From Phycisphaerales bacterium (GTDB lineage: Bacteria > Planctomycetota > Phycisphaerae > Phycisphaerales > UBA1924): a stretch of 64,000 nucleotides of DNA. This document shows, in pieces, positions 1 to 64,000 of the stretch (within the stretch, counting starts at the first letter, position 1; each line of letters starts with the position of its first letter). The notes under the pieces were generated by a model. It saw only the letters and a list, made by a program, of their open reading frames with translations. It made no database searches and was not told the DNA's origin. The stretch is taken from NCBI GenBank assembly GCA_016742075.1, contig JACVCL010000001.1, forward strand, positions 1 through 64,000, written 5' to 3'. The translations under genes and the position numbers were made by a program.

Positions 1-32
1 GGGGGGTGGGGGGGGGGGGGGGGGGTGGGGGG
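1..32. other. Poly-G run at window edge, probable assembly artefact
   Basis: The first 32 bases are G except for two T (positions 7 and 26). Translated, they would put a run of glycines in front of an otherwise normal amidohydrolase fragment. Runs like this at a contig end are typical of no-signal read ends in two-colour sequencing. I infer an artefact; a true G-tract cannot be excluded from this sequence. Confidence 0.6.
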
Positions 33-602
33 CGAAGCCTCCGCCTTGAGATGCTCGGTGGTGTGCTGAGCGGCGAAGTTCCCCTCATCGTCACGTGCAA
101 CCGGGCGCAGGACATCGACTCGGTGATCCGTATCGCGGAAGAGTTCAAGATCCGCGTGTTCCTCTCCTCGGCCTCCGAGAGCTTCCTGCTCACCGACCGC
201 ATCAAGGCCGCGGGCGATCGCGTGGCGGGGGTCTTCTGCCACCCGCTCATGCAGCGGGCCGTCGGGGAGACGGAGAATCAGAGCTTCGAGACCCCGGCCC
301 GGCTTCAGCAGGCGGGGATCCCCTTCGCCATCCAGTCCGGTTATGAGGGGTACGTGCCCAAGGTTCGCGTGGTGCTGTTCGAAGCGGCGATCGCAGCGGC
401 GAACGGCCTCACGTTCGATCAGGCCCTGGCCGCGATCACCATCTCGCCAGCGCGTCTTCTGGGCATCGGCGATCGCGTCGGGTCGCTGGAGGTCGGCAAG
501 GACGGGGATGTCGCGATGTACGGGGGCGACCCGTTCGAGTACACGACGCGCTGCACCGGCGTGGTGATCGACGGAAAGATCGTCAGCGACGAGAAGCGCT
601 GA
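1..602 (+). CDS. Amidohydrolase family protein, C-terminal fragment
   Basis: This is the C-terminal part of a metal-dependent amidohydrolase of the imidazolonepropionase-like group; the N-terminal metal-binding half lies outside the window. Reliable coding begins around position 36, after the poly-G run. Family signatures are the SGEVPLIVTCNRAQDID segment, the GYEGYVPK segment, and the closing TISPARLLGIGDRVGSLEVGKDGD stretch (about residues 145-168 of the fragment) followed by a VVIDGKIV tail strand. The usual GTD metal-ligand motif is not seen where expected; the sequence reads IPFAIQSGYEGYVP instead, so this may be a divergent or non-canonical subfamily. Substrate unknown. The stop codon lies 40 bp from the convergent hydrolase gene. 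Confidence 0.8.
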   Translation, partial: GVGGGGGGGGRSLRLEMLGGVLSGEVPLIVTCNRAQDIDSVIRIAEEFKIRVFLSSASESFLLTDRIKAAGDRVAGVFCHPLMQRAVGETENQSFETPARLQQAGIPFAIQSGYEGYVPKVRVVLFEAAIAAANGLTFDQALAAITISPARLLGIGDRVGSLEVGKDGDVAMYGGDPFEYTTRCTGVVIDGKIVSDEKR

Positions 603-642
603 GCCGGGGGTGACGCCGAACGGCCGCCATCGGCGCCCGGCC

Positions 643-3117
643 TCAGCGGACGGCTGAGTCTTCCGCCGAGTACTCCCACGCTGGCCCGAAGAAGCCCGCG
701 GCTTCGAGCCCCGGCTCGCCCTCGGTCAGCATCGATGCACGGATGACCACGAAGTCTGGGATCCCCACCCCGGACACGAAGGTCGGCATGCGGTCGGTGA
801 GCCGCATGCCGACAATACCGGTCCCGCCGATGGCCGCGACCATCGTCCGTTCCTCGCCCGGCCGGGGCCGGACGAGCAGCAGCGAAAGATCCCCGCCGTC
901 GATCGTGCGTTGCGGCATCGTGATCGTGCCCGACGAGGCATCCACGGGTGTGCCGATCAGAAACCGTCCCCAGGCCCGGTTCGTGGTGCTGTTGCCGTAG
1001 AGCACGATCGACCTCCCGCCCAGCGCGGCCAGCTCGGCCTCGGTGTCCGCAACCACGTCAAACCCGCCGTTGCCACGCACCCAGAACTGCTCCGAGTCGT
1101 ATCGGGCCCGCGCCAAAGCCCACGCGTTCTCCTCGGGAGTGCCGCCAGTGCCGTACACCAGCACCGGGCGGTGATCGAATGCCAGTTTGAAGGGTCCGGC
1201 CCGGGCGGGACTCTTCTCCTGCGGGCCCGCCGGGCCCGCGGCCGTCCATCGTCCCGAGGCCTCACGCAGCAGGTGCACGACGCCCCGGGGATCCGGTGGC
1301 GCGGGATCGATCGGCTGACTGTCGGCGGTGATCTGGACCGCTCCGGCTGCCCCCGCTGCCGCGCTGGTGTCGATCGCCAGACGCCGCACGTTCTCGGTCT
1401 CAACAACAACGCGCGGCGGCGTGCCCTCGACGCGCGCGTGCGCCTTCGAGGGCAGCAGGCTCCGCTGCTGCTGCACGATGCTCAGCCAGTCGCGCGACGC
1501 TGAGACGGCAGGATTCATCGTGGTGAATCGCACGGAGCGAACGGCGTTCGGATCCGGCCTGACACGCCCGGCCACGAAGTTCATCAGCGGCGGCCAGTCG
1601 ACGCACTCGTTGCCCCACCAGTGGCCCGCACCGAGCTTCTCAAAGTACGCAAAGTCCGCGTGGAACTCGGCCAGCTCGCGACGCATCCGGCGGGCCTGCT
1701 CCACCGGCACGTTGTCGTCGGTGTCCCCGTGAAGCACGTACACGCCCAAGCCATCAAGGTTCCGTACCAGCCGCAGCGTGTCGCTCCCCGCCGCCGACCG
1801 CCTTAGCACCTCGGCCGGGGTTCCGGGGCGGGCCTCGGGGGGCGGTCCCCCCGCGTACGTGAGAAAGCTGATCCAGCCGGCCGAGGGAGCGATGGCGGCG
1901 AACGAGCCGGGATACGTCACGCCCAGATGCCACGTGCCGTGCCCCCCCATGGAGTGCCCGGTCAGATACACGCGGCGGGGATCGGCCCCGAAACGTCCGA
2001 CCGCCAGGGTCAGCACCTCCAGCGCGTCCATGCGGCCCCAGTCCTCCCAGTCGAAGCCGAAGGGTCGGCGGTTCGTCGGGGCGACGATCACGGCCCACGG
2101 CTTGGCCGAATAGGCCCGGGCCTGCGAGATCGCCTCCACCGAGGCGCCGTGCAACGACAGGATCAGCGCCGGCGCTTCTCCCGGCCGGCCCGGGCCCTTG
2201 GCTCGCGGCACCACCGAGTAATACTGCGCCGAACCATCGATCAACGAGATGAAGGTCTCGCTGCGGGTGGCGTCGGCCGGTCGGACCGCCACCGGGAACG
2301 GCCGCGCCGGTGAGCGGCCCCCGGGAAGGTCGTCGCACAGGAACTCGACTACCACCCGCGCCGGGCCTGCGTCCGGCGGCCGTTCGGGAAGGCTCACCGG
2401 CAGCTTCCGGGCGGAAAGAGGCGGCAGCACGACCGCCTCGCTGGTGGTGGCGGCAGCGGGCGAGCCCTCCCACGCGGCGGCCAGGCGGCCCCGCTTCTCG
2501 GCCGTGGTGGCGTTGACCACGACGACGCCCGCCACGCCGCAGGCGGTCTGTCCCTCGACGGCGTCGGGCAGCGTGGCGTCCTCGGCCAGCACGTAGACCG
2601 ACGCTTCAGGGGCCTCCAGTGCCGCTCTCACCCGTCCCCGCGGGGCCGACAGCACGATCTCATTGATGCCCTTCCGCAGGACGATCGGCAACCGCACGGT
2701 GCCGGTCGCGTACGGGTCGCCGGCTCGGGGCTCGCCGTTCACGTACGCCACGCCGTTCCCCTCTGCGTGCAGGATCCGGATGGCTTCCGCGTCGGACTCC
2801 GCGGCGAACGCCACATACCCGCCACGCACGGCCTCGCCGGAGAACCAACCGTCGGCGTCCGGTGCGACCCGGGTCCATCGACCCGCTGATCCGCCGGGCA
2901 GCCCCAGTTCAGCATCCTCGGCCGCGTCGGCCCGCCCCGTGCGAACCACGCGGTCCTCGACGGCGTCCCGCCGGAGCAGTGTCCGGCCTCCGCGTGAGGC
3001 CGCGGATATCGCGAGCCCATCGCGGAGCACGAGCCGCTCGGCCCCGGCGGGAGGCGCGGCCGCGGTCGTCGACAGGAAGAAGAGGACCGCAGCGGCGGCG
3101 TGAGCGTGTCGGTTCAT
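643..3117 (-). CDS. Exported alpha/beta-hydrolase (prolyl oligopeptidase/esterase type)
   Basis: An 824-residue protein. Residues 1-27 (MNRHAHAAAAVLFF...) form a signal peptide, so it should act outside the cytoplasm. After about 280 residues of beta-rich N-terminal region comes a serine hydrolase domain with the nucleophile elbow GHSMGG (Ser near 389), a probable acid in HGDTDDNVP (Asp near 467) and a His in GAGHWWG (near 499). The last 300 residues resemble the C-terminal region of planctomycete peptidase/esterase-like proteins, but I assign no function to them. I chose the ATG at 3117 over the upstream codon at 3147 because it begins the signal peptide and has TACATT 7 nt upstream with no Shine-Dalgarno site. 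Substrate (peptide or ester) cannot be told from sequence. Confidence 0.82.
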   Translation of the reverse strand: MNRHAHAAAAVLFFLSTTAAAPPAGAERLVLRDGLAISAASRGGRTLLRRDAVEDRVVRTGRADAAEDAELGLPGGSAGRWTRVAPDADGWFSGEAVRGGYVAFAAESDAEAIRILHAEGNGVAYVNGEPRAGDPYATGTVRLPIVLRKGINEIVLSAPRGRVRAALEAPEASVYVLAEDATLPDAVEGQTACGVAGVVVVNATTAEKRGRLAAAWEGSPAAATTSEAVVLPPLSARKLPVSLPERPPDAGPARVVVEFLCDDLPGGRSPARPFPVAVRPADATRSETFISLIDGSAQYYSVVPRAKGPGRPGEAPALILSLHGASVEAISQARAYSAKPWAVIVAPTNRRPFGFDWEDWGRMDALEVLTLAVGRFGADPRRVYLTGHSMGGHGTWHLGVTYPGSFAAIAPSAGWISFLTYAGGPPPEARPGTPAEVLRRSAAGSDTLRLVRNLDGLGVYVLHGDTDDNVPVEQARRMRRELAEFHADFAYFEKLGAGHWWGNECVDWPPLMNFVAGRVRPDPNAVRSVRFTTMNPAVSASRDWLSIVQQQRSLLPSKAHARVEGTPPRVVVETENVRRLAIDTSAAAGAAGAVQITADSQPIDPAPPDPRGVVHLLREASGRWTAAGPAGPQEKSPARAGPFKLAFDHRPVLVYGTGGTPEENAWALARARYDSEQFWVRGNGGFDVVADTEAELAALGGRSIVLYGNSTTNRAWGRFLIGTPVDASSGTITMPQRTIDGGDLSLLLVRPRPGEERTMVAAIGGTGIVGMRLTDRMPTFVSGVGIPDFVVIRASMLTEGEPGLEAAGFFGPAWEYSAEDSAVR

Positions 3118-3130
3118 CGCCGCGAATGTA
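3118..3130 (-). promoter_or_regulatory. -10-like TACATT, leaderless start of hydrolase gene
   Basis: TACATT (3130 to 3125, minus strand) ends 7 nt before the ATG at 3117. No Shine-Dalgarno site lies between. The arrangement fits transcription starting at or next to the start codon. Confidence 0.5.
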
Positions 3131-3148
3131 CAGGCCCCGCGGCGCACG

Positions 3149-3179
3149 AAAAACCCCTCGCCCGGGAGCGGGCGAGGGG
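3149..3179 (-). terminator. Rho-independent terminator of the beta-strand-repeat gene
   Basis: An 11-bp perfect stem (3154-3164 with 3169-3179), 4-nt loop GGAG. On the minus strand it is followed by TTTTT (3153-3149). It lies 30 bp past the stop codon of the gene ending at 3211, in the right orientation. Confidence 0.85.
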
Positions 3180-3210
3180 CGGGGTTGAGGGCAGGGGGTT
3201 GCGAAGGGGC

Positions 3211-6200
3211 TCAGTTCGCCCGGCGGCGGCGGAGCGAGACGACCCCGGCCACGCCGAACATCGCCAGAGCGGCCGGCGAGGGGATCACATTGAGCAGGAC
3301 GGCCTGCGGGTTGGTGGTGATGTCGATCGCCGAGCCCGGCCACTGGGCCAGGAACGACGCGCTGAGCGTCAGGCCGTGGGCCGAGAGCGTCGGGCCGGTG
3401 TAGGAGAACAGCGTGTAGGTGCCGACGCCGAAACTGCCGCCCTGAACGATGTCGAGCTGGCCCTGGATCGACGGCAGCGCACCGGTAATGACCACGAGGT
3501 CGTTCGTGCCGCCGACGGTGTTCGCCACGTTGAGGTCGAACGAGAAGATGGAACCGGCCACCGAGGCGAGGGCGCCGATGGTGAGCGTGCCGGGACCGGC
3601 CACGCCGGGGCTGAGGATGCCGCCCGCGGCGATGTTCGCCGTGCCGGTCATGATGCCCGTGCCGGCGAGGATGGCGCCCGACGCCACGAGGACGTCGCCG
3701 GTGCCGGTCGCGGAGCCGGAGGTGTTCGTGATCCGCAGGGTGCCCGCGTTCACAGCGGTGTTGCCGGTGTAGTTGTTGCCGTTGCTGAAGACCAGGGTAC
3801 CGCCGCCGGTCTTGGTGATCGTCGCGCCCGTGGTGTTGGTGCCGGTGATGACGCCGGAGTAGGTGGTGAGGCCGGTGTTCACGATGGGCATCGCGACCGT
3901 GAACGCGCCAAGGCCGACCGGGCCGGTGAAGGTGATGTCATTGACACCCACGGTGCCGAAAGCGCCCGAGGCACCGGTGGAGGCCGTCATGCTGATCGGG
4001 TTCGCGATCGTCCTGGCGCCGCCGTCGGCGCGGAAGTTGCCGCCGAAGGCGGTCACGGTGATCGGCCCGCTGCCGAGCGCGGTGTCGGCCCCGACGCCGA
4101 AGATGTTGCCCAGGCCGGCGTCCAGGATCAGGCCGCCCGAGAAATCATTCGCCGCGTTCGACACGCTGTAGTTCCCGCCGAACAGGTAGAGCCCGCCGGC
4201 GCCGGTGATGGGCCCGCTGAGGTGGTAGTTCGAACCGGTGGAGAGGGCGGTGTTGAAGAAGCCGCCGTCCAGCATGAGCGTCCTGCTGAGCGTGAACGTG
4301 CCGGAGAACTCGGCGTACTGCGAAGCGCCGGTGGCGGCCTGATTAATCCGAGTCGGAGCGGTCGCAGTGGCCGTGCCGGTGAGCGTCACGGCGTTGGGAA
4401 CCTGCGAGACGTTGGGGCCGAGCGCCAGGGTCGTCTGGGTCGAAGTCGAGGTGTTGGAACCGAGCGTGATCGTGCCCGTGCCGACCGCGCTCGTCGACGC
4501 CAGCGTCAGCGTGCCGCTGCCCTGAATGGCGATGCCGCCGGTGAAGTCGCTGATGCCGGCCAGGGTGAGGCTGTTCGACGAGGCCGAGCTCGTGCCCACG
4601 GTCACCGAGCCGTTGCCGGTGATACGGCCGAGGAAGGTGCTGGTCGAGCCGACGGTCAGCGAGCCGGGGGAGCCCGGGCTGTTGAAGTCGATCGTGCCGT
4701 AGCCGGCGATCGCCCCGACCGTCTGACCGAGGCCGTTGAGATCGAGCACGCCGCCGGGCGAGACGGTGACGCTGGTGCTCGTGGAGTTCGGCAGGGCGCC
4801 GGCCACACCGAGAACCAGCCGGCCGCCCGAGATCACCGAGGTGCCGGTGAGCGACGGGTTGGCGGTGGAGAGCGTCAGGCTGCCGGGGCCGGACTTCAGG
4901 ATGCCCGCCGAGCCGGTGACCACCGACGAGATGTTCAGATTCCCGGAGGCGGTGTGCACCAGTGCCGCCGAGCTACCCAGAGCCAGGGTGCCGCCGGAAA
5001 TGGTGGCGCTGCCGCTCGAGATGATGCCGGCGTTGGTCGCGGCCATCGTGAGGGTGGAGCCGAGCGTGAGGCCCACGCCGGAGCCGAGGCGGAAGCCGAA
5101 GACCGTGGAGGCGGCGGGGATGGTCGTGGCGGCGGTGTAGTCGACCAGCTGCGTGCTGGTCGGGGCCGCCGCGTTGAGGGCGGTGTAGGCCGCGGCGATC
5201 ACGCCGTTGGCAGCGCTGTACGAGGCGTGGGACGACCCGACGCCCGTGGCCGAGGAGTCGTACACCGCGTACGGGAGCACGCTGTTGGTGAGCGTGGGGG
5301 CGGTGGCGAACATGATGTTGGTGCCACCAGCGGTGCCGCGGGCTGAGACGCCGAGGTTGTCACCCCGGAACAGCACCGATCCGGTGCCGGTGCGAGAGAA
5401 CGTGAGGAAGTTCAGATCGGTCGCGGTCGTGGCTCCGCCGCCGGTGACGGTCACGGTGCTCAGCCCGGTGAAGGCGCCGGAGCCCGCGACCGTCAACGAG
5501 CCGGCGAACTCACGGACGTCCGACGAGGCGTTGCCGACGAGAGCGACGCCGCCGCCGCCGAGGGTCATCGCACCCAGCGAAAGACGGTTGGCGACCTGCG
5601 ACGTGTTGTCGGCGCGGATCGTGCCGCCGGGGTTCACCGTGTACGAGCTGGCCCGCGCCAGCGAACCCGCGCCGCTGAGCGACAGCAGGCCGCCCGCCTG
5701 AGCAGAAGGCGCCGACGAGAAGATCGTGGTCGAACCGAGCGTCACGGGCCCGTCGAGCGGGTTGGCGGCGGTCAGGTTCAAATCACCGGAGCCGATCTGC
5801 GTGAGCCCGGCGGCGGTGGTCAGGCCCGGGGTGCCGACGGAGCCGGAGAACGTGATGCTGTTGCCGTTGGCGGTGTAGATCGTGCTGGTGGCGGTCGCCT
5901 GCACGTTCCGGCTGATGGCCAGGCCACCAGCGTTGGCACGCAGGATGCCGCCGCCGAGCACCAGATCGCCGCCGACGCCCAGGTTCGCGTCGCTCGAGAT
6001 GCCGAGCGTGCCCGACGCGAGCACGGTGTTGCCGGTATAGGTGTTGTTGCCCGACAGGTTCACGATGCCGCTGAGGCCGGAGTTGATGAACAGGGCGCCG
6101 CGGCCCAACACCCCGGCCGAGCCGGCATCCGAGATGGTGCCGTTGAGGTTGAGGCTCAGGATGCCGACGCTCGACACGATCCCGCCCGCAGGGCCGAGCG

Positions 6201-8130
6201 CGACGTCGCGGGAGGTCGAGAGGCTGGTCGCCCGGGCGTCGGTGAACACGGGCGAGGGCAGGAACGTGAGACCACCGGTGATGCCGCCGGCCAGCACCAG
6301 ACGGTTGGCGGCATTACCAAAGGCGCTGTCGGCCGAGACGAACGTCTGGCCGCTGTTGAACGTGGCGTCGCCGGTGAAGGTGTTCGCCCCGGTGAGGGTC
6401 AGGCTGGCCAGTCCGGCCTTGGTGAATCCGTTCGAGCCGCTGATGACACCGGCGATCGTCGCCGCGTTGGTGACGTGGGCGATGCCCTCGGCCGACCCGA
6501 AGTCGACGCCGGTCGCCACGATGCTCGGCAGCGGGGTCGAAGTGCCGCCGCCGACGAACGCGATCGCCCCGGTGGTGGGCACCAACCTGCCCGAGCCGTA
6601 CACCGCGGCGCCGCCGCCGAGCGTGCCCGCGTCGATCACGAAGCCCGGGGCGGACAGCGGGGTGTCGAAGCCGGCCTGGGTGTTGGGCGTGCTCGCCGTC
6701 GGCAGGCCGAACCGGACCGCCTGGCCGATCGGGGCGTTCCGCGACAGGTACGCCGTCGTGTTGTACTCGGCCAAGGTCAGCGTGCGGACACCGTTGGTGT
6801 CGTACGTCGCCAGGCCGCCGATGCCGCCGGTCTGCGTCTGGGCCGCGAACACCTCAGGGATGATCGTGCCGGGCACCGGGGCTCCGCCGTAGTAGAACTG
6901 CGACACGTTCGCACCGGCCGCGGCGCCGAGAAGGTTGCCGGTGATGTTCCACGTGCCCCGCAGCCCGCCGCGGCTGAGCGACGCGGCGTTGGCCACCGTC
7001 GTCTGCAGCGTATTGTTGTTGAACGAGACCGCGGCCGTACCGGTCGCGGTCATCGCGCCGAGGTTGTGGGTCGTGGGCCCGCCAGTCCCGCCAACCAGCG
7101 TCAGATTGCCGCGGTGCAGGTTGATCGCCGCCGAGGCATTGATACGGCTCGTCGGAGCCTGAGCCAGGTCGCCAAGGCTCAGGGTGTTGTTCGAGAACAC
7201 GCCGACCGCCGAGACGTTCGAGAGGCTGCCCGCGGCGCCGTTCACCGCCACGGTGTTGACCGACTGCACACCCGAGTTGATCACCAGGGCACCGGTGAAG
7301 CCGGAGTTCGCGCCGGTGAGGTTCGTCGTCGAGCCGGTGGTCTGCCCGAACGTCACCTGGCCCGAGCCGGCCAGGTTGCCGAGGCTCGCGCCATTCACGC
7401 CGGTGACCAGCGTGTTGGCCTGGTTGAAGTTGATCTGATTGGCGATGGTCATCGCCGTGCCGAAGCGGAGCTGGCCGCCGTTGACATTGAGCTGGTTGGC
7501 CGCGGCGCCGAGTTGCGTGTTCGAGCCGGTCATCAGGTAGATGCCGGAGTTCAGGCTCGTGTTGCCGATGAACGTGTTGGAGCCCGACATCGAGAAGATC
7601 GCGCGATTGTTGACCCCGATGTTCACGCCGTTGCCGCCGCTGATGATGCCGCTGAGCGTCACCGTGCCGAGGCCCGAGCCGCCCACGTTCAGCGCCTGGT
7701 TCAGCAGCAGGTTGGCGCTCACCGACGCCGCGCCGGCGCCCTGTTGGTTGATCAGCGACGAGGCCCCGTCGAAGGCGATCTGCGTGCCGCCGATCGAGAT
7801 GGCGCTCGATGCCTCATTCGAGAAGTTCAGTTGCGTGAGCACGAACGGAACCGGCGAGGGCACGTTGTTCGTCGACGTGTAGCCCGTCGAGAGGGTGGAG
7901 TTGTTGAACGTCAGCACCGTGGTCAGGCCGCTGGTCGGAACCGTCGCCGGCCCCCAGTTGGTCCCGGTGTTCCACGAACCGGTCCCGGTGGCCCACACCC
8001 ACTGGGCGCTGGCCGGCGCCGCGACGGCCATGAGCGAGGCCGCCGCCCCGGCCGAAGCCAGAACAGCCGCCACCGAACGCGACGAACGACCGGACGCGAC
8101 GACACCGCCGCCAATGTGTGCGGAACGCAT
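3211..8130 (-). CDS. Giant exported beta-strand-repeat protein with PEP-CTERM-like tail
   Basis: About 1,639 residues, rich in Gly, Ser, Thr, Ala and Asn and poor in Cys. An N-terminal export signal ends near AAPASAQW. The body is made of many copies of the autotransporter-associated beta-strand repeat (units such as GSNTFTGN, LTLTGANTFTGDAT, GNNTYTGNT), which fold as a long beta-helix in surface proteins. The C-terminus is a short sorting signal: IPSPAAL, a hydrophobic stretch, then the basic SLRRRRAN, as in planctomycete PEP-CTERM proteins. There is no C-terminal beta-barrel, so it is not a classical autotransporter. I chose the ATG at 8130 because a strong GGAGGAAG site lies 5 nt upstream; the in-frame codon at 8172 would add 14 residues and lacks such a site. 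A strong terminator follows at 3149-3179. Role: probable surface or matrix protein (inference). Confidence 0.85.
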   Translation of the reverse strand: MRSAHIGGGVVASGRSSRSVAAVLASAGAAASLMAVAAPASAQWVWATGTGSWNTGTNWGPATVPTSGLTTVLTFNNSTLSTGYTSTNNVPSPVPFVLTQLNFSNEASSAISIGGTQIAFDGASSLINQQGAGAASVSANLLLNQALNVGGSGLGTVTLSGIISGGNGVNIGVNNRAIFSMSGSNTFIGNTSLNSGIYLMTGSNTQLGAAANQLNVNGGQLRFGTAMTIANQINFNQANTLVTGVNGASLGNLAGSGQVTFGQTTGSTTNLTGANSGFTGALVINSGVQSVNTVAVNGAAGSLSNVSAVGVFSNNTLSLGDLAQAPTSRINASAAINLHRGNLTLVGGTGGPTTHNLGAMTATGTAAVSFNNNTLQTTVANAASLSRGGLRGTWNITGNLLGAAAGANVSQFYYGGAPVPGTIIPEVFAAQTQTGGIGGLATYDTNGVRTLTLAEYNTTAYLSRNAPIGQAVRFGLPTASTPNTQAGFDTPLSAPGFVIDAGTLGGGAAVYGSGRLVPTTGAIAFVGGGTSTPLPSIVATGVDFGSAEGIAHVTNAATIAGVISGSNGFTKAGLASLTLTGANTFTGDATFNSGQTFVSADSAFGNAANRLVLAGGITGGLTFLPSPVFTDARATSLSTSRDVALGPAGGIVSSVGILSLNLNGTISDAGSAGVLGRGALFINSGLSGIVNLSGNNTYTGNTVLASGTLGISSDANLGVGGDLVLGGGILRANAGGLAISRNVQATATSTIYTANGNSITFSGSVGTPGLTTAAGLTQIGSGDLNLTAANPLDGPVTLGSTTIFSSAPSAQAGGLLSLSGAGSLARASSYTVNPGGTIRADNTSQVANRLSLGAMTLGGGGVALVGNASSDVREFAGSLTVAGSGAFTGLSTVTVTGGGATTATDLNFLTFSRTGTGSVLFRGDNLGVSARGTAGGTNIMFATAPTLTNSVLPYAVYDSSATGVGSSHASYSAANGVIAAAYTALNAAAPTSTQLVDYTAATTIPAASTVFGFRLGSGVGLTLGSTLTMAATNAGIISSGSATISGGTLALGSSAALVHTASGNLNISSVVTGSAGILKSGPGSLTLSTANPSLTGTSVISGGRLVLGVAGALPNSTSTSVTVSPGGVLDLNGLGQTVGAIAGYGTIDFNSPGSPGSLTVGSTSTFLGRITGNGSVTVGTSSASSNSLTLAGISDFTGGIAIQGSGTLTLASTSAVGTGTITLGSNTSTSTQTTLALGPNVSQVPNAVTLTGTATATAPTRINQAATGASQYAEFSGTFTLSRTLMLDGGFFNTALSTGSNYHLSGPITGAGGLYLFGGNYSVSNAANDFSGGLILDAGLGNIFGVGADTALGSGPITVTAFGGNFRADGGARTIANPISMTASTGASGAFGTVGVNDITFTGPVGLGAFTVAMPIVNTGLTTYSGVITGTNTTGATITKTGGGTLVFSNGNNYTGNTAVNAGTLRITNTSGSATGTGDVLVASGAILAGTGIMTGTANIAAGGILSPGVAGPGTLTIGALASVAGSIFSFDLNVANTVGGTNDLVVITGALPSIQGQLDIVQGGSFGVGTYTLFSYTGPTLSAHGLTLSASFLAQWPGSAIDITTNPQAVLLNVIPSPAALAMFGVAGVVSLRRRRAN

Positions 8131-8229
8131 GCTTCTTCCTCCAGCGGCCGGACGTGAACGGCCGCTCGACACGAACCCGCGTCAGTTGTGCCGAAAGGCA
8201 CACCCCCTGACACGGGACTCAACGGGTGC

Positions 8230-8258
8230 AATCTGATCCCAGTTTCGGGCGTTGTCAA
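8230..8258 (-). promoter_or_regulatory. Sigma70-type promoter for the beta-strand-repeat gene
   Basis: A perfect -35 TTGACA (8258 to 8253, minus strand), a 17-nt spacer, then CAGATT (8235 to 8230) as a moderate -10. It would give a 5' leader of about 90 nt with the Shine-Dalgarno site near its end. Confidence 0.5.
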
Positions 8259-8351
8259 GAAGAAATCCCGAGCGCATGCCAAAATACCCCGGGGGATCTC
8301 GGCGGCGTCATCGCTCTTGATGATGCCGCTGGTCCGTCACCAGCGGCAGCC

Positions 8352-8380
8352 TTGTTTCCCTAGTTCAATGTGGGTAAACT
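8352..8380 (+). promoter_or_regulatory. Possible promoter for PAS histidine kinase
   Basis: TTGTTT (8352-8357), 17-nt spacer, TAAACT (8375-8380). The -10 is fair and the -35 weak. It lies about 80 bp before the annotated start codon. Confidence 0.35.
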
Positions 8381-8461
8381 CCCGCGTCGGGTGGGGTCGA
8401 CGAACGGACTCGGCGGGCGAAGCATCTCCCGCTGGGTAGGGCCCGGGACGGATGTGCCTCC

Positions 8462-10429
8462 ATGGATGGCCGTGGTGTTGGCGGGCTGGCTTCGATCGGG
8501 CCTGAGCAGCCCCAAGGCGCCCTGGGGGGCGGGTTGTCGATCGCGAATCTCATCCGGGACGCAGCGGCGTATGCGCACGATGCGTTCATGGTTTGCCAGG
8601 CGGACCCGCTGGACTTCCCCGGCCCGTACATCATCTACGTGAACCCCGCCTTCGAGCGGCTCACGGGGTGGAAGCTGCACGAGGTGCTCGGCAAGAACCC
8701 TCGGATGTTCCAGGGCCCCAAGACCGACCGGGCCGCCCTTCGACGGCTGCGCGAGGCGATGGATGCCGGGCGGTCGTGCGTCGTCGAGCTCGTGAATTAC
8801 CGGCGCGACCGCAGCGAGTTCGAGCTCGAACTGTCGGTGTTTCCTCTGCACGACTCCTGCGGCAAACTGACGCATTTCCTCTCGGTCCAGCGCGACATCA
8901 CACTGGAAAAGCGGGCTCTGGCGTCCATCGCCGCCAGCGAGGAGCGGTACCGCTCCCTCGTGCAGACGATCCCGCACGGGATCAAGGAGTGCGACGTCCA
9001 CGGCCGCGTCACGTTCGCCAACGACGCGCTGCTCCGGATGCTGGGCATGGAGCGATCGGAACTGCTCGCCGCGGGCGCCGCAGAACTGGTCGTCGATCCC
9101 GCGCACCGGCTGGTATTCCCTGCAGACCTCCGCGATCGTTCGGCGCCGAATCCGGCCTCCGTGCAGGCCGAGATGCGGGCCAAGGACGGGCGTCTCATCG
9201 ATGTGCAAATCGACCGGACCTACAAGCGCGACGCCGAGGGGGTCATCACCGGCTGCGTGTCAGTGATCACCGACATCTCGGCCCGGAAGAAGGCCGAAGC
9301 CGCCCTGGTGGAGTACCAGCAGAGGCTCGAGAGCCTGGTGGCGCAGCGCACGGCCGAGCTCGAGCGGTCGTTCGAGCGTGTGCGGCTTACCGACCGTCTG
9401 GCGTCAATCGGCACGCTCGCCGCGGGACTCGGCCACGACATCTCGAACCTGCTGTTCCCGATGCGCTGCCGCGTCGATCGGTTGACGGCGATGAAGCTGC
9501 CCGACGACTGCGCCGAGGACCTCGCCGGGCTCCGGACGGCCCTCGACCTCATGTGGAACCTCACCCAGGGCCTGCGGCTCTTCGCCCTCGACCCCGAGGA
9601 TCGCGCTGCCCTGAACGACCGCACCGACCTCGCCGTCTGGGCCCATGAGGTTGGCCCGCTGCTCATGAAGTCGGTCAAGGGCGGGACTCGTCTGTCGATC
9701 GAGCTGCCCGAGGGGCTGCCCCCGGCGCGGATCGCCCCGCACCAGCTCTCGCAGGCCGTGCTGAACCTTGTGGTTAACGCAGGCGAGGCGGTCGGCCCCA
9801 AGGGAAGGGTCCGGCTGTGGGCCGAGACCCACGGCCGCGACCGGATCCGCGTGGCGGTGACCGACGACGGCGTCGGGATGACCCCCGAAGTTCGCCGGCA
9901 GGCGATGGACCCGTTCTTCACCACCAAGCCGCGTTCGCTCTCCACGGGGCTGGGTCTGTCGATCGTCCATCGGATCGCATCGCTTGCGGGCGGGGAAGTC
10001 GAGATCGAGTCGGCCCCCGGGGCCGGCACCACGGTGTCGCTGCTGGTTCGCCGGGCCGATGCCGCGGGCCCGGCGGCCACGGCCGCATCCGGCGGGCGCC
10101 GTCCGCTGGCGTGCATCGACCTCGCCGACCGCCGTATCGCCGCGTACACCACCGAGCTGCTCAGGTCAGCGGGCTTCCGGACGGTGGCGTCGGCCCGCGA
10201 GCCGACGGCCGAGGCCGTGCTTCTGGTTATCAGAGCCGGGCCCGGCGATGACGTGTCGGCGAACGCCTTTCTCGACGGTCGAACCGACCGCAGGGTGCTG
10301 GCCGTGGGCCGCCCCGACGGGGCTTGGAACGCCCCAGAGGCTAAAATCGTTGATGATTCCGGGGGGTTGGAGGGGCTGCGAACGGCGGTTCAGGAAGCCG
10401 CCCGTTCGCTCGGAGTCACACCGCCATGA
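8462..10429 (+). CDS. Soluble PAS-PAS sensor histidine kinase
   Basis: 655 residues, no membrane segment, so a cytoplasmic sensor. PAS 1 (about 35-148) resembles a LOV domain (VNPAFERLTGW, GKNPRMFQGPKTD, NYRRDRS) but has Pro80 where LOV photoreceptors have the flavin-binding Cys. PAS 2 spans about 155-278 and a coiled coil 280-310. The phosphoacceptor H-box is AAGLGHDISN (His325), followed by an ATPase domain with NLVVNAGEAV, DDGVGM (about 468) and the STGLGLSI G-box (about 494-500). Residues 545-655 look like a worn receiver domain with no clear phosphoacceptor Asp. The stop overlaps the start of the next response regulator (ATGA), so the two genes form a translationally coupled two-component pair. 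The start is uncertain: no Shine-Dalgarno site precedes 8462, and a TTG at 8534 behind a G-rich stretch is an alternative. Confidence 0.85.
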   Translation: MDGRGVGGLASIGPEQPQGALGGGLSIANLIRDAAAYAHDAFMVCQADPLDFPGPYIIYVNPAFERLTGWKLHEVLGKNPRMFQGPKTDRAALRRLREAMDAGRSCVVELVNYRRDRSEFELELSVFPLHDSCGKLTHFLSVQRDITLEKRALASIAASEERYRSLVQTIPHGIKECDVHGRVTFANDALLRMLGMERSELLAAGAAELVVDPAHRLVFPADLRDRSAPNPASVQAEMRAKDGRLIDVQIDRTYKRDAEGVITGCVSVITDISARKKAEAALVEYQQRLESLVAQRTAELERSFERVRLTDRLASIGTLAAGLGHDISNLLFPMRCRVDRLTAMKLPDDCAEDLAGLRTALDLMWNLTQGLRLFALDPEDRAALNDRTDLAVWAHEVGPLLMKSVKGGTRLSIELPEGLPPARIAPHQLSQAVLNLVVNAGEAVGPKGRVRLWAETHGRDRIRVAVTDDGVGMTPEVRRQAMDPFFTTKPRSLSTGLGLSIVHRIASLAGGEVEIESAPGAGTTVSLLVRRADAAGPAATAASGGRRPLACIDLADRRIAAYTTELLRSAGFRTVASAREPTAEAVLLVIRAGPGDDVSANAFLDGRTDRRVLAVGRPDGAWNAPEAKIVDDSGGLEGLRTAVQEAARSLGVTPP

Positions 10430-11097
10430 AGGCCAACGCCCACCGAGTACTGTGTGTCGACGATCATGCGTTCCTGCTCGAAGGCCTCCGGGCCCGGCTG
10501 ACGCTGGAGCCTGACATCGAGGTGGTGGGGACGATTTCGAGCCTCGACGGCGTCGCGGCGACCATCGAGCGGCTCCGCCCCGACATCGTCCTGCTCGACA
10601 TCGAGATCCCCGGCGGGCCCGACCCGTTCGAGACCATCGAGGACATTCACCGCCAGTTTCCCGATGTCAAGGTGATCATGCTCTCGGCCTACGTGCGCGA
10701 TCACTACATCGACTCTGCGGTGAACGCCGGGGCTTGGGGCTACCTCTCCAAGAACGACCATCCGGACTCGATCGTCGACGCCGTGCGCAAGGCCGCGCTC
10801 GGCGAGTTCGTTTTCGGCCCCGAGGTCCAGCGCCGAACCCAGATCGCCCCGCAGCGCGGCGGGCAGCCCACCGCGACCGCCTCTAGCACGTCGAAGCTGC
10901 ACACCCTCACCCACCGTGAGCAGCAGATCCTGCGGATGATCGGCAAGGGCATGTCGAGAATCGACATCGCCAAGGCGATCCATCGCAGCCCGAAGACGGT
11001 CGACGCCCACCGGGCCTCGATCATGGACAAGCTCGCGATCCACGATCGCGTGGAACTGGCCCGGTACGCCATCCGTGAGGGGTTGGTAGAGATCTGA
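10426..11097 (+). CDS. NarL/LuxR-type response regulator
   Basis: 223 residues. The receiver domain (1-120) has the acidic pair VDDH (11-13), phosphoacceptor Asp58 in LLDIEIPG, Ser87 in MLSAY and Lys109 in YLSKND. A LuxR-type helix-turn-helix follows at about 160-223 (LTHREQQILRMIGKG, SPKTVDAHRASIMDKL). It is a DNA-binding regulator whose partner is almost certainly the PAS kinase: its ATG overlaps the kinase stop codon by 4 nt. The linker between the domains contains a short Ser/Thr/Ala-rich stretch. Targets are unknown; the divergent beta-strand-repeat gene next to the kinase is a candidate (inference). Confidence 0.93.
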   Translation: MKANAHRVLCVDDHAFLLEGLRARLTLEPDIEVVGTISSLDGVAATIERLRPDIVLLDIEIPGGPDPFETIEDIHRQFPDVKVIMLSAYVRDHYIDSAVNAGAWGYLSKNDHPDSIVDAVRKAALGEFVFGPEVQRRTQIAPQRGGQPTATASSTSKLHTLTHREQQILRMIGKGMSRIDIAKAIHRSPKTVDAHRASIMDKLAIHDRVELARYAIREGLVEI

Positions 11098-11108
11098 CGG
11101 CTTCAAGT

Positions 11109-11142
11109 GGGGTGGGAATCAGTGGGGGGGGGGAGGGGGAGG
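11109..11142 (+). other. Candidate G-quadruplex tract
   Basis: In the 212-bp gap between the NarL-type regulator and the PhoB-like gene there are four G-tracts: G4 (11109-11112), G3 (11114-11116), G10 (11124-11133) and G5 (11135-11139), separated by loops of 1, 7 and 1 nt. This meets the usual G-quadruplex pattern. The G10 run is also a likely slippage or sequencing-error site. Confidence 0.5.
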
Positions 11143-11309
11143 TCGCCCCGGGGTGCCCCCAAGGTGCCATTTGTGTAAGGATCGTGCTAAACGTGCCGCC
11201 AGAATCTTGGCGGGCGCGTGCCGCGCCGTTAGTGTTCCCCAGCGGCAGTCCGCTCGCGGACCGGTGCCACGGAAACGGTTCAGGAAACCAGCCAAGAGAG
11301 GGGTGACTG

Positions 11310-12011
11310 GTGCGGCCCTCGGTCCTGATTGTTGAAGACGAAGCCGATATCGCGAAGCTCATGCAGTTTCACCTGGAGCGCGAGGGGTATTCCGCGCGCA
11401 TCGCCCACTCCGGATCCGCCGCCCTTTCCGCGCTCGAGCAGCAGCGTCCGGACCTGGTCATTCTGGACATCATGCTCCCCGACCTTGACGGGCTCGAAGT
11501 CTGCCGCCGCCTGAAGCGCGATGTCGCCAGCCGAGACGTACCGATCATCATGGTTTCGGCTCGCGGCGAAGAGTCAGATGTGGTGGTCGGGCTCGAGCTG
11601 GGGGCCGAGGACTACATCACCAAGCCGTTCAGCCCGCGCGTGCTCATCGCGCGGGTGAAGGCCGTGATGCGCCGCAAGGAAACCGACACCAGCGGGCAGA
11701 TCTCGCTTGCGGGCGGCGAGGTGGTGATCGACCCCGCACGCCATGCGTTGAAGATCTTCGGGCAGGATGTCGAGCTGACGCTCACGCAGTACCGCTTGCT
11801 GCACTATCTGGCGTCGCGCCCGGGCTTCGTGCGCACCCGCGACCAGATCGTGGCAGCGGTGCGGGGCGAAGATGCCGTGCTCTCCAGCCGCGCCATCGAC
11901 GTGCATGTCGCCGCTCTTCGGCAGAAGCTGGGAGACATGGGAGGCATGATCGAGACGGTCCGCGGCGTGGGGTATCGGCTCTCCGACAGCCGGTCCAGCC
12001 AGGTCGTCTAG
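11310..12011 (+). CDS. phoB: PhoB-like response regulator (OmpR family)
   Basis: 233 residues from a GTG start that has AGAGAGGGG about 6 nt upstream. The receiver domain (1-120) carries the acidic pair EDE (9-11), phosphoacceptor Asp53 in ILDIMLPD, Ser in MVSARG and Lys105 in YITKPFSP. The OmpR/PhoB winged-helix DNA-binding domain covers about 135-228 (TQYRLLHYLASRPGFVRTRD, SSRAIDVHVAALRQKLG, VRGVGYRLSD). The PhoR-like kinase follows after 62 bp, and pstB after that, which is the usual context of the phosphate-starvation regulator. I see no obvious Pho box in this window. The symbol rests on this context plus the family match. Confidence 0.85.
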   Translation: MRPSVLIVEDEADIAKLMQFHLEREGYSARIAHSGSAALSALEQQRPDLVILDIMLPDLDGLEVCRRLKRDVASRDVPIIMVSARGEESDVVVGLELGAEDYITKPFSPRVLIARVKAVMRRKETDTSGQISLAGGEVVIDPARHALKIFGQDVELTLTQYRLLHYLASRPGFVRTRDQIVAAVRGEDAVLSSRAIDVHVAALRQKLGDMGGMIETVRGVGYRLSDSRSSQVV

Positions 12012-12061
12012 CACGCCCGGCGGTGCGATAGGGGGGTGGTTCAGTGGCGGGCAGTCGCGGG

Positions 12062-12073
12062 TAGGCTAATCGT
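12062..12073 (+). promoter_or_regulatory. -10-like TAGGCT, leaderless start of phoR-like gene
   Basis: TAGGCT (12062-12067) ends 6 nt before the GTG at 12074, with no Shine-Dalgarno site between. It would let the kinase be transcribed separately from the regulator gene. Confidence 0.45.
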
Positions 12074-13594
12074 GTGAATCAGTTCGATCCGAGCTCACGC
12101 CGGTGGCCGCTGTGGGTGCGCATGGGCGTTCCCTCGGCGGCGATGCTGCTGGCCGCCGCCGCGGGGCTCGGCTGGTTCGCGGCCAGCCGCCTTCGGCAGC
12201 TCAAGCCCGGGCCCGACGCCGAGGAACTCCTGCGGGAACTGCTCACCGCCGGGGCACTTTGCACCCTCGTGCTGACAGCCGGGATGCTCCTCCTGCTCCG
12301 GCGGCTCTCCCGGACGCTGGGGCGCATCGAAGCCGGTGCCTCGCGGTTCGCCGAGGGACGGCTGACTCACCGGATCGTGGCCCCCGAACCGGCCGAGCTG
12401 GCCTCGCTGGTGAGCTCGCTCAACCGCATGGCGGCCCTGCTCGACGAGCAGATGGCCGGGGCGGTGACGCAGAGGGGGGAGCTCGAAGCCGTCCTGCAGT
12501 CCATCGACTCGGGCGTGCTGGCCCTCGACAGCGAGGGTCGGGCGATCTCCATCAATCGCGCCGCCGAGGTGATGCTGGCGATCGAAGGGCTGGCTGTACG
12601 AGGGCGGCGGTACCAGGAGTTTGTCGATCACCCCGGTCTCCTGGGGTTCCTGAACGACGTCACCGAGAGCGACGCGGCGCCCAGCAGCCGCGAAATCACG
12701 CTGGCCGCCACCGACGGCGCGGGCGAAGACGGCCGGGCCGTCGAAAGCCGGCGGCCGCTCTCGGTCCGCGCCACCGCCGGCTGGCTGCGCGGCCCCGACG
12801 GGGCGCGCGTGGGCACCATGCTGTTCCTGCAGGACGTTTCGCAGCTCAAACGGCTCGAGACGATGAGGTCGGACTTCGCCGCCAACGTCTCGCACGAGCT
12901 GCGGACCCCGATCACGAACATCAAGGGGTACATCGAGACCCTTCTGGACGCCGGCATGAGCGACCCCGAGCTGTCCGAGAAGTTCCTCCGCGTGGTCCAG
13001 CGGAACGCCGAGCGACTCGGCGCCATCGTCGACGACATGCTGGCCCTGACCACGCTCGAGCGACCAGAACTGCAGGGATCGCTGGTCACGGGCCCGACGC
13101 CCGTTCTCGCGGTCGTCGACGCGGCCCGGGCCGAGTGCGAGGCCGACGCCCGGGCCAAGCAGATCATGGTCGACATGTCGATCCCGCCCGGGCTCCGCTT
13201 CGATGTCAACCCGCGGCTGGCCGAGCAGGCGGTCTTCAACCTGCTCGAGAACGCCGTGAAGTACTCACCGCCCCGCACGAGCGTGCGGGTGAAGGCCCGA
13301 CGGGTCACCACCGACGCGGGGGGACCCGGGGTCGAGATCGCCGTCGAAGACGACGGCCCGGGCATGGCGGCCGAGCACCTGCCGCGAATCTTCGAGCGCT
13401 TCTATCGCGTGGACAAAGGCAGGAGCCGTGATCAGGGGGGTACGGGCCTCGGTCTGGCGATCGTGAAGCACATCGCCACGGCCCACGGCGGCTCGGTCGC
13501 CGTCGAGAGCGCCCCCGGCCGGGGGGCCACTTTCCGGCTCGTGTTTCGCGGGGTTGGTTCGGAGAGGGGGGAAGCGGATCTTGCAGAATCTTGA
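12074..13594 (+). CDS. phoR: PhoR-like membrane sensor histidine kinase
   Basis: 506 residues. Two membrane segments (about 15-37 and 55-76) flank a very short outer loop, followed by a HAMP linker (77-128), a PAS domain (about 133-262), a HisKA domain with phosphoacceptor His274 in NVSHELRTP, and an ATPase domain (NLLENAVKYS, EDDGPGM, FERFYRVDKG, GGTGLGLAIVKHI). The tiny periplasmic loop fits PhoR, which senses phosphate through the Pst transporter rather than through a large outer domain. It follows the PhoB-like regulator and precedes pstB. The GTG start has a TAGGCT hexamer 6 nt upstream. Confidence 0.85.
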   Translation: MNQFDPSSRRWPLWVRMGVPSAAMLLAAAAGLGWFAASRLRQLKPGPDAEELLRELLTAGALCTLVLTAGMLLLLRRLSRTLGRIEAGASRFAEGRLTHRIVAPEPAELASLVSSLNRMAALLDEQMAGAVTQRGELEAVLQSIDSGVLALDSEGRAISINRAAEVMLAIEGLAVRGRRYQEFVDHPGLLGFLNDVTESDAAPSSREITLAATDGAGEDGRAVESRRPLSVRATAGWLRGPDGARVGTMLFLQDVSQLKRLETMRSDFAANVSHELRTPITNIKGYIETLLDAGMSDPELSEKFLRVVQRNAERLGAIVDDMLALTTLERPELQGSLVTGPTPVLAVVDAARAECEADARAKQIMVDMSIPPGLRFDVNPRLAEQAVFNLLENAVKYSPPRTSVRVKARRVTTDAGGPGVEIAVEDDGPGMAAEHLPRIFERFYRVDKGRSRDQGGTGLGLAIVKHIATAHGGSVAVESAPGRGATFRLVFRGVGSERGEADLAES

Positions 13595-13672
13595 CACAGC
13601 CCAAACCTCGCCCTTGCGCTCGGCGGAAAGGCTTCTCCGTCCGGTCGCCAGAGTGTTGAGAGGTTCTCCTCC

Positions 13673-14506
13673 TTGACCGCAATCCAGGCCAATCAGCTCG
13701 ACCGCGCACTGGTCGCCGCGCCCGCGTCGTCGATGGCGGCTTCGCGGGCGCCGCTCGCGGCGGTGTCGGCCCAACGGTTCAACGCCTGGTACGGCCCCAA
13801 CCACGCTTTGGTCGACGTCTCGCTAGACATCCCGGTGCGCCACGTCACCGCTCTCATCGGTCCGTCCGGGTGCGGCAAGAGCACGTTCCTTCGGTGGATC
13901 AACCGGATGAACGATCTCGTCGACACCGCCCGCGCAGAGGGAGTCCTTCGGCTCAACGGCTGCGACCTGCTCCACCGGCGGGTCGACTTGGTGGACTTGC
14001 GGCGTCGCGTGGGGATGGTGTTCCAGAAGCCCAACCCGTTCCCCAAGAGCATCTACGACAACGTGGCGTACGGGCCGCGTTTGCACGGCTCGCCAGGGCG
14101 GGCCGAGCTCGATGAGACGGTCGAGGCCTGCCTTCGGAAGGCCGGGCTTTGGGACGAGGTCAAGGACCGTCTGCGCGACAGCGCCCTCTCGCTCTCCGGC
14201 GGTCAGCAGCAGCGCTTGTGCATCGCCCGGACGCTCGCCGTGAACCCCGAGGTGGTACTGATGGACGAGCCCACCTCGGCCCTCGACCCCCGCGCAACGA
14301 CGCGCATTGAAGAGCTCATCCGCACCCTGCGCGAGCAGTACACGATCATCATCGTGACCCACAACATGCATCAGGCGATGCGTGTGTCGGATCGCACCGC
14401 GTTCTTCTACCACGGTCGCCTCATCGAGCAGGGGCCAACCGACAGGGTCTTCAATCACCCTGACCACCCGGAGACCCGGGACTACGTCGCCGGGCGATTC
14501 GGCTGA
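13673..14506 (+). CDS. pstB: Phosphate ABC transporter ATPase PstB
   Basis: 277 residues with PstB hallmarks: Walker [10 protein letters not shown] (about 63-71), the PstB-type INRMNDL segment after it, Q-loop in VFQKPNPFP, signature LSGGQQQRL, Walker [12 protein letters not shown], and the switch His in IVTHNM. It energises high-affinity phosphate import by PstS/PstC/PstA and takes part in PhoR signalling. About 30 N-terminal residues precede the normal start of the family, so the true start may be the internal ATG near 13733 rather than the TTG at 13673. It stands 78 bp after the PhoR-like gene, but pstS, pstC, pstA and phoU are absent from the window. Confidence 0.9.
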
Positions 14507-14658
14507 TCGGCCCGCCCGCGTCCAGCGCCGGCTTCCGGTGATGGCCGAGCCGGGGCGAATTTGACATAACCGTTCTTATCGGACTTTCAGGGGGGAGGCC
14601 CATCTGGGCGTCCCAGCAGGGCCTGGTCGGGATGAGTTCGGGTGTTCGGGCCCGCCGC

Positions 14659-14670
14659 TACACTTCGGGC
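14659..14670 (+). promoter_or_regulatory. -10-like TACACT, leaderless start of ffh
   Basis: TACACT (14659-14664) ends 6 nt before the ATG at 14671; no Shine-Dalgarno site lies between. Confidence 0.5.
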
Positions 14671-16209
14671 ATGTTTGAGCGACTCTCCGAGGGCTTCTCC
14701 AACGCCATTCGAAAGCTGTCCGGGCAGGCCACGCTGACCGAGGCCAACGTCCGGGAGGCGATGGCCGACGTGCGCACGGCCCTGCTCGAAGCCGACGTGC
14801 ACCACAGCGTCGTCGACGAATTCTGCGAGGACGTCATCCGCGACTCCCTGGGTCAGGACGTCCTCAAGGGGCTCAAGCCGGGCCAGCAGATGATCGGCGC
14901 CGTGCACGACTCGCTCGTCCGGCTTATGGGCGGAGGGAGCTCCGCGGCGGAACGGTCCGGCCTGGGGCTCGGCGCCATCCCCGGGGTGTCGGCCGCCGAG
15001 GCGTCGGTGGTCCCCCGGGTGAGCCCGGGCCCGACGGTGGTCATGATGTGCGGCCTCCAGGGATCCGGGAAAACGACCACCTGCGGCAAGCTCGCGGCGT
15101 ATCTCAAAAAGCGTGGCCGGTCGGTGATGGTGGCCGCGGCCGATCTCCAGCGGCCCGCGGCGGTCGAGCAGCTGAGAACGGTCGTCGAGCAAGTGCAGGC
15201 CGAGATGCCGGGCGGAGCCCAGGTGCACTTCTACGGCGAGCCTGACAAGGTGGCTGAGTACGGCCGCGCCGTGGGCGCCGCGGTGACGGTATGCCAGAAC
15301 GCGCTGAAGGCGGCGATCCGGCAGGGGGTTGACACGCTCATCCTCGACACGGCCGGGCGTCTGCACATCAACGATGAGCTCATGACCGAGCTGGCGTCGG
15401 TCCAGCGGGCCACGCAGCCGCACCAGGTTTATCTCGTAGTCGACGCGATGACGGGGCAGGACGCGGTGAACAGCGCCAAGGCGTTCCACGACCGGCTGAA
15501 GATCGACGGTGTGGTTCTCACCAAATTCGACTCCGACACCCGCGGCGGCGCCGCGCTCACCGTGCGGAAGGTCACCGGCGCCCCGGTGAAGTTCATCGGC
15601 GTCGGCGAGAAACTGGCGGCGCTCGAGGAGTTCCACGCCGAGCGCATCGCCGGACGGATTCTCGGCATGGGCGACGTGGTCTCGCTGGTCGAGAAAGCCC
15701 AGCAGGAGGTCTCCGAGGAGGAGGCCGCGCGGATGGCCGAGAAGATGGCCAAGGGCGAGCTGACGATGGACGACTTCCTCGATCAGCTCCGCTCCCTCCG
15801 GCGTATGGGCCCGATGAAGCAGCTGCTCGGCCTGCTGCCGGGCGTCGGCTCGATGCTCAAGGACGTGCAGATCGACGAGAAGGAGCTCGATCGCGTCGAG
15901 GGGATGGTGCGCTCGATGACGCCCGAGGAACGCGGGAACGTCTCGAAGCTCGACCACTCGCGACGGCGCCGCATCGCCAAAGGCTCGGGCACCGACGTGA
16001 ACGCGGTCGGCCAACTGGCCAAGAAGTTCGAGATGGTCTCGAAGATGACCAAGCAGATGGCGGGCATGGGCATGCGGGGCAAGCTGCAGGCGGCCCGGCA
16101 GCTGCAGGCCTCTGGCGGCGTGCCCGGCGTTTCGGGCCTGCCCCGCCTCGGCGGCAAGGGCGGCACCCACATGGCCAGCCCGAAAGCCAAGTTCAAGAAG
16201 CGCAAATAG
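14671..16209 (+). CDS. ffh: Signal recognition particle protein Ffh
   Basis: 512 residues. The N domain is at 1-100; the GTPase G domain has GLQGSGKTT (about 128), DTAGRLHIND (about 228) and TKFDSDTRGGAAL; the Met-rich M domain (about 330-512) has MGPMKQLLGLLPG, MTPEERGN and SRRRRIAKGSG for SRP RNA and signal-peptide binding. It directs nascent exported and membrane proteins to the translocon. I chose the ATG at 14671 because MFERLSEGF is the normal family N-terminus; the codon at 14632 would add 13 unlike residues. A weak hairpin separates it from the convergent AI-2E gene. Confidence 0.97.
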   Translation: MFERLSEGFSNAIRKLSGQATLTEANVREAMADVRTALLEADVHHSVVDEFCEDVIRDSLGQDVLKGLKPGQQMIGAVHDSLVRLMGGGSSAAERSGLGLGAIPGVSAAEASVVPRVSPGPTVVMMCGLQGSGKTTTCGKLAAYLKKRGRSVMVAAADLQRPAAVEQLRTVVEQVQAEMPGGAQVHFYGEPDKVAEYGRAVGAAVTVCQNALKAAIRQGVDTLILDTAGRLHINDELMTELASVQRATQPHQVYLVVDAMTGQDAVNSAKAFHDRLKIDGVVLTKFDSDTRGGAALTVRKVTGAPVKFIGVGEKLAALEEFHAERIAGRILGMGDVVSLVEKAQQEVSEEEAARMAEKMAKGELTMDDFLDQLRSLRRMGPMKQLLGLLPGVGSMLKDVQIDEKELDRVEGMVRSMTPEERGNVSKLDHSRRRRIAKGSGTDVNAVGQLAKKFEMVSKMTKQMAGMGMRGKLQAARQLQASGGVPGVSGLPRLGGKGGTHMASPKAKFKKRK

Positions 16210-16213
16210 CCCC

Positions 16214-16229
16214 CCCACCGGGCGGTGGG
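16214..16229 (+). terminator. Weak terminator between convergent genes
   Basis: CCCACC (16214-16219) pairs with GGTGGG (16224-16229) around a GGGC loop, followed by TTGGCTCTT. The stem is short and the T-run broken, so this is only a candidate for ending ffh. Confidence 0.3.
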
Positions 16230-16265
16230 TTGGCTCTTCACCCGGGGCGGCGAAAGCCAGTCCGG

Positions 16266-17648
16266 CTACCGGTGCGTGTCGGTGCTGTCGTGCGGGCCGA
16301 TGGGCAGAAAGTCCTTGGCCCGGCCCTCGCCCCACGCTCGGAACCGCGGCCAGAAGACCTCGCGGATGAGGATCTTGAGGCACGCCGCCGCGGGGATGGC
16401 CAGCAGCAGGCCGTACACACCGGCGAGCACGCCGCCCGAAAGCGAGGCGAAGAGCACCGTCGGCGTGTCCATGTCCGTCCGCTTGCCCTGGATGATCGGG
16501 GTCAGCAGGTAGTCGTCGACGGCCTGCCCCGCGAAGTACACGAACGCCGGGGCGAACATGATCCACCACCAGGCCGATCGCCACCCGGTCGGCGGGTCGA
16601 GCCACATGAGCAGGATCGCGATCGGCACTCCGATCACGCTGAGGAACGGCACAAGGGCGAGCAGACCGATGAGGATGCCCATGAACACCGCGGCGGGCAG
16701 CCCGATGAGCCAGTACAGGATCGAGTACTGCACAATCTGGATGCCGCAGATCAACAGCCGCCCGCGGACGAACCCGGCGACCACGGCGTCCATCTTGCGG
16801 ACCAGGTCGAACACCGTGGCCCGGTTCCTCTCCGGGATCAGGCCCCCGGTGAAGCTCAGCACCCGGGCGTAGCCCGAACAGACAAAGAAGAAGAAAAATG
16901 CGGTGATGAACACGCCGAATCCGATGCGTGTGAGCCATTCGAGGCTCTTCACGAACGACACGACCACGTTGCCGCCGGTCGCCACCGACGACTTGAGAAT
17001 CTGCTCGGCGTTGTCCCTCAGCCACTGCGTGGCGAACTGCATGTCCTCGCTCTCGACCTCGCCGGCGGCGTAGCGGGCAACCGACTGCCAGCCGCTGGAG
17101 CGGATTTTGTTCATCTCGCCCAGGGCCTTCTCGTAGTTCTCGTTGCTGGTCAGCCGGGCTTTGAACTCGGGGTCGGTCTGCAGACGCTCCATGAACTGGG
17201 CGCCGGTGAGGGGGCGTCCGTCCTCGCCCGTCACCGTCTGCCGCACGGCGTTCATCGCGCCGGAATACGCCGAGACGTGGATGACATTCTGCGCCACCGA
17301 CCGGGTGAAGGCGATCCCCTGCACGACCCCGAAGGTCAGCGCGACGCCGAGGGGCACCAGGATGGTGGCGGCGGCCAGCACGACGATCGCAACCGCCGCG
17401 CCGGGCCGGCTCAGCCAGCGGAACCGTCCGGTTGCCCAGCCCACGAGGGGCTCGAAGAGGTAGGCAAGCCCCAGAGCCAGCAGCAGCGGCACCGTCACGA
17501 AGCTCAGGACGTACCCGAGGTAGATCACCCCCACCACCACGGCGATGACGAGCATGTCGCGGACCCACTGGATCTGCCACAGGTGGGTGCGCTGCCAGGC
17601 GGGTCGTTCGTCGCGGGGCTGTTGGCCGGCGGTGGGCAAGTCGGGCAT
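16266..17648 (-). CDS. AI-2E family transporter (PerM/TqsA-like)
   Basis: 460 residues, an integral inner-membrane protein with about eight hydrophobic segments: a pair near residues 35-80, one near 87-112, and a C-terminal cluster between about 240 and 430. The conserved C-terminal core includes LIGLLALVPFLSVIGVPIAI, DDYLLTPIIQGKRTDM and a SLSGGVLAGVYGLLLAIPAAA stretch. Family members export diverse small molecules or act as Na+/H+ antiporters; only a few handle autoinducer 2, so the substrate is unknown. The large hydrophilic region (about 130-230) faces the periplasm. The ATG at 17648 has a TAGGTT hexamer 6 nt upstream. Confidence 0.9.
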   Translation of the reverse strand: MPDLPTAGQQPRDERPAWQRTHLWQIQWVRDMLVIAVVVGVIYLGYVLSFVTVPLLLALGLAYLFEPLVGWATGRFRWLSRPGAAVAIVVLAAATILVPLGVALTFGVVQGIAFTRSVAQNVIHVSAYSGAMNAVRQTVTGEDGRPLTGAQFMERLQTDPEFKARLTSNENYEKALGEMNKIRSSGWQSVARYAAGEVESEDMQFATQWLRDNAEQILKSSVATGGNVVVSFVKSLEWLTRIGFGVFITAFFFFFVCSGYARVLSFTGGLIPERNRATVFDLVRKMDAVVAGFVRGRLLICGIQIVQYSILYWLIGLPAAVFMGILIGLLALVPFLSVIGVPIAILLMWLDPPTGWRSAWWWIMFAPAFVYFAGQAVDDYLLTPIIQGKRTDMDTPTVLFASLSGGVLAGVYGLLLAIPAAACLKILIREVFWPRFRAWGEGRAKDFLPIGPHDSTDTHR

Positions 17649-17660
17649 GGTGAAAACCTA
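17649..17660 (-). promoter_or_regulatory. -10-like TAGGTT, leaderless start of AI-2E gene
   Basis: TAGGTT (17660 to 17655, minus strand) ends 6 nt before the ATG at 17648. There is no Shine-Dalgarno site. Confidence 0.45.
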
Positions 17661-17745
17661 CCAAACCCGCCGATCTCGGGCCCGATCGGAGGGGCAGCCA
17701 TGCCGCGGCGGCTGTGCTTCGGATTGAGCGTGGTGGCGCCGCCGA

Positions 17746-18156
17746 TCAGGCGACGCCCAACTCGGCCCCGAAGGCCTCGTCGAACTCGTACACGGCCTCG
17801 AAGTCTTCGATGCTGTCAGAGTCGGTCTTGCGCATCAGCCCGGCCTCAACGAGGATGAACACGATCCGGCCGAAGTCCTCGGTCCGCCGAATGCCCCACG
17901 AGGCCAGAACGGTCCGGGCCAGGCGCCCGAACTGCGAAAGCGCGTATTCACGAAGCCCGATGCATAGCTCCTGGCCCGACACGTGCCGGCCGCCATCGGT
18001 CTCCTCGAGCTCCGCGGTGTCGTTCTGCTCGCGTTTCTCGACGATGCGCTCGACGGTGTGGCGAAGGCCGCCCTGAACGAAGGCAAAGGCCGCCGGCGGG
18101 AACCGCCCGGCGTGCGGCTTGATCTGATCCCAGAGCAGCGCGATCTCGGCGTTCAA
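17746..18156 (-). CDS. Minf_1886 family protein
   Basis: 136 residues. The RHVSGQELCIGLREYALSQF segment (about 57-76), the VLASWGIRRTEDFGRIVF segment (about 83-100) and the acidic YEFDEAF tail match the Minf_1886 family, small cytosolic proteins frequent in planctomycetes and verrucomicrobia. No function is established. The start is a TTG with GGAG 9 nt upstream. No cysteine pair or metal motif is evident. It lies in the same direction as, and 93 bp after, the glycosylase gene. Confidence 0.8.
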   Translation of the reverse strand: MNAEIALLWDQIKPHAGRFPPAAFAFVQGGLRHTVERIVEKREQNDTAELEETDGGRHVSGQELCIGLREYALSQFGRLARTVLASWGIRRTEDFGRIVFILVEAGLMRKTDSDSIEDFEAVYEFDEAFGAELGVA

Positions 18157-18249
18157 TCCAGATCACTCCAGCGAGGCGAACGGCCGGGCCGTCGGGGCCC
18201 GGTCGGCGGGAATGCTATCGGTCAGAACCCCCGGATCAACTCGAAGTTG

Positions 18250-18906
18250 TCAACCGGGCCCGCCCCGCCCGACGCGACCCGGGCGGCTCGTGTGCGGGTT
18301 GCCGGCCAGCCAGAATCTGAGCGGTTTCGCGGCCCAATCCCCCGCCGAGTCGATGCCGATCCGGGGGCCTCTCGACGGGCGCTCGCCCGGCCGGATCCGC
18401 TGGGGCCCCCTTTCGAGGAGCAGCGGCGACGCCCGGTCGGTGAGGTCCAAGAGATTGTGGCGGCGGGTGACATCCAGGGCCTGAGTCAGGCGGGCCGGGC
18501 CCGAGCACAGGAGGTGGTCCGGGGGCGTCGCCCCGCCGCTGGCCGCCCGGTGCTGCCGCATCCGCGACAGGCCCTCCAGCGGTTCCAGGGCCCGGAGGAG
18601 CACCGCGACGGGCTGCCCCGCGCGGCCGCACACCACGTTGAAACAGAAGTGCATGCCGTACGTGAAGTACACGTACGCCGTCCCCGGCTCGGCGTACATC
18701 GCCTCGTTCCGCTCGGTGCGGCGTCCGCCGAAACTGTGCGAGGCCCGGTCGCGCGCCCCGACGTACGCCTCCGTCTCAACGATACGTCCGGCCAGCCGTT
18801 CCCCGGTGTCAAGCACACGAACGAGCGTGCAGCCGAGCAGACCCCGCGCCAGGGCGACGGGGCCGATCGCAAAGTCGGGGCGTTTCAGGCGGTAGTGGTC
18901 AGGCAT
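18250..18906 (-). CDS. mpg: DNA-3-methyladenine glycosylase (AAG/MPG family)
   Basis: 218 residues, close to the family's usual length. Hallmarks are ETEAYVGARDRASHSFGGR (about 44-62; the catalytic Glu lies here), the YVYFTYGMHFCFNVVCG stretch, LRALEP, CSGPARLTQALDVT, and the closing RFWLAGNPHTSRP. It removes alkylated purines such as 3-methyladenine from DNA as the first step of base excision repair. Its start overlaps the end of ccsBA by 8 nt, so it is probably co-transcribed and translationally coupled with the cytochrome c maturation gene, although the functions are unrelated. Confidence 0.95.
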   Translation of the reverse strand: MPDHYRLKRPDFAIGPVALARGLLGCTLVRVLDTGERLAGRIVETEAYVGARDRASHSFGGRRTERNEAMYAEPGTAYVYFTYGMHFCFNVVCGRAGQPVAVLLRALEPLEGLSRMRQHRAASGGATPPDHLLCSGPARLTQALDVTRRHNLLDLTDRASPLLLERGPQRIRPGERPSRGPRIGIDSAGDWAAKPLRFWLAGNPHTSRPGRVGRGGPG

Positions 18907-21727
18907 AGGCGTGCAGGCTGTTCAGCAGCAGGTTGACGCCAAAGTAGCTCCAGAGCATCACCGCGAGGCCCAGCAGTCCGAGGAGGGCGGTCGCGGCCGG
19001 GCTGGCCCGGGATCCCCGCGTGGCCCGGTGGTGCACCATCGCGAGGTAGACCAGCCACGTGATCAACGCCCAGGTCTCTTTGGGGTCGAACGCCCACCAC
19101 CGCCCCCAAGCGTGGTCGGCCCACCAGGCGCCGAGAAGGATGCCCACACCCAGCGTGCAGCAGACCAGCGATCCGAGCCGGGCCGTGGCCCGATCGAGGG
19201 TTTCGAGGCGATCGCGGCTCGCACCCCACGCGCGGGCCACGACCCACGCGGCCGACGACACGCCCGCCAGAGCCGACATCGCGTGGGAGACGAGCAGCGT
19301 GCCCACGTGGTACTGCAGAAGCCCCGACGTCGCGAGAATGCCCGCCTCGGGCTCGATCGGTCGGCCCGGGATCGGAAGGTGCGCGCCGGCCAGGAGCGCC
19401 ACCGCCGCGACGAACCCCCCCGCCGCCCCGAACCGCGGCCGGCCCCGCCGCAGCCCCGCCAGAACACCGACCGCCGCGGCGGCCACCGAGAGCCCGATCA
19501 TCGACTCAAACTGGTTCTGTATGGGCAGCCGTCCAGCTATCAGCCATCGCAGGCCGAACCCCCCCACCGCGAGCGTAGTTCCGACGGCCAGCACCAGCCA
19601 GCCCAGCCGGGCCATCAGGCCTTGCCGCGGAGTGCCGTCCCGCGACCGCCCGGCGAGCAGCAGCATGGCGGCACCGGCGAGCAGCGTCCAAGCCGCGGCG
19701 CTAAACAGCGGAGCGGGGCCAAGTCGGCACTCGACGTTCAGCCGTAAATCACGGAGCGCAACCGACCGTGGGCCTACGGCCGACGCGAGGGCGAAGGCCT
19801 CACGAAGAGCTTCGGCCAAGGCCACGCCGTGGCGGCTATCCAGCGCTCGCTCGACGGCCGCCCACGCGGCTCGGGGCCGCTCGGGCAGGTCTGAATCCCA
19901 CCATGTGAACCAGCGGGGCTGCCGGTCTGCGGCGTCGGCCGCGTGAATCATCGCCCACCGATCGTGCAGCGACCCGACTATGTCGAGGCGGGCTTCGAGC
20001 ACGCCCAGAGCGGCCCGGGTGCGGACCGACGCCTCGGTGCTGGCAGCCGCCGCGCCCGGAAGCCTCATCCGCAAGTCGGTCGGAGAGATGCCTGATCCCT
20101 GGATACCGAGCAGACGCCGGGCACCCGGGTCCTCCACAGCGATGATGGGCCAACCGAGCGCATCGTCTCTCGCGAGCGTGATCGTGAGCAGCGTCGCGCT
20201 GGCGCTGCCCGTGCCCAGTTCGGCCGACAGAGACGCCGGGACATCCGACCACCCGAGCGATCGCAGTGTCTCGCTCGCCATGGTCTCGATGGGCGCCAGA
20301 CGACCGTTGTGCAGCACCGGCGCGGCCCGATCGGCCGCCTCGGCGGCCATGCCGATCCATCGGTAGTCCGCGGGCAAGCCCGCCCTTGCGGGGGCGGCCG
20401 CGAGCACGATGACCGTGAAACATGCCGCGATCGCTCCCAGCCCGGCCGGAGACGCCCGGCGGCTCCACCGCTCGAAAATCGGCCTGATCAGGGCCGACCA
20501 CACCAGCCCCACGCCGATCATCCATCCCCCCAGGGCGATCAGCCGCACACCGGGGTCGTTACCCACGGCCAGTGTGTTGTGCCTCACCCGGGGCCGATCG
20601 AGCAGCCCGGCCCGCACCAACTGCCGTGTCGCGATCCAGGTTGACGAATCCCACCCCGCCTGGCTCAGTTTCCATCGACCGCCCATGAGCTCGGCCAGCC
20701 AGCCTTCGTGGGCCATCGGGAGCGTGAGCGGGCGGTTGAGGCTGATCGTCTCGACCGAGACCGATCCATCGGCATGTCGCACCACGACCTCAGATACAAA
20801 GTCACGGGGCACTTCACCCCCCCACTGTCTCCCGGCACCCCCTCCGTCGGCGGCCGGATCCGCCCGGCGATTGAATGGGATCATCTCGAACGACCGGAGC
20901 GAGATCGCGGCCGGAAGCCGGCGTTGGCGCGGCTGGAACCGCATCTGCAGGTCTACGCCATCACCAAGGCGCACCACGGTCGGGCCGGTTCCCAGATCGC
21001 CGAAGGGGACCCGCGCGCGAAGGCCCGCCCCCGACCCGGGCCCGCGGCCCTCGACGATGAGCGCAGCACTGCGGAAAGGACTGCCCGGAGCGCTGTCGCG
21101 CTCGTCCGCACCTGACCACTCGATCACCACGTCGAGGTCCATCCCTCGAACACGTGCATCCGCTGTCTCGGGAAGAGCGATCGAAACCCGTTGCTGCCCG
21201 TCGCTCGGCCGCCTCGGCAGCCCGCCACGCCCCAGCGGCAGTGGGATGTCGACCGTCGGACCCCCGTCGGCACGCTCGATGGCGAGCGACACCCCCGTCT
21301 TGTCGGCGAAGAGCACGGAGTCGGGCCCTTCCGCTCCGCCGGCGGCCGGATCCGCGGCGAGAAGGACCACGTGCCCTTCGATCTTGTGCGTCGCGTAGTA
21401 CGCAGCGCCGATCGCCAGTATCGCCACCCCCCAGTGGGCGAGCAGCACGCCGAGACTCATCCACCCGACGGCGATCCGTCGCGCCGTGCTGGCGAGCATG
21501 TTCACCACCAGCAGAAGCAGCAACCCCACAAACGGCCACGCCGCGTACCACTCCCCCTCGGTCATCTGCAGGCCGCTCGATGCCCAGATCGGCAGCCCCG
21601 CGGGCGTACCCATCAACCCCCCGGCCGGAAGCGACCCCAAGGCCCCCCAGAGCCCGATCATGACGAGCAGCCCGTACCCGAGTCGCATGCTTGCCAGAAA
21701 GCGGGTGATGGCCCCAAGCAGCTTCAT
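18899..21727 (-). CDS. ccsBA: Fused cytochrome c maturation protein CcsBA (ResB-CcsA)
   Basis: 942 residues, the fused System II heme-handling protein. The N-terminal half is ResB-like: membrane segments near 15-35, 62-80 and 92-110, then a large periplasmic domain. Near residue 460 is the linker typical of fused forms, with NGRLAPIETMASETLRSLG (about 474-492). The C-terminal half is CcsA-like with about eight membrane segments and the heme-binding WWD-type motif WGRWWAFDPKETWALITW (about 862-880), plus conserved His residues in LQYHVGTLLVSHAM and MVHHR. It exports heme and attaches it to CXXCH apocytochromes outside the membrane. Its start overlaps the end of the amidohydrolase gene by 4 nt and its end overlaps mpg by 8 nt, making a three-gene operon. 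Confidence 0.92.
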   Translation of the reverse strand: MKLLGAITRFLASMRLGYGLLVMIGLWGALGSLPAGGLMGTPAGLPIWASSGLQMTEGEWYAAWPFVGLLLLLVVNMLASTARRIAVGWMSLGVLLAHWGVAILAIGAAYYATHKIEGHVVLLAADPAAGGAEGPDSVLFADKTGVSLAIERADGGPTVDIPLPLGRGGLPRRPSDGQQRVSIALPETADARVRGMDLDVVIEWSGADERDSAPGSPFRSAALIVEGRGPGSGAGLRARVPFGDLGTGPTVVRLGDGVDLQMRFQPRQRRLPAAISLRSFEMIPFNRRADPAADGGGAGRQWGGEVPRDFVSEVVVRHADGSVSVETISLNRPLTLPMAHEGWLAELMGGRWKLSQAGWDSSTWIATRQLVRAGLLDRPRVRHNTLAVGNDPGVRLIALGGWMIGVGLVWSALIRPIFERWSRRASPAGLGAIAACFTVIVLAAAPARAGLPADYRWIGMAAEAADRAAPVLHNGRLAPIETMASETLRSLGWSDVPASLSAELGTGSASATLLTITLARDDALGWPIIAVEDPGARRLLGIQGSGISPTDLRMRLPGAAAASTEASVRTRAALGVLEARLDIVGSLHDRWAMIHAADAADRQPRWFTWWDSDLPERPRAAWAAVERALDSRHGVALAEALREAFALASAVGPRSVALRDLRLNVECRLGPAPLFSAAAWTLLAGAAMLLLAGRSRDGTPRQGLMARLGWLVLAVGTTLAVGGFGLRWLIAGRLPIQNQFESMIGLSVAAAAVGVLAGLRRGRPRFGAAGGFVAAVALLAGAHLPIPGRPIEPEAGILATSGLLQYHVGTLLVSHAMSALAGVSSAAWVVARAWGASRDRLETLDRATARLGSLVCCTLGVGILLGAWWADHAWGRWWAFDPKETWALITWLVYLAMVHHRATRGSRASPAATALLGLLGLAVMLWSYFGVNLLLNSLHAYA

Positions 21728-23112
21728 CCCGGCGGCTCCAGCAACCGCACCCCGGGCTCACGCGGTCGGCCCCGCGACGAGGCGACCCGCTCGGCGGGCG
21801 GCCGCGTCGGATCTGTACCCCTCACGTCAACGGCCGCGATGCCCGCCACCCCCCCGCTGCCGCCGGTGCCTCGGCGGTCGAAGCAGAACAACGCCGGATC
21901 AATCCCCAGCGCCCGCGCACCGTTCACGGTGGCCATCTTCAGGAGCGTGACGGGATCGGTCGCATCGCGACGCCACAGGTAGCGGATCTCGTCGAGGGTC
22001 GAGAGGCGGTCGGCCTCTTCAGCCGGCAGGTTGACCACCGAGTCGGTGCCGAGGCACACGTTGATGCCGGCCGAGAGCATCTCGCGGTACCGATGGGGTC
22101 CGAAGGTCTCATGGTGCAGGAAGTACGCCGAGCATCGTGGGCAGTAGGCGATGCTGGTCCCGGACCGGGCCAGCACCTCGATGGCCTCGTCGGTCGCATC
22201 GTTGACGTGCGCCACCAGCCATGGCCGGGCGGCGAGAACACCGCCCAGGTGCGCCACCGGATGCACGCCCCGGCCGATCTCCTCCAGCGCCGCGGCATCC
22301 CACTTGCCGAGTGTTTCGAGCAGCGACCGCACCGTCCCGGTGCCGGCGGCTATGAACTCCCGCTCTTCGGGATTCTCCGCCAGGTGCGTGGTGAGAGGGA
22401 TGTTCAGCCGCCCGGCCAACTCGCCGGCATCCCGATAGAGCCGCAGGCCGGCCGAGTAGGGCGCGTGCGGCGAGAGCCCGAGCCGGACCCGTCCGCCCGG
22501 CCCCGATCTGGGCTCAGATGAAATCACCTGATTGATTGCAGCAGCAGCCCCCTCCTGTGCACTCCCAACCCCGAAGAACTCGACATACGACACCCCCCAT
22601 CCCCCCCACCACCCATCATCGGCCGAGTCGCCCCCGGCACCCCGGGGCCACGGGGTGCTCATCACCCGGTAGGGCTCCAGACGACCCACGCCCGCGATAT
22701 CGCCGATGGCCAGGACGCCGCCGGCAACCGACCGCCGGAGGCCGTCCCGCACCGACGCGGCGATCGCCTGAGGCTCTCGCGCTCGGTTGCGGATGATGAT
22801 GCCGCCCCAGCCGGCGAATCCGAGTGTCGGGTCATACGGCTGGGGGCCAATGTGGGTCAGATCGAGATGCGTATGGGCATTGACCAGAGCCGGGACTAGC
22901 ACCGTTCCCGGCCCGTGGTCCCGCGGGGCAGCCGACCGGGCGAGGTCGGTGCCGGCGATCTCCGCCGCCCGCCCGGCGGCCAGGACCCGGACCCGAGCCG
23001 GGGTACCGGGCCGCCCCTGGATCCAAGCCGCCAACACGGCCCCGGGGGCCGCCGCCATGCCCGTTCCGTCCGCGACGCCCGCGGCCAGCTCCAGCACCAG
23101 CCGTTCGTTCAC
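21724..23112 (-). CDS. Amidohydrolase, possible aminodeoxyfutalosine deaminase
   Basis: About 462 residues. Metal-dependent hydrolase motifs: NAHTHLDLTHIG, GLSPHAPYSAGL, TTHLAENPEEREF (Glu/His pair), LVAHVNDATDEAI, YCPRCSAYF and LGTDSVVNLP (Asp). This is the guanine deaminase/chlorohydrolase-like group; the SPHAPYS and TTHLAE motifs recall MqnX, the aminodeoxyfutalosine deaminase of the futalosine menaquinone pathway. Since the next gene is ccsBA (respiratory), that role is plausible but unproven; no other mqn gene is seen. I prefer the GTG at 23112 (GGAG 9 nt upstream) over the codons at 23226 or 23208, because the extra N-terminal 38 residues are Arg/Pro-rich and not family-like. The C-terminal 45 residues are a low-complexity tail. 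Confidence 0.75.
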   Translation of the reverse strand: MNERLVLELAAGVADGTGMAAAPGAVLAAWIQGRPGTPARVRVLAAGRAAEIAGTDLARSAAPRDHGPGTVLVPALVNAHTHLDLTHIGPQPYDPTLGFAGWGGIIIRNRAREPQAIAASVRDGLRRSVAGGVLAIGDIAGVGRLEPYRVMSTPWPRGAGGDSADDGWWGGWGVSYVEFFGVGSAQEGAAAAINQVISSEPRSGPGGRVRLGLSPHAPYSAGLRLYRDAGELAGRLNIPLTTHLAENPEEREFIAAGTGTVRSLLETLGKWDAAALEEIGRGVHPVAHLGGVLAARPWLVAHVNDATDEAIEVLARSGTSIAYCPRCSAYFLHHETFGPHRYREMLSAGINVCLGTDSVVNLPAEEADRLSTLDEIRYLWRRDATDPVTLLKMATVNGARALGIDPALFCFDRRGTGGSGGVAGIAAVDVRGTDPTRPPAERVASSRGRPREPGVRLLEPPG

Positions 23113-23294
23113 GCGGATCGGCTCCGAGAAAAGGGCCCTTGGTGGGTGAAAAACCGCCCGAGTTCGCCGCCGGTTCGGCCGATAACGGTATCCTGTTTCC
23201 TCCACCATCGATACCCCCGGCCGCAACGGAAGCGGCGGTCACCCGAGCCCGGACGCGCGGCCACGCCGAGCGTCGCCCCCAGTACGAGGCCCCC

Positions 23295-24173
23295 ATGCCG
23301 ATGAATACCCGACACATCTCCCTGATCGCTCTGGCCCTCTCCCCCGCGCTGCTGACCGGGTGCGTGGGCCAGCGGACGCACGACGCCGCGGTCGGTAGCA
23401 ATGAAACGCTCGCGGCCCGCAACGAGGAGCTGGTCCAGCAGTTGGAGACCTGCAACCGCAACGCGTCGCAGAAAGACGCCCGCATCGCCCAGCTGGAGGC
23501 CGAGAACGCCAACCTGGCGCGTCTGAACGGCGAGCTCGGCGGCTCGGCCGGCCGCTTGCAGGGCCGGCTCGACGAGCTGGGCCGGCGCCTCGACGGCTTC
23601 AACCTGGCGGCGGTCGACCCGACGACCGACCGCGCGCTCGCCGAGCTGGCCGCCCGCTACCCCGGCCTGATGACGTACGACCCGACGCAGGGCAAGGTCA
23701 TGTTCAACGCCGACCTCACCTTCGCGAGCGGCTCGGCGGACGTTCAGCCGCAGGCTCGTGAATCTCTGCGTCAGCTGGCGGGCATCATGCAGCAGGTCGG
23801 CGGGTCGTACGAGCTCCGCATCATCGGGCACACCGACTCTCAGCGTATCTCCCGCGCCGAGACCCGGCAGCGTTACGGCACCAACAGCATGCTGTCGGCC
23901 GCCCGGGCGATCTCGGTCCGCGACGTTCTGCAGCAGAACGGCATGGCGCCCGACCGACTGATGTTCGGCGGGTTCGGCGAGTACCGCCCGGCGGTGCAGA
24001 ACACCTCCTCGGGCAACACGCCGGCCAACCGGCGGGTCGAGATCTACGTGGCGCCCTACACCGGCACCGGCCTGACGGCCGCCGCGGCCGAGGGCGGCGG
24101 TTCGGCCGAGACGGTCAACCCCAAGACGGGCGCGCCGGCGCCGGCCAAGAAGCCGGAGTTCCCGGTCAAGTAA
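23295..24173 (+). CDS. OmpA/Pal-like outer-membrane lipoprotein
   Basis: About 292 residues from the ATG at 23295 (an ATG two codons later is equally possible). A lipoprotein signal peptide ends at the lipobox LLTGC (Cys near 23). A coiled coil follows (about 35-105). The OmpA C-terminal peptidoglycan-binding domain spans about 140-255, with SGSADVQPQARESLRQLA, IIGHTDSQRISRAETRQRYG, LSAARAISVRDVL and NTPANRRVEIYV. It should tether the outer membrane to the cell wall, as Pal does. Peptidoglycan binding has family support; planctomycetes do make peptidoglycan. The tail is Pro/Ala/Lys-rich. A strong terminator follows. Confidence 0.9.
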   Translation: MPMNTRHISLIALALSPALLTGCVGQRTHDAAVGSNETLAARNEELVQQLETCNRNASQKDARIAQLEAENANLARLNGELGGSAGRLQGRLDELGRRLDGFNLAAVDPTTDRALAELAARYPGLMTYDPTQGKVMFNADLTFASGSADVQPQARESLRQLAGIMQQVGGSYELRIIGHTDSQRISRAETRQRYGTNSMLSAARAISVRDVLQQNGMAPDRLMFGGFGEYRPAVQNTSSGNTPANRRVEIYVAPYTGTGLTAAAAEGGGSAETVNPKTGAPAPAKKPEFPVK

Positions 24174-24210
24174 CGCGTCGCTGACGCCCGGTCCCATGTT
24201 CAAAGATCAG

Positions 24211-24236
24211 GCCCGGCCCCTCGGCCGGGCTTTTTT
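24211..24236 (+). terminator. Rho-independent terminator after OmpA-like gene
   Basis: An 8-bp perfect G+C stem (24211-24218 with 24223-24230), loop CCTC, followed by T6 (24231-24236). Confidence 0.9.
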
Positions 24237-24249
24237 CGTGCCCGGCTGC

Positions 24250-24262
24250 TACGCTCGAACCC
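24250..24262 (+). promoter_or_regulatory. -10-like TACGCT, leaderless start of mlaE-like gene
   Basis: TACGCT (24250-24255) ends 7 nt before the GTG at 24263. It sits just after the terminator of the previous gene, so the permease gene must have its own promoter here. Confidence 0.55.
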
Positions 24263-25087
24263 GTGCTGGGCGCTCTCGAGCAGGCCGTGTCGGTGTTTGG
24301 CCGTCGCGTGATCGACGCCGTGTCGTCGTTCGGGCGCTTCGCGACGTTCGCGGCCCTGTCGCTGTCTGCGGTGCTCACCTCGGCTACGGCCTGGTCGCGG
24401 TGGTCGCGGCTGGGCACGCAGCTGTACCTGATCGGCTCGCGCTCGGTGCCGGTGCTGGGTCTCACCGGCGCGTTTATCGGCGCGATCCTGGCGCTGGAGG
24501 GCTACCCGCAGTTCAGCCTTCTGGGTCAGGAAGCCCGCCTGGGCGCGGTGGTGAACATCTCGATCGTCAAGCAGATCGGTCCGGTGCTGGCCGCGGTGAT
24601 GCTTGCGGGGCGCGTCGGCTGCTCGCTGACGGCCGAGCTGGGCTCGATGCGCGTGACCGACCAGATCGACGCCATGCGCGTGATGGCGGCCGATCCCATC
24701 AAGGTGCTGGTCGCGCCGCGGACCATCGCCTGCGTGCTCATGATCCCCGTGCTCACGGTGGTCTCGAACATCTGCGGGATGTTCGGCTCCTGGCTCGTGA
24801 GCGTTCGGTTCTACGGCGTGTCGCACGAGCTGTACTGGCAGTTCACCGCCGATTTTGTCGGCTGGTACGACGTCTTCAACGGTCTGGTCAAGAGTGTGTT
24901 CTTCGGCGCTGCCATCGCGCTGATCGCCTGTTTCAAGGGCTTTACCTGCAGGCCGGGCGCCCAGGGCGTCGGCCGGGCGACCACCGAGGGCTTCGTCGCG
25001 TCGTTCGTCGCGATCGTCATGATCAACCTCGTGCTCGCCAAGCTGCTCAACGATCTCGACCCTCGCCAGTTCAGCATCTTCGGTTGA
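24263..25087 (+). CDS. mlaE: MlaE-type ABC transporter permease
   Basis: 274 residues with five to six membrane segments. MlaE/YrbE hallmarks: GAFIGAILALEGY (about 73-85), LGAVVNISIVKQIGPVLAAVMLAGRVG, and the cytoplasmic-loop motif AELGSMRVTDQIDAMRVM (about 130-147). Such permeases move phospholipids or other lipids between the membranes with an MlaF-type ATPase and an MCE-domain protein; neither partner gene is nearby, which is unusual because they are normally adjacent. The GTG start has TACGCT 7 nt upstream. The symbol is by family only; the lipid substrate is unknown. Confidence 0.88.
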   Translation: MLGALEQAVSVFGRRVIDAVSSFGRFATFAALSLSAVLTSATAWSRWSRLGTQLYLIGSRSVPVLGLTGAFIGAILALEGYPQFSLLGQEARLGAVVNISIVKQIGPVLAAVMLAGRVGCSLTAELGSMRVTDQIDAMRVMAADPIKVLVAPRTIACVLMIPVLTVVSNICGMFGSWLVSVRFYGVSHELYWQFTADFVGWYDVFNGLVKSVFFGAAIALIACFKGFTCRPGAQGVGRATTEGFVASFVAIVMINLVLAKLLNDLDPRQFSIFG

Positions 25088-25127
25088 CCGCCCGGCCGAC
25101 CCCGGGCCCCGGCGCCAACAATCCCCC

Positions 25128-25442
25128 ATGAACGCCGTCGCCTACACCGTCCGAGCGCACCTGCCCGATGAGGCCACCGCCGACGCCTACGTCGCGTGGC
25201 TCGAGGACGGCCACGTGGACGCGGTCATCCGCGGCGGGGCCCACTCGGCGATGATTGTGCGGCTCGATGCCGACAGCCCCGGGGGGCGGCCTTGTGTCGA
25301 GGTGCGATACGTCTTCTCGACGCGCGAGTTGCTCGACCGCTATTTCGCCGAGCACGCGCCCGCGCTGCGGGCCGAGGGCCTCCGTCTGTTCGGCCCCGAC
25401 AAGGGTGTCCGCATGGAGCGCACGGTCGGGACAATCGTCTAG
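25128..25442 (+). CDS. DUF4286 family protein
   Basis: 104 residues. The pattern matches DUF4286, a small ferredoxin-fold-like cytosolic family: N-terminal AYTVRAHL, then ADAYVAWLEDGHVDAVIRGG (about 18-37), VRYVFSTRELLDRYFAEHAPALR (about 59-81) and a short C-terminal strand. The family has no known reaction. It lies 40 bp after the MlaE-like gene and could share its transcript. Confidence 0.72.
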   Translation: MNAVAYTVRAHLPDEATADAYVAWLEDGHVDAVIRGGAHSAMIVRLDADSPGGRPCVEVRYVFSTRELLDRYFAEHAPALRAEGLRLFGPDKGVRMERTVGTIV

Positions 25443-25453
25443 GTCGCCCTGTC

Positions 25454-25471
25454 GCCGTCGGCCCCGACGGC
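25454..25471. terminator. Hairpin between convergent genes
   Basis: A 7-bp G+C stem (25454-25460 with 25465-25471) with loop GCCC sits in the 32-bp gap between the stop codons of the DUF4286 gene and the first dockerin gene. It has no T-run on either side, so it is only a candidate bidirectional terminator. Confidence 0.3.
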
Positions 25472-25474
25472 CGC

Positions 25475-28321
25475 TCAGGGCCCTTGGCAGCCGAAGTTCA
25501 CCAGAAGGATGGTCAGGTCGTTGGCCCCGACGCTGCCGTTGCGATCGAGGTCGGCCGCGGCGTCCCAGGCCGGCGAGGGCGGCGGACCGGCGGTCGAGCC
25601 GAAGGCCACCAGCAGGCGTGTGAGGTCATTGGCCCCCACGCTGCAGTTGCCGTCGACATCCCCCGGGCACGGGCACGCGGTGCAGGCCTCGGTGGCGAGG
25701 CTCAGGCGGTAGGGCGAACAGGGCATGCCGCTGAGCGGGTTGGATGCAGACACGGCCTGCGGCCGGAGCATGAAGTAGTAGGTTCCCGGCGGCAGGCAGC
25801 CCTGAAGCGTGACGGGCGAACAGGGCGTGCCGAGCACCACCTGCCCCAGCGGCGAGGCGCAGTTGAGCGTGGCGCCGCTGAACTGCCAGAACTCAAAGGG
25901 GATGAGGGCGGTCGTCGTGAGCGTGACCTTCCGAGGCTGGGTGAGCGTGAGCCGGTACCAGTCGGAGTCTTGCCGGTATGCGCCGGGGAAGCTCACCGGA
26001 TCGAACACGTACCAGCCGAAGGTGCCGCAGCGGGCCTCACCCGCCGGGTTGAGTGTCTCGGAGTCGGTCGTCGGATCACCGCTGTCGCCGAAGCAGCCGT
26101 CGTTGCCGGCGAACATGCCCGGCGAGCAGGCCGCTTCTCTGGCTTCAGGGGTCTCACCGCCGGCGCACGGGTTCGGGCAGCAGGCGCCCGCAGCGCAGGT
26201 GGTGTTGTTGCCGCGGTAGATGCCGCCCTGGCTCTGGCAGCTGGCCTGATCCTGCACGTTGCAGGTGCCGTTGGGGAGACAGCAGGCGCCGACGACGGGC
26301 GGCGGGCCCACGAAGAACTCGGCCAGGTACTTCGCCCCGCACTTGAGCTGCACGATCCGGTTGCTGCCCAGCGTGACGTTGGGCTGGACCATGAAGTAGT
26401 ACGTCTGGCCCGCCTCCACCACCCGGGTGAGCGAGGTGGGGGTGCAGGACGGCGCGACCGTGAAGAGGTTCCCGGCGTCGGGCGTCGACAGCGCCAGGCA
26501 GTCCGTGAATCCCCAGAGCTCGCCCCGGAAACTCGGCGTCAGCCGGAATGTCACCTGCTGGCGCGTGACCGCCGTATAGGCGTAGAAGTCGGCCTCGGAG
26601 ACGTACTGCCCCAGCGCGTTGAGATAGATGCCCACCGATCCGCACCACTTCGGCGTGGCCGCCGAGATGAACGAGAACAAGGGCACGCTCTCGAAGCACC
26701 CCCCGTTCACGACGTTGTTGTTGAAGTCCGAGCACACGCCGTCGGGCACGCCGACGAGCCCGGGCACGTTGCACGGCGCGCAGCAGACCCCCGCGGCGCA
26801 GACGCTCCCCTCGCCGCGGAACACGCCCCCGAGCGACGCGCACTGCGGCGCCACGACGGTGGTGCACGTGCCGTTGTCGAGGCAGCAGGCGCCGGTGGGG
26901 CACGTGCCGCAGGTGATGCTGGCGGTGTAGTCGGCGCACGACACGCCCACGAACGAGGGCTGGATGTACACGATGTAGCTGCCCGGCGGCAGACACGCCC
27001 GCACCGTCAGCGGCGTGCAGGCCGGGCCGTCGGCCTCGGCGACGATGCGCTGCTGCGTGCAGTCCTGCGGGCCGCTGAGCGATCGGATGCTGACGTACAC
27101 CGGGAACTCGGCGTTGACCGTCACCGTGTAGTAGCGCTGGGTGTTCGTGGAGAAGCGGTACGCGTCGCCGTCCTTGACCGCCGAGGCATCGTTGAGCGCC
27201 CCCTGGGTGCGCGACGTGCCCTTGATGATCACGCCGCAGCCCTCGTTGGCGATCGGCTCCGAAGCCAGCCCGCCGGGGCCGCAGCCGCCGTTGGTGTTCA
27301 CCAGCTGCCCGTTCGAGCACGCCTCGGCCTCGGTGTACGTCGTGCCCGGGAGCGGGCCGATCGCGCAGCACTGGACCGTCTGGCACGTCGTCCCGTCGCC
27401 CTGGTAGATGCCGCCCGTGGCCTGGCACTGCGAGGCGCACAGCGTCGAGGTGCAGGTGCCGTTGGGCAAGCAGCACGCCCCGGTCGGCTGCTGCCCGTTC
27501 ACCCACAGCTGGTACGCCCCGCCACACGGGTACGGGCCGCGATAGGCAGGGCTCGACTGCGGCCGGGAAGCCACGATGATCCAGTACTCGCCGGGCTGGA
27601 AGACCGCCCGCTGGAGGTTGGCCGGGAAGGTCCACAGCCCCGAACATCCGTCCAGATCGGCGAAGCCGGCGCTGGTGCCCGCATTCACCACGAACAGCTG
27701 GCCGCTGCAGGAAGGCTGGTTGTTCGGCCCCGTCACGATGGCGATCGTGGCGTCCTGCTGCGTCTGGAAGAAGATCTTGAGGCTAGTCGTGCACGATGTC
27801 ACCACCAGCCGGTAGTAGTCGAGATCGCGGTACAGCAGCGTCTGCTGGAGAACAGGGTCGTAGAAGCGGTACTCGCCCGTCGAGCCGCAGATCTTCGCGC
27901 CGGGCAGAAGACTCTGCAGTCGCGGCGGGTTGTACAGGCAGCCGTCGTTGTTGCCGTAGAAGTTGAACGCAGGGTCGGCGACCAGGTTGTCGAAACACGC
28001 GCCCTCGTTCTCAGAAGACGCGTCGGCCTCGCACGGGCTGGCGCACGAGGCACGGCCAGGGTCACCCCTCACCCCCACACCCGGACCAAACCCGCTGACC
28101 GCCGACAGCTGAGACCGGTCAATCGGCTCGCCGAGTGAGGCTGGCACGACTTCCGCCGCGGGCGCACGCCCCATCGATTCGGCGAGCGCCTCGGCCACTC
28201 CGGGCGGCAGCTGCTCGGGCCGCACACGCTGCAGCCCCGGCAGCGTCTGGGCGCCGGCTGAGATCACCCACCCGACCAGCAGCCACACCGAGACCGCCCA
28301 GACGAGCCAGATCGTGCGCAA
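25475..28321 (-). CDS. Exported Cys-rich repeat protein with GC-type dockerin
   Basis: 948 residues from a TTG start (GGAGG 8 nt upstream); the upstream ATG at 28474 would bury the signal peptide and overlap the next gene. Signal peptide LRTIWLVWAVSVWLLVGW...SAGA. The body alternates four beta-sandwich, PPC-like domains of about 130 residues with three Cys-rich linkers of the form GACCLxNGTC...CxxxGGxxxG...CxxxxCC. The tail holds two EF-hand-like dockerin loops, DVDGNCSVGANDL and DLDRNGSVGANDL, and ends in FGCQGP. No enzyme motif is visible; a structural, adhesive or substrate-binding role at the surface is likely (inference). It is the last gene of a seven-gene minus-strand block of dockerin proteins. 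Confidence 0.8.
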   Translation of the reverse strand: MRTIWLVWAVSVWLLVGWVISAGAQTLPGLQRVRPEQLPPGVAEALAESMGRAPAAEVVPASLGEPIDRSQLSAVSGFGPGVGVRGDPGRASCASPCEADASSENEGACFDNLVADPAFNFYGNNDGCLYNPPRLQSLLPGAKICGSTGEYRFYDPVLQQTLLYRDLDYYRLVVTSCTTSLKIFFQTQQDATIAIVTGPNNQPSCSGQLFVVNAGTSAGFADLDGCSGLWTFPANLQRAVFQPGEYWIIVASRPQSSPAYRGPYPCGGAYQLWVNGQQPTGACCLPNGTCTSTLCASQCQATGGIYQGDGTTCQTVQCCAIGPLPGTTYTEAEACSNGQLVNTNGGCGPGGLASEPIANEGCGVIIKGTSRTQGALNDASAVKDGDAYRFSTNTQRYYTVTVNAEFPVYVSIRSLSGPQDCTQQRIVAEADGPACTPLTVRACLPPGSYIVYIQPSFVGVSCADYTASITCGTCPTGACCLDNGTCTTVVAPQCASLGGVFRGEGSVCAAGVCCAPCNVPGLVGVPDGVCSDFNNNVVNGGCFESVPLFSFISAATPKWCGSVGIYLNALGQYVSEADFYAYTAVTRQQVTFRLTPSFRGELWGFTDCLALSTPDAGNLFTVAPSCTPTSLTRVVEAGQTYYFMVQPNVTLGSNRIVQLKCGAKYLAEFFVGPPPVVGACCLPNGTCNVQDQASCQSQGGIYRGNNTTCAAGACCPNPCAGGETPEAREAACSPGMFAGNDGCFGDSGDPTTDSETLNPAGEARCGTFGWYVFDPVSFPGAYRQDSDWYRLTLTQPRKVTLTTTALIPFEFWQFSGATLNCASPLGQVVLGTPCSPVTLQGCLPPGTYYFMLRPQAVSASNPLSGMPCSPYRLSLATEACTACPCPGDVDGNCSVGANDLTRLLVAFGSTAGPPPSPAWDAAADLDRNGSVGANDLTILLVNFGCQGP

Positions 28322-28458
28322 GAACAAACCTCCGCCCCCGGTCCACTCCCCGATCGCAACAGTATTCGGCCGGACCGGCGGGGGTGATCCGTTGAGTTGC
28401 GGGTGAACCGGACACATGGGGCACTGACCCCCGCGGGCGCCGAGTCGCGGGCTATCGG

Positions 28459-30900
28459 TCAGGGCAACCCGCACCCCCAGTTGGCGAGCACGATGCTGAG
28501 ATCGTTGGCCCCGATGCAGGGGTTGCCGTCAAGGTTTGCCCCGGGGATGTAGTTCGGATCACCCGGGCAAAGCCCAAACGACGCGAGCACGAGCGAGAGA
28601 TCGTTAGCACCGACGGCCCCGTTGCCATCGGCATCGCCGGGGCAGGGCTGAGGCAGGACCGTGAAGCCGAAGGCGGCCGCCCCGCCCGGCTGACCATCCC
28701 CCGAGGGCAGCGACCCCGGGGCGTTTGGGTCGGCGACCTCGCCGTCGAGGGCGATCCCGGCTGCCACCGAGGTCACGGCCGTGGACACGGTCACTGAGTA
28801 GCCGCCGGGGGCGAGCGGTCCGGAGAAGGTGAGCGTGGCGGAGAAGGTACCGGGCGTGTAGGCGAGCGTGAACGGGACAGCGGTGCCGTTCCGGGTGACG
28901 GTCACGTTGGCCGCGGAAATGTTGACGTTCTCGCTGAACGTGACGGTGAGCGCCGAGGGGGCCGCCGCGGCCGCGAACTGCGAGCCCGGGGCGGGCGACG
29001 TCTGAATGAGCTTGGGCGGCCCATTGACGTAGGCGACGTTGGTCTTGCCGTACTCAAGGATCCACCGGTTCTCGTCGAGCGTCACGCCCGTGGCCGGACT
29101 GCTGATGGGCACGACGTAGTGCTCGAGCCTCGCGTCGTTGAGGATGCTCGTGAGGGTCGAGCCGGAGGCGAAATTCACCCGGAGGTCCATCGGGAAGCGG
29201 AATCGCCCGCCGGAGCCGAAGGCTGTGCTCTGCGTCTGCTGCACGTGCAGCCGCAGGTAGTTCTGGCCGTTGACGGCGAAGGTGTTCCAGCCGAACTGGT
29301 ACACCGGCGCACCGGTGCCGAACACGCACTGGTCGAAGAACCACTGGTAGTTCTGGCCAGTCGTGCTGTTGACGACGCCGATGAAGTCGTTGGTGGTGCC
29401 CGACGAGCCCCCGAACGACGACCGCCAGTTGGCGAGGATCTGCCAGAACACGGCATCGCCGACGAGCTTGCGGAGCTGGTGGTAGGTCCAGGCACCCTTG
29501 CGGTACGAGAGGTCGTTGTTGAAGATCGTGTTGATGCTGCTGGTGTCGTAGACGTACACCGAGCCGTTGGCCCCGGTCTGCGACGGGCGCCGCGAGTTCA
29601 TCGCGCTGAAGAGCGCGGGCAGACCGGTCGAGCCGCTGCGGCGCTCCTGCCACACCGCCTCGCCGTAGGTAGCGCCGCCCTCGTTCAGCCAGATGTCACT
29701 CCAGGTGCGGCAGGTGACCCAGTCGCCCCACCACTGGTGCGCCAGCTCGTGGGCCGTTACCGACTCGCTGAACACACCCTGGCCGGTCATGGTCTGGTGC
29801 TCCATGCCGCCGGAGAAGCCGAACTGGTACATGCCGTACCGCTCGTTGATGAAGGGATACAGCCCGTAGACGCCGCGGAACGCCTCGAGCATCTGGACAC
29901 TGATCTCCCATGTGTTGCGGTTGGAGAACGTGTCCGATCCGGGGTAGTAGTAGAAATCCACGGGCATCGAGGCGGTGCCGCCGCCGCTCAGCGGGTAGGT
30001 GTAGGTCTGGCGGTAGAAGTTGTAGTTGGTGATGCCGAAGGCGACGAGGTAGGTGGGGATCGCGTACTGGCTGGCGTAGCGGAATCGCCGCCGACCGCCC
30101 GACAGATCGTCGGTCCCCTGCAGCAGGCCGTTGGCCACGGCCGTCAGCGTGTTGGGCACGGTGAGCGCAAACGTGAGCAGGAACTTGTCGGAGGTGTCGC
30201 CGGGCTGACCGACGTCGCCGTCCTTGCACGGCCACCAGGTGTAGGCGTAATACGGCTGCGACAGCGTCCACGCCAGCGGCTGGCCGCCCTGCGTTCCCAG
30301 GTTGATCGATCCGAGACCGACGTTCACGGGGATGCCCGTGTACGTGATCCGGAGCGTGAACTGCTCGCCGGCGTTGTAGGCCCGGTCGAGCGTCACGCGC
30401 CGGGTGGTCGTGCTCACGTTGGTGATCGTCGCGGGGGTCGAGCCGTTCATCGTCGCCGTCACGCCCGTGTACTGGCTGCGCAGACGGAACGTGAACTCGG
30501 TCAGACCGTTCACCAGTGAACGGATCGTGAAAGTGTTCGACCCCGTGAGCGTGCCGTTGGCCGGCGTGGTGAGGTTCGGGATGAACTCGATATCGAGGTT
30601 GCACGCCAGCACGTCGGTGTCGCCGTACGCCTCACGCATCGCGAGCTCGCCCCGCGGATCGACCAGCCACTGCAGGTTCTCCTGCGTGAAGCGGTTTCGG
30701 GCCGCCCACGCCTTGCCGCAGCCCACGCACTCGTGGCAGATCGGATCGGCGCCCGTGTCTCCCGGCTGGGCCGACTGCATGTACTTCGCGAAAGGCGACG
30801 GGGCCGCCGCCACCGCATCGGCCTGAGCCCATGCCACGCCCGCCACCGCACCGACGCAGCACCCGAGCACCGCCACGCGAGACATCGCCATCAGCATCAT
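28459..30900 (-). CDS. Exported M1-family aminopeptidase with GC-type dockerin
   Basis: About 813 residues. A signal peptide ([14 protein letters not shown]...AWA) follows tandem ATGs at 30900/30897, behind GGGAG. M1 catalytic signature: [10 protein letters not shown] (zinc His residues near 384 and 388) with the third ligand Glu in [11 protein letters not shown] (near 407), and the exopeptidase motif GGMEHQ (364-369) in place of the usual GAMEN. An unusual CHECVGC cluster lies near residue 55. After the catalytic core comes an Ig-like domain ([21 protein letters not shown]...), then two dockerin loops, [13 protein letters not shown] and [13 protein letters not shown], ending in NWGCGLP. It should cleave amino acids from the N-termini of peptides outside the cell. 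Confidence 0.9.
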
Positions 30901-31063
30901 GCTTCTCCCGGCCGAGCCGTAAACGTCATGACCGCACCAATTCCTCAGGCAGAGTACACCCGGCCGCCGGCCCGTGAAGCCGGCATCGCCCATGTTGGGA
31001 GACTCATGCAGACCAAAACCGGCCGGCCTCTTCGGCAGCCGCCACGCCCCCCTGAACAGTCGG

Positions 31064-33214
31064 TTATGGGAGCGTGATCGAGCAGCCGGTGGCGGGCGGC
31101 CCCGCGCTGTAGTACGTGACGAGCAGGATCGTCAGCGAACCCGCCCCGACCGTCTGCCCGTCGAGGCTGGCCGGGCCTCCCGCCCCGGTGCCCCAGAGCG
31201 TGAGGATCTGCGTCAGGTCATTGCCGCCGACGGTACCGTTGTTGTCGACGTCCGCTTGGCACTTGATGCCGAACAGCCGGCTCGTCGGCGTCGCCGTGGT
31301 GGTGCCGGCAGAGTTCACCGCCTGCACCCGCCAGCGGTACTTCGCGGCCCAGTTCAGGTCCTGCGACGGCGTGAAGGAAGTGTTTGTCAACCCCGCCGCG
31401 GTCAGGAGCGGGCTGGCGAAGGCGGTGTCTGCGGGCGTGGTGATCTGGAGCGTGTACGTCGGCGTGGGCGAGCCCGAGGAGGCCGTCCAAGAGAAGTCCG
31501 GCCGCGTCGACGTGGGCACGGGGAGCTTGGCGATCAGGGCGTTGTCGGCCGGGGCGATGAGGCTGAACGCCGCCGGCGCTGCCCCGGCCGTCGTGAACGA
31601 GAACGGTGCGTTACCCGCCAGTCGGTTCCCGGTCCCGTTCACGGCGGTCACACGCCAGAAATACTGCGTGCCCGCGGCCAGCGACGGCGTGACCAGCCAG
31701 CTCGTGCCCGTCAGGCCCGGCTGGGTCCGCACCACGGCCGCGAACGCCGCGTCGGTCGCCACTTCCACCGTGTAGGTCGCGGCGCCGGCCGACGCCCCCC
31801 ACTGCAGGTTCGGAGCCGCATCGACCCCCGTCGCCCCGGACGCCGGCGACGTGAGCGAGAACGCCGCCGGCGCCGCCGAGCCGACCGTGAAGCTGAACAC
31901 GGCCGAGCCGGTGGTCAGCGCTGCCGGCACCGGCGAGCACGGACCGGTGGGCGACACATACGCCGGGGTTACCGCGGTCACCTGCCAGAAGTAGGTGCCG
32001 TTGCCCAGGGCCGTCGCCGGCGTGTAGCTCGTGCCCACCAGCCCGTTGACCGTGGTGACGTTCTGCGTGAACCCCGAGTCAGAGGCCATGCGAAGGTTGT
32101 AGAACTGGGCACCCGGGGCAGCATTCCACGTGAGCGTGGGAGTTGTGACCACGCCCGAATCGCCGTTGGCGGGGGTGATCAGCGCGAAGGCACCCGGCGG
32201 CGCCGGCACCACGTCGGGCGTGACGTTCGCGAAAATCGCCGTGGCCATCGCCCACTCCGAAAAGCACGTCTGCCCGGAGACCGTGATCGCAAACCGCTGG
32301 GACAGCGACGTGAACGCGCCCGTCGGGTTGGCGCTCGGGTTGCCCAGCAGATTGCCCGGATCCCACCAGTACCGGCGCGATTGAGCGCCCAGCCTCGCCG
32401 TGGAGGCCACGGGGTTCTGGTTGTTCCCACACCCCCAGATCGCCGGGCTCGCGGCGGTCGAGTACGTAAACCCGGCCGTCTGCGTGACCGGGTCCACCAC
32501 GAACGTCTTGTAGTACTCGATCTTGTACCCGCCGTCCCCGTCGGCCGGGATCGGCAGGGTCACGCTGCCGTTGTCGAGAGAGGTCACGTCGAGCAGGTAC
32601 GGCGAGGTGTTGGCCGCCAGGTTGATCGGATCGCCCTGCGTCTTGAAGTTGAGCACGAAGCCCGTGCCGGACACCGGCCCGGAGACCCCCGGCGGGTTCT
32701 GCAGGAAGTTGTCGTAGAAGGTCATGCCCAGGAAGAACGTCTCCGACGTGTCCTGTCGCATCAGGTGCCGGATCGACGAGATCACGTCGCCCTCGGCCCC
32801 TGGCCGGACCTTGAAGTCCTCGGCCCACGACACCATCCGCGTGCCGCTCGGAAAGGCGAAGCGCTGGCTGTCGGTGAGGCCCGTGCACGCCAGGCCCCCC
32901 ACCAGGGAGATGCCCGCCCCGGCCATCGGGCTCACGCAGTTCAGGCCCAGCGCGTCGAACACCACCTCGTTGCTGCCGCGGAGGCCGCCGAGCTCGAAGT
33001 TCCGATAGTCGATCCAGTCGGTGAGCATCACCTTCCGGCCGTCGACTTCTCGGAAAAACGCGATCTTCGTCGGCTTGACGACGATGGCCTGAGCCGCGTC
33101 CACCGTGTCATGCACCTCGATGACCTGCTCGGCCTCGGGCGAGCCCTGGGCCCACGCCGCGGCGAATGGCAGACCGAGAGCGGCAGCAGCGGCGACAAAC
33201 GAGCGGATCGACAT
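31064..33214 (-). CDS. Exported Fn3-like repeat protein with GC-type dockerin (paralogue 1)
   Basis: 716 residues; ATG at 33214 with CGGAG 7 nt upstream starts a clear signal peptide ([21 protein letters not shown]). An N-terminal domain of about 330 residues ([60 protein letters not shown]) is shared with the next two genes and matches no family I know. Three fibronectin-III-like modules follow, each with YFWRV- or YRWRV-type strands. The dockerin has one good loop, [13 protein letters not shown], and a degenerate second one; the protein ends in GCSITLP. It is probably a surface or matrix protein; no catalytic motif is seen. Confidence 0.78.
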
Positions 33215-33377
33215 GGCTGAACTCCGAAGGTCGGGGCTGACTCCCCTGCCGAAAGCGGGGATGCCGAGAGGCGCCGAGCGCGCAAGTGCCTGCGCGCCCT
33301 CACATTGCAATCTACGCCGGATATCGGGACAGGCCAGCAGGAATCCCCGGACTCAGCCCGATTTCTCCCATATCAGA

Positions 33378-33407
33378 ACAAAGCCCCGGCCGGAAACGGC
33401 CGGGGCT
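33378..33407 (-). terminator. Terminator of Fn3-like paralogue 2
   Basis: A 10-bp perfect stem (33383-33392 with 33397-33406) with a GAAA loop on the plus strand, extended by an A-T pair; on the minus strand it is followed by TTTGTTC. It lies 34 bp past the stop of the gene ending at 33441. Confidence 0.75.
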
Positions 33408-33440
33408 CGCGGAAAGATCATCGCTAGCGATGATGCAGGT

Positions 33441-35576
33441 TCACCGGCTAGAGGACGGGGGCACGGCACACCCGAAGCCGGTCAGCAGCAAGGTGAGGTC
33501 GTTGCCGCCGATCGTTCCGTTGCCGTCGAGGTCGCACGCGGGGTTCCAGTTCGGATCGGCCGACGACGCGCCGAACGCCAGGAGAAGCAGCGTCAGATCG
33601 TTGGCGCCCACGCTGCCGTTGGAATCGATGTCGGCCACACACTTGATGCGGAACTGGCCGAACGTCGGCGTCGCCTGCACGGTGCCGCCCGGGTTGGTGG
33701 CCGAGGCGCGCCAGAAGTACCGGGCGCCGCCGGCCAGGGCCGGGCTCACGGTCAGCGTGGTGCCGGTGACGTTCCCCGAGTCGAACACGATCGACGAGAA
33801 GCCCGGATCGCTCGCGACCTGGATCTTGTAGTTCACGGCGCCCGTGGCGGTGGTCCACGTCAGGTCCACATTCCCCGACGTGTTCGGCGGCACCTTGGCA
33901 ACGATCTCGTCGTTGATCGGAGAGACCAGCTTGAACTCGCCCGGCGGGGTGTTGGCCCCGGTCGTGAAGCGGTACGGGCCGTTCAAGGAGTTCACCGTGC
34001 CGCCGACCGCGACCGCCGCGACATCCCAGAAGTACTGCGTGTTCGGGCTCAGCGGCGAAGGGACGTCGAAGAAGACATCCGTGATGCCGGACACGTTGAT
34101 GATCAGGGTGTTGGGGTCGGAAGCCGCCCACAGCCGGACGTTGAAGTTCTGAGGGGCACGGCCGGAACCGGACCGCAAGAGATCGCAGAACGGATCCCAC
34201 CGAAGCCGCGGCTGGAGGGGCACGCCCGAGGCATCGAACGGCGGCGAGAGCAGGCACGGCGCAGAGGGCGGGAAGGCGACACAGAACAGGCCGGCATCAG
34301 ACGACGCCGTGCGGTCACCCGAAAGCGGGGCATTCGACGGCGCGTTCGCCACCGCCTGCACCGACCACCTGTAGCACACGCCCGGGCAGAGGTTGGTGAG
34401 CAGCTGCATCCGCTCGCCCTCGACGTAGCCGAGCACCGTGCTGCCCGAAGAGCACGCCTCGCCGCGATTGGGCACGTCGGGCACGATGACGATGTTGTAG
34501 AAGGTCGTGTTCGAGGACTGCGTCCACTCGAACACCGGGCTCGGGCCCGTCAGGGTGCCGCCGACGGGCGAAACCAGCGAAAACGCGCCGGGGCCGGGGG
34601 GCGGCGGGTCGGCCACGTTGGCGAAGAACGACATCGCCCACGACCAGCCCGCGCGGAAGCAGGGCTGAGCGTTATCGGCCACCACGCAGCCGGCGCTCTC
34701 GTTGGCGGGGCTGTAGTTCGCGCCGACGTTGTCGGCCGGTGCACGGTCCTGCCGGAAACGGTCGGTCTGCCCGCCGAACTGGGCGAACGGGCGGTTGGAG
34801 TCGCCCCCCGCGGGCCGGCCCAGGTTGCCTGTGCCCCAGGCACCCGGGCTGGCCACCGGCGAGTAGGCGAAGTTCGTCGGGCCATTCAGGCTCGAGAGGT
34901 ACTCGACCTCGAACGAACCGTTGCCGTCGGCCGGAAGCGGCAGGCCCGCGCCGCCGAAGAGCAGGTTCAGGTCGCGCTGCTGGAAGTTGTAGAACCCGGC
35001 GCCCAGGTTCGAGAACCGCATCGCGACGCCCTGGCCCGAGATGGCGGGCGTGCCCGTGATGTCCTGGCACACCGACAGCGGCCCGGGGGTGTCGTAGAAG
35101 GTCACGAGCACCACGAACGACGGCTCGGGCTGGGCGATGCGGAAGTAGCCGCGGATCCGGGTGAGCAGCCGGGTCGAGCCGGCGGTGATCGGCTTGAGCT
35201 TGAAGTCGCGCAGCGTCGCCACCACGCGGCTGGTCGAGGGGAACGCGTACCGCTGCCCCGACGCGAGCCCGCAGGCGGCGCCGCCCACGGGCAGGCCGGT
35301 CTGCGGGTTGGCCGGGTCGAGCTGGATGCCGTCGAACACGCACTCGTCGGCCGCGCGGTCGACGCCTAGCCGGCCGGCGGGCACCCACGGGCCCATCTCG
35401 ACGATCCGGCCGTTGACCTTGCGCACGAGCGCGACCTCGACGGGCGCCACGGACTGCCACATCTCGGCCGGAACGGCCTCGAGCGGCCCCGACACCGTGC
35501 TCAGGGGCATCGGGTCGGCGGTGGCGCCGCCGCAGACGAGGGCCAGAGCGGCGGCGAGCTTCAAGTGATGACGCAT
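33441..35576 (-). CDS. Exported Fn3-like repeat protein with GC-type dockerin (paralogue 2)
   Basis: 711 residues. GGGAG lies 6 nt before the ATG at 35576 and directly abuts the ATG at 35582, so I chose the former. Signal peptide RHHLKLAAALALVCGGATA. The N-terminal domain aligns with that of paralogue 1: KVNGRIVEMGPWVPAG, FPSTSRVVATLRDFKLKP, FVVLVTFYDTPG, PLPADGNGSFEVEYL. Three Fn3-like modules follow, the last (about 560-650) ending FRIKC as in the neighbours. The two dockerin loops, DIDSNGSVGANDL and DLDGNGTIGGNDL, are both intact, and the end is GFGCAVPPSSSR. No catalytic motif seen. Confidence 0.78.
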   Translation of the reverse strand: MRHHLKLAAALALVCGGATADPMPLSTVSGPLEAVPAEMWQSVAPVEVALVRKVNGRIVEMGPWVPAGRLGVDRAADECVFDGIQLDPANPQTGLPVGGAACGLASGQRYAFPSTSRVVATLRDFKLKPITAGSTRLLTRIRGYFRIAQPEPSFVVLVTFYDTPGPLSVCQDITGTPAISGQGVAMRFSNLGAGFYNFQQRDLNLLFGGAGLPLPADGNGSFEVEYLSSLNGPTNFAYSPVASPGAWGTGNLGRPAGGDSNRPFAQFGGQTDRFRQDRAPADNVGANYSPANESAGCVVADNAQPCFRAGWSWAMSFFANVADPPPPGPGAFSLVSPVGGTLTGPSPVFEWTQSSNTTFYNIVIVPDVPNRGEACSSGSTVLGYVEGERMQLLTNLCPGVCYRWSVQAVANAPSNAPLSGDRTASSDAGLFCVAFPPSAPCLLSPPFDASGVPLQPRLRWDPFCDLLRSGSGRAPQNFNVRLWAASDPNTLIINVSGITDVFFDVPSPLSPNTQYFWDVAAVAVGGTVNSLNGPYRFTTGANTPPGEFKLVSPINDEIVAKVPPNTSGNVDLTWTTATGAVNYKIQVASDPGFSSIVFDSGNVTGTTLTVSPALAGGARYFWRASATNPGGTVQATPTFGQFRIKCVADIDSNGSVGANDLTLLLLAFGASSADPNWNPACDLDGNGTIGGNDLTLLLTGFGCAVPPSSSR

Positions 35577-35743
35577 GACCATCTCCCGTGCGAAATCCGC
35601 GGTGCAAACCGCCCCCGGCGTGTCCGGACCGTCTCTTTCAACGTACCCCAAACCTGATCGGGGGGCGAGCCAGTTCGGGGAAAAATCGGCATTCTCAGGG
35701 GTCCGGATCACAGTTCCCGGGCGTTTTCCGGCGCCCGCAGGGT

Positions 35744-35780
35744 CCAAAAAAGAAAAGCCCGGGCTCCTGCGAGCCCGGGC
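35744..35780 (-). terminator. Terminator of Fn3-like paralogue 3
   Basis: A 10-bp perfect stem (35757-35766 with 35771-35780), loop CTGC; on the minus strand it is followed by TTTTCTTTTTTGG. It lies 45 bp past the stop of the gene ending at 35826. Confidence 0.88.
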
Positions 35781-35825
35781 TTAGGGGTGATCAGCGACGA
35801 TCAGGCCTGCCGTACGGACGGGCCG

Positions 35826-38800
35826 TTACGGGAGGGTGATCGAGCAGTTGCCGAAGCTGCTGAGCAGGATCGACAGGTCGTTGCCGGCGACGCCGCCCAC
35901 GCCGTCGAGGTCGGCCGGGCCACCGAGGCCACCACCGAACGCGCCGAGCAGGAGCGAGAGGTCGTTCGCGGCGACAGCGCCGTTGTTGTCGACGTCGGCC
36001 TGGCACTTGATGCCGAAGTTGACCGAGGCCGGGGTGGAGTTGGTGGTGCCAGCGGTGTTCGTGGCGCGGACGCGGGCCCAGTACTTGGTGGCGTAGTTGA
36101 GGGCCGGGGTCACCGTCCAGCTGTTGCCGGTCAGGCCGGTGGCGCTGGCGACGATGCCGGTGAAGCCCGCGTTGGTCGACACGTCAACGTTGTAGGTGGG
36201 CGTCGGGGTGCCGGTAGACGACGTCCAGGTGATGGTCGGCGTGCGGCTGGTCGGGACCGGCAGCAGCGCGATCAGCTGGTTGGCCGTCGGCGAGGTGAGG
36301 TTGAAGGCGCTCGGCGGGACGGTGGCCGGGACGGTGGTGAAGGAGAACGGAGCGTTGCCGGCGGTGGTGGTGCCCGTGCCGTTAACGGCCCGGACGCGCC
36401 AGATGTAGGAGGTGCCGTTGGCCAGCGGGCTGCTGAGGGTGAAGGTGGTGCCGGCGATGCCGGCCTGGTTCACGACCGGGCTGGTGAAGCCGGTGTCGGC
36501 CGGGTTGGTGACCTGCAGGGTGTAGGAGGTCGCGTTCGAGGAGGCGGTCCAGGCGAAGGACGCCAGCACCGCGACGCCCGTGGCCGAGTTGGCCGGGGTC
36601 GTCAGAGTGAACGCGCCGGGGGCAGGGACGCCGGTGCCGGTGGTGAACTGGTAGGCGCTGTTGGTGGCGGTGGCGCCGGCAGCGTCGGTCAGACGCCAGT
36701 AGTGCAGGGTGTTCGGCGCCAGCGGGGTGCCGCTGTAGGTGGCCGTGGTGGCCGCCGTCGGGATGTTGATCGAGCCGACGATGGTGGTGAAGTTGACGTC
36801 GGTGGCGATGTCAAGCGTGTAGGGGGCGATGGTGGTGTTCGTCGCCGGGAAGGCCCACGTGAAGGTGGGGTTGAGGCCGACGCCGGTCGAGTTGTAGGCC
36901 GGGGTCAGCAGAGCCCACTGGAAGGGGCCGGTCGCGATGACCGAGGCGAAGAAGGCGCCGGGCACCGGGTTCGACGAGCCGCCGGTGGCGAGCACGCCGG
37001 GGTTGAAACTCTGGTTGTTGCGGGCGTACCAGCGCCAGTTCCACTGGCCGGCCGGGAAGCCGGTGATCGTGATGCCGGCGGGGGTGATGCCGGTGAAGGT
37101 GCTCACGCCGGTGGCGAAGGTGGAGTCCTGAGAGACGTCGAGGCGATAGTCGATCGCGCCGAACGAGGGCTGGGCGCCGCCGGTGCCCTGAACCAGCTCG
37201 AAGAGGACGTTCTGGCCGGTGGCCGAGCCGCTGGCCGGGGCGGCCATGGCGAAGGCGCCGGGAGCCGGGGCCGCGGAGGTGGTGAAGGTGCGCGGGCCGT
37301 TCCAGGCCAGGGTGCTGCCGCTGCCGTTGGTCGCGCGGACGCGCCACCAATAGGTGCCCTCGGGCACCGCGGCGAGCACGTAGCTCTGGGTCAGGCCGGT
37401 GTTGGAGGACTGCACGATCGAGCCGGCGACGAACCCGGGGTCGTTGGCGATCTCGATGGTGTAGCTGGCAGCGGTGGCGGAGCTCGTCCAGGTGAACGAG
37501 GTGCCGCCGGCGGCCGAGACGCCCGTGGTGCCAGCGGCCGGGGTCGAGAGCTGGAACTGGCCGGGGTTGTTGCTCAGGGTGAAGGAGATCGTCCCGGAGG
37601 CGGCGTTGACCGGCGGAACCGGGTGCACGCAGCCGGGGCCCTGGGTCGAGAAGCGCGACGGGCCGGTGGCCAGAACGCGCGAGAAGTAGGTGCCGCCCGG
37701 GGCGAGCTGCGGCGTGAAGTCGTTGTAGGTGACGCCGATGATCGCGGTGCCCGCGAACGAGCGGTTGTTGGTGGTGAAGGTGTTGTTGTCGGCAACCTGA
37801 TGCACCAGCAGCTGGTCACCGGCGTTGCCGGACCAGGTGAAGGCGATCGGGAAGTTCACGTTGGTCGCACCGTTGGACGGCGCGGTGATCGTCGGGGCGG
37901 TGATCGCCGGGATCGAGACGTCGGGGACGATGTCCACGATGGCGGTGACGGCGGGGACCAGGCCGTTGGCGAAGCAGGCCTGCACGGGCGTGACCTGAAC
38001 CGGGCCGTTGGCCACGGTGTTGGGGCCGAGGATCCCGCCGGAGGCGGCGCTGGGCGGCTCGGTGTCGATGTAGAGCTCATCGCCGCCGATCTCGCCGAAG
38101 CCGACGTTCCGCAGGCTGGGGGTCTGGAGCTGGCCGGTGCCCCAGAAGGCGGGGCCGCCGCCGTTGCCGTAGTAGGGGTTGCCGCTCAGGGTGCCGTTGA
38201 AGCTCGACCACATCTCGACCGCCACGCTGCAGCGGATGGCCGGGGTGGTCGGGGCGGGGTTCACCTGCAGGATCGGGCGCTGGAGCGAGCCCGTGCCGAA
38301 GCTGAACGTACCGATGTACGTGGCCAGCTGGCCGACGTTCGTCCCCGGCAGCGTGCCGGCGTTGAAGAGGAACACGTTGAAGCCGCCCGAGCTGGCCAGG
38401 CGGGCCGTGGCGTTCTCGATCCAGTCGTTGAAGAACCCGACGGCGAAGAAGAGGGTCGTGCCCTGCACGCCCTGATAGAGCATCGGGAAGCGCTGGATGG
38501 CGTTGGTGCCGTTGGCCAGCGTGCCGGGGCGGAAGTTGAAGTCCATCGCCCAGTTCACCAGGCGCTGCGAGGAGGAGAAGATCGTGTAGCGGACGCCGTC
38601 GACGCCGGTGCCGGTGAAGCACGCGCTGCCGCCGCGGTAGTTGAAGGCGGTGACCGAGAGCACCGTGGTGGTGCCGATCACGGCGCCGAAGGTCAGCGGG
38701 GTGCAGGCGTCGAGCTCCAGGGAGTCGAAGCAGGCCTCCTGCGTGGCGCGCGAGCCGAACTCGCCGCGCGGGTCGTACGGCATCCACGGGGTGATCTCGA

Positions 38801-39047
38801 CGAGATTGCCCTGCGGGTCAACCTTCGCCATCGCGAACTCGATGGGCTCGTGGACGAACTGCGGGAGCTCGGAGGTGGGGCGAGCGACGAACTGGCCCAT
38901 CTCCGGCACCTGCTGCCCGAGCTTCATCTTCAGATTCGTGCTGGTCTGCGTCCCGGTCTTCACCGGGCTGGCGGCCTGCGGGGTGGCGGCCGTCGCCATA
39001 CCGGCGACCGTCAGCACCGCAGCGCAACTCAGAAAGCTGCTCTTCAC
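35826..39047 (-). CDS. Exported Fn3-like repeat protein with GC-type dockerin (paralogue 3)
   Basis: 1,073 residues; the GTG start at 39047 has AAGGAG 7 nt upstream. Signal peptide KSSFLSCAAVLTVAGMATA. The N-terminal domain matches paralogues 1 and 2 (KVDPQGNLVEITPWMPYD, SSSQRLVNWAMDFNFRPG, LFFAVGFFNDW). Six Fn3-like modules follow, against three in each of its neighbours. The final module plus dockerin (LLPVPTSRTPTITWTSS...[14 protein letters not shown]) is nearly the same as in paralogue 1. The dockerin loops are DVDNNGAVAANDL and a weak second loop, and the end is FGNCSITLP. The long leader (39048-39422) contains a strong hairpin. A surface or matrix role is likely. Confidence 0.8.
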   Translation of the reverse strand: MKSSFLSCAAVLTVAGMATAATPQAASPVKTGTQTSTNLKMKLGQQVPEMGQFVARPTSELPQFVHEPIEFAMAKVDPQGNLVEITPWMPYDPRGEFGSRATQEACFDSLELDACTPLTFGAVIGTTTVLSVTAFNYRGGSACFTGTGVDGVRYTIFSSSQRLVNWAMDFNFRPGTLANGTNAIQRFPMLYQGVQGTTLFFAVGFFNDWIENATARLASSGGFNVFLFNAGTLPGTNVGQLATYIGTFSFGTGSLQRPILQVNPAPTTPAIRCSVAVEMWSSFNGTLSGNPYYGNGGGPAFWGTGQLQTPSLRNVGFGEIGGDELYIDTEPPSAASGGILGPNTVANGPVQVTPVQACFANGLVPAVTAIVDIVPDVSIPAITAPTITAPSNGATNVNFPIAFTWSGNAGDQLLVHQVADNNTFTTNNRSFAGTAIIGVTYNDFTPQLAPGGTYFSRVLATGPSRFSTQGPGCVHPVPPVNAASGTISFTLSNNPGQFQLSTPAAGTTGVSAAGGTSFTWTSSATAASYTIEIANDPGFVAGSIVQSSNTGLTQSYVLAAVPEGTYWWRVRATNGSGSTLAWNGPRTFTTSAAPAPGAFAMAAPASGSATGQNVLFELVQGTGGAQPSFGAIDYRLDVSQDSTFATGVSTFTGITPAGITITGFPAGQWNWRWYARNNQSFNPGVLATGGSSNPVPGAFFASVIATGPFQWALLTPAYNSTGVGLNPTFTWAFPATNTTIAPYTLDIATDVNFTTIVGSINIPTAATTATYSGTPLAPNTLHYWRLTDAAGATATNSAYQFTTGTGVPAPGAFTLTTPANSATGVAVLASFAWTASSNATSYTLQVTNPADTGFTSPVVNQAGIAGTTFTLSSPLANGTSYIWRVRAVNGTGTTTAGNAPFSFTTVPATVPPSAFNLTSPTANQLIALLPVPTSRTPTITWTSSTGTPTPTYNVDVSTNAGFTGIVASATGLTGNSWTVTPALNYATKYWARVRATNTAGTTNSTPASVNFGIKCQADVDNNGAVAANDLSLLLGAFGGGLGGPADLDGVGGVAGNDLSILLSSFGNCSITLP

Positions 39048-39422
39048 TGTCTAGCTCCTTTCCTCTCGGACCGACCCGGGGAAACTCTCGGCGGGACTCC
39101 TGCGGACCCGGCCCTTCCGGAGCCCGCGTGCCTCGACACCGGCGGTTTGGCCTACAGCCAACGCCGGCGGCGCAGCCACCTCCATCGGTGAAATCTGCGC
39201 GTCCCCGAACACTTCCATTCAGATTACTGGCAAAATCGCCGCGTGCCAGAAGGAATGCCGGGAAATGCGCAGAACGGGCATCCCCCTAACACGGCAACGC
39301 CCGAATTTTGGCGGGTCCGCAGGTTGCCCATCTTGGGGCGCGGTGACACCCCGCATAGACATGCCCGATAATGGGTATGCCGAGAGACGCGCCCCGCCCG
39401 CGAGCCCGCCACTACCCCGACG
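39048..39422. other. Intergenic leader of Fn3-like paralogue 3
   Basis: 375 bp between the start of paralogue 3 and the end of the next dockerin gene. The part next to the start holds the Shine-Dalgarno site (AAGGAG) and a hairpin at 39139-39167. Positions 39200-39330 are relatively A+T-rich and probably hold the promoter; TAATCT on the minus strand near 39220 is a weak -10 candidate with CTGGCA 17 nt upstream. No gene seen. Confidence 0.5.
39139..39167 (-). promoter_or_regulatory. Structured 5' leader hairpin
   Basis: On the minus-strand mRNA, an 11-bp stem: CCGGCG/CGCCGG extended by TTGGC/GCCAA pairing (39139-39144 with 39162-39167; 39147-39151 with 39157-39161), a 2-nt bulge and a 5-nt loop. 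It lies about 90 nt before the GTG at 39047, too far for a simple Shine-Dalgarno occluder. No riboswitch class recognised. Confidence 0.45.
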
Positions 39423-41411
39423 TCAGCGGGTGCACCCGACGTTGGCGAGCAGGATGGTGAAATCGGCGGCGCCCACGGAGCCGTCGCTGTCGAGGTCGGC
39501 CGCGGCGAGCCAGTTCGGGCCGCCGCGCACCGATCCGAAGGCACCCATGAGAAGGGCGATGTCGTTGGCGCCCACGGCGCCGTTGCCGTCGATATCGCCG
39601 GGGCAGGGAACGCCAGCCTGCTGCTCGATCAACTGCACGAGGTCGAAGGTGCTCCGGAGCTGCTGGGCCGAAACGAAGTAGTTCAGGTGCCGGAGGCGGA
39701 GCTGAACGGTTCCGTCCGGGGCGATGTGGGCCGCGGCCCGGGTGTCGAGGATTCTGGCGGCCGCGGCCGAGTCGGTCGTGGTCCGCGCGGTGCCCACGGA
39801 GAAGTCCGGGAGCGGATCCCAGACCACCGGCCCGCCGGTGCCGCCGGAGTAGTTCCTGATCCACGCCGAGCCGGACGTGCCCAGTTCGCTGCTCCAGCTC
39901 TCGATGAGGATCAGAAACTGCTGGGGGGGCGCCGGCGTGCGGAACGGCGTGGAGAACGTGACGGTGATCTCGCCCGTGAACCCGGGCAGCGGGGTGGTGA
40001 CCTGGACGGGGTCGTTATTGGCCATGGCCAGCCGGGCGGGGTTGTTGCCGCCGGTGGTGGTCTCGGTGCCGAGGCTGACCTGATAGGACGAGACGCTCGC
40101 GCCCCAGACCTGGCGCGCGGCCGAAGCGACCGCCGACCATCCCGCGTCGGTCGCCCACTTTGCGTCGTTCCACACGTAGAAGTCGGCGACCCCTTCGGCG
40201 CGGAACATCGCCATAAGCCGGCGGAAGTCGGTCTCGGTGACGGTGTAGAGCGACGTGGGCCCGAAGCCGATGTCGTACCGCTGGCCCGGAAGAGGAATCC
40301 AGGGCGACAGCTCGCCCTGCTTGCCGCCGCCGAACGAGTCGACGGCCGACTCGATGTTGCCCCGGACGACCCGGAGCGTGGCGTCGAACCACGACTCTCC
40401 CGAGACCGCGAACGAAAAGTGCACCGGGTAGATCACGGGCGATTGGCGGTCGCCCAGGCCCTTCCAGGAGTACCACTGCCAGATGGGGCCCCACCACCAC
40501 AGATCGCGGTACACCCGCGCCGGGCTGCCGCCGCCGTCGGTGCGCATGCTGACCAGAAAGTCGCTCGACTGGCACGTCGGCCACGCCGCGCGCACCCGCT
40601 GGTACACCGCCGCGTCCATCGCCCCGTCGACCGCCTGAGCGCAGATCCCCATGTACCAGCGCGACCACGGCCGGTTGCCCACGTCCGACATGTCGTACCC
40701 GACCACGTAGTACGGCCGGCCCGCGGCCGTGTAGAGCTGCTCGAGCGTCTGCGGGCGGCCCTGCGAGTCGAAGCAGCCGGGAACGGTCTCGGTGAACCAG
40801 CGCGGGTCCTGCCGGATCTTGCTGAACAGCGTCAACTCGCTGTAGTCGCAGCACGTCACGGCCTGGAGTTCGGTGTCGAAGATGAAACGGGTGGGGTCGG
40901 GAAGGTTGGGGTTCTGCGACTGCCGGTAGCGGTAGCGCGCGATGAACTCATCCATCCACGCCCGCGTCTGCGCGATGCCGTTGGACATCCACGGCGTGCG
41001 GAACCAGTCGTAGACGGTGCGATCGGCCAGGCTGTCCGCCGGGTGGTACGCCAGCGCGAAGTTCCCTAGGTAGAACGACCCAGGCACGCCCCCGTTCCCG
41101 AAGTTCTGGAGCTGGATCCCCACGCGCCCGGCCGGCAGGCGGCGTATCAGGATCTGATTGCAGATGTCATCAGCGACCTCGGTGCCGGTCCGAAACCGGC
41201 CCGGGTACACGTCGGTCCGCACCATTGCCACCAACGAAGGATCCGAAGCAAGCGGACCAGAGGGGGTGTTCCACGTCCAGAACCGCGGACCGGACTGCCC
41301 CGCCACCGGGAGGCTCGCCAAGATCAGCGCAAAAACCGCGGGAATCACCCGGGCCGCCCAGGCACCGCCGGGGCAACCCGCGCCGGGGATACCCGGCTCG
41401 CCGACCTCCAT
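39423..41411 (-). CDS. Exported protein of unknown fold with GC-type dockerin
   Basis: 662 residues; ATG at 41411 with GAGGAG 7 nt upstream. The N-terminus holds a signal sequence (ARVIPAVFALILASLPVAGQS). Residues about 45-430 are Trp/Tyr-rich and match no family I recognise. Acidic clusters such as RFIFDTELQAV, VVGYDMSDVGNRPW and FYVWNDAKW suggest a TIM-barrel-like glycoside-hydrolase fold, but I can name no catalytic pair with confidence. A beta-rich segment (about 440-590) follows, then dockerin loops [13 protein letters not shown] and DLDSDGSVGAADF, ending in NVGCTR. It is the sixth of the seven dockerin genes in coordinate order and may be an extracellular carbohydrate-active enzyme (inference). 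Confidence 0.7.
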   Translation of the reverse strand: MEVGEPGIPGAGCPGGAWAARVIPAVFALILASLPVAGQSGPRFWTWNTPSGPLASDPSLVAMVRTDVYPGRFRTGTEVADDICNQILIRRLPAGRVGIQLQNFGNGGVPGSFYLGNFALAYHPADSLADRTVYDWFRTPWMSNGIAQTRAWMDEFIARYRYRQSQNPNLPDPTRFIFDTELQAVTCCDYSELTLFSKIRQDPRWFTETVPGCFDSQGRPQTLEQLYTAAGRPYYVVGYDMSDVGNRPWSRWYMGICAQAVDGAMDAAVYQRVRAAWPTCQSSDFLVSMRTDGGGSPARVYRDLWWWGPIWQWYSWKGLGDRQSPVIYPVHFSFAVSGESWFDATLRVVRGNIESAVDSFGGGKQGELSPWIPLPGQRYDIGFGPTSLYTVTETDFRRLMAMFRAEGVADFYVWNDAKWATDAGWSAVASAARQVWGASVSSYQVSLGTETTTGGNNPARLAMANNDPVQVTTPLPGFTGEITVTFSTPFRTPAPPQQFLILIESWSSELGTSGSAWIRNYSGGTGGPVVWDPLPDFSVGTARTTTDSAAAARILDTRAAAHIAPDGTVQLRLRHLNYFVSAQQLRSTFDLVQLIEQQAGVPCPGDIDGNGAVGANDIALLMGAFGSVRGGPNWLAAADLDSDGSVGAADFTILLANVGCTR

Positions 41412-41525
41412 GGCTCGTCTCCTCAGCCGCCCGGCTCGGCCGAGGGGAGACTAGCCCGGAAAATTCCTTACGCAAGCGACACTGCGCGATTTCTGCGCTT
41501 ATCGGTCCGGCCGATCCACCCTGTT

Positions 41526-44393
41526 TCAGGAGCTGCAGCCATAATTGGCGAGCAGCGTCGAGAGATCGTTGGCACCGATGCACGGGTTGCTGTCGAGATT
41601 CGCGGCGGGGAGGTAATTCGGATTCCCCGGGCAACTCCCGAAGCTCGACAGCAGGCTCGACAGGTCGTTGGCGCCGACCGAGCCGTTCCCGTCGATATCG
41701 CCCGGGCAAGGCGTGAAGGTGGTGAACGACCGCGACGCCGGGGTGCTCAGCGTGGTTCCGCCGGGCCCCGACGCGATGACCCGCCAGAAGTAGGTCGTCG
41801 AAACCGAGAGCGTGCCCGGCGGGATCGTGAAGACGGTGCTCGTGTCGCCCGCGAGGCTGGAGAAGAGCGTGAGCGGCGGGGCGAAGCCCGCGTCGGTATC
41901 GACCTCCACCGTGTAGCCGGCAGCCCCCGACGAGAGCAGCCACTGAAGCGTCGGCGTGAGCGTGGTAACGGTCACCCCGTCGGCCGGAGCGAGCAGCCCG
42001 AAGGCCGGTGGCGGCGGCGGCGGTGCCAGGGTGGTGAAGCTTGCTGAGGCGGGCGAGCTGGACGTGGTGCCGCCGGGGCCGGTGGCCACGACGCGCCAGA
42101 AGTACGGCGTGTTCTGCGCCAAGGTGCCCGCCGGCACGGCGTACGACGTCACGCCGGCGCTCAGCGCCTGCTGGATGATCAGCGGCGGAGCGAAGCCGGC
42201 GTCGGAGTCGAGCTCGAGCGTGTAGCCCGAGGCGCCCGACGAAGACCCCCACGACAGGGTCGGCGTGAGCGGCACGCCGGCCGCGCCGTTCGCCGGCGAG
42301 AGCAGCGAGAACGCGCCCGGCGGCTGCACGCCGGTGATCGAGAAGTTGCTGTTGGACACGTCGAAGAAGAAGTTGCCAACCGCCTCGACGCGCACGCGGG
42401 CGGTGGTGGTCGCCGGACCGGGGATCACCACCGACGCGCTGCCGCTGTTGGGCACACCCGACGCAAGGAGCGTCGGGAACGTGTTGCCGCCGTCGGTAGA
42501 CAGGCGGATGTTGACCTGCGAGGTGCTCACGGGCGCGGCCGTGGTGTTGGCGACGTTCCACGTGACGGTGAACGGCTGACCGGAAGTCAGACTCTCACCG
42601 CCGTTGGGGGCCGTGACGGCGAAGGGGCCAGCGGTGTCAGTGACGTTAATGGTGACATCGCTCCAGATCACGCCGCCGCGGCCGTCGCGGACGATGCCGC
42701 GGAAGCGCAGAGCGTTGGAGCCGGTGCGGGTGGTCGTCGGCACGCCCTCGCCGCGGACGTAGTTGGTGTTGGTCGCGAAACCGTTGAGCACCGTGGCCAG
42801 TCGCGGGAACGTGCGGGTGGGGCTGGTGACAGGGAGGAACGGGCGGAAGAACGTCGGGAAACTGGTGCCGGGGAAGGTGCCGGTGTAGTCGAGCATCGGG
42901 CCGCCGCTGGTGTTCAGGGCGATGGCGCTGCCGGTGTTCATCTGCTCCCAGCTATAGGTGAGGGCGTCGCCGTTGGCGTCGCTGCCCGAGGCGGTCAGTT
43001 CGAAGGGCGTGCGGACCGGGATGGTGCGGCCGGAGGGCGGCACGGTGATCGTCGGGACGGAATTGCCCGTGTTCAGCAGCTGGTCGCACGCTCCGGCGCC
43101 GGTGCCCGAGGCAATGTAGGGGCTCATCTGGTCGCCGATGTTGCCGGCGTGGAACATGGCGTCGGAGTTTGACTGCAGGTTGGTCGCCGCGGAGCAGATA
43201 CCGGCGTATCCCATGATCGAGCTGCCCGATCCGGGCTCCCACGCCACGTTGGCGCTGTCGCCGGGGCCGGTGCTGCAGTTGTTGAAGTTGTGCCGCCCGG
43301 CGAACTGGTGCCCGAGCTCGTGGGCCACGTAGTCGATGTCGAAGGGGTCGCCGGTGGGCTGGTTCCGCAGGCTCACGCCCTGGGCCTTGTTCGCGGTGCA
43401 CACATTGCCGATGGCGCCCGCCACGCCGCCGCTGCCGGTGCCGAAAGCGTGCCCGACGTCGTAGTTCGCTGACCCGATCTGGCCGTTGAGGGCCGTCACG
43501 TTCTGGTTCAGCATCGTGTTGGAGTTGCCGTTGGTGTACGGATCGGTAGCGCTGTTCGTGTAGATGGTCAGGTTGTTGTTGCTGACCAGCAGCAGCCGGG
43601 TAGCCAGGTCGCGCTCGTAGACCTGCGTCACGCGGTTCACGGTCGTGGTGACCGCCGAGAGCCCGAGGGCCACCGTCGGCGCGCTAGGGGCGCTCACGGC
43701 GGTGGTGTACTCACCGGTGGCACCGATCGCGATCCGGAAGGTCCGGAGCTGGGTGCCGAAGTTCCGAGCGGCGTCGCGGGGCACGTCGTTGATCCAATCC
43801 TGCGGGCCGGCGCCCGGCGTCGAGCAGGTCCAGAAGTCGTCGACTCCGCGGCGGAGATCCGCTCGGCGGTAGGCGGTGTACAGCGTCTGATCCCCGCGGC
43901 TGTAGCGGTCGATGTACCACGAGCCGTTCGCCGAGAGGATCTGGGCTCCGAAGCCCAGGTACGTCCACTCCATGCGCACGGTGGCCCACGGGTCGTCCAC
44001 ACCGACGCCGAAGTAGGTCTTGATCTCCGGGAACTTCTCGGCCAGACCCGGCTCCATGACGGGCGAGAGCACCACCCGGAACCGCGACCATGAGCCGTCG
44101 GGCGTCGGCAGCGTGATCTCGACAGGGGCGTTGGCCGCGGCGGCGGTGAACTCGAGCGGGGCGACGGCCAGCGTGTTCTTGAGAGCGTCGACGTCGAGCG
44201 CGACCGCCCGGAAGTTCGTCGGGCGGATCCAGCCGTCGAGCGCGGCCTTGTCGGCGGGGATGGCGTCGAGACCGGTCCAGAGCCCGCAGGGGGACCGGCC
44301 GATTCCGCCGACCGGGCCGGCCCCTGCCGGAAGATGCAGCACAAAGGCCGCAACGATCGCCCAAGTAGAGCATCCACGCGCGAGCATCGACAT
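41526..44393 (-). CDS. Exported reprolysin-like metalloprotease with GC-type dockerin
   Basis: 955 residues with a signal peptide (MLARGCSTWAIVAAFVLHLPAGAG). The propeptide-like region is about 40-200. The metzincin active site is HELGHQFAGRH (358-368: three zinc His and the catalytic Glu) with the Met-turn SSIMGYAGIC (391-400), which places it in the M12B/reprolysin-like group. After the catalytic domain come a proprotein-convertase-P-like or Ig-like stretch (about 440-650) and two tandem Fn3-like modules that are near-copies of each other (TLELDSDAGFAPPL and TVEVDTDAGFAPPL). Dockerin loops DIDGNGSVGANDL and [13 protein letters not shown] end the protein with NYGCSS. It is likely a secreted protease. 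GGAG lies 9 nt before the ATG. Confidence 0.88.
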   Translation of the reverse strand: MSMLARGCSTWAIVAAFVLHLPAGAGPVGGIGRSPCGLWTGLDAIPADKAALDGWIRPTNFRAVALDVDALKNTLAVAPLEFTAAAANAPVEITLPTPDGSWSRFRVVLSPVMEPGLAEKFPEIKTYFGVGVDDPWATVRMEWTYLGFGAQILSANGSWYIDRYSRGDQTLYTAYRRADLRRGVDDFWTCSTPGAGPQDWINDVPRDAARNFGTQLRTFRIAIGATGEYTTAVSAPSAPTVALGLSAVTTTVNRVTQVYERDLATRLLLVSNNNLTIYTNSATDPYTNGNSNTMLNQNVTALNGQIGSANYDVGHAFGTGSGGVAGAIGNVCTANKAQGVSLRNQPTGDPFDIDYVAHELGHQFAGRHNFNNCSTGPGDSANVAWEPGSGSSIMGYAGICSAATNLQSNSDAMFHAGNIGDQMSPYIASGTGAGACDQLLNTGNSVPTITVPPSGRTIPVRTPFELTASGSDANGDALTYSWEQMNTGSAIALNTSGGPMLDYTGTFPGTSFPTFFRPFLPVTSPTRTFPRLATVLNGFATNTNYVRGEGVPTTTRTGSNALRFRGIVRDGRGGVIWSDVTINVTDTAGPFAVTAPNGGESLTSGQPFTVTWNVANTTAAPVSTSQVNIRLSTDGGNTFPTLLASGVPNSGSASVVIPGPATTTARVRVEAVGNFFFDVSNSNFSITGVQPPGAFSLLSPANGAAGVPLTPTLSWGSSSGASGYTLELDSDAGFAPPLIIQQALSAGVTSYAVPAGTLAQNTPYFWRVVATGPGGTTSSSPASASFTTLAPPPPPPAFGLLAPADGVTVTTLTPTLQWLLSSGAAGYTVEVDTDAGFAPPLTLFSSLAGDTSTVFTIPPGTLSVSTTYFWRVIASGPGGTTLSTPASRSFTTFTPCPGDIDGNGSVGANDLSSLLSSFGSCPGNPNYLPAANLDSNPCIGANDLSTLLANYGCSS

Positions 44394-44554
44394 GGCTCGA
44401 TCTCCAGAACCAAACAGGGCCGTGATGTCAGCCGCCGGGCCGGAACTGCTCCGCTGAGACCCGGACGCCCCCCCGATCGGTCTTGAAAAGTACCACCGGT
44501 TCCGCCGGGATCGAAAGGACAGGACACGAAATCGGGAGCGAAAAACGCCTCTAA

Positions 44555-44568
44555 GCCCGAAAACGGGC
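44555..44568 (-). terminator. Weak hairpin after hpnH
   Basis: GCCCG/CGGGC 5-bp stem with a 4-nt A loop (T on the minus strand), 20 bp past the hpnH stop; a T5 run follows only after a further dozen bases on the minus strand. A marginal terminator. Confidence 0.3.
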
Positions 44569-44587
44569 GATGGACGATGGGACGGGC

Positions 44588-45739
44588 CTAAGCCGCTTCC
44601 ACGGTTTCGGACCCGGACTTCCGCTCAACGTTAATGCCCAACTGCACCAGATGGGCCATCGGGCCATGCGGGCGCGTCGCGGCCTCGGCGAGGTCGGCGC
44701 GGGCCTTGGCGTCGGTGTAACGCGGGAAGAGGGTGGCCTTGGCGGCGGCCCAGAGGCCGCCCAACCCGCTGAAGGTGTGATCGACGGCGCTGGGCTCATG
44801 CCCGCAGTGGACCATGCACTGCTGGCAGGCCTTGTTGCCGCTGGCGCGGCCGTAACGGTCCCAGTCGGTGGTGTCGAGGAGCTCCTGCCAGCTGTCGGCG
44901 TAGCCGTCCTGAAGCAGGTAGCACGGCTTCTGCCAGCCGAAAATGTTGTACGTCGGCATGCCCCACGGCTTGCACTCGTAGTGCCGCTTGCCCATGAGGT
45001 ACTCGAGGAACAGCGGCGACATGTTGAACCGCCACTGCTTCTTGCGGTTGGAGAGCACCATCTTGAAGAAGTCGGTGGTCCTCGTCCGTTCGGTCATGAA
45101 GCTCTTCTGGTCGGGGGCCTTGGGATAGGCGTAGCCCGGGCTGACCATCATGCCCTCGACACCCAGGCCCATCATCTCGTCGAAGAACTCCCGGACCGCG
45201 TTGGGGTCGGCGCCCTCGAAGAGCGTGGTGTTCGTGGTGACCCGGAAGCCCATGTTCACCGCCATGCGGATCGCCTCGGCCGCCACCTTGTAGGTGCCCT
45301 CGCGGCAGACGGCGAAGTCGTGGTGCTCCTCCAGCCCGTCCATATGCACCGAGAAGCTCAGGTACTTGCTCGGCTTGAAGAGGCCCTCCTCCAGCCGTTG
45401 CTTGAGCAGCAGGGCGTTCGTGCAGACGTACACGTACTTCCGTCGGGCGACAAGGCCCTCGACGATCTCCTTGATCTGCGGGTGCAGCATGGGTTCGCCG
45501 CCCGGGATCGCGACCACCGGGGCGCCGCACTCGTCAGCCGCCCGGAAGCACTGCTCCGGGGTGAGCTGGCGCTTGAGGATGTGGGCCGGGTACTGGATCT
45601 TGCCGCACCCGGCGCAGGCGAGGTTGCACCGGAACAGAGGCTCGAGCATGAGGGTGAGGGCGTAGTGCCTGTTGCCGCGCAGCTTCTGCTTCACGACGTA
45701 GGAGGCCACGGTCCACATTTGGGAGACAGGAACAGGCAT
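44588..45739 (-). CDS. hpnH: Hopanoid radical SAM enzyme HpnH
   Basis: 383 residues. A radical SAM protein with the CxxxCxxC cluster FRCNLACAGCGK (Cys 38, 42, 45) and the HpnH-type start VPVSQ...ASYVVKQKLRGNRHYALTLMLEPLF. Other conserved stretches are IPGGEPMLHPQI, FSVHMDGLEEHHD and the C-terminal Cys-rich CQQCMVHCGHE. HpnH joins the adenosyl group of SAM to hopene, giving adenosylhopane, the first step toward extended hopanoids. Squalene synthesis genes lie elsewhere in the window (hpnE, hpnC-hpnD), but no cyclase is visible. I keep the ATG at 45739 because it aligns with the family N-terminus, although no Shine-Dalgarno site is seen. The divergent neighbour is an ECF sigma factor. Confidence 0.95.
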   Translation of the reverse strand: MPVPVSQMWTVASYVVKQKLRGNRHYALTLMLEPLFRCNLACAGCGKIQYPAHILKRQLTPEQCFRAADECGAPVVAIPGGEPMLHPQIKEIVEGLVARRKYVYVCTNALLLKQRLEEGLFKPSKYLSFSVHMDGLEEHHDFAVCREGTYKVAAEAIRMAVNMGFRVTTNTTLFEGADPNAVREFFDEMMGLGVEGMMVSPGYAYPKAPDQKSFMTERTRTTDFFKMVLSNRKKQWRFNMSPLFLEYLMGKRHYECKPWGMPTYNIFGWQKPCYLLQDGYADSWQELLDTTDWDRYGRASGNKACQQCMVHCGHEPSAVDHTFSGLGGLWAAAKATLFPRYTDAKARADLAEAATRPHGPMAHLVQLGINVERKSGSETVEAA

Positions 45740-45892
45740 GGAGGGATCCGGGGAGGCTGCTGACCCGCCGGGGGCGGTCCGGCCAAGGTCCGCACGATGT
45801 TAGCGTTCGCGAGCCCGACGCCTCGCCGCACCCAAACGCCGATGTCGCCGTACAGTTTCAAGGCGGTCTTCCCCGCGGCCAATCGTCACCCG
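45740..45892. promoter_or_regulatory. Divergent promoter region, hpnH and sigma factor
   Basis: 153 bp. On the minus strand TAACAT (45802 to 45797) is a -10 candidate for hpnH; on the plus strand TACAGT (45851-45856) is one for the sigma gene. Neither has a recognisable -35. Confidence 0.35.
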
Positions 45893-46564
45893 ATGAGCGA
45901 CCCTGACGCACACCTGACCGACGAGCGGCTGGTCGAGGCCTACCTCGACGGCGATCCCGCCGCATTCCGGGAATTGGTCGAACGCCATCACGACGGCCTG
46001 CTGCGGTTTCTCTTCCGCCTGACCGGCGACCGGCAGATGGCGGAGGACGTCTTCCAGGACGCGTTTTTGCAGGTCCACCAATCGCTCGACACGTTCGATC
46101 TGGAGCGTCGGTTCAAGCCGTGGCTGTTCACGATCGCCGCGAACAAGGCCCGGGACGCCCTGCGGCGGGCCCAGCGCCGGCGGGCGGTGTCGCTCTCGCA
46201 CTCCCTCGATTCCGACGATGACGGAGGCGGGCGGACGCTGATCGACCTGCTCTCGATCGACCTTCCGGGGCCGGGTCTGCGTCTGGAAGCCGAGGAACAG
46301 TCGGAGATGGTCCAGCGGGCGATCGCCGGGATGACGCCTAAGTCCCGCGAGATTCTGCTGATGGCGTACTTCCAGAAGCTCAGCTACCAGCACATCGCCG
46401 AGGCCTTCGAGATCCCCTTGGGGACGGTCAAATCCCGGCTCCACGCGGCGGTGGCGTCGTTCGCCCAGAAGTGGCAGGAGCAGGTAGAGGCCCGAAAACT
46501 TGGGGAGGATTCCGCCGAGGCCGCCGGGCGCAAGAAACGCCCCGTGTCGGGCGAACCGGGCTGA
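45893..46564 (+). CDS. ECF RNA polymerase sigma factor
   Basis: 223 residues from the ATG at 45893. Region 2 (about 15-85): FRELVERHHDGLLRFLFRLTGD, AEDVFQDAFLQVHQSL, PWLFTIAANKARDALRR. Region 4 (about 140-195): LMAYFQKLSYQHIAEAFEIPLGTVKSRLHAA helix-turn-helix. A linker of about 45 residues, longer than usual and acidic (DSDDDGGG), separates them. It directs RNA polymerase to a stress- or envelope-type regulon. The next gene, 25 bp on, encodes a single-pass membrane protein likely to be its anti-sigma partner. Earlier in-frame ATGs (45797, 45842) add non-family residues. Confidence 0.92.
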   Translation: MSDPDAHLTDERLVEAYLDGDPAAFRELVERHHDGLLRFLFRLTGDRQMAEDVFQDAFLQVHQSLDTFDLERRFKPWLFTIAANKARDALRRAQRRRAVSLSHSLDSDDDGGGRTLIDLLSIDLPGPGLRLEAEEQSEMVQRAIAGMTPKSREILLMAYFQKLSYQHIAEAFEIPLGTVKSRLHAAVASFAQKWQEQVEARKLGEDSAEAAGRKKRPVSGEPG

Positions 46565-46589
46565 TCCGGCATCCGTAGTACCGGCACCG

Positions 46590-47849
46590 ATGCCCGACCC
46601 CTCCCATCAGTCCGCGGGTTTTTCTCCCTTGAACGCCGACGATCAGGCCGCTCTTGAGGCCGTGATCGAGGCGAGCTTCGAGGCCATCGGCGTGCCGGCC
46701 GGCCTTTCCGACCGCGCCGGTCGTGTGCTGGGGCTTATGAGCCTGCTCGACAGCCCCGCGCCCGAACTGGCCTCCCACCGTTCGCTGCTCGTTGACGTGA
46801 CCATGGCCCGGGTGCTCCGCGAGCGGTCGCGGGCCGGTGCCGGGGCGGTGGCCGGCAAGATCGCGCGGGAGCAGCTGGGCATCCAGCTGACCGAGGCGGA
46901 CGCCGAGGCTCTCGGCGATCTGGCCTCGCACGGGACACCTTCCAAGGCCGTGTCGCCCGAGAGGGCGGCGGCGGCCTCCAAGCTTCTCGGGTTGATCGGG
47001 GCCGATGCGGGCGGTCCGTCGGCGGAGGACCGCGAGCGCCTTGTCGGCTCAACGCTGGCGAAGATCCAGTCGGAGCTTGATCGCTCGATCCACCGTTGGA
47101 AGCTGCCCGCCGAGGAGCTGCGTCAGGGCGTCCGCCGGCGGTTCAGCCTTGCCGACATCGGCGCGATCGCCGCGATGGTGCTCATCGGCGGGGCGGTTCT
47201 GGCACCCGTGGCGACGTCGCTGCGGGAGAACACGCGCGAGCAGATGTGCGCCTCGAACATGCAGCACGCCGGCCTGGGGATGGGGCTGTTCGGCGCGTCG
47301 CACGACGGGTTCCTGCCGCACCTTCCGCGTTCCCGAGCCGGGGCCCCGGTGTTCGAAGGCACGTGGTGGAACGTGGGAAAACCGGGGCAGTCGCACGCGG
47401 CGAACCTCTTCACGCTGGTCAGCGGCGGCTACGCCTCGGTGGCGGACTTATCGTGCCCCGGCAACCCGAACGCGCTTACGGCGCTCCAGCAGCTGCCCGG
47501 CGTCGCGATGCTGGACTGGGGGTCGAGCCGGCAGGTGTCGTTCAGCTACCAGCTCTTCGGCCTCCGCCCGCCGCGCATGGGCGAGATCGGCTCGGGCGTC
47601 GTCCTTGCCGACCGCAATCCGCTCGTCGAGGCCGCCAAGCGGGGTGAGGAACTGGACGCGATGACGGCGTCGGAGAACCACGGCGGGCGCGGCCAGAACG
47701 TGCTGACCGGCGACGGGGCGGTGTGGTTCCTGCGCGGGGCGCCGGTTCTGGCCAGCGGCGACAGCCTGTGGCAACCGGCGGGCCAGCGCGGCATGCTGAC
47801 GGGCCGGGAGATCCCGGCCTCGCCGCGCGACGCTTTTGTGGCCCCGTGA
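46590..47849 (+). CDS. Membrane protein with pseudopilin-like domain, putative anti-sigma partner
   Basis: 419 residues, no export signal at its N-terminus. Residues 1-183 are a helical, Ala/Glu/Leu-rich cytoplasmic region with no zinc-binding motif. Then comes FSLADIGAIAAMVLIGGAVLAPV (185-207), a single membrane segment preceded by RRR that resembles a type IV pilin/pseudopilin N-terminal helix. The outer part has CASNMQHAGLGMGLFGASHDGFLP (220-243) and an H-x(n)-DG motif, HGGRGQNVLTGDGAVWFL (364-381), both typical of planctomycete DUF1559-type pseudopilins. It follows the ECF sigma gene by 25 bp. Topology and context suggest an anti-sigma factor with an extracytoplasmic sensor built from a pseudopilin fold; this is inference. 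I know no named family with this whole architecture. Confidence 0.75.
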   Translation: MPDPSHQSAGFSPLNADDQAALEAVIEASFEAIGVPAGLSDRAGRVLGLMSLLDSPAPELASHRSLLVDVTMARVLRERSRAGAGAVAGKIAREQLGIQLTEADAEALGDLASHGTPSKAVSPERAAAASKLLGLIGADAGGPSAEDRERLVGSTLAKIQSELDRSIHRWKLPAEELRQGVRRRFSLADIGAIAAMVLIGGAVLAPVATSLRENTREQMCASNMQHAGLGMGLFGASHDGFLPHLPRSRAGAPVFEGTWWNVGKPGQSHAANLFTLVSGGYASVADLSCPGNPNALTALQQLPGVAMLDWGSSRQVSFSYQLFGLRPPRMGEIGSGVVLADRNPLVEAAKRGEELDAMTASENHGGRGQNVLTGDGAVWFLRGAPVLASGDSLWQPAGQRGMLTGREIPASPRDAFVAP

Positions 47850-47938
47850 GGCTGGCGGCCCAGCAACCGATGCACCCTCAAATGAGGGATCTCGGGGTCG
47901 CGGTCCACCGCCGGGACTGCCGTACGAGCAATGTTCGG

Positions 47939-47968
47939 GATTCGGGCCGTACGGTGCTTGCCCGAATC
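47939..47968 (+). promoter_or_regulatory. Inverted repeat upstream of rpmI
   Basis: GATTCGGGC (47939-47947) and GCCCGAATC (47960-47968) form a perfect 9-bp stem with a 12-nt loop, 80 bp before rpmI. It overlaps the -35 of the candidate promoter, so it could be an operator or the 3' hairpin of the upstream transcript. Confidence 0.5.
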
Positions 47969-47986
47969 GCCCTGATCGGCTATTCT
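47958..47986 (+). promoter_or_regulatory. Candidate promoter of rpmI-rplT
   Basis: TTGCCC (47958-47963), 17-nt spacer, TATTCT (47981-47986). Four of six bases match consensus in each box. A start near 47993 would give a leader of about 55 nt. Confidence 0.42.
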
Positions 47987-48047
47987 CCCCTCCCTGATTT
48001 TTGACCTCTCCCCGGACCGCGCGCCCGGGGTGCTCTGGAAGCATGCC

Positions 48048-48359
48048 ATGCCGAAGATCAAGACCCACAAGGGCATGATGAAGCGGATCCGGATCAGCAA
48101 GACTGGTCTGGTCCGCCACAACAAGGCCGGTCGCAAGCACCTGCGGTCGAGCAAGAGCCCCAAGCGGCTCCGCCGGCTTCGCAAGTCGAGCGTGATGTCG
48201 ACCGCCGAGGTCAAGCGCATCTCGCGGATGGTCATGGTCCGCATCCGCGGGCGGGAGCAGCCCCGTACCGCCCTGAAGCGGAGCCCGACCCCCGCCGAGC
48301 GGAAGGCCAAGCGCGACGCTGCCCGGGCGAAGGCCGGCAAGACCGCCGCGAAGAAGTGA
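48048..48359 (+). CDS. rpmI: 50S ribosomal protein bL35 with C-terminal extension
   Basis: 103 residues; the ATG at 48048 begins the family N-terminus MPKIKTHKGMMKR. The first 65 residues match bL35 (KTHKG, HNKAGRKHLRSSKSPKRLRRLRK, STAEVKRISRM). About 38 extra Lys/Arg/Ala-rich residues follow, beyond the roughly 65 usual for the family. It is a large-subunit protein, normally encoded with infC and rplT; here rplT follows but infC does not precede it. Confidence 0.93.
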   Translation: MPKIKTHKGMMKRIRISKTGLVRHNKAGRKHLRSSKSPKRLRRLRKSSVMSTAEVKRISRMVMVRIRGREQPRTALKRSPTPAERKAKRDAARAKAGKTAAKK

Positions 48360-48367
48360 TCGCTTTC

Positions 48368-48392
48368 AGCCGCCCGATCGAGCGGGATGGCT
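48368..48392 (+). promoter_or_regulatory. Hairpin between rpmI and rplT
   Basis: AGCC (48368-48371) pairs with GGCT (48389-48392), and CCCG (48373-48376) with CGGG (48383-48386), around a 6-nt loop. No T-run follows, so it is more likely a processing or regulatory element than a terminator. Confidence 0.3.
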
Positions 48393-48469
48393 CCCCCCCA
48401 CTGCCGTCCGGGCCCTTAAGCCGTCCGACCTCCGTCAGACGCCCCGTCCGGTGAACAAGGAGTTTCGAG

Positions 48470-48844
48470 ATGCCTCGCGTCAAGAAGAGCACCGGCCGCC
48501 GTCAGAAGCACAAGCGTTGGGTCCGCCTGGCCCGCGGGTATTTCGGCACCAAGTCCCGCCTGCCGCAGATGGCCAAGCAAATGGTCATCCGCGCCGGGGC
48601 GACGGCGTGGCGCGACCGCCGGGCCCGCAAGCGGAACATGCGTTCGCTGTGGATCATCCGCATCACGGCCGCCTGCCGGATGCGGGGCACGCGGTACTCG
48701 GCGTTCATGAACGGCCTGAAGAATGCCGGCATCCTGCTCAACCGCAAGATGCTCTCCCAGATCGCCATCGAGGACCCGGCCGCTTTCGACACGCTGGTGA
48801 CGCAGGCCAAGAAGCACTCCACCCAGCAGCACGCGGCCGCCTGA
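48470..48844 (+). CDS. rplT: 50S ribosomal protein bL20
   Basis: 124 residues, normal length. Family stretches: MPRVKKSTGRRQKHKRWVRLARGYFG, AWRDRRARKRNMRSLWI, RITAACRMRGTRYSAFMNGLKNAGILLNRK, IEDPAAFDTLV. It binds 23S rRNA early in assembly and in many bacteria represses its own operon. AAGGAG lies about 8 nt before the ATG, and a strong terminator follows 38 bp after the stop. Confidence 0.97.
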   Translation: MPRVKKSTGRRQKHKRWVRLARGYFGTKSRLPQMAKQMVIRAGATAWRDRRARKRNMRSLWIIRITAACRMRGTRYSAFMNGLKNAGILLNRKMLSQIAIEDPAAFDTLVTQAKKHSTQQHAAA

Positions 48845-48882
48845 CCCTGCCGCTGCCGGGCACACCTCAAGCGCCATACCAC

Positions 48883-48920
48883 CGGCCCGGAACCACGTGT
48901 TCCGGGCCGTGTTCTTTCTT
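48883..48920 (+). terminator. Rho-independent terminator of rpmI-rplT
   Basis: An 11-bp perfect stem (48883-48893 with 48899-48909), 5-nt loop, followed by the T-rich TGTTCTTTCTT. Confidence 0.82.
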
Positions 48921-48939
48921 GTCGCCACGGGGGAGGCTC

Positions 48940-50391
48940 CTACGCCGGTTGTGCCTCGAAGGCCGGGCCTCCCAGGATGCGCACGAGCGGCGAAGGGGGC
49001 AGCGGCGGGAGGAGCAGTTCCGACTCGGGCTTGCCCAGCACCGCCGCCGCGGCCGCGTAGCCGGAGCGTGCGGCGCCCTCCATCGTCGCGGGCCAACCCG
49101 TGCGGGTGTAATCGCCCGCCAGGACGATGCCGCTGGCCCCGACGGTCGAGGGCCGAATCGCTTCGACCTCCGGCGTAGCGGCGAACGTGGCAAACTTCTC
49201 TTTCACGGGCCTGGACCCGAGCACCGCGGCGTCGGCCGCCCAAGGCATGCATGCCACGATGTCGTCACGAACGCGGCGGGTGATCTCGGCCTCGTCCAGC
49301 GGCACCCACTGGTCGGCGGCGCTGATCACGGCGTGGACGGCCCGGCCCTCGGCGTCTTTCCGGAAGAGCCACTGCGTGGGCCGCGACACCAGCACAGCGT
49401 TGGGAGTACGCATGACGGGGCGGTCGAAGAGCAGATGAACGCCCAGAATCGGGCTGTGGGTGATCCGCTCCATGGCGGCGAAGCGGGCGTCGCTGCGCCG
49501 GGCCTCTTCCGAAGCAAGGCGTGAGGCACGCTCGACTGGCACCGCGCAGATCACCGCCGAGGCGCGCAGGCGCTCGCCGTCGGTGGTCAGCACCTCGCGG
49601 GCGTCCAGACGCTCGACGCCGACCCCGAGGCGGATAGACCCGCCAGCGGCGACGATGGCCGCCTCGGCCGGGTCGTACAGCTCCACCAGCGGCACCCGGG
49701 AGACCCCCATGAGCGCCGCGTCGCGGTGGGCGAGGAAGCCCTCCTGAAACACGTGGAGGGCCGGCGAGGCCGAAACCCGCGTGGGCTCCAGATTGCAGGC
49801 GCTGACAACGACGGGCGTCCAGAACTTCTCGACGGCCGAGGCGGGCTGGCCGTGGGCCGCGAGCCACTCGGCGAACGTGCGGCCTCGCTCGGCGTCACGG
49901 TCGGCGGTCAGGATCGCGAGCATCCCCCGGGCGACAGCCAGCTTTTCGCCGACCGTGAGGAACGAGGCCGAGAGGAACGCGCCCGAGAAATGCCCCGGCG
50001 CCGGCAGCCCACCGGCCCGCATGACGCTCACCCGCCCGCCGCATTCGAACCAGTAAATCTCCCGCTGCCACTCGATCTTGTGCGCCACGGTGAGCCGCCG
50101 GCAGAGGTCGAGGTAATTCGTGCAGCAGCCGAGGGCGACGTGCTGGCAGTTGTCGATGACCTGGCCCGAGCGGACATCTTTGAAGCTCGTGGCGCGACCG
50201 CCCAGCTTCTTGCGGGTCTCCAGCAGCGTGACGGGCACGCCCGCCTCGGCGAGGCGCAGGGCGGCGGCGATGCCGGCGATCCCCCCCCCGACAACGAGCA
50301 CGCCGTCGCGGCCAGCGGGCCTCGCCGCGGTTCTGCCGGCGGTCGTCGTGGATGAACCGTGCTCGAACACGGGCCGATGATACTCGGGCAC
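48940..50391 (-). CDS. hpnE: Hydroxysqualene dehydroxylase HpnE
   Basis: 483 residues. FAD-binding GVLVVGGGIAGIAAALRLAEAG (about 30-51) and the phytoene-desaturase/amine-oxidase-like motif TRKKLGGRATSF place it among squalene-associated FAD-dependent enzymes. Further family stretches: DNCQHVALGCCTNYLDLCRRL, FWTPVVVSACN, and the C-terminal GIVLAGDYTRTGWPATMEGAARSGYAAA. HpnE reduces hydroxysqualene to squalene, completing the HpnC-HpnD-HpnE route from farnesyl diphosphate. The gene stands alone here; hpnC-hpnD are 8 kb away. The start is GTG at 50391 with TATCGC 6 nt upstream; about 25 low-complexity residues precede the FAD domain. Confidence 0.9.
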   Translation of the reverse strand: MPEYHRPVFEHGSSTTTAGRTAARPAGRDGVLVVGGGIAGIAAALRLAEAGVPVTLLETRKKLGGRATSFKDVRSGQVIDNCQHVALGCCTNYLDLCRRLTVAHKIEWQREIYWFECGGRVSVMRAGGLPAPGHFSGAFLSASFLTVGEKLAVARGMLAILTADRDAERGRTFAEWLAAHGQPASAVEKFWTPVVVSACNLEPTRVSASPALHVFQEGFLAHRDAALMGVSRVPLVELYDPAEAAIVAAGGSIRLGVGVERLDAREVLTTDGERLRASAVICAVPVERASRLASEEARRSDARFAAMERITHSPILGVHLLFDRPVMRTPNAVLVSRPTQWLFRKDAEGRAVHAVISAADQWVPLDEAEITRRVRDDIVACMPWAADAAVLGSRPVKEKFATFAATPEVEAIRPSTVGASGIVLAGDYTRTGWPATMEGAARSGYAAAAAVLGKPESELLLPPLPPSPLVRILGGPAFEAQPA

Positions 50392-50403
50392 ACGCCGGCG
50401 ATA
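50392..50403 (-). promoter_or_regulatory. -10-like TATCGC, leaderless start of hpnE
   Basis: TATCGC (50403 to 50398, minus strand) ends 6 nt before the GTG at 50391. It overlaps the -10-like hexamer of the divergent small gene by two bases. Confidence 0.35.
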
Positions 50404-50415
50404 GACTCTCGGCCG
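50402..50415 (+). promoter_or_regulatory. -10-like TAGACT, leaderless start of small gene
   Basis: TAGACT (50402-50407) ends 8 nt before the ATG at 50416, with no Shine-Dalgarno site. Confidence 0.42.
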
Positions 50416-50739
50416 ATGCCCAACGACACGCGCGCCATTGTGGTGACCAACGAGCGGCAGGGCCGCACCGGCTGCGCCTACACGGTGCTGCTGCGCGCGA
50501 CGGCCGCGGGATCGGCCCAGTCAGCGGGTGGCGGCGAAACGAGCGTCGAGGTGACGCTGTCGTGGGCCGACTACGAGCACTGGTCGCACGGCGTCACCCC
50601 ACCGGCGCGCGTGGTCGAGGCGGTGGTGGGCCTGCTGCTGGAGAAGGCCCCGGCGAGCATGGACCGGCCGAAGATCGACGCCGCCGCGGGACGGCGGCTG
50701 GTTCCGGGGTTCGATCGAGAGCTCGCCGAGCGGCTCTAA
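50416..50739 (+). CDS. Small conserved-looking protein of unknown function
   Basis: 107 residues, soluble, no signal peptide, no Cys cluster beyond one Cys. N-terminal beta-rich segment (RAIVVTNERQGRTGCAYTVLLRAT), a Gly/Ala/Ser stretch, then SVEVTLSWADYEHWSHG and a helical C-terminal half (PARVVEAVVGLLLEKAP, DRELAERL). I recognise no family. It is divergent from hpnE with only 24 bp between start codons and convergent with the PpiD/SurA-like gene (16 bp apart). Codon use looks like its neighbours. It is probably real because it fills the gap exactly and has its own -10-like hexamer. Confidence 0.65.
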   Translation: MPNDTRAIVVTNERQGRTGCAYTVLLRATAAGSAQSAGGGETSVEVTLSWADYEHWSHGVTPPARVVEAVVGLLLEKAPASMDRPKIDAAAGRRLVPGFDRELAERL

Positions 50740-50755
50740 GCGACCGCCCCGCCGC

Positions 50756-52858
50756 TTACTTCCCGGCGCGGGGCGCCGAGGGCTCTTCCGTCGGCTTGGC
50801 GGGCTCTTCACGCACGGGGACGTAGTTCAGCCGCTTGGATAGGGCCGCCATGGAGAACGGGGAAATGGCCTCGAGCTCGTCGGGCGTGCGGGGCTGCACC
50901 CCGGCCAGGAGCCTCATGCCCGTCGCCTGAACAATGCGGGAACGCTCTTCGTCGAACCCCTCACGCGTCAGCGGGCGGCGACCGGTCGCGAGCGCGACGG
51001 CCAGCCCCCGCGCCCCCGGGATCGGCAGTGCAACAGCACGCTCGGCGGTGGGCAGCGAGGCGAGGACAGACTTGGGATCCCATGCGCGGGCCCGGGAGAG
51101 CATGGCCTTTCGGAGTTCCTCGGCGTCGAGGCCTTCCGGGAGCGGGATGCGATCCGGCGAGGCCATCTGGGCGTCGGTGAGATCGAGGCCCTGGGAGATG
51201 GTGACACCCTCGACGGACGTGAGCGGGCTGAGCCCCCCGGCGTCGACCACCTGACGCTTGAAGGCGTCGGCGTCGGCCGCGAGCTTCTCGTAGCCGGCCA
51301 TGAGGGTGAAATCGCGCTTCACGTCGTCGGCGACGTCGGTCCACGCGGTCGGCGGACCGGCCTGGCGCGACGCCGTTACTCGGAAGAGGTGCGCGTTGCC
51401 GGCGTTGTCTTCGAGGGGGCCGAAGATGTTGCCGGTCTGCACGCCGCGGTCGTTGTCGCCGGCGAGCTCGCGCACGGCGAGGGCGACGGCGGGGAAGGGC
51501 TCGTTGGTCTTCTGGTTCAGGCGAACGAAGCTGGCGCCGAGATCGGACATGACGCGGAGCTCACGCTCGCCGCGGTACACGCCATCGTCGGGCCGGACCT
51601 GAACCGCTTGGAGAAGCTGGTCGGGGGTGAGCTTGAGCTCTCGGGCCAGCTCTTCACGGACAGCCTGTGCAATGGCCTCGAGAGAGGGCTTGCGCGAGTC
51701 CCAATCGGCCGGCAGACGGCGGTAGACGCCGTCGGAAGGGACGCCGGCGAGGGCGCGGAAGTTCTCGCGTTTGGCGATCTCTCGGGCCGTCTCGACGAGC
51801 CGGTCGGCGGCCTGGGTCCTCAGTGCGGTCTCGACCGACCCGCGGACCGCGTCGAAGTTGTCGCCCGGGAACTGCTGTCGCACCTCCGGACGGCTCCAGT
51901 ACTTGCGGGCCTCGATGGGATCGACCTTGACGAGGCCCAGGATCGAGTTCCGGAGAATCGAGATCGACTCGAGCCGAACCGAAGGGGGACGGAAGTAGCC
52001 GATGCCCAGGTCAGGCTGAGCGGACGCCTTGGCCAGATCGGCGGCCGCCTTGGCGTCGGCGTCGGTGAGGCGGTCGGGCCTGGGCTTGACGGTCTTGTAC
52101 CGGTCGAAGAATGCGGCGAGCGCGGCGTCGTCGGGTGCCGGAAGCGACTTGCCGACAGACGCGGCCGGGATGAGGGCGACGTCGACCACGAGCGTGTCCA
52201 GCGAGGCGCCGGCGATGGCCCGCAGCTCGTCGGACGAGAGCGCGCCGACGGGCATGTTGACGAACGCGCTGTAGTTGTTGACGAGCCTCCACACGCCGCG
52301 GGCGCGGGCCATCGTCCGATCGAACGCCGGGCCGTAATGGGCGGCCCGCGAGGCGGCGGCGGCCTTGGTGTACTCTGCAAGGAAGCCGTCCTTGATGGTC
52401 TGACGCATGATGTCGAAGCGGTCGGGCGACCCCTGCCCCTGCCGGATGAGCTCCTGGGCCTGGGCGCCGGCGAGCATGTCGGCGATGTCGGCAAGCAGCT
52501 CCGATCCGTCTTCCGGGCCGCCCACCAGGCCGGCCCGCTCGGCCTCGCGCGTCATCAGCAGCCACTGATCGACCGACAGCGCGCTGGTGCCCGTGAGCCA
52601 GGCGCGGCGGGCGATGATCGAGAGCACGGGGGGCAGCTGCAGGCGGGGCGCGCCGAGCGCATCGAGGATGTTGCGCTCGGCCTGGGCGGCCTGCAGGTCG
52701 GCCATGCTCACCTTGGCGCCGTCGAGCGTGCCGACGCGGATGCTGGCGGGGGTGCCGCCGAACTGTGAGATCGCCTGCGGCAGCAGGAACGACACCATCA
52801 GGAACACGCCGAAAAACACCAGCATGTGCCCGCGGTACTTCTGGAGCAGTTTGATCAT
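50756..52858 (-). CDS. PpiD/SurA-like membrane-anchored chaperone, no obvious PPIase domain
   Basis: 700 residues. The N-terminus MIKLLQKYRGHMLVFFGVFLMVSFLLPQAIS is a single membrane anchor as in PpiD, followed by the SurA-N-like start of the periplasmic part (VGTLDGAKVSMADLQAAQAER). The rest is long and helical (about 60-680). I cannot find a parvulin rotamase signature (no HIL...GGxLG pattern), so foldase activity is uncertain; a holdase or folding-factor role in the periplasm is more likely. The tail is Pro/Glu-rich. GAGGA lies 9 nt before the ATG. It lies 89 bp downstream of rpsD in the same direction and could be read from the rpsD promoter. Confidence 0.72.
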   Translation of the reverse strand: MIKLLQKYRGHMLVFFGVFLMVSFLLPQAISQFGGTPASIRVGTLDGAKVSMADLQAAQAERNILDALGAPRLQLPPVLSIIARRAWLTGTSALSVDQWLLMTREAERAGLVGGPEDGSELLADIADMLAGAQAQELIRQGQGSPDRFDIMRQTIKDGFLAEYTKAAAASRAAHYGPAFDRTMARARGVWRLVNNYSAFVNMPVGALSSDELRAIAGASLDTLVVDVALIPAASVGKSLPAPDDAALAAFFDRYKTVKPRPDRLTDADAKAAADLAKASAQPDLGIGYFRPPSVRLESISILRNSILGLVKVDPIEARKYWSRPEVRQQFPGDNFDAVRGSVETALRTQAADRLVETAREIAKRENFRALAGVPSDGVYRRLPADWDSRKPSLEAIAQAVREELARELKLTPDQLLQAVQVRPDDGVYRGERELRVMSDLGASFVRLNQKTNEPFPAVALAVRELAGDNDRGVQTGNIFGPLEDNAGNAHLFRVTASRQAGPPTAWTDVADDVKRDFTLMAGYEKLAADADAFKRQVVDAGGLSPLTSVEGVTISQGLDLTDAQMASPDRIPLPEGLDAEELRKAMLSRARAWDPKSVLASLPTAERAVALPIPGARGLAVALATGRRPLTREGFDEERSRIVQATGMRLLAGVQPRTPDELEAISPFSMAALSKRLNYVPVREEPAKPTEEPSAPRAGK

Positions 52859-52947
52859 GGCGCGGAGTCCTCACGGCGCCCGCGGGCTGCGCCGAGAGGT
52901 CCGGCGCTCGGACGCGGGCCCGGTTGATGCCGTGTCGGCGGGCGGGT

Positions 52948-53547
52948 TTAGCGGTAGAACTCGACGATCAGGTTGGTGTTGACGTCGAAGGGCACCTGGT
53001 CGCTCGTCGGCAGGGCGACGATGCGGACGGTGAGCTCGCCGGGGTTGAAGTCGAGCCAATCGGCGATCTGGTGGCCGACGATCGACTCCATGTTGTCCTT
53101 CAGCAGCTTGTGCACCTTCTCGCGGAAGGTGATGACGTCACCGACCTTCACCTCGAAGCTCGGGCGGTCGACCTTGCGGCCGTTCACGCGAACGTGGCCG
53201 TGGGCGACGATCTGACGCGCGGCCCAGATGGTTCGGGCCACACCGGAGCGCCGCACCACGTTGTCGAGCCGACGCTCGAGCAGCTGCAGCAGCACCTCGC
53301 CGGTGTTGCCCTTGCTGCGCGACGCCTCGGCCATATAGCGGCGGAACTGGCGCTCGAGCACGCTGTAGTGGTGGCGGAGCTTCTGCTTCTCGTTCAGACG
53401 CACGCCGTAGTCGCGCAGACGACGGCCCCGGAACCCGTGCATGCCGGGCGCGGTCAGCTCACGCTTGGAGGTGTGCTTGGGAATGTCGGCGATGGGGACG
53501 CCGACGCGGCGGGACAGCTTGACCTTGGGGCCGGTGTAGCGGGCCAT
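52948..53547 (-). CDS. rpsD: 30S ribosomal protein uS4
   Basis: 199 residues; ATG at 53547 begins MARYTGPKVKLSRRVG, the family N-terminus. Family hallmarks: RRLRDYGVRLNEKQKLRHHYSVLERQFRRYM, LLQLLERRLDNVVRRSGVARTIWAARQIVAHGHVRVNGRKV (the S4 RNA-binding domain) and the C-terminal VPFDVNTNLIVEFYR. It is a primary 16S rRNA-binding assembly protein and in many bacteria a translational repressor. It is not in an alpha operon here: rpsK, rpsM, rpoA and rplQ are absent. A good promoter and a long structured leader precede it. Confidence 0.97.
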   Translation of the reverse strand: MARYTGPKVKLSRRVGVPIADIPKHTSKRELTAPGMHGFRGRRLRDYGVRLNEKQKLRHHYSVLERQFRRYMAEASRSKGNTGEVLLQLLERRLDNVVRRSGVARTIWAARQIVAHGHVRVNGRKVDRPSFEVKVGDVITFREKVHKLLKDNMESIVGHQIADWLDFNPGELTVRIVALPTSDQVPFDVNTNLIVEFYR

Positions 53548-53660
53548 ATGTCGAGATCTCCGTCTCCCTCGCGGTCGCGGCCGAAAGCCGGGCGAGGGGT
53601 GCTTCAGGGAACCAAGCGATCCGCGGCGACGCCGGCGCGAACACTCGCGACGAACGCCCC

Positions 53661-53696
53661 GCCGGCGGGCTTCCCGCGACTGCGGGCCGCGCCGGC
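53661..53696 (-). promoter_or_regulatory. Structured leader element of rpsD
   Basis: Two stacked helices: GCCGGCG (53661-53667) with CGCCGGC (53690-53696), and inside it CCCGC (53673-53677) with GCGGG (53682-53686), separated by an internal loop. A second hairpin, ATGCC/GGCAT (53698-53702 with 53714-53718), lies next to it. It is a candidate site for feedback by uS4; this is inference. Confidence 0.45.
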
Positions 53697-53736
53697 GATG
53701 CCTGGCGGATCCGGGCATTTGCCGAACAGCGACGAG

Positions 53737-53764
53737 AGTGTAGCGGCCACCGCAAGCGGGTCAA
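53737..53764 (-). promoter_or_regulatory. Sigma70-type promoter of rpsD
   Basis: On the minus strand TTGACC (53764 to 53759), 16-nt spacer, TACACT (53742 to 53737). The -35 matches consensus at five of six bases. A start near 53730 gives a leader of about 180 nt. Confidence 0.6.
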
Positions 53765-53841
53765 ACCGAGGCGGAGCTCCGGCCGCGGCAGGCTTTACTG
53801 AGTGAATCCGACGGCCGGCCGGGCGGGACGCGCGGGGCCGA

Positions 53842-53853
53842 TACGATCCCCGC
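53842..53853 (+). promoter_or_regulatory. -10-like TACGAT, leaderless start of purF
   Basis: TACGAT (53842-53847) ends 6 nt before the GTG at 53854. No Shine-Dalgarno site is present. Confidence 0.5.
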
Positions 53854-55365
53854 GTGACCGCCGCTTTCCCCCTGCCACAGCTCGCCGAGACGCCCCGGGA
53901 CGCCCGCGAGAAGTGCGGAGTTGTCGCCGTTTGGGGGGAGCCGCACCCCGCCCGCGCGGTGTATTTCGGCCTCTTTGCGCTGCAGCACCGCGGCCAGGAA
54001 TCGGCCGGCATCGCCGTGACCGACGGCGTGCGGATCGAGCGGCACACCGGCATGGGGCTGGTTCCACAGGTCTTTGACTCCAACACCCTGGCGAGGCTCG
54101 ACGCCGCGGCCCACGCGCGGGAGGCCCGGCATCGCGGCCGGCCCGGCGGGGCGATTGGCCACAACCGGTACTCAACCACCGGCGCCTCGCGCCCCGAGAA
54201 CGCTCAGCCGTTCCTGGCGTCGATCCGCGGCGGTCCGCTGGCGATCGCGCACAACGGGAACATCGTCAACGCCCGGGAGCTGAGAACCTCCCTCGAGGAC
54301 AAGGGTCACGCGTTCTACACGTCGAGCGACACGGAGGTGATCCTGCACCTGGTGGCGTCGCTCTCGCGCGGCAGGCAGAACGACCCGCTGGCCGAGGCGC
54401 TCCGGATGCTCCGGGGGGCCTTCTCGCTGGTGTTTCTGTCGCACGATCGGGTGGAGGTAGCCCGCGACCCGTGGGGCTGGCGGCCGCTGTCGATCGGCAT
54501 CACCGCGGCCGGCAACCCGGTGGCGGCGTCGGAGACCGTGGCGCTCGACGTGCTCGGGGCCCGGCACCTGCGCGATGTCGAGCCCGGCGAGATCGTGACG
54601 TTCCGCGACGGTCCGGCGGGCGGACCACCGCTCATCGAGACTCGACGGTTTGCCGACCCGGCGCCGCGGCTGGCGCAGTGCGTCTTCGAGCATGTGTACT
54701 TCGCGCACCCGGCCTCGCGGATCTTCGGGCAGACCGTGCAGGCGGTCCGCGAGAAGCTGGGCGAGCAACTGGCCCGGGAAGCGCCCGCCGCGGCCGACGC
54801 CGTGCTGCCGATGCCCGACTCCGGGCGCTCCGCGGCCACCGGCTTCGCGCGGGCGTCGGGCCTTCCCTACCGGGAGGGCATCATCCCCAACCGGTACGTC
54901 GGGCGCACGTTCATCCAGCCCTCGGGCGATGAGCGGGCGACCGCCGCGAGGCTCAAGCTCAACATCGTCACCGATCTCGTCCGCGGCCAGAGGATCGTGA
55001 TCGTCGACGACTCGGTGGTGCGCGGCACGACCACCCGCGGCCGCATGGAGCAGCTCCGGGCCGCAGGGGCCCGCGAGATTCACCTGCGGATCGCGTGCCC
55101 CCCGATCCGCCACCCGTGTTTTTTCGGCGTGGACTTCCCCGACTCGGCCCAGCTGCTGGCGCACGGCCGCGATCTGGAGCAGATCCGGCAGACCCTGAAG
55201 GTGGATTCGATCTCGTACCTCTCTCTCGACGGGCTGCTGGCGATCGCCGCGGGCGCCGGGGCGGCCGTGGAGGAACGCGAGAAATTCTGCTCGGCGTGCT
55301 ACTCGGGCGAGTACCGGATCCCGATCCCCGCCCAGCTCAGCAAAGACGTCCTCGCCAAGTGCTGA
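53854..55365 (+). CDS. purF: Amidophosphoribosyltransferase PurF
   Basis: 503 residues. A 20-residue propeptide precedes the catalytic Cys21 (KCGVVAVWG), which releases ammonia from glutamine. Class II glutaminase motifs: GLFALQHRGQESAGIA, IGHNRYSTTG, AHNGNIVN. The phosphoribosyltransferase PRPP loop is IVIVDDSVVRGTT (about 385-397). Four cysteines, in AQCVFEHVYF, HPCFFGVDFP and KFCSACYSGEY, match the [4Fe-4S] ligands of the Bacillus-type enzyme, so this is the iron-sulfur, propeptide-processed form. It makes phosphoribosylamine, the first committed step of purine synthesis. The GTG start is supported by TACGAT 6 nt upstream and no Shine-Dalgarno site. Confidence 0.97.
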   Translation: MTAAFPLPQLAETPRDAREKCGVVAVWGEPHPARAVYFGLFALQHRGQESAGIAVTDGVRIERHTGMGLVPQVFDSNTLARLDAAAHAREARHRGRPGGAIGHNRYSTTGASRPENAQPFLASIRGGPLAIAHNGNIVNARELRTSLEDKGHAFYTSSDTEVILHLVASLSRGRQNDPLAEALRMLRGAFSLVFLSHDRVEVARDPWGWRPLSIGITAAGNPVAASETVALDVLGARHLRDVEPGEIVTFRDGPAGGPPLIETRRFADPAPRLAQCVFEHVYFAHPASRIFGQTVQAVREKLGEQLAREAPAAADAVLPMPDSGRSAATGFARASGLPYREGIIPNRYVGRTFIQPSGDERATAARLKLNIVTDLVRGQRIVIVDDSVVRGTTTRGRMEQLRAAGAREIHLRIACPPIRHPCFFGVDFPDSAQLLAHGRDLEQIRQTLKVDSISYLSLDGLLAIAAGAGAAVEEREKFCSACYSGEYRIPIPAQLSKDVLAKC

Positions 55366-55429
55366 CCGCCAACCTCAGCCATTCCCCCTCAACCGCAGTC
55401 TTGGCCGCCTGTGCACCGGCGGTGGCCGG

Positions 55430-56086
55430 TCAGCGCCCGAAATTCTCCAGGGCCCCGCGGCCCCAGGGCACCTCGAAGCGCTGCCGTGTCGTGCAGTAGG
55501 TGAAGCCCGCCATCCGGCCGACCGCGCCCAGCGCATCGGGATTGACGCGGCAGCGCGCGTCCACGACCTGGTCGTCGGCCCACACGGCGACGACGCGCCC
55601 GATGACCACGTTGCCACCCCCCGGCTGGCCCGGCGCCAGCCGCACCACCTGGATGGTCTCGCACTCGAAAGCCACCGGGCTCTCTGCGGCACGGGGCGCC
55701 GGGACGATGGCGCTGGGGGCCGGCGTGAGGCCGACAACGCCGAACTCGCTCTCACCGTAAGGGAGCTCCTCGGCTGCGCCAACGGCCTTGCTGATGTACC
55801 GCTCGGCCGCGACGTTCACCACGAAGCACCCGACGCCCCCTTCGGCGGCGGGCTTGGCGTTCCGAAGCGTGTCCTTCTCCGCACCGGCCGAGGTGTTCGA
55901 GGGGCAGAAGAGCAGCGACATCGGGTTACTGGATACGCCGTTGAAAAACGAGAACGGTGCAAGGTTCGCCCGGCCGTCCGGAGAGACGGTCGAGACCAGC
56001 GCGATCGGTCGCGGCACGATGGTGCCGATCAGCAGCTTGTAGCGATCGGCCGGGGTCAGGCCCGCCGGGTCGATGTGACGCATCAT
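55430..56086 (-). CDS. Flavin reductase-like FMN-binding split-barrel protein
   Basis: 218 residues (ATG at 56086; the adjacent ATG at 56083 is equally possible). Family features: DRYKLLIGTIVPRPIALVSTVSPDG (about 13-37), NLAPFSFFNGVSSNPMSLLFCPS, KDTLRNAKPAAEGG, CFVVNV, and the FECETIQVVRL strand. The fold binds FMN; members are flavin reductases or short-chain flavin enzymes of uncertain substrate. It is cytosolic. It is convergent with purF and separated from it by 64 bp. TAGACT lies 7 nt upstream of the ATG. Confidence 0.88.
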   Translation of the reverse strand: MMRHIDPAGLTPADRYKLLIGTIVPRPIALVSTVSPDGRANLAPFSFFNGVSSNPMSLLFCPSNTSAGAEKDTLRNAKPAAEGGVGCFVVNVAAERYISKAVGAAEELPYGESEFGVVGLTPAPSAIVPAPRAAESPVAFECETIQVVRLAPGQPGGGNVVIGRVVAVWADDQVVDARCRVNPDALGAVGRMAGFTYCTTRQRFEVPWGRGALENFGR

Positions 56087-56099
56087 CGGCCCGAGTCTA
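56087..56099 (-). promoter_or_regulatory. -10-like TAGACT, leaderless start of flavin reductase gene
   Basis: TAGACT (56099 to 56094, minus strand) ends 7 nt before the ATG at 56086. Confidence 0.48.
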
Positions 56100-56167
56100 C
56101 CCCCCCACTCCACCGGGCCACACCGACACCCGTCCACGGCTCCAACCTCTGCGGCACTCGCGGGCTG

Positions 56168-57337
56168 TCAGTTCGCGGCACCGGGCGAGGCCGCCTCGTG
56201 GCGCAGCTGGCCGCACGCGGCCGCGATATCGCGCCCTCGGCTGGCCCGGATATGGGTGTTCACGCCGCGTTCCCGGAGCACCTGCTGGAAGCCCCGCACG
56301 TCATCGGTCTTCGGGCGGTCGAAGGGCAGGCCCTTCACTTCGTTGTAGCGGATGAGGTTCACGTTGGCCCGCAGCGTGCGGGCCACCCCGGCGAGCTCGG
56401 CCGCGTGCTCGGGCCGGTCGTTCACGCCTCCCAGCAGGATGTACTCGAGCGTGATCTCGCGGCCGGTTTTATCGAACCACTTCTGGCACGCCGCCAGAAG
56501 CTCGGGGATGGTCGTGTAGTTCGCCCACGGGATCAGCCGCCGACGAAGATCGTCGTTCGGCGCGTGCAGAGACAGAGCGAGGGTCACGGGAATGTCGAGT
56601 TCCTCGGCGAGCTTCTCGATCGCCTTGGGCAGCCCGACCGTGCTGATGGTGATCTTTCGGGCGCCGATGCCCATGCCGTCGGGCGACGCGAGGATGCGCA
56701 CCGCCCGGGTGACCGCGGCGAAGTTGCTCAGCGGCTCGCCCATGCCCATGAAAACCACGTTGCTGATGCGCCCGAGAGACGTGATCTTCCCGTCAGCGCC
56801 GCGCTGGTCGAGCAGGCGGGCCAGTCGCCAGACCTGCTCAACGATGCGCCCGGCCGAGAGATTGCCATCCAGACCCCCAAGCCCCGAGGCGCAGAACCGG
56901 CACCCGACCGGGCAGCCGACCTGCGACGAGATGCAGGCGGTCCGCCGCTCGGCGCCCTCGTCGTTCTCGGCGGGGATCATCACGCACTCGGTCTGCCGGG
57001 AGGGGTCCTCGGCGGGCGCGGGAACACCGGCGATCGGGAGCGGCACCGCGGGGCCGGCTTCGGCGGTGGCTTCGTCCCACTGGATCAGCAGCTTCTGCAC
57101 GCCGTCGGTCGCACGCTGGTGGCGGACGGTGGGGCCGGAAAGAAAGGTCATCTCGGCGGCCAGCCGCTCGCGTTCGGCCTTGCCGAGATTGGTCATGCTG
57201 GCGGGGTCGGCGACCCCCTTGGCGTACACCCATTCGAGGACCTGCTTGGCGCGGAAGGCCGGCCACCCGCGTTCGACACACCACTGCCGAAGTGAGTCGG
57301 GCGTCTGCTCGAAGATGTGATGGGCGGGGTGCTTCAC
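56168..57337 (-). CDS. rlmN: 23S rRNA/tRNA adenine-C2 methyltransferase RlmN
   Basis: 389 residues. Radical SAM cluster CPVGCRFC (Cys 142, 146, 149) is preceded by the conserved Cys in TACISSQVGC (135), with the methyl-carrying Cys in IAAACGQLR near the C-terminus. Further motifs: VFMGMGEPLSN, ITISTVGLPKAI, LALSLHAPNDDLRRRLIP, EYILLGGVND, LIRYNEVKGLPF. It methylates A2503 of 23S rRNA and position 37 of some tRNAs. About 30 residues rich in Pro/Ala/Glu (about 88-120) are inserted before the catalytic core. I chose the GTG at 57337 because TATCGT lies 5 nt upstream; a TTG two codons earlier (57343) overlaps that hexamer. Confidence 0.95.
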   Translation of the reverse strand: MKHPAHHIFEQTPDSLRQWCVERGWPAFRAKQVLEWVYAKGVADPASMTNLGKAERERLAAEMTFLSGPTVRHQRATDGVQKLLIQWDEATAEAGPAVPLPIAGVPAPAEDPSRQTECVMIPAENDEGAERRTACISSQVGCPVGCRFCASGLGGLDGNLSAGRIVEQVWRLARLLDQRGADGKITSLGRISNVVFMGMGEPLSNFAAVTRAVRILASPDGMGIGARKITISTVGLPKAIEKLAEELDIPVTLALSLHAPNDDLRRRLIPWANYTTIPELLAACQKWFDKTGREITLEYILLGGVNDRPEHAAELAGVARTLRANVNLIRYNEVKGLPFDRPKTDDVRGFQQVLRERGVNTHIRASRGRDIAAACGQLRHEAASPGAAN

Positions 57338-57348
57338 CCGCAACGATA
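57338..57348 (-). promoter_or_regulatory. -10-like TATCGT, leaderless start of rlmN
   Basis: TATCGT (57348 to 57343, minus strand) ends 5 nt before the GTG at 57337. It decides between the GTG and the TTG at 57343. Confidence 0.42.
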
Positions 57349-57371
57349 GCCGTGGCGACCGCGGCGTCCCG

Positions 57372-58427
57372 TCACCGCCGGGCGCTGACGGTCAGGGGCA
57401 CGGCGCCGTAGGCGTCTTCGGTGATCTGCCAGTTGCCCACCCGGATCTTCCGGCCCTCGGGGTCGATGCCTTTCTCGCGCATGAGCCGCTTGAGCGTGAC
57501 GGGAAGGCCGAACTCGACGTCCTCCGGCACGATGTCGCGCTGCTCGAGCGTGCCCCCGTAGGTTCCGAGAAGGCTGCGGCAGATCTCGGCGACCAAGTCC
57601 TCGGGGGCGCTGGCGCCCGCGGTCAGCAGCACCACGGCGTCGCGGCCCTCGCCGGGCGTGCCGGCGAACCAGTCGTGGCAGAGCTCGCCGACATCATCGA
57701 GCAAATACGCCTTGACCCCGACGTTCTCGCTGATCTCCGTCAGCCGCACGCTGTTGGAGCTGTTCTTGCTCCCGACCACCAGCACCAGATCGCACTCGCG
57801 GGCGATCTGCCGCACCGCGTGCTGGCGGTTGGTGGTGGCGTAGCAGATGTCCGAGCCCGGCGGTTCCTTGATATTCGGGAAGGCTTTCTTCAGCGCATCG
57901 ATGATGACCGCCGCGTCGTCGGTGCTCAGCGTGGTCTGGGTGAGGTAGACGAGTTTGTTGGGGTCGATGATCCGCAGGTTCGGAATGTCGTCCGGGCTCT
58001 CGACCACCTGGGTGGCCTCGGGGGCTTCGCCGCGGGTGCCCACGACTTCCTGATGATCGGCGTGCCCGATGAGCAGAATCTGGTACCCCTGCCGCGCGTA
58101 GCGGACGGCCTCGGAATGCACCTTGGTGACCAGCGGGCAAGTCGCGTCGACGGCGGTCAGGCTGCGGGACCGGGCCAGTTCGCGGATCGCCGGCGAGACG
58201 CCGTGGGCCGAGAAGACCACGATGTGGCCCGGCGGCACCTCGTTGAGGTCCTCCACGAAGATCGCCCCCCGGTCGATGAACCGCTGCACCACGTGCTTGT
58301 TGTGCACGATCTCGTGATAGACGTAGATCGGGACGTCCTTGCAGAGGTCCAGGAGCTGGTCCACGACGTCCACGGCCATGTGGACGCCGGCGCAGAAGCC
58401 GCGGGGGTTGGCGAGGATGATCCGCAT
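57372..58427 (-). CDS. ispH: 4-hydroxy-3-methylbut-2-enyl diphosphate reductase IspH
   Basis: 351 residues from the ATG at 58427, which gives the family N-terminus RIILANPRGFCAGV. The three [4Fe-4S] cysteines lie in GFCAGV (12), DATCPLV and DICYATTNRQ; the catalytic glutamate region reads LTQTTLSTDD. It makes IPP and DMAPP in the last step of the MEP pathway, supplying the isoprenoids that feed squalene and hopanoid synthesis. About 45 residues after the usual end (EFGLPVTLKRLMREKG...) form a C-terminal extension. The divergent neighbour is hpnC, 77 bp away. AAGGA lies 11 nt before the ATG. Confidence 0.96.
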   Translation of the reverse strand: MRIILANPRGFCAGVHMAVDVVDQLLDLCKDVPIYVYHEIVHNKHVVQRFIDRGAIFVEDLNEVPPGHIVVFSAHGVSPAIRELARSRSLTAVDATCPLVTKVHSEAVRYARQGYQILLIGHADHQEVVGTRGEAPEATQVVESPDDIPNLRIIDPNKLVYLTQTTLSTDDAAVIIDALKKAFPNIKEPPGSDICYATTNRQHAVRQIARECDLVLVVGSKNSSNSVRLTEISENVGVKAYLLDDVGELCHDWFAGTPGEGRDAVVLLTAGASAPEDLVAEICRSLLGTYGGTLEQRDIVPEDVEFGLPVTLKRLMREKGIDPEGRKIRVGNWQITEDAYGAVPLTVSARR

Positions 58428-58504
58428 CGGGAGGAGGGTTCCTTGGGCTGGCGCGGGGGGGTGACCGTGACAACACACCCCGATTCCCGGCATCATAGCC
58501 GGGC

Positions 58505-59476
58505 GTGCCCATCGCCCCGCCCATCCGGATGCTCTCCGACTACGGCCCCGAAGGCGTCGCTCCGCCGCCCTCGCTCGAGGATGCGCGCCGCTACTGCCGC
58601 CAACTCACCCTCGGCCACTACGAGAACTTCACGGTGCTCAGCGGCCTGGTGCCGCAGTCGATCCGCGACGACTTCGCGGCGGTCTACGCCTTCTGCCGCT
58701 GGTCCGACGACCTGGGCGATGAGACCGGCGCCGATGAGGCGGCCCGGGCTCGGTCTGAGTCGCTGCTCCGATGGTGGCGGGGCGAACTGGCGGCCTGCGT
58801 GGCGGCGGCCCGCTCCGCGGCCCCCGAGCGGCCCCTGCGGCACCCGGTGTTCGTGGCGCTCGCCGAGACGTTGCGGCGGCATCCGCTGTCCGCCGAACCC
58901 TTCGAACACCTCATCGACGCGTTCGTGCAGGACCAGCGTGTCACCCGTTACGACACGTGGGACCAGCTGCTGGACTACTGCGCGCGGAGCGCCAACCCGG
59001 TCGGACGAATCGTCCTGGGCCTCGGCGGCCGCGCCGACCCCGAGCTTGTGGCGATGTCGGACGCGACCTGCACAGCGCTTCAGCTGACGAACTTCTGGCA
59101 GGATGTCCGTCGCGACCTGATCGAGCGCGACCGTGTCTACCTGCCGCGCGCCATCACCGGCTGGTCGGCCGAGCAGCTCAGGGATTGGATGGCCCGGCCC
59201 GACGATCCGGCCGCTCGGGTGCCGTTCATCAGGGGCGTGCGGCCCCTGGTCGCCGAGACTCGGAAGCTCTTCGAGAAGGGCCGGCCGCTCCCGGCGGCCC
59301 TTGGCCGCGAACTCGGCCCGGTGGTCTGGCTGTTCGGGGCGGGCGGCGAGGCGGTGCTCCGATCGGTGGAGCGCATCGGCTGCGCGACCTTGTGGGAACG
59401 CCCGAAACTCGGCAAACTCGGCAAGATGAGCCTGCTGGCCCGAGCCTGGATCAAGCGTCTGAGGGGTGCGGCATGA
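58505..59476 (+). CDS. hpnC: Hydroxysqualene synthase HpnC
   Basis: 323 residues from the GTG at 58505 (ATG at 58529 is possible). A trans-isoprenyl diphosphate synthase fold of the squalene/phytoene synthase family: YAFCRWSDDLGDE is the first Asp-rich motif (about 60-72) and FWQDVRRDLIERDRVYLP the second (about 197-214). HpnC-type proteins convert presqualene diphosphate to hydroxysqualene. Its stop overlaps the ATG of the next gene (ATGA), so the two are translationally coupled. The C-terminus has KLGKLGKMSLLARAW, as in family members. Confidence 0.93.
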   Translation: MPIAPPIRMLSDYGPEGVAPPPSLEDARRYCRQLTLGHYENFTVLSGLVPQSIRDDFAAVYAFCRWSDDLGDETGADEAARARSESLLRWWRGELAACVAAARSAAPERPLRHPVFVALAETLRRHPLSAEPFEHLIDAFVQDQRVTRYDTWDQLLDYCARSANPVGRIVLGLGGRADPELVAMSDATCTALQLTNFWQDVRRDLIERDRVYLPRAITGWSAEQLRDWMARPDDPAARVPFIRGVRPLVAETRKLFEKGRPLPAALGRELGPVVWLFGAGGEAVLRSVERIGCATLWERPKLGKLGKMSLLARAWIKRLRGAA

Positions 59477-60474
59477 GCGCCGCCGACGCCTCGATCGCCA
59501 TGCCCGCCTCGTCGGCGGGTGAGGCCCGGACCGCCGAGGGGCCGGCCGACGCGTTCGCCGTCTGCCGCGAGATCGTCCGCACCCGGGCCCGCAACTTCTT
59601 CTACGGCCTGCGCCTGTGCCCCGAGCCGCGCCGTTCCGCCGTATACGCCGTGTACGCATGGATGCGGCGGGCCGATGACGAGGCCGACGAAGCCGCCGAC
59701 CCCGCCAAAAAGGCCCAGCGCATCGAGCTGCTGGCCGGCCGGACCGAGCGTCTGCTCTCCGGCCGCCCGCTCGGCGACGGCCTCGACGCCGACCCGGTCT
59801 GGAGGGCCTTTGGCTGGACGATCACCCGATACGGGCTCGATCACGCCGACGTCCGCGGCATGATCGAGGGCTTGCGCGAGGACATCGGCCATGAAACGGC
59901 GTCGGACCGGGCATCCCCGAGGCCGTTCTACCGCACCGCGGCAGAGCTCGACCGGTACTGCTACCGCGTGGCATCAACCGTCGGGCACATCTGCGTGAGG
60001 ATCTGGGGCGTCCGCGAGGGCGCCGATGCCCGTGCCGCCCGCGACCTGGCCACCCGCCGCGGGCTGGCCTTCCAGCTCACCAACATCCTCCGCGACGTTG
60101 GCCGCGACTTCGACGAAGGCCGGGTGTACATCCCCGGCGAGATGCTGGATCAAGCCGGGCTGACCGCCGAGGACCTCCGACGTTGGACACCCGCCGCCGC
60201 GTGCCACGCGGTCATCGGCGGTCTGGGGCAGGTCGCGGAAGGGCACTACGCCGCCTCATCGCCTCTTGAGGGGATGGTGTCCGCCGACTGCCGCGCCACA
60301 CTCTGGGCTATGACCGCGATCTACCGCGGCCTGCTCGCCAAGATCCGCGCCCGACCGGGGAGGGTGGTCGAATCCAAGCGCATCAGGCTGTCGAGCCTGG
60401 CCAAGGCCTCCATTGCCGCGCGGGCATCGGTAGCCCAGCGGCTGGGTCTGTGGTCGCTCGGCCGAGGCTCGTGA
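59473..60474 (+). CDS. hpnD: Presqualene diphosphate synthase HpnD
   Basis: 333 residues. A squalene/phytoene synthase-type domain with RNFFYGLRLCPEPRRSAVYAVYAWMRRADDEADE (about 41-74, first Asp-rich motif) and FQLTNILRDVGRDFDEGRVYIP (about 199-220, second), plus YCYRVASTVGHIC. HpnD joins two farnesyl diphosphates into presqualene diphosphate, the substrate of HpnC. The ATG at 59473 overlaps the hpnC stop; longer readings upstream in this frame lie inside hpnC and have no support. The pair hpnC-hpnD plus hpnE elsewhere gives a complete route to squalene. Confidence 0.93.
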   Translation: MSAADASIAMPASSAGEARTAEGPADAFAVCREIVRTRARNFFYGLRLCPEPRRSAVYAVYAWMRRADDEADEAADPAKKAQRIELLAGRTERLLSGRPLGDGLDADPVWRAFGWTITRYGLDHADVRGMIEGLREDIGHETASDRASPRPFYRTAAELDRYCYRVASTVGHICVRIWGVREGADARAARDLATRRGLAFQLTNILRDVGRDFDEGRVYIPGEMLDQAGLTAEDLRRWTPAAACHAVIGGLGQVAEGHYAASSPLEGMVSADCRATLWAMTAIYRGLLAKIRARPGRVVESKRIRLSSLAKASIAARASVAQRLGLWSLGRGS

Positions 60475-60503
60475 AACCCTCTCAACGGTCCGGAGACGCA
60501 TCG

Positions 60504-61673
60504 ATGAAGTCATGGAACCGGTACGCCGCGGGCCTGCTAATCGGGATCTGGTCCTGCTTCGCCGCCCTCGGCGGTGAGGTCACCCCGGTCGGGAAAGTTG
60601 CGGCCGCGAAGGGCTGGCAGCTCAGGACGGTGATCGAGGATCTCGATCGCCCGTGGGGCATGGCGTGGCTGCCCGACGGCTCGATGCTGATCACCGAGAA
60701 AGCCGGGCGTCTTCGCCTTGTGAAGGACGGCACGCTCCAATCCGACGCGGTACCGGGGGTTCCTCCGGTCTTTGACGGCGGCCAGGGCGGCCTGATGGAT
60801 GTGGCGATCCATCCCAAGTTCGCCGAGAACCGACTGGTGTACTTCACGTACTCGATCGGCGGGAACGGCGGCAACAAGACGGTGCTGGCGAGGGCGAAGT
60901 TCGACGGGGCCAAGCTCGAAGACTGGCGGGTGATTTTCGAGAACAGCCGAGAGAAGCGCGGCGGGCAGCACTTCGGGTCTCGCATGATCTGGCTGCCCGA
61001 CGGCACGCTGCTGCTCTCCGTCGGCGACGGCGGGAACCCCCCTTCGTCTCTCGACGGCCAGAACATCCGCAACCAGGCCCAGAGCACCAAGACGCACTTC
61101 GGCAAGGTGCTGCGTCTCACCGATGAGGGCAAAGCGCCCACCGACAACCCCTTCGCCAAAGATGAGGGCGCTGCGCCCGAGGTGTGGTCGATGGGCCACC
61201 GCAACATCCAGGGACTGGTGCGCGACCCGGTGACCGGGCGTGTCTGGGCCACGGAGCACGGCGCCCTCGGCGGCGACGAACTGAACATCATCCGGGGCGG
61301 GAAGAACTACGGCTGGCCTCTGGTCACCTATAGCCGGGAGTACTCCGGCGCCGAGATCACCAAGGAACGCTCCCGCCCGGGGATGGAAGACCCGGTCGCC
61401 GTCTGGACGCCGTGCATCGCGGCCTCGGGTCTGGCCGTGTACAACGGCGAGCGGTTCCCTCAGTGGAAGGGCAACCTGTTCGCCGGAGGGCTCGTCAGCC
61501 AGGACGTGCGGCGGATCAGGGTGGACGCCGACGGCAAGGCGCTCGAGCAGGACGCGATCCGCATCGGCGCCCGGGTGCGGGATGTCCGCCAGGGGCCGGA
61601 TGGGTTCCTGTACGTCCTCACCGATGAACGCCCGGGCAAGCTCATCCGGATCGAGCCTTCGACACCGGACTGA
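60504..61673 (+). CDS. PQQ-dependent soluble sugar dehydrogenase (Asd/YliI-like)
   Basis: 389 residues with a signal peptide (NRYAAGLLIGIWSCFAALGG), so periplasmic or secreted. A six-bladed beta-propeller aldose dehydrogenase: LDRPWGMAWLPDGSMLITEKAGRLRLV (blade 1), GGQGGLMDVAIHPKF with its conserved His, GGQHFGSRMIWLPDG, MGHRNIQGL, and EHGALGGDELN. Such enzymes oxidise aldose sugars with PQQ as cofactor; no pqq biosynthesis gene is in the window. The ATG at 60504 has GGAG about 9 nt upstream. It starts 29 bp after hpnD in the same direction. Confidence 0.92.
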   Translation: MKSWNRYAAGLLIGIWSCFAALGGEVTPVGKVAAAKGWQLRTVIEDLDRPWGMAWLPDGSMLITEKAGRLRLVKDGTLQSDAVPGVPPVFDGGQGGLMDVAIHPKFAENRLVYFTYSIGGNGGNKTVLARAKFDGAKLEDWRVIFENSREKRGGQHFGSRMIWLPDGTLLLSVGDGGNPPSSLDGQNIRNQAQSTKTHFGKVLRLTDEGKAPTDNPFAKDEGAAPEVWSMGHRNIQGLVRDPVTGRVWATEHGALGGDELNIIRGGKNYGWPLVTYSREYSGAEITKERSRPGMEDPVAVWTPCIAASGLAVYNGERFPQWKGNLFAGGLVSQDVRRIRVDADGKALEQDAIRIGARVRDVRQGPDGFLYVLTDERPGKLIRIEPSTPD

Positions 61674-61701
61674 GGGCGTTCCGGGGCCCCGCGGCCGGAC
61701 C

Positions 61702-61714
61702 TACGCTCACGGGC
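61702..61714 (+). promoter_or_regulatory. -10-like TACGCT, leaderless start of MacB-like gene
   Basis: TACGCT (61702-61707) ends 7 nt before the GTG at 61715; no Shine-Dalgarno site. Confidence 0.48.
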
Positions 61715-63037
61715 GTGACCTTCCTCCTCGAGACCGTCAAACTCGGGCTGACGAACCTGCGCCTGCACGTGCTGCGCTCGGTGTTGACCGCCCTGGGCAT
61801 CATCTTCGGCGTCGCCGCGGTGATCACCATGGTGTCGATCGGAGAGGGGAGCAAACGGGCAGCGCTCGACCAGATCGAGGCCTTGGGAGCCAGGAACATC
61901 ATCGTTCGGTCGGTGAAGCCGGCGGACAGCGGGCAGGCGGGCGGGGGTGGCGGCCGCGGCGGTGGGTTCGTCGTGCGATACGGCATCACTCGGGGCACTC
62001 TGGCGGTGATCGAGGATCGCTTCCCCGATGCCACGGCGATCGTGCCCCTCAAGGCGGTGGGCGACCAGGTGATCCGCGGCAGCAGCCGCCGGGTCAGCCA
62101 AGCCTTCGGCACGACCCCCGATCTGCAGCGGGTGGCCAAGCTGAGGGTGCAGCGCGGCCGGTACCTCACCGAACGCGACATGGAGGAGCGGGCGGCGGTT
62201 GCCGTCATCGGTTCGGAGGTCGCCTCAAGCCTGTTCCCGGGTGAGGATCCGATCGACCAGACCTTCCGCATTTCGCGGCAGGTGTTCACGGTGGTCGGGG
62301 TCCTGCAGCCGGTGGGGCTGGCGGGCGGCGCCGGGGGGGCGCTGGTCGGCCGCGACCTGAACTTCGACGTTCACATCCCGATGACCACGTCGCGTGACCG
62401 GTTCTCCGACCTGCTCGTGCGGTTCACCGCTGGGCAGCGGACCAACGAGGAGGTGCAGATCTCTGAGATCTACATCGAATCGCCCGACCGCGAGCGGGTG
62501 GTGGCCGACGCCGACATCCTCAAGCGGCTCCTCGAGGTCCGCCACCGCGGCATGCAGGACGTGCAATTGGTGGTGCCCTACGAGCTGCTCGAGCAGGCCC
62601 GGCGCGCGGCGCTCACTTGGCAGGCCGTGCTGGGGCTGATCGCCGCGATCTCGCTTCTCGTCGGCGGCATCGGCATCATGAACATCATGCTCGCGAGCGT
62701 CACCGAGCGCACGCGCGAGATCGGCATCCGCCGCGCCCTCGGCGCCACGCGGAAGCACATCGTCTGGCAGTTCCTCGTCGAGACCGGCGTTCTCAGCACG
62801 CTCGGCGGCCTCACCGGGGTGGCCCTCGGCATCGGCCTCAGCCTCGGGGTCGAGGGCGCCGCCCGCCGGATCGCGTCGCTGCTCCAGCAGCCCGACATCA
62901 GCGTGAACGTCTCGCTCACCGGCTGGTCGATGGTGCTCAGCTTCACGGTGGCCGCCCTCACCGGGCTGGTCTTCGGGATCTACCCGGCGATCGTGGCCGC
63001 CCGGCAGGACCCGATCGTCGCGCTCCGTCACGACTGA
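61715..63037 (+). CDS. MacB-like ABC transporter permease (FtsX family)
   Basis: 440 residues. First membrane segment LRSVLTALGIIFGVAAVITMVSIGEGSKR (about 18-46) is the MacB N-terminal signature; a large periplasmic domain follows (about 50-300), with a Gly-rich insertion after AKPADS. The C-terminal FtsX domain has three segments: SLLVGGIGIMNIMLASVTERTREIGIRRALGATRKHI (about 314-350), then segments near 360-385 and 410-435. Such permeases work with a MacA-type adaptor and an ATPase to export peptides, lipids or lipoproteins; neither partner is adjacent, so it may be recruited from elsewhere. Substrate unknown. Confidence 0.88.
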   Translation: MTFLLETVKLGLTNLRLHVLRSVLTALGIIFGVAAVITMVSIGEGSKRAALDQIEALGARNIIVRSVKPADSGQAGGGGGRGGGFVVRYGITRGTLAVIEDRFPDATAIVPLKAVGDQVIRGSSRRVSQAFGTTPDLQRVAKLRVQRGRYLTERDMEERAAVAVIGSEVASSLFPGEDPIDQTFRISRQVFTVVGVLQPVGLAGGAGGALVGRDLNFDVHIPMTTSRDRFSDLLVRFTAGQRTNEEVQISEIYIESPDRERVVADADILKRLLEVRHRGMQDVQLVVPYELLEQARRAALTWQAVLGLIAAISLLVGGIGIMNIMLASVTERTREIGIRRALGATRKHIVWQFLVETGVLSTLGGLTGVALGIGLSLGVEGAARRIASLLQQPDISVNVSLTGWSMVLSFTVAALTGLVFGIYPAIVAARQDPIVALRHD

Positions 63038-63047
63038 CCGGCCCGGG

Positions 63048-63059
63048 TACACTCGACCG
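63048..63059 (+). promoter_or_regulatory. -10-like TACACT, leaderless start of rsmB
   Basis: TACACT (63048-63053) ends 6 nt before the GTG at 63060; no Shine-Dalgarno site. Confidence 0.48.
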
Positions 63060-64000
63060 GTGGAACGACCCTCACGCCGACGCGACGACGCCCCCCGCAA
63101 ACCCGACAAGCGCGGCGGCGGCCGACCGTCCGGGAAGCCCTCCGCCCCGCGCGGCCGCAAGGGACCTACCAAGGGCAAGGGCGGCCCGAGGACCGCCGGC
63201 GGCCACGCGCCGCTGAAGCCCAGGCCCCTTCCTCCCCGCGACCCGGCCCGCGACGCCGTCATGCGGCTGCTGGCCCGCCAGGTCGGCCGGTTCCCCGATG
63301 TGGACATCCTCTCGCCCGAGACCGCCGGCATGTCGGCCCGCGACGCCGCGTTCGCCCACGCCATCTACGACGCCGTGCTGCGCCGCTGGATCACGCTCGT
63401 TGAGATCCTGCGCTACGAACTCACCAAGCCCTGGGAAGAGGGCAACCGCTTCGCCGCGGCGGCGATGCTGGCCGGGGCGGCCCAGATCCTGTTCCTCGAC
63501 AAGGTGCCGGCCCACGCCGCCGTGAACGAGAGCGTCGAGTGGGCCAAGCAGCACGGCGGCCCGGGGGCCGGAGCGCTCACCAACGCGGTGCTGCGGAAGG
63601 TCGTTTCGCTGATCACCCCCCCGCCCCCGCCACCGGCCGACCCGTGGGCCCATGTGCTCCGCGACGGGAGCGAGACCCCTGAAGCGCCGCCGCCGGCACC
63701 GATCGAGCCGGGAAGCCGCCGCCCGCGCTGGGACGACGCACGCAACGAGCTGCCGATGACCGACGGCTCGGCCCTGATGGTCTCTCGCGAGGTTCTCCCC
63801 CGCGACCCGCTCACCCGGCTGGCGGTCGCCACCAGCCACCCTCTCGACCTCCTTCAGGCCTGGGCCCGCGATCTCCCGCTTCGCGAGGTTCGGCGGCTGG
63901 CGGTGCACGGTCTGGCGGCCCCGCCGACGGTGCTGAACACCGCGTACGCGAAGAGCCCCCTGCCCGAGGCATGCATCCCGCACGCCGCGCCCGGTCATCA
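63060..64000 (+). CDS. rsmB: 16S rRNA (cytosine-C5) methyltransferase RsmB, 5' part
   Basis: 313 codons to the window edge with no stop, so the C-terminal methyltransferase domain is cut off. A Lys/Arg/Gly/Pro-rich N-terminal extension (about 1-58) is unusual. The NusB-like RNA-binding domain follows (about 60-190): RDPARDAVMRLLARQ, AMLAGAAQILFLDKVPAHAAVNESVEWAKQ, GALTNAVLRKVV. A long Pro-rich linker comes next, then the start of the RsmB core: RLAVATSHPLDLLQAWARDL. RsmB methylates C967 of 16S rRNA. The GTG at 63060 has a TACACT hexamer 6 nt upstream. The call rests on the NusB domain plus the ATSHP transition. Confidence 0.85.
   Translation, partial: MERPSRRRDDAPRKPDKRGGGRPSGKPSAPRGRKGPTKGKGGPRTAGGHAPLKPRPLPPRDPARDAVMRLLARQVGRFPDVDILSPETAGMSARDAAFAHAIYDAVLRRWITLVEILRYELTKPWEEGNRFAAAAMLAGAAQILFLDKVPAHAAVNESVEWAKQHGGPGAGALTNAVLRKVVSLITPPPPPPADPWAHVLRDGSETPEAPPPAPIEPGSRRPRWDDARNELPMTDGSALMVSREVLPRDPLTRLAVATSHPLDLLQAWARDLPLREVRRLAVHGLAAPPTVLNTAYAKSPLPEACIPHAAPGH

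Follow-up and report, generated by a model that had tools for sequence, protein, structure and literature searches.

Dockerins outside cellulosomes have, to our knowledge, long been known, and in most lineages an established partner is missing. C-terminal tags of the MYXO-CTERM type are genome-wide, carry a conserved cysteine and are found on many exported proteins. The NCBIfam family dockerin_GC (NF041540, 'GC-type dockerin') describes a two-repeat, cysteine-bounded, dockerin-like domain at the C-terminus of many exported proteins. For freshwater planctomycetes a cohesin/dockerin peptidase complex, the planctosome, was proposed in 2019, in which the docked enzymes are M12B reprolysin and M14 peptidases (PMC6461901).

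The window analysed in this study is the opening 64 kb of contig C196; the draft genome to which it belongs has 3.07 Mb and is 88% complete. An earlier note, made from the DNA sequence alone, had described seven consecutive minus-strand genes for exported proteins with dockerin-like tails, and the ORF coordinates, the start heuristic and an alignment of the seven tails all agree with that description. The genes lie in a row from 25475 to 44393, separated by gaps of -16 to 375 bp, and all seven products carry a tail at the C-terminus and begin like a signal peptide, as judged by eye and by a crude heuristic. Their cargo varies while an end of about 62 residues is common to all. The features are as follows.

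25475-28474, minus strand: exported protein carrying Cys-rich repeats of the GACCLPNGTC type; tail 25478-25675; probable internal start codon (ORF calls, Pfam, tail profile)
28459-30993, minus strand: M1 aminopeptidase-like exported protein with an Ig-like domain; tail 28462-28650 (Pfam, tail profile, orthologues in family genomes)
28462-28659, minus strand: folded tail, predicted dockerin fold with two loop-helix repeats and four Cys (AlphaFold, PDB structure comparison)
31064-33310, minus strand: Fn3-like paralogue 1; tail 31097-31267, second loop degenerate (Pfam, seven-tail alignment, tail profile)
33441-35747, minus strand: Fn3-like paralogue 2; tail 33459-33647 (Pfam, seven-tail alignment, tail profile; weak NF041540 match)
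35755-35782, minus strand: terminator-like hairpin with a T-run behind it, in the gap from paralogue 3 (35826-39047) to paralogue 2 and just upstream of the latter (pattern match only)
35826-39047, minus strand: Fn3-like paralogue 3; tail 35838-36011 (Pfam, seven-tail alignment, tail profile)
39423-41411, minus strand: exported protein with an unknown Trp-rich domain; tail 39426-39611 (Pfam, tail profile; distant relatives in 5 other family genomes)
41526-44393, minus strand: reprolysin-like (M12B) metalloprotease with Ig/Fn3 domains; tail 41529-41714 (Pfam, tail profile, orthologues)

The block is flanked by genes for an MlaE permease and a radical SAM/DUF3463 protein, and the long plus-strand ORFs lying over it are probably antisense artefacts of a GC-rich genome. 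Since the GTG start at 28474 runs into the next gene's stop codon, translation of the 25475 gene probably begins further inside the frame. The varied cargo described in the earlier note was confirmed by Pfam for the M1 peptidase, the reprolysin and the fn3/Ig-like domains. Apart from its tail, the 39423 protein matched nothing in Pfam or NCBIfam; named relatives were absent from the scanned genome contigs and from plasmids, five distant relatives (26-32% identity) were found in family genomes, and a single-sequence fold prediction of its cargo (pLDDT 34) was too low for use. Paired DxDxNGxVGxNDL-type loops had been claimed for every end: the shared tail is indeed present in all seven proteins, but in the 31064 tail loop 2 has degenerated to GQTVGAGSL and lacks the Asp at loop position 12.

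Structure prediction for one window tail together with 45 relatives (AlphaFold, pLDDT 94) gave two loop-helix repeats; in the predicted model these calcium-loop and helix units are arranged as in a dockerin (PF00404). Comparison of the model with the PDB returned 2y3n_B as top match (1.5 Å rmsd, TM 0.72/0.79); the twelve top matches were dockerins throughout, from cohesin complexes or scaffoldins, and the model lies nearest to cohesin-binding type II dockerins. The predicted fold, the paired calcium loops with F-helix and the C-terminal position are like those of cellulosomal type I and II dockerins (PF00404), whereas the lack of a cohesin by sequence search, the non-cellulolytic cargo, the flanking Cys pair and the dozens of near-uniform copies in one genome are not.

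Recognition by existing profiles was uneven. Pfam Dockerin_1 (PF00404) scored the 39423 protein above cut-off and the 25475 and 33441 proteins below it, with no match to the other four. This model alone would miss most of them; the tail common to all became visible when the seven were aligned. A profile built from that alignment recovered all seven and dozens more elsewhere in the genome. The 29-bit cut-off of NF041540 was not reached in this genome, the best match being 28 bits and the best window protein 13.5 bits; judged by that model, the dialect of the window tails is an outlying one. In sister genera the orthologous proteins have a corresponding tail. The tail belongs with the GC-type dockerins, though this genome's copies score under the curated cut-off. 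NF041540 was found in all 100 sampled genomes of the family, 97 of them over the cut-off, and it is nearly absent outside: of 149 genomes sampled across the phylum, only four exceeded the cut-off, three of those from the same family. Most of the named database records with tails like these are MAGs of Planctomycetota, several of which bear the label Phycisphaerales; the window probably comes from that order as well.

The genome-wide search for the same tail that the earlier note had suggested gave 74 matches with the seven-tail profile, spread over many contigs. Once duplicates, truncated or weak copies and the two internal matches had been taken out, 60 complete C-terminal tails were left, with a mean pairwise identity of 56%. 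The proteins that carry them include subtilases, matrixins, an M14 carboxypeptidase, a trypsin with a P-domain, GH15, GH57 with CBMs, a pectate lyase, an animal-type haem peroxidase, endonuclease I, Ig arrays and Fn3 proteins. A signal-peptide-like start was seen in 52 of 63 tail proteins versus 7 of 18 other window genes, by a crude heuristic under which 3 of 10 negatives look exported by eye and some frames are cut or have uncertain starts. Such cargo fits the extracellular degradative or surface roles that had been proposed, and the proteins may be located there. The idea that the block is an island or operon held together by its module was, in contrast, rejected, since the tail is a genome-wide tag and a strong terminator-like hairpin (35782-35755) splits the block and argues against one operon; such hairpins show no overall excess across the region. 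The block simply represents the longest series of tagged genes encountered, and the overall reading of the earlier note is partly supported.

A cysteine near the C-terminus was present in 59 of the 60 tails and one just before loop 1 in 53, the bounding pair that NF041540 describes; six tails have the terminal cysteine and none just upstream. All 57 orthologue tails examined have the near-terminal cysteine. At two further pairs of positions cysteines are jointly present or absent (9/9 vs 0/51 and 8/9 vs 0/51), for which Fisher values overstate the number of independent events because the Cys-bearing sequences are related. In relatives G053, G063 and G009 the linker of many tails holds a Cys pair, and these tails lack the terminal Cys. 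To judge from these sequence patterns, the cysteines may form disulfides in an exported domain, as a clasp on either side of a pseudo-symmetric fold; the six tails lacking the upstream partner mean that the clasp is not universal.

Comparison of orthologues revealed that the tails follow the genome and not the gene. M1 orthologues with C-termini were available from 30 genomes, including this one, and each has at its end a two-repeat, Cys-bounded tail that varies in sequence among genomes; the reprolysin orthologues show the same pattern. For the paired test the best-scoring loci were taken and genomes were required to hold both proteins. In the 17 genomes that did so, the M1 and reprolysin tails of one genome were 71% identical, whereas between genera the M1 tails were 31%, the reprolysin tails 28% and the M1 cargo 52% identical. 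The tail from the own genome ranked first in 15 of 17 cases, the other two being congeners that chose each other. In 100,000 random pairings the observed score was never reached. Between genera, the 60 residues preceding the M1 tail were 44% identical, against 32% for the tail itself, and congeneric pairs were intermediate, with tail identities of 47-84%. Sister genera therefore use the same kind of tag in different dialects. A per-position test of which dockerin positions change between genomes was discarded as evidence, as variation covers almost the entire stretch and the register assigned automatically was incorrect in several genomes.

One candidate cause of this uniformity was gene conversion or recent copying of DNA. 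Recent copying would give much higher codon identity than was found: at conserved residues the tails of this genome (five near-duplicates left out) used the same synonymous codon in 62% of cases versus 57% expected from cargo codon usage, and in three other genomes the figures were 48 vs 44, 49 vs 46 and 38 vs 40%. The tails taken from G053, G009 and G063 for this test were the ones that most resemble those of this genome. Synonymous codons are near random in all four genomes and recent copying is not supported, although the small excess in three of the four allows for a degree of old common descent or for copying on occasion. Near-random synonymous codons argue that selection on the protein sequence, and not recent copying, keeps the tails alike; given that the dialect differs between genomes, this selection would have to refer to something outside each protein, which is the main step of the argument. 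As far as we know, the dialects and the codon test have not been described before; among open-licence papers neither the term 'GC-type dockerin' nor a link between dockerins and concerted evolution was encountered, which is weak evidence.

The explanation we prefer, with a probability of about 0.6, is that the tail, clasped by cysteines, serves as a C-terminal tag for docking or sorting and is recognised by a common partner specific to each genome. Each tagged protein would be exported by its signal peptide, and the tail would fold into a dockerin with two calcium loops, presumably calcium-bound and usually stapled by a disulfide from the cysteine just before loop 1 to that near the extreme C-terminus. 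One trans-acting partner would bind all tails, and dozens of enzymes and adhesin-like proteins that are unrelated to one another would in this way stay together or on the cell surface. Tails of one genome would stay alike because all must fit the same partner, and as the binding face of that partner changes from genus to genus, all the tails would change with it, producing genome-specific dialects. Supporting this are the confidently predicted dockerin fold with its nearest solved relatives in cohesin complexes, the full-length tails on unrelated cargo in one genome, and the tracking of tail with genome, near-random codons, covarying cysteines and near-confinement of NF041540 to the family. 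Against it stand the search for a partner, which found none, the expectation that a hub read by dozens of tails might be frozen and not drifting, the small shared-codon excess, the exceptions to the clasp, and two tail matches that are not C-terminal. In a bolder form, each genus would have a private docking code for dozens to perhaps two hundred exported proteins per genome, its dialect turning over between genera and its reader either no recognisable cohesin or the tails themselves, so that enzymes are kept with their own kind; this version is tentative, and we rate it at somewhat less than even odds.

A classic cohesin-dockerin assembly, cellulosome-like or of the planctosome kind, would have a scaffoldin or adaptor with recognisable cohesins as the docking site of the tails. 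The predicted fold, nearest to type II dockerins, agrees with this, and tagged members of both peptidase types docked in the proposed complex, M12B reprolysin and M14, occur in this genome (PMC6461901). That proposal, however, needs cohesin proteins and an LTD anchor. A PF00963 search of the whole 88% complete genome gave no cohesin, as the earlier note had observed for the window, and the LTD search gave one match, below cut-off; a profile of relatives' cohesins, which had no positive control, also gave no match in this genome. Only 11 of 100 family genomes, several of them drafts, had PF00963 matches, in about equal proportion where the tail dialect is rich (3/30) or poor (8/70), and among relatives assembled into one or two contigs, some combine many tails with zero cohesin matches. 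Some relatives do have cohesin-bearing proteins (L023, L025 and L026), of which L023 and L025 also end in a dockerin-like stretch and resemble the adaptor of the planctosome proposal (PMC6461901). This explanation is weakened, not closed, in that a strongly diverged cohesin would escape the sequence searches used, and it now appears unlikely. The caution in the earlier note that a binding partner for such tails is not established was justified.

Alternatively, an enzyme could recognise the tail and act covalently on the near-terminal cysteine for anchoring or sorting, a role suggested by the NCBIfam name 'GC-type dockerin domain-anchored protein' and by that cysteine being more constant than its upstream partner. 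The likeness to MYXO-CTERM and other C-terminal sorting tags extends to genome-wide occurrence, terminal position, a conserved Cys and many exported carriers. Those tags differ from the present one, predicted to be a folded calcium-loop domain: most tails end 1-5 residues past the last Cys, which is followed by neither a transmembrane helix nor basic residues, and the short motif, helix and basic end of a sortase, exosortase or myxosortase signal were thus not seen. In addition, relatives with the linker Cys pair often lack any terminal Cys, and the extra pairs covary as disulfides would, all of which makes covalent anchoring improbable.

Docking of the tails on one another, each selected to match its own genome's set with no separate receptor, would explain the genome-wide uniformity, the absence of cohesins and the resemblance between the two halves of one tail (59% identical, versus 28% between genomes). 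Solved dockerins near this fold are cohesin-bound, however, and such self-docking seems rather improbable. A purely cis role, with calcium loops and disulfide forming a robust cap that would stabilise or protect each C-terminus, is very improbable, as it does not predict that unrelated proteins share a genome's dialect while orthologues differ.

To return to the docking tag with a common partner, the genus-specific, genome-wide uniformity of the tails is strong indirect evidence for a trans reader co-evolving with them. If so, the partner is expected to bind tails in its own dialect but not those of a sister genus, the dialects would provide a natural series of candidate orthogonal docking pairs, and the interaction would be a hub that drifts despite dozens of dependent proteins.

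Several minor observations were made. The two tail matches that are not C-terminal, with 439 and 499 residues after the tail, lie in two reading frames of L076 (contig C179), one of which has YD-repeat-like text upstream of the tail. Several Dockerin_1 matches each, partly outside the common dialect, occur in a 4,321-aa frame (L065, contig C168) and a 996-aa frame (L089, contig C144). The window ORFs at 14587-17664, 50756-52858 and 58493-59659 had zero Pfam matches at E 0.001. Cys-rich repeats of the GACC..(N/S)G.C type, as in 25475-28474, recur in L279 and L325 and in M1 and reprolysin orthologue frames of two relatives. The Fn3 paralogues of the window (31064-39047) are part of a larger set in the genome (L057, L059, L061, L073, L075 and L078) with a tail sub-dialect of its own, KCQ.DVDNNG...ANDLS...CSITLP, which has about eight members by tail.
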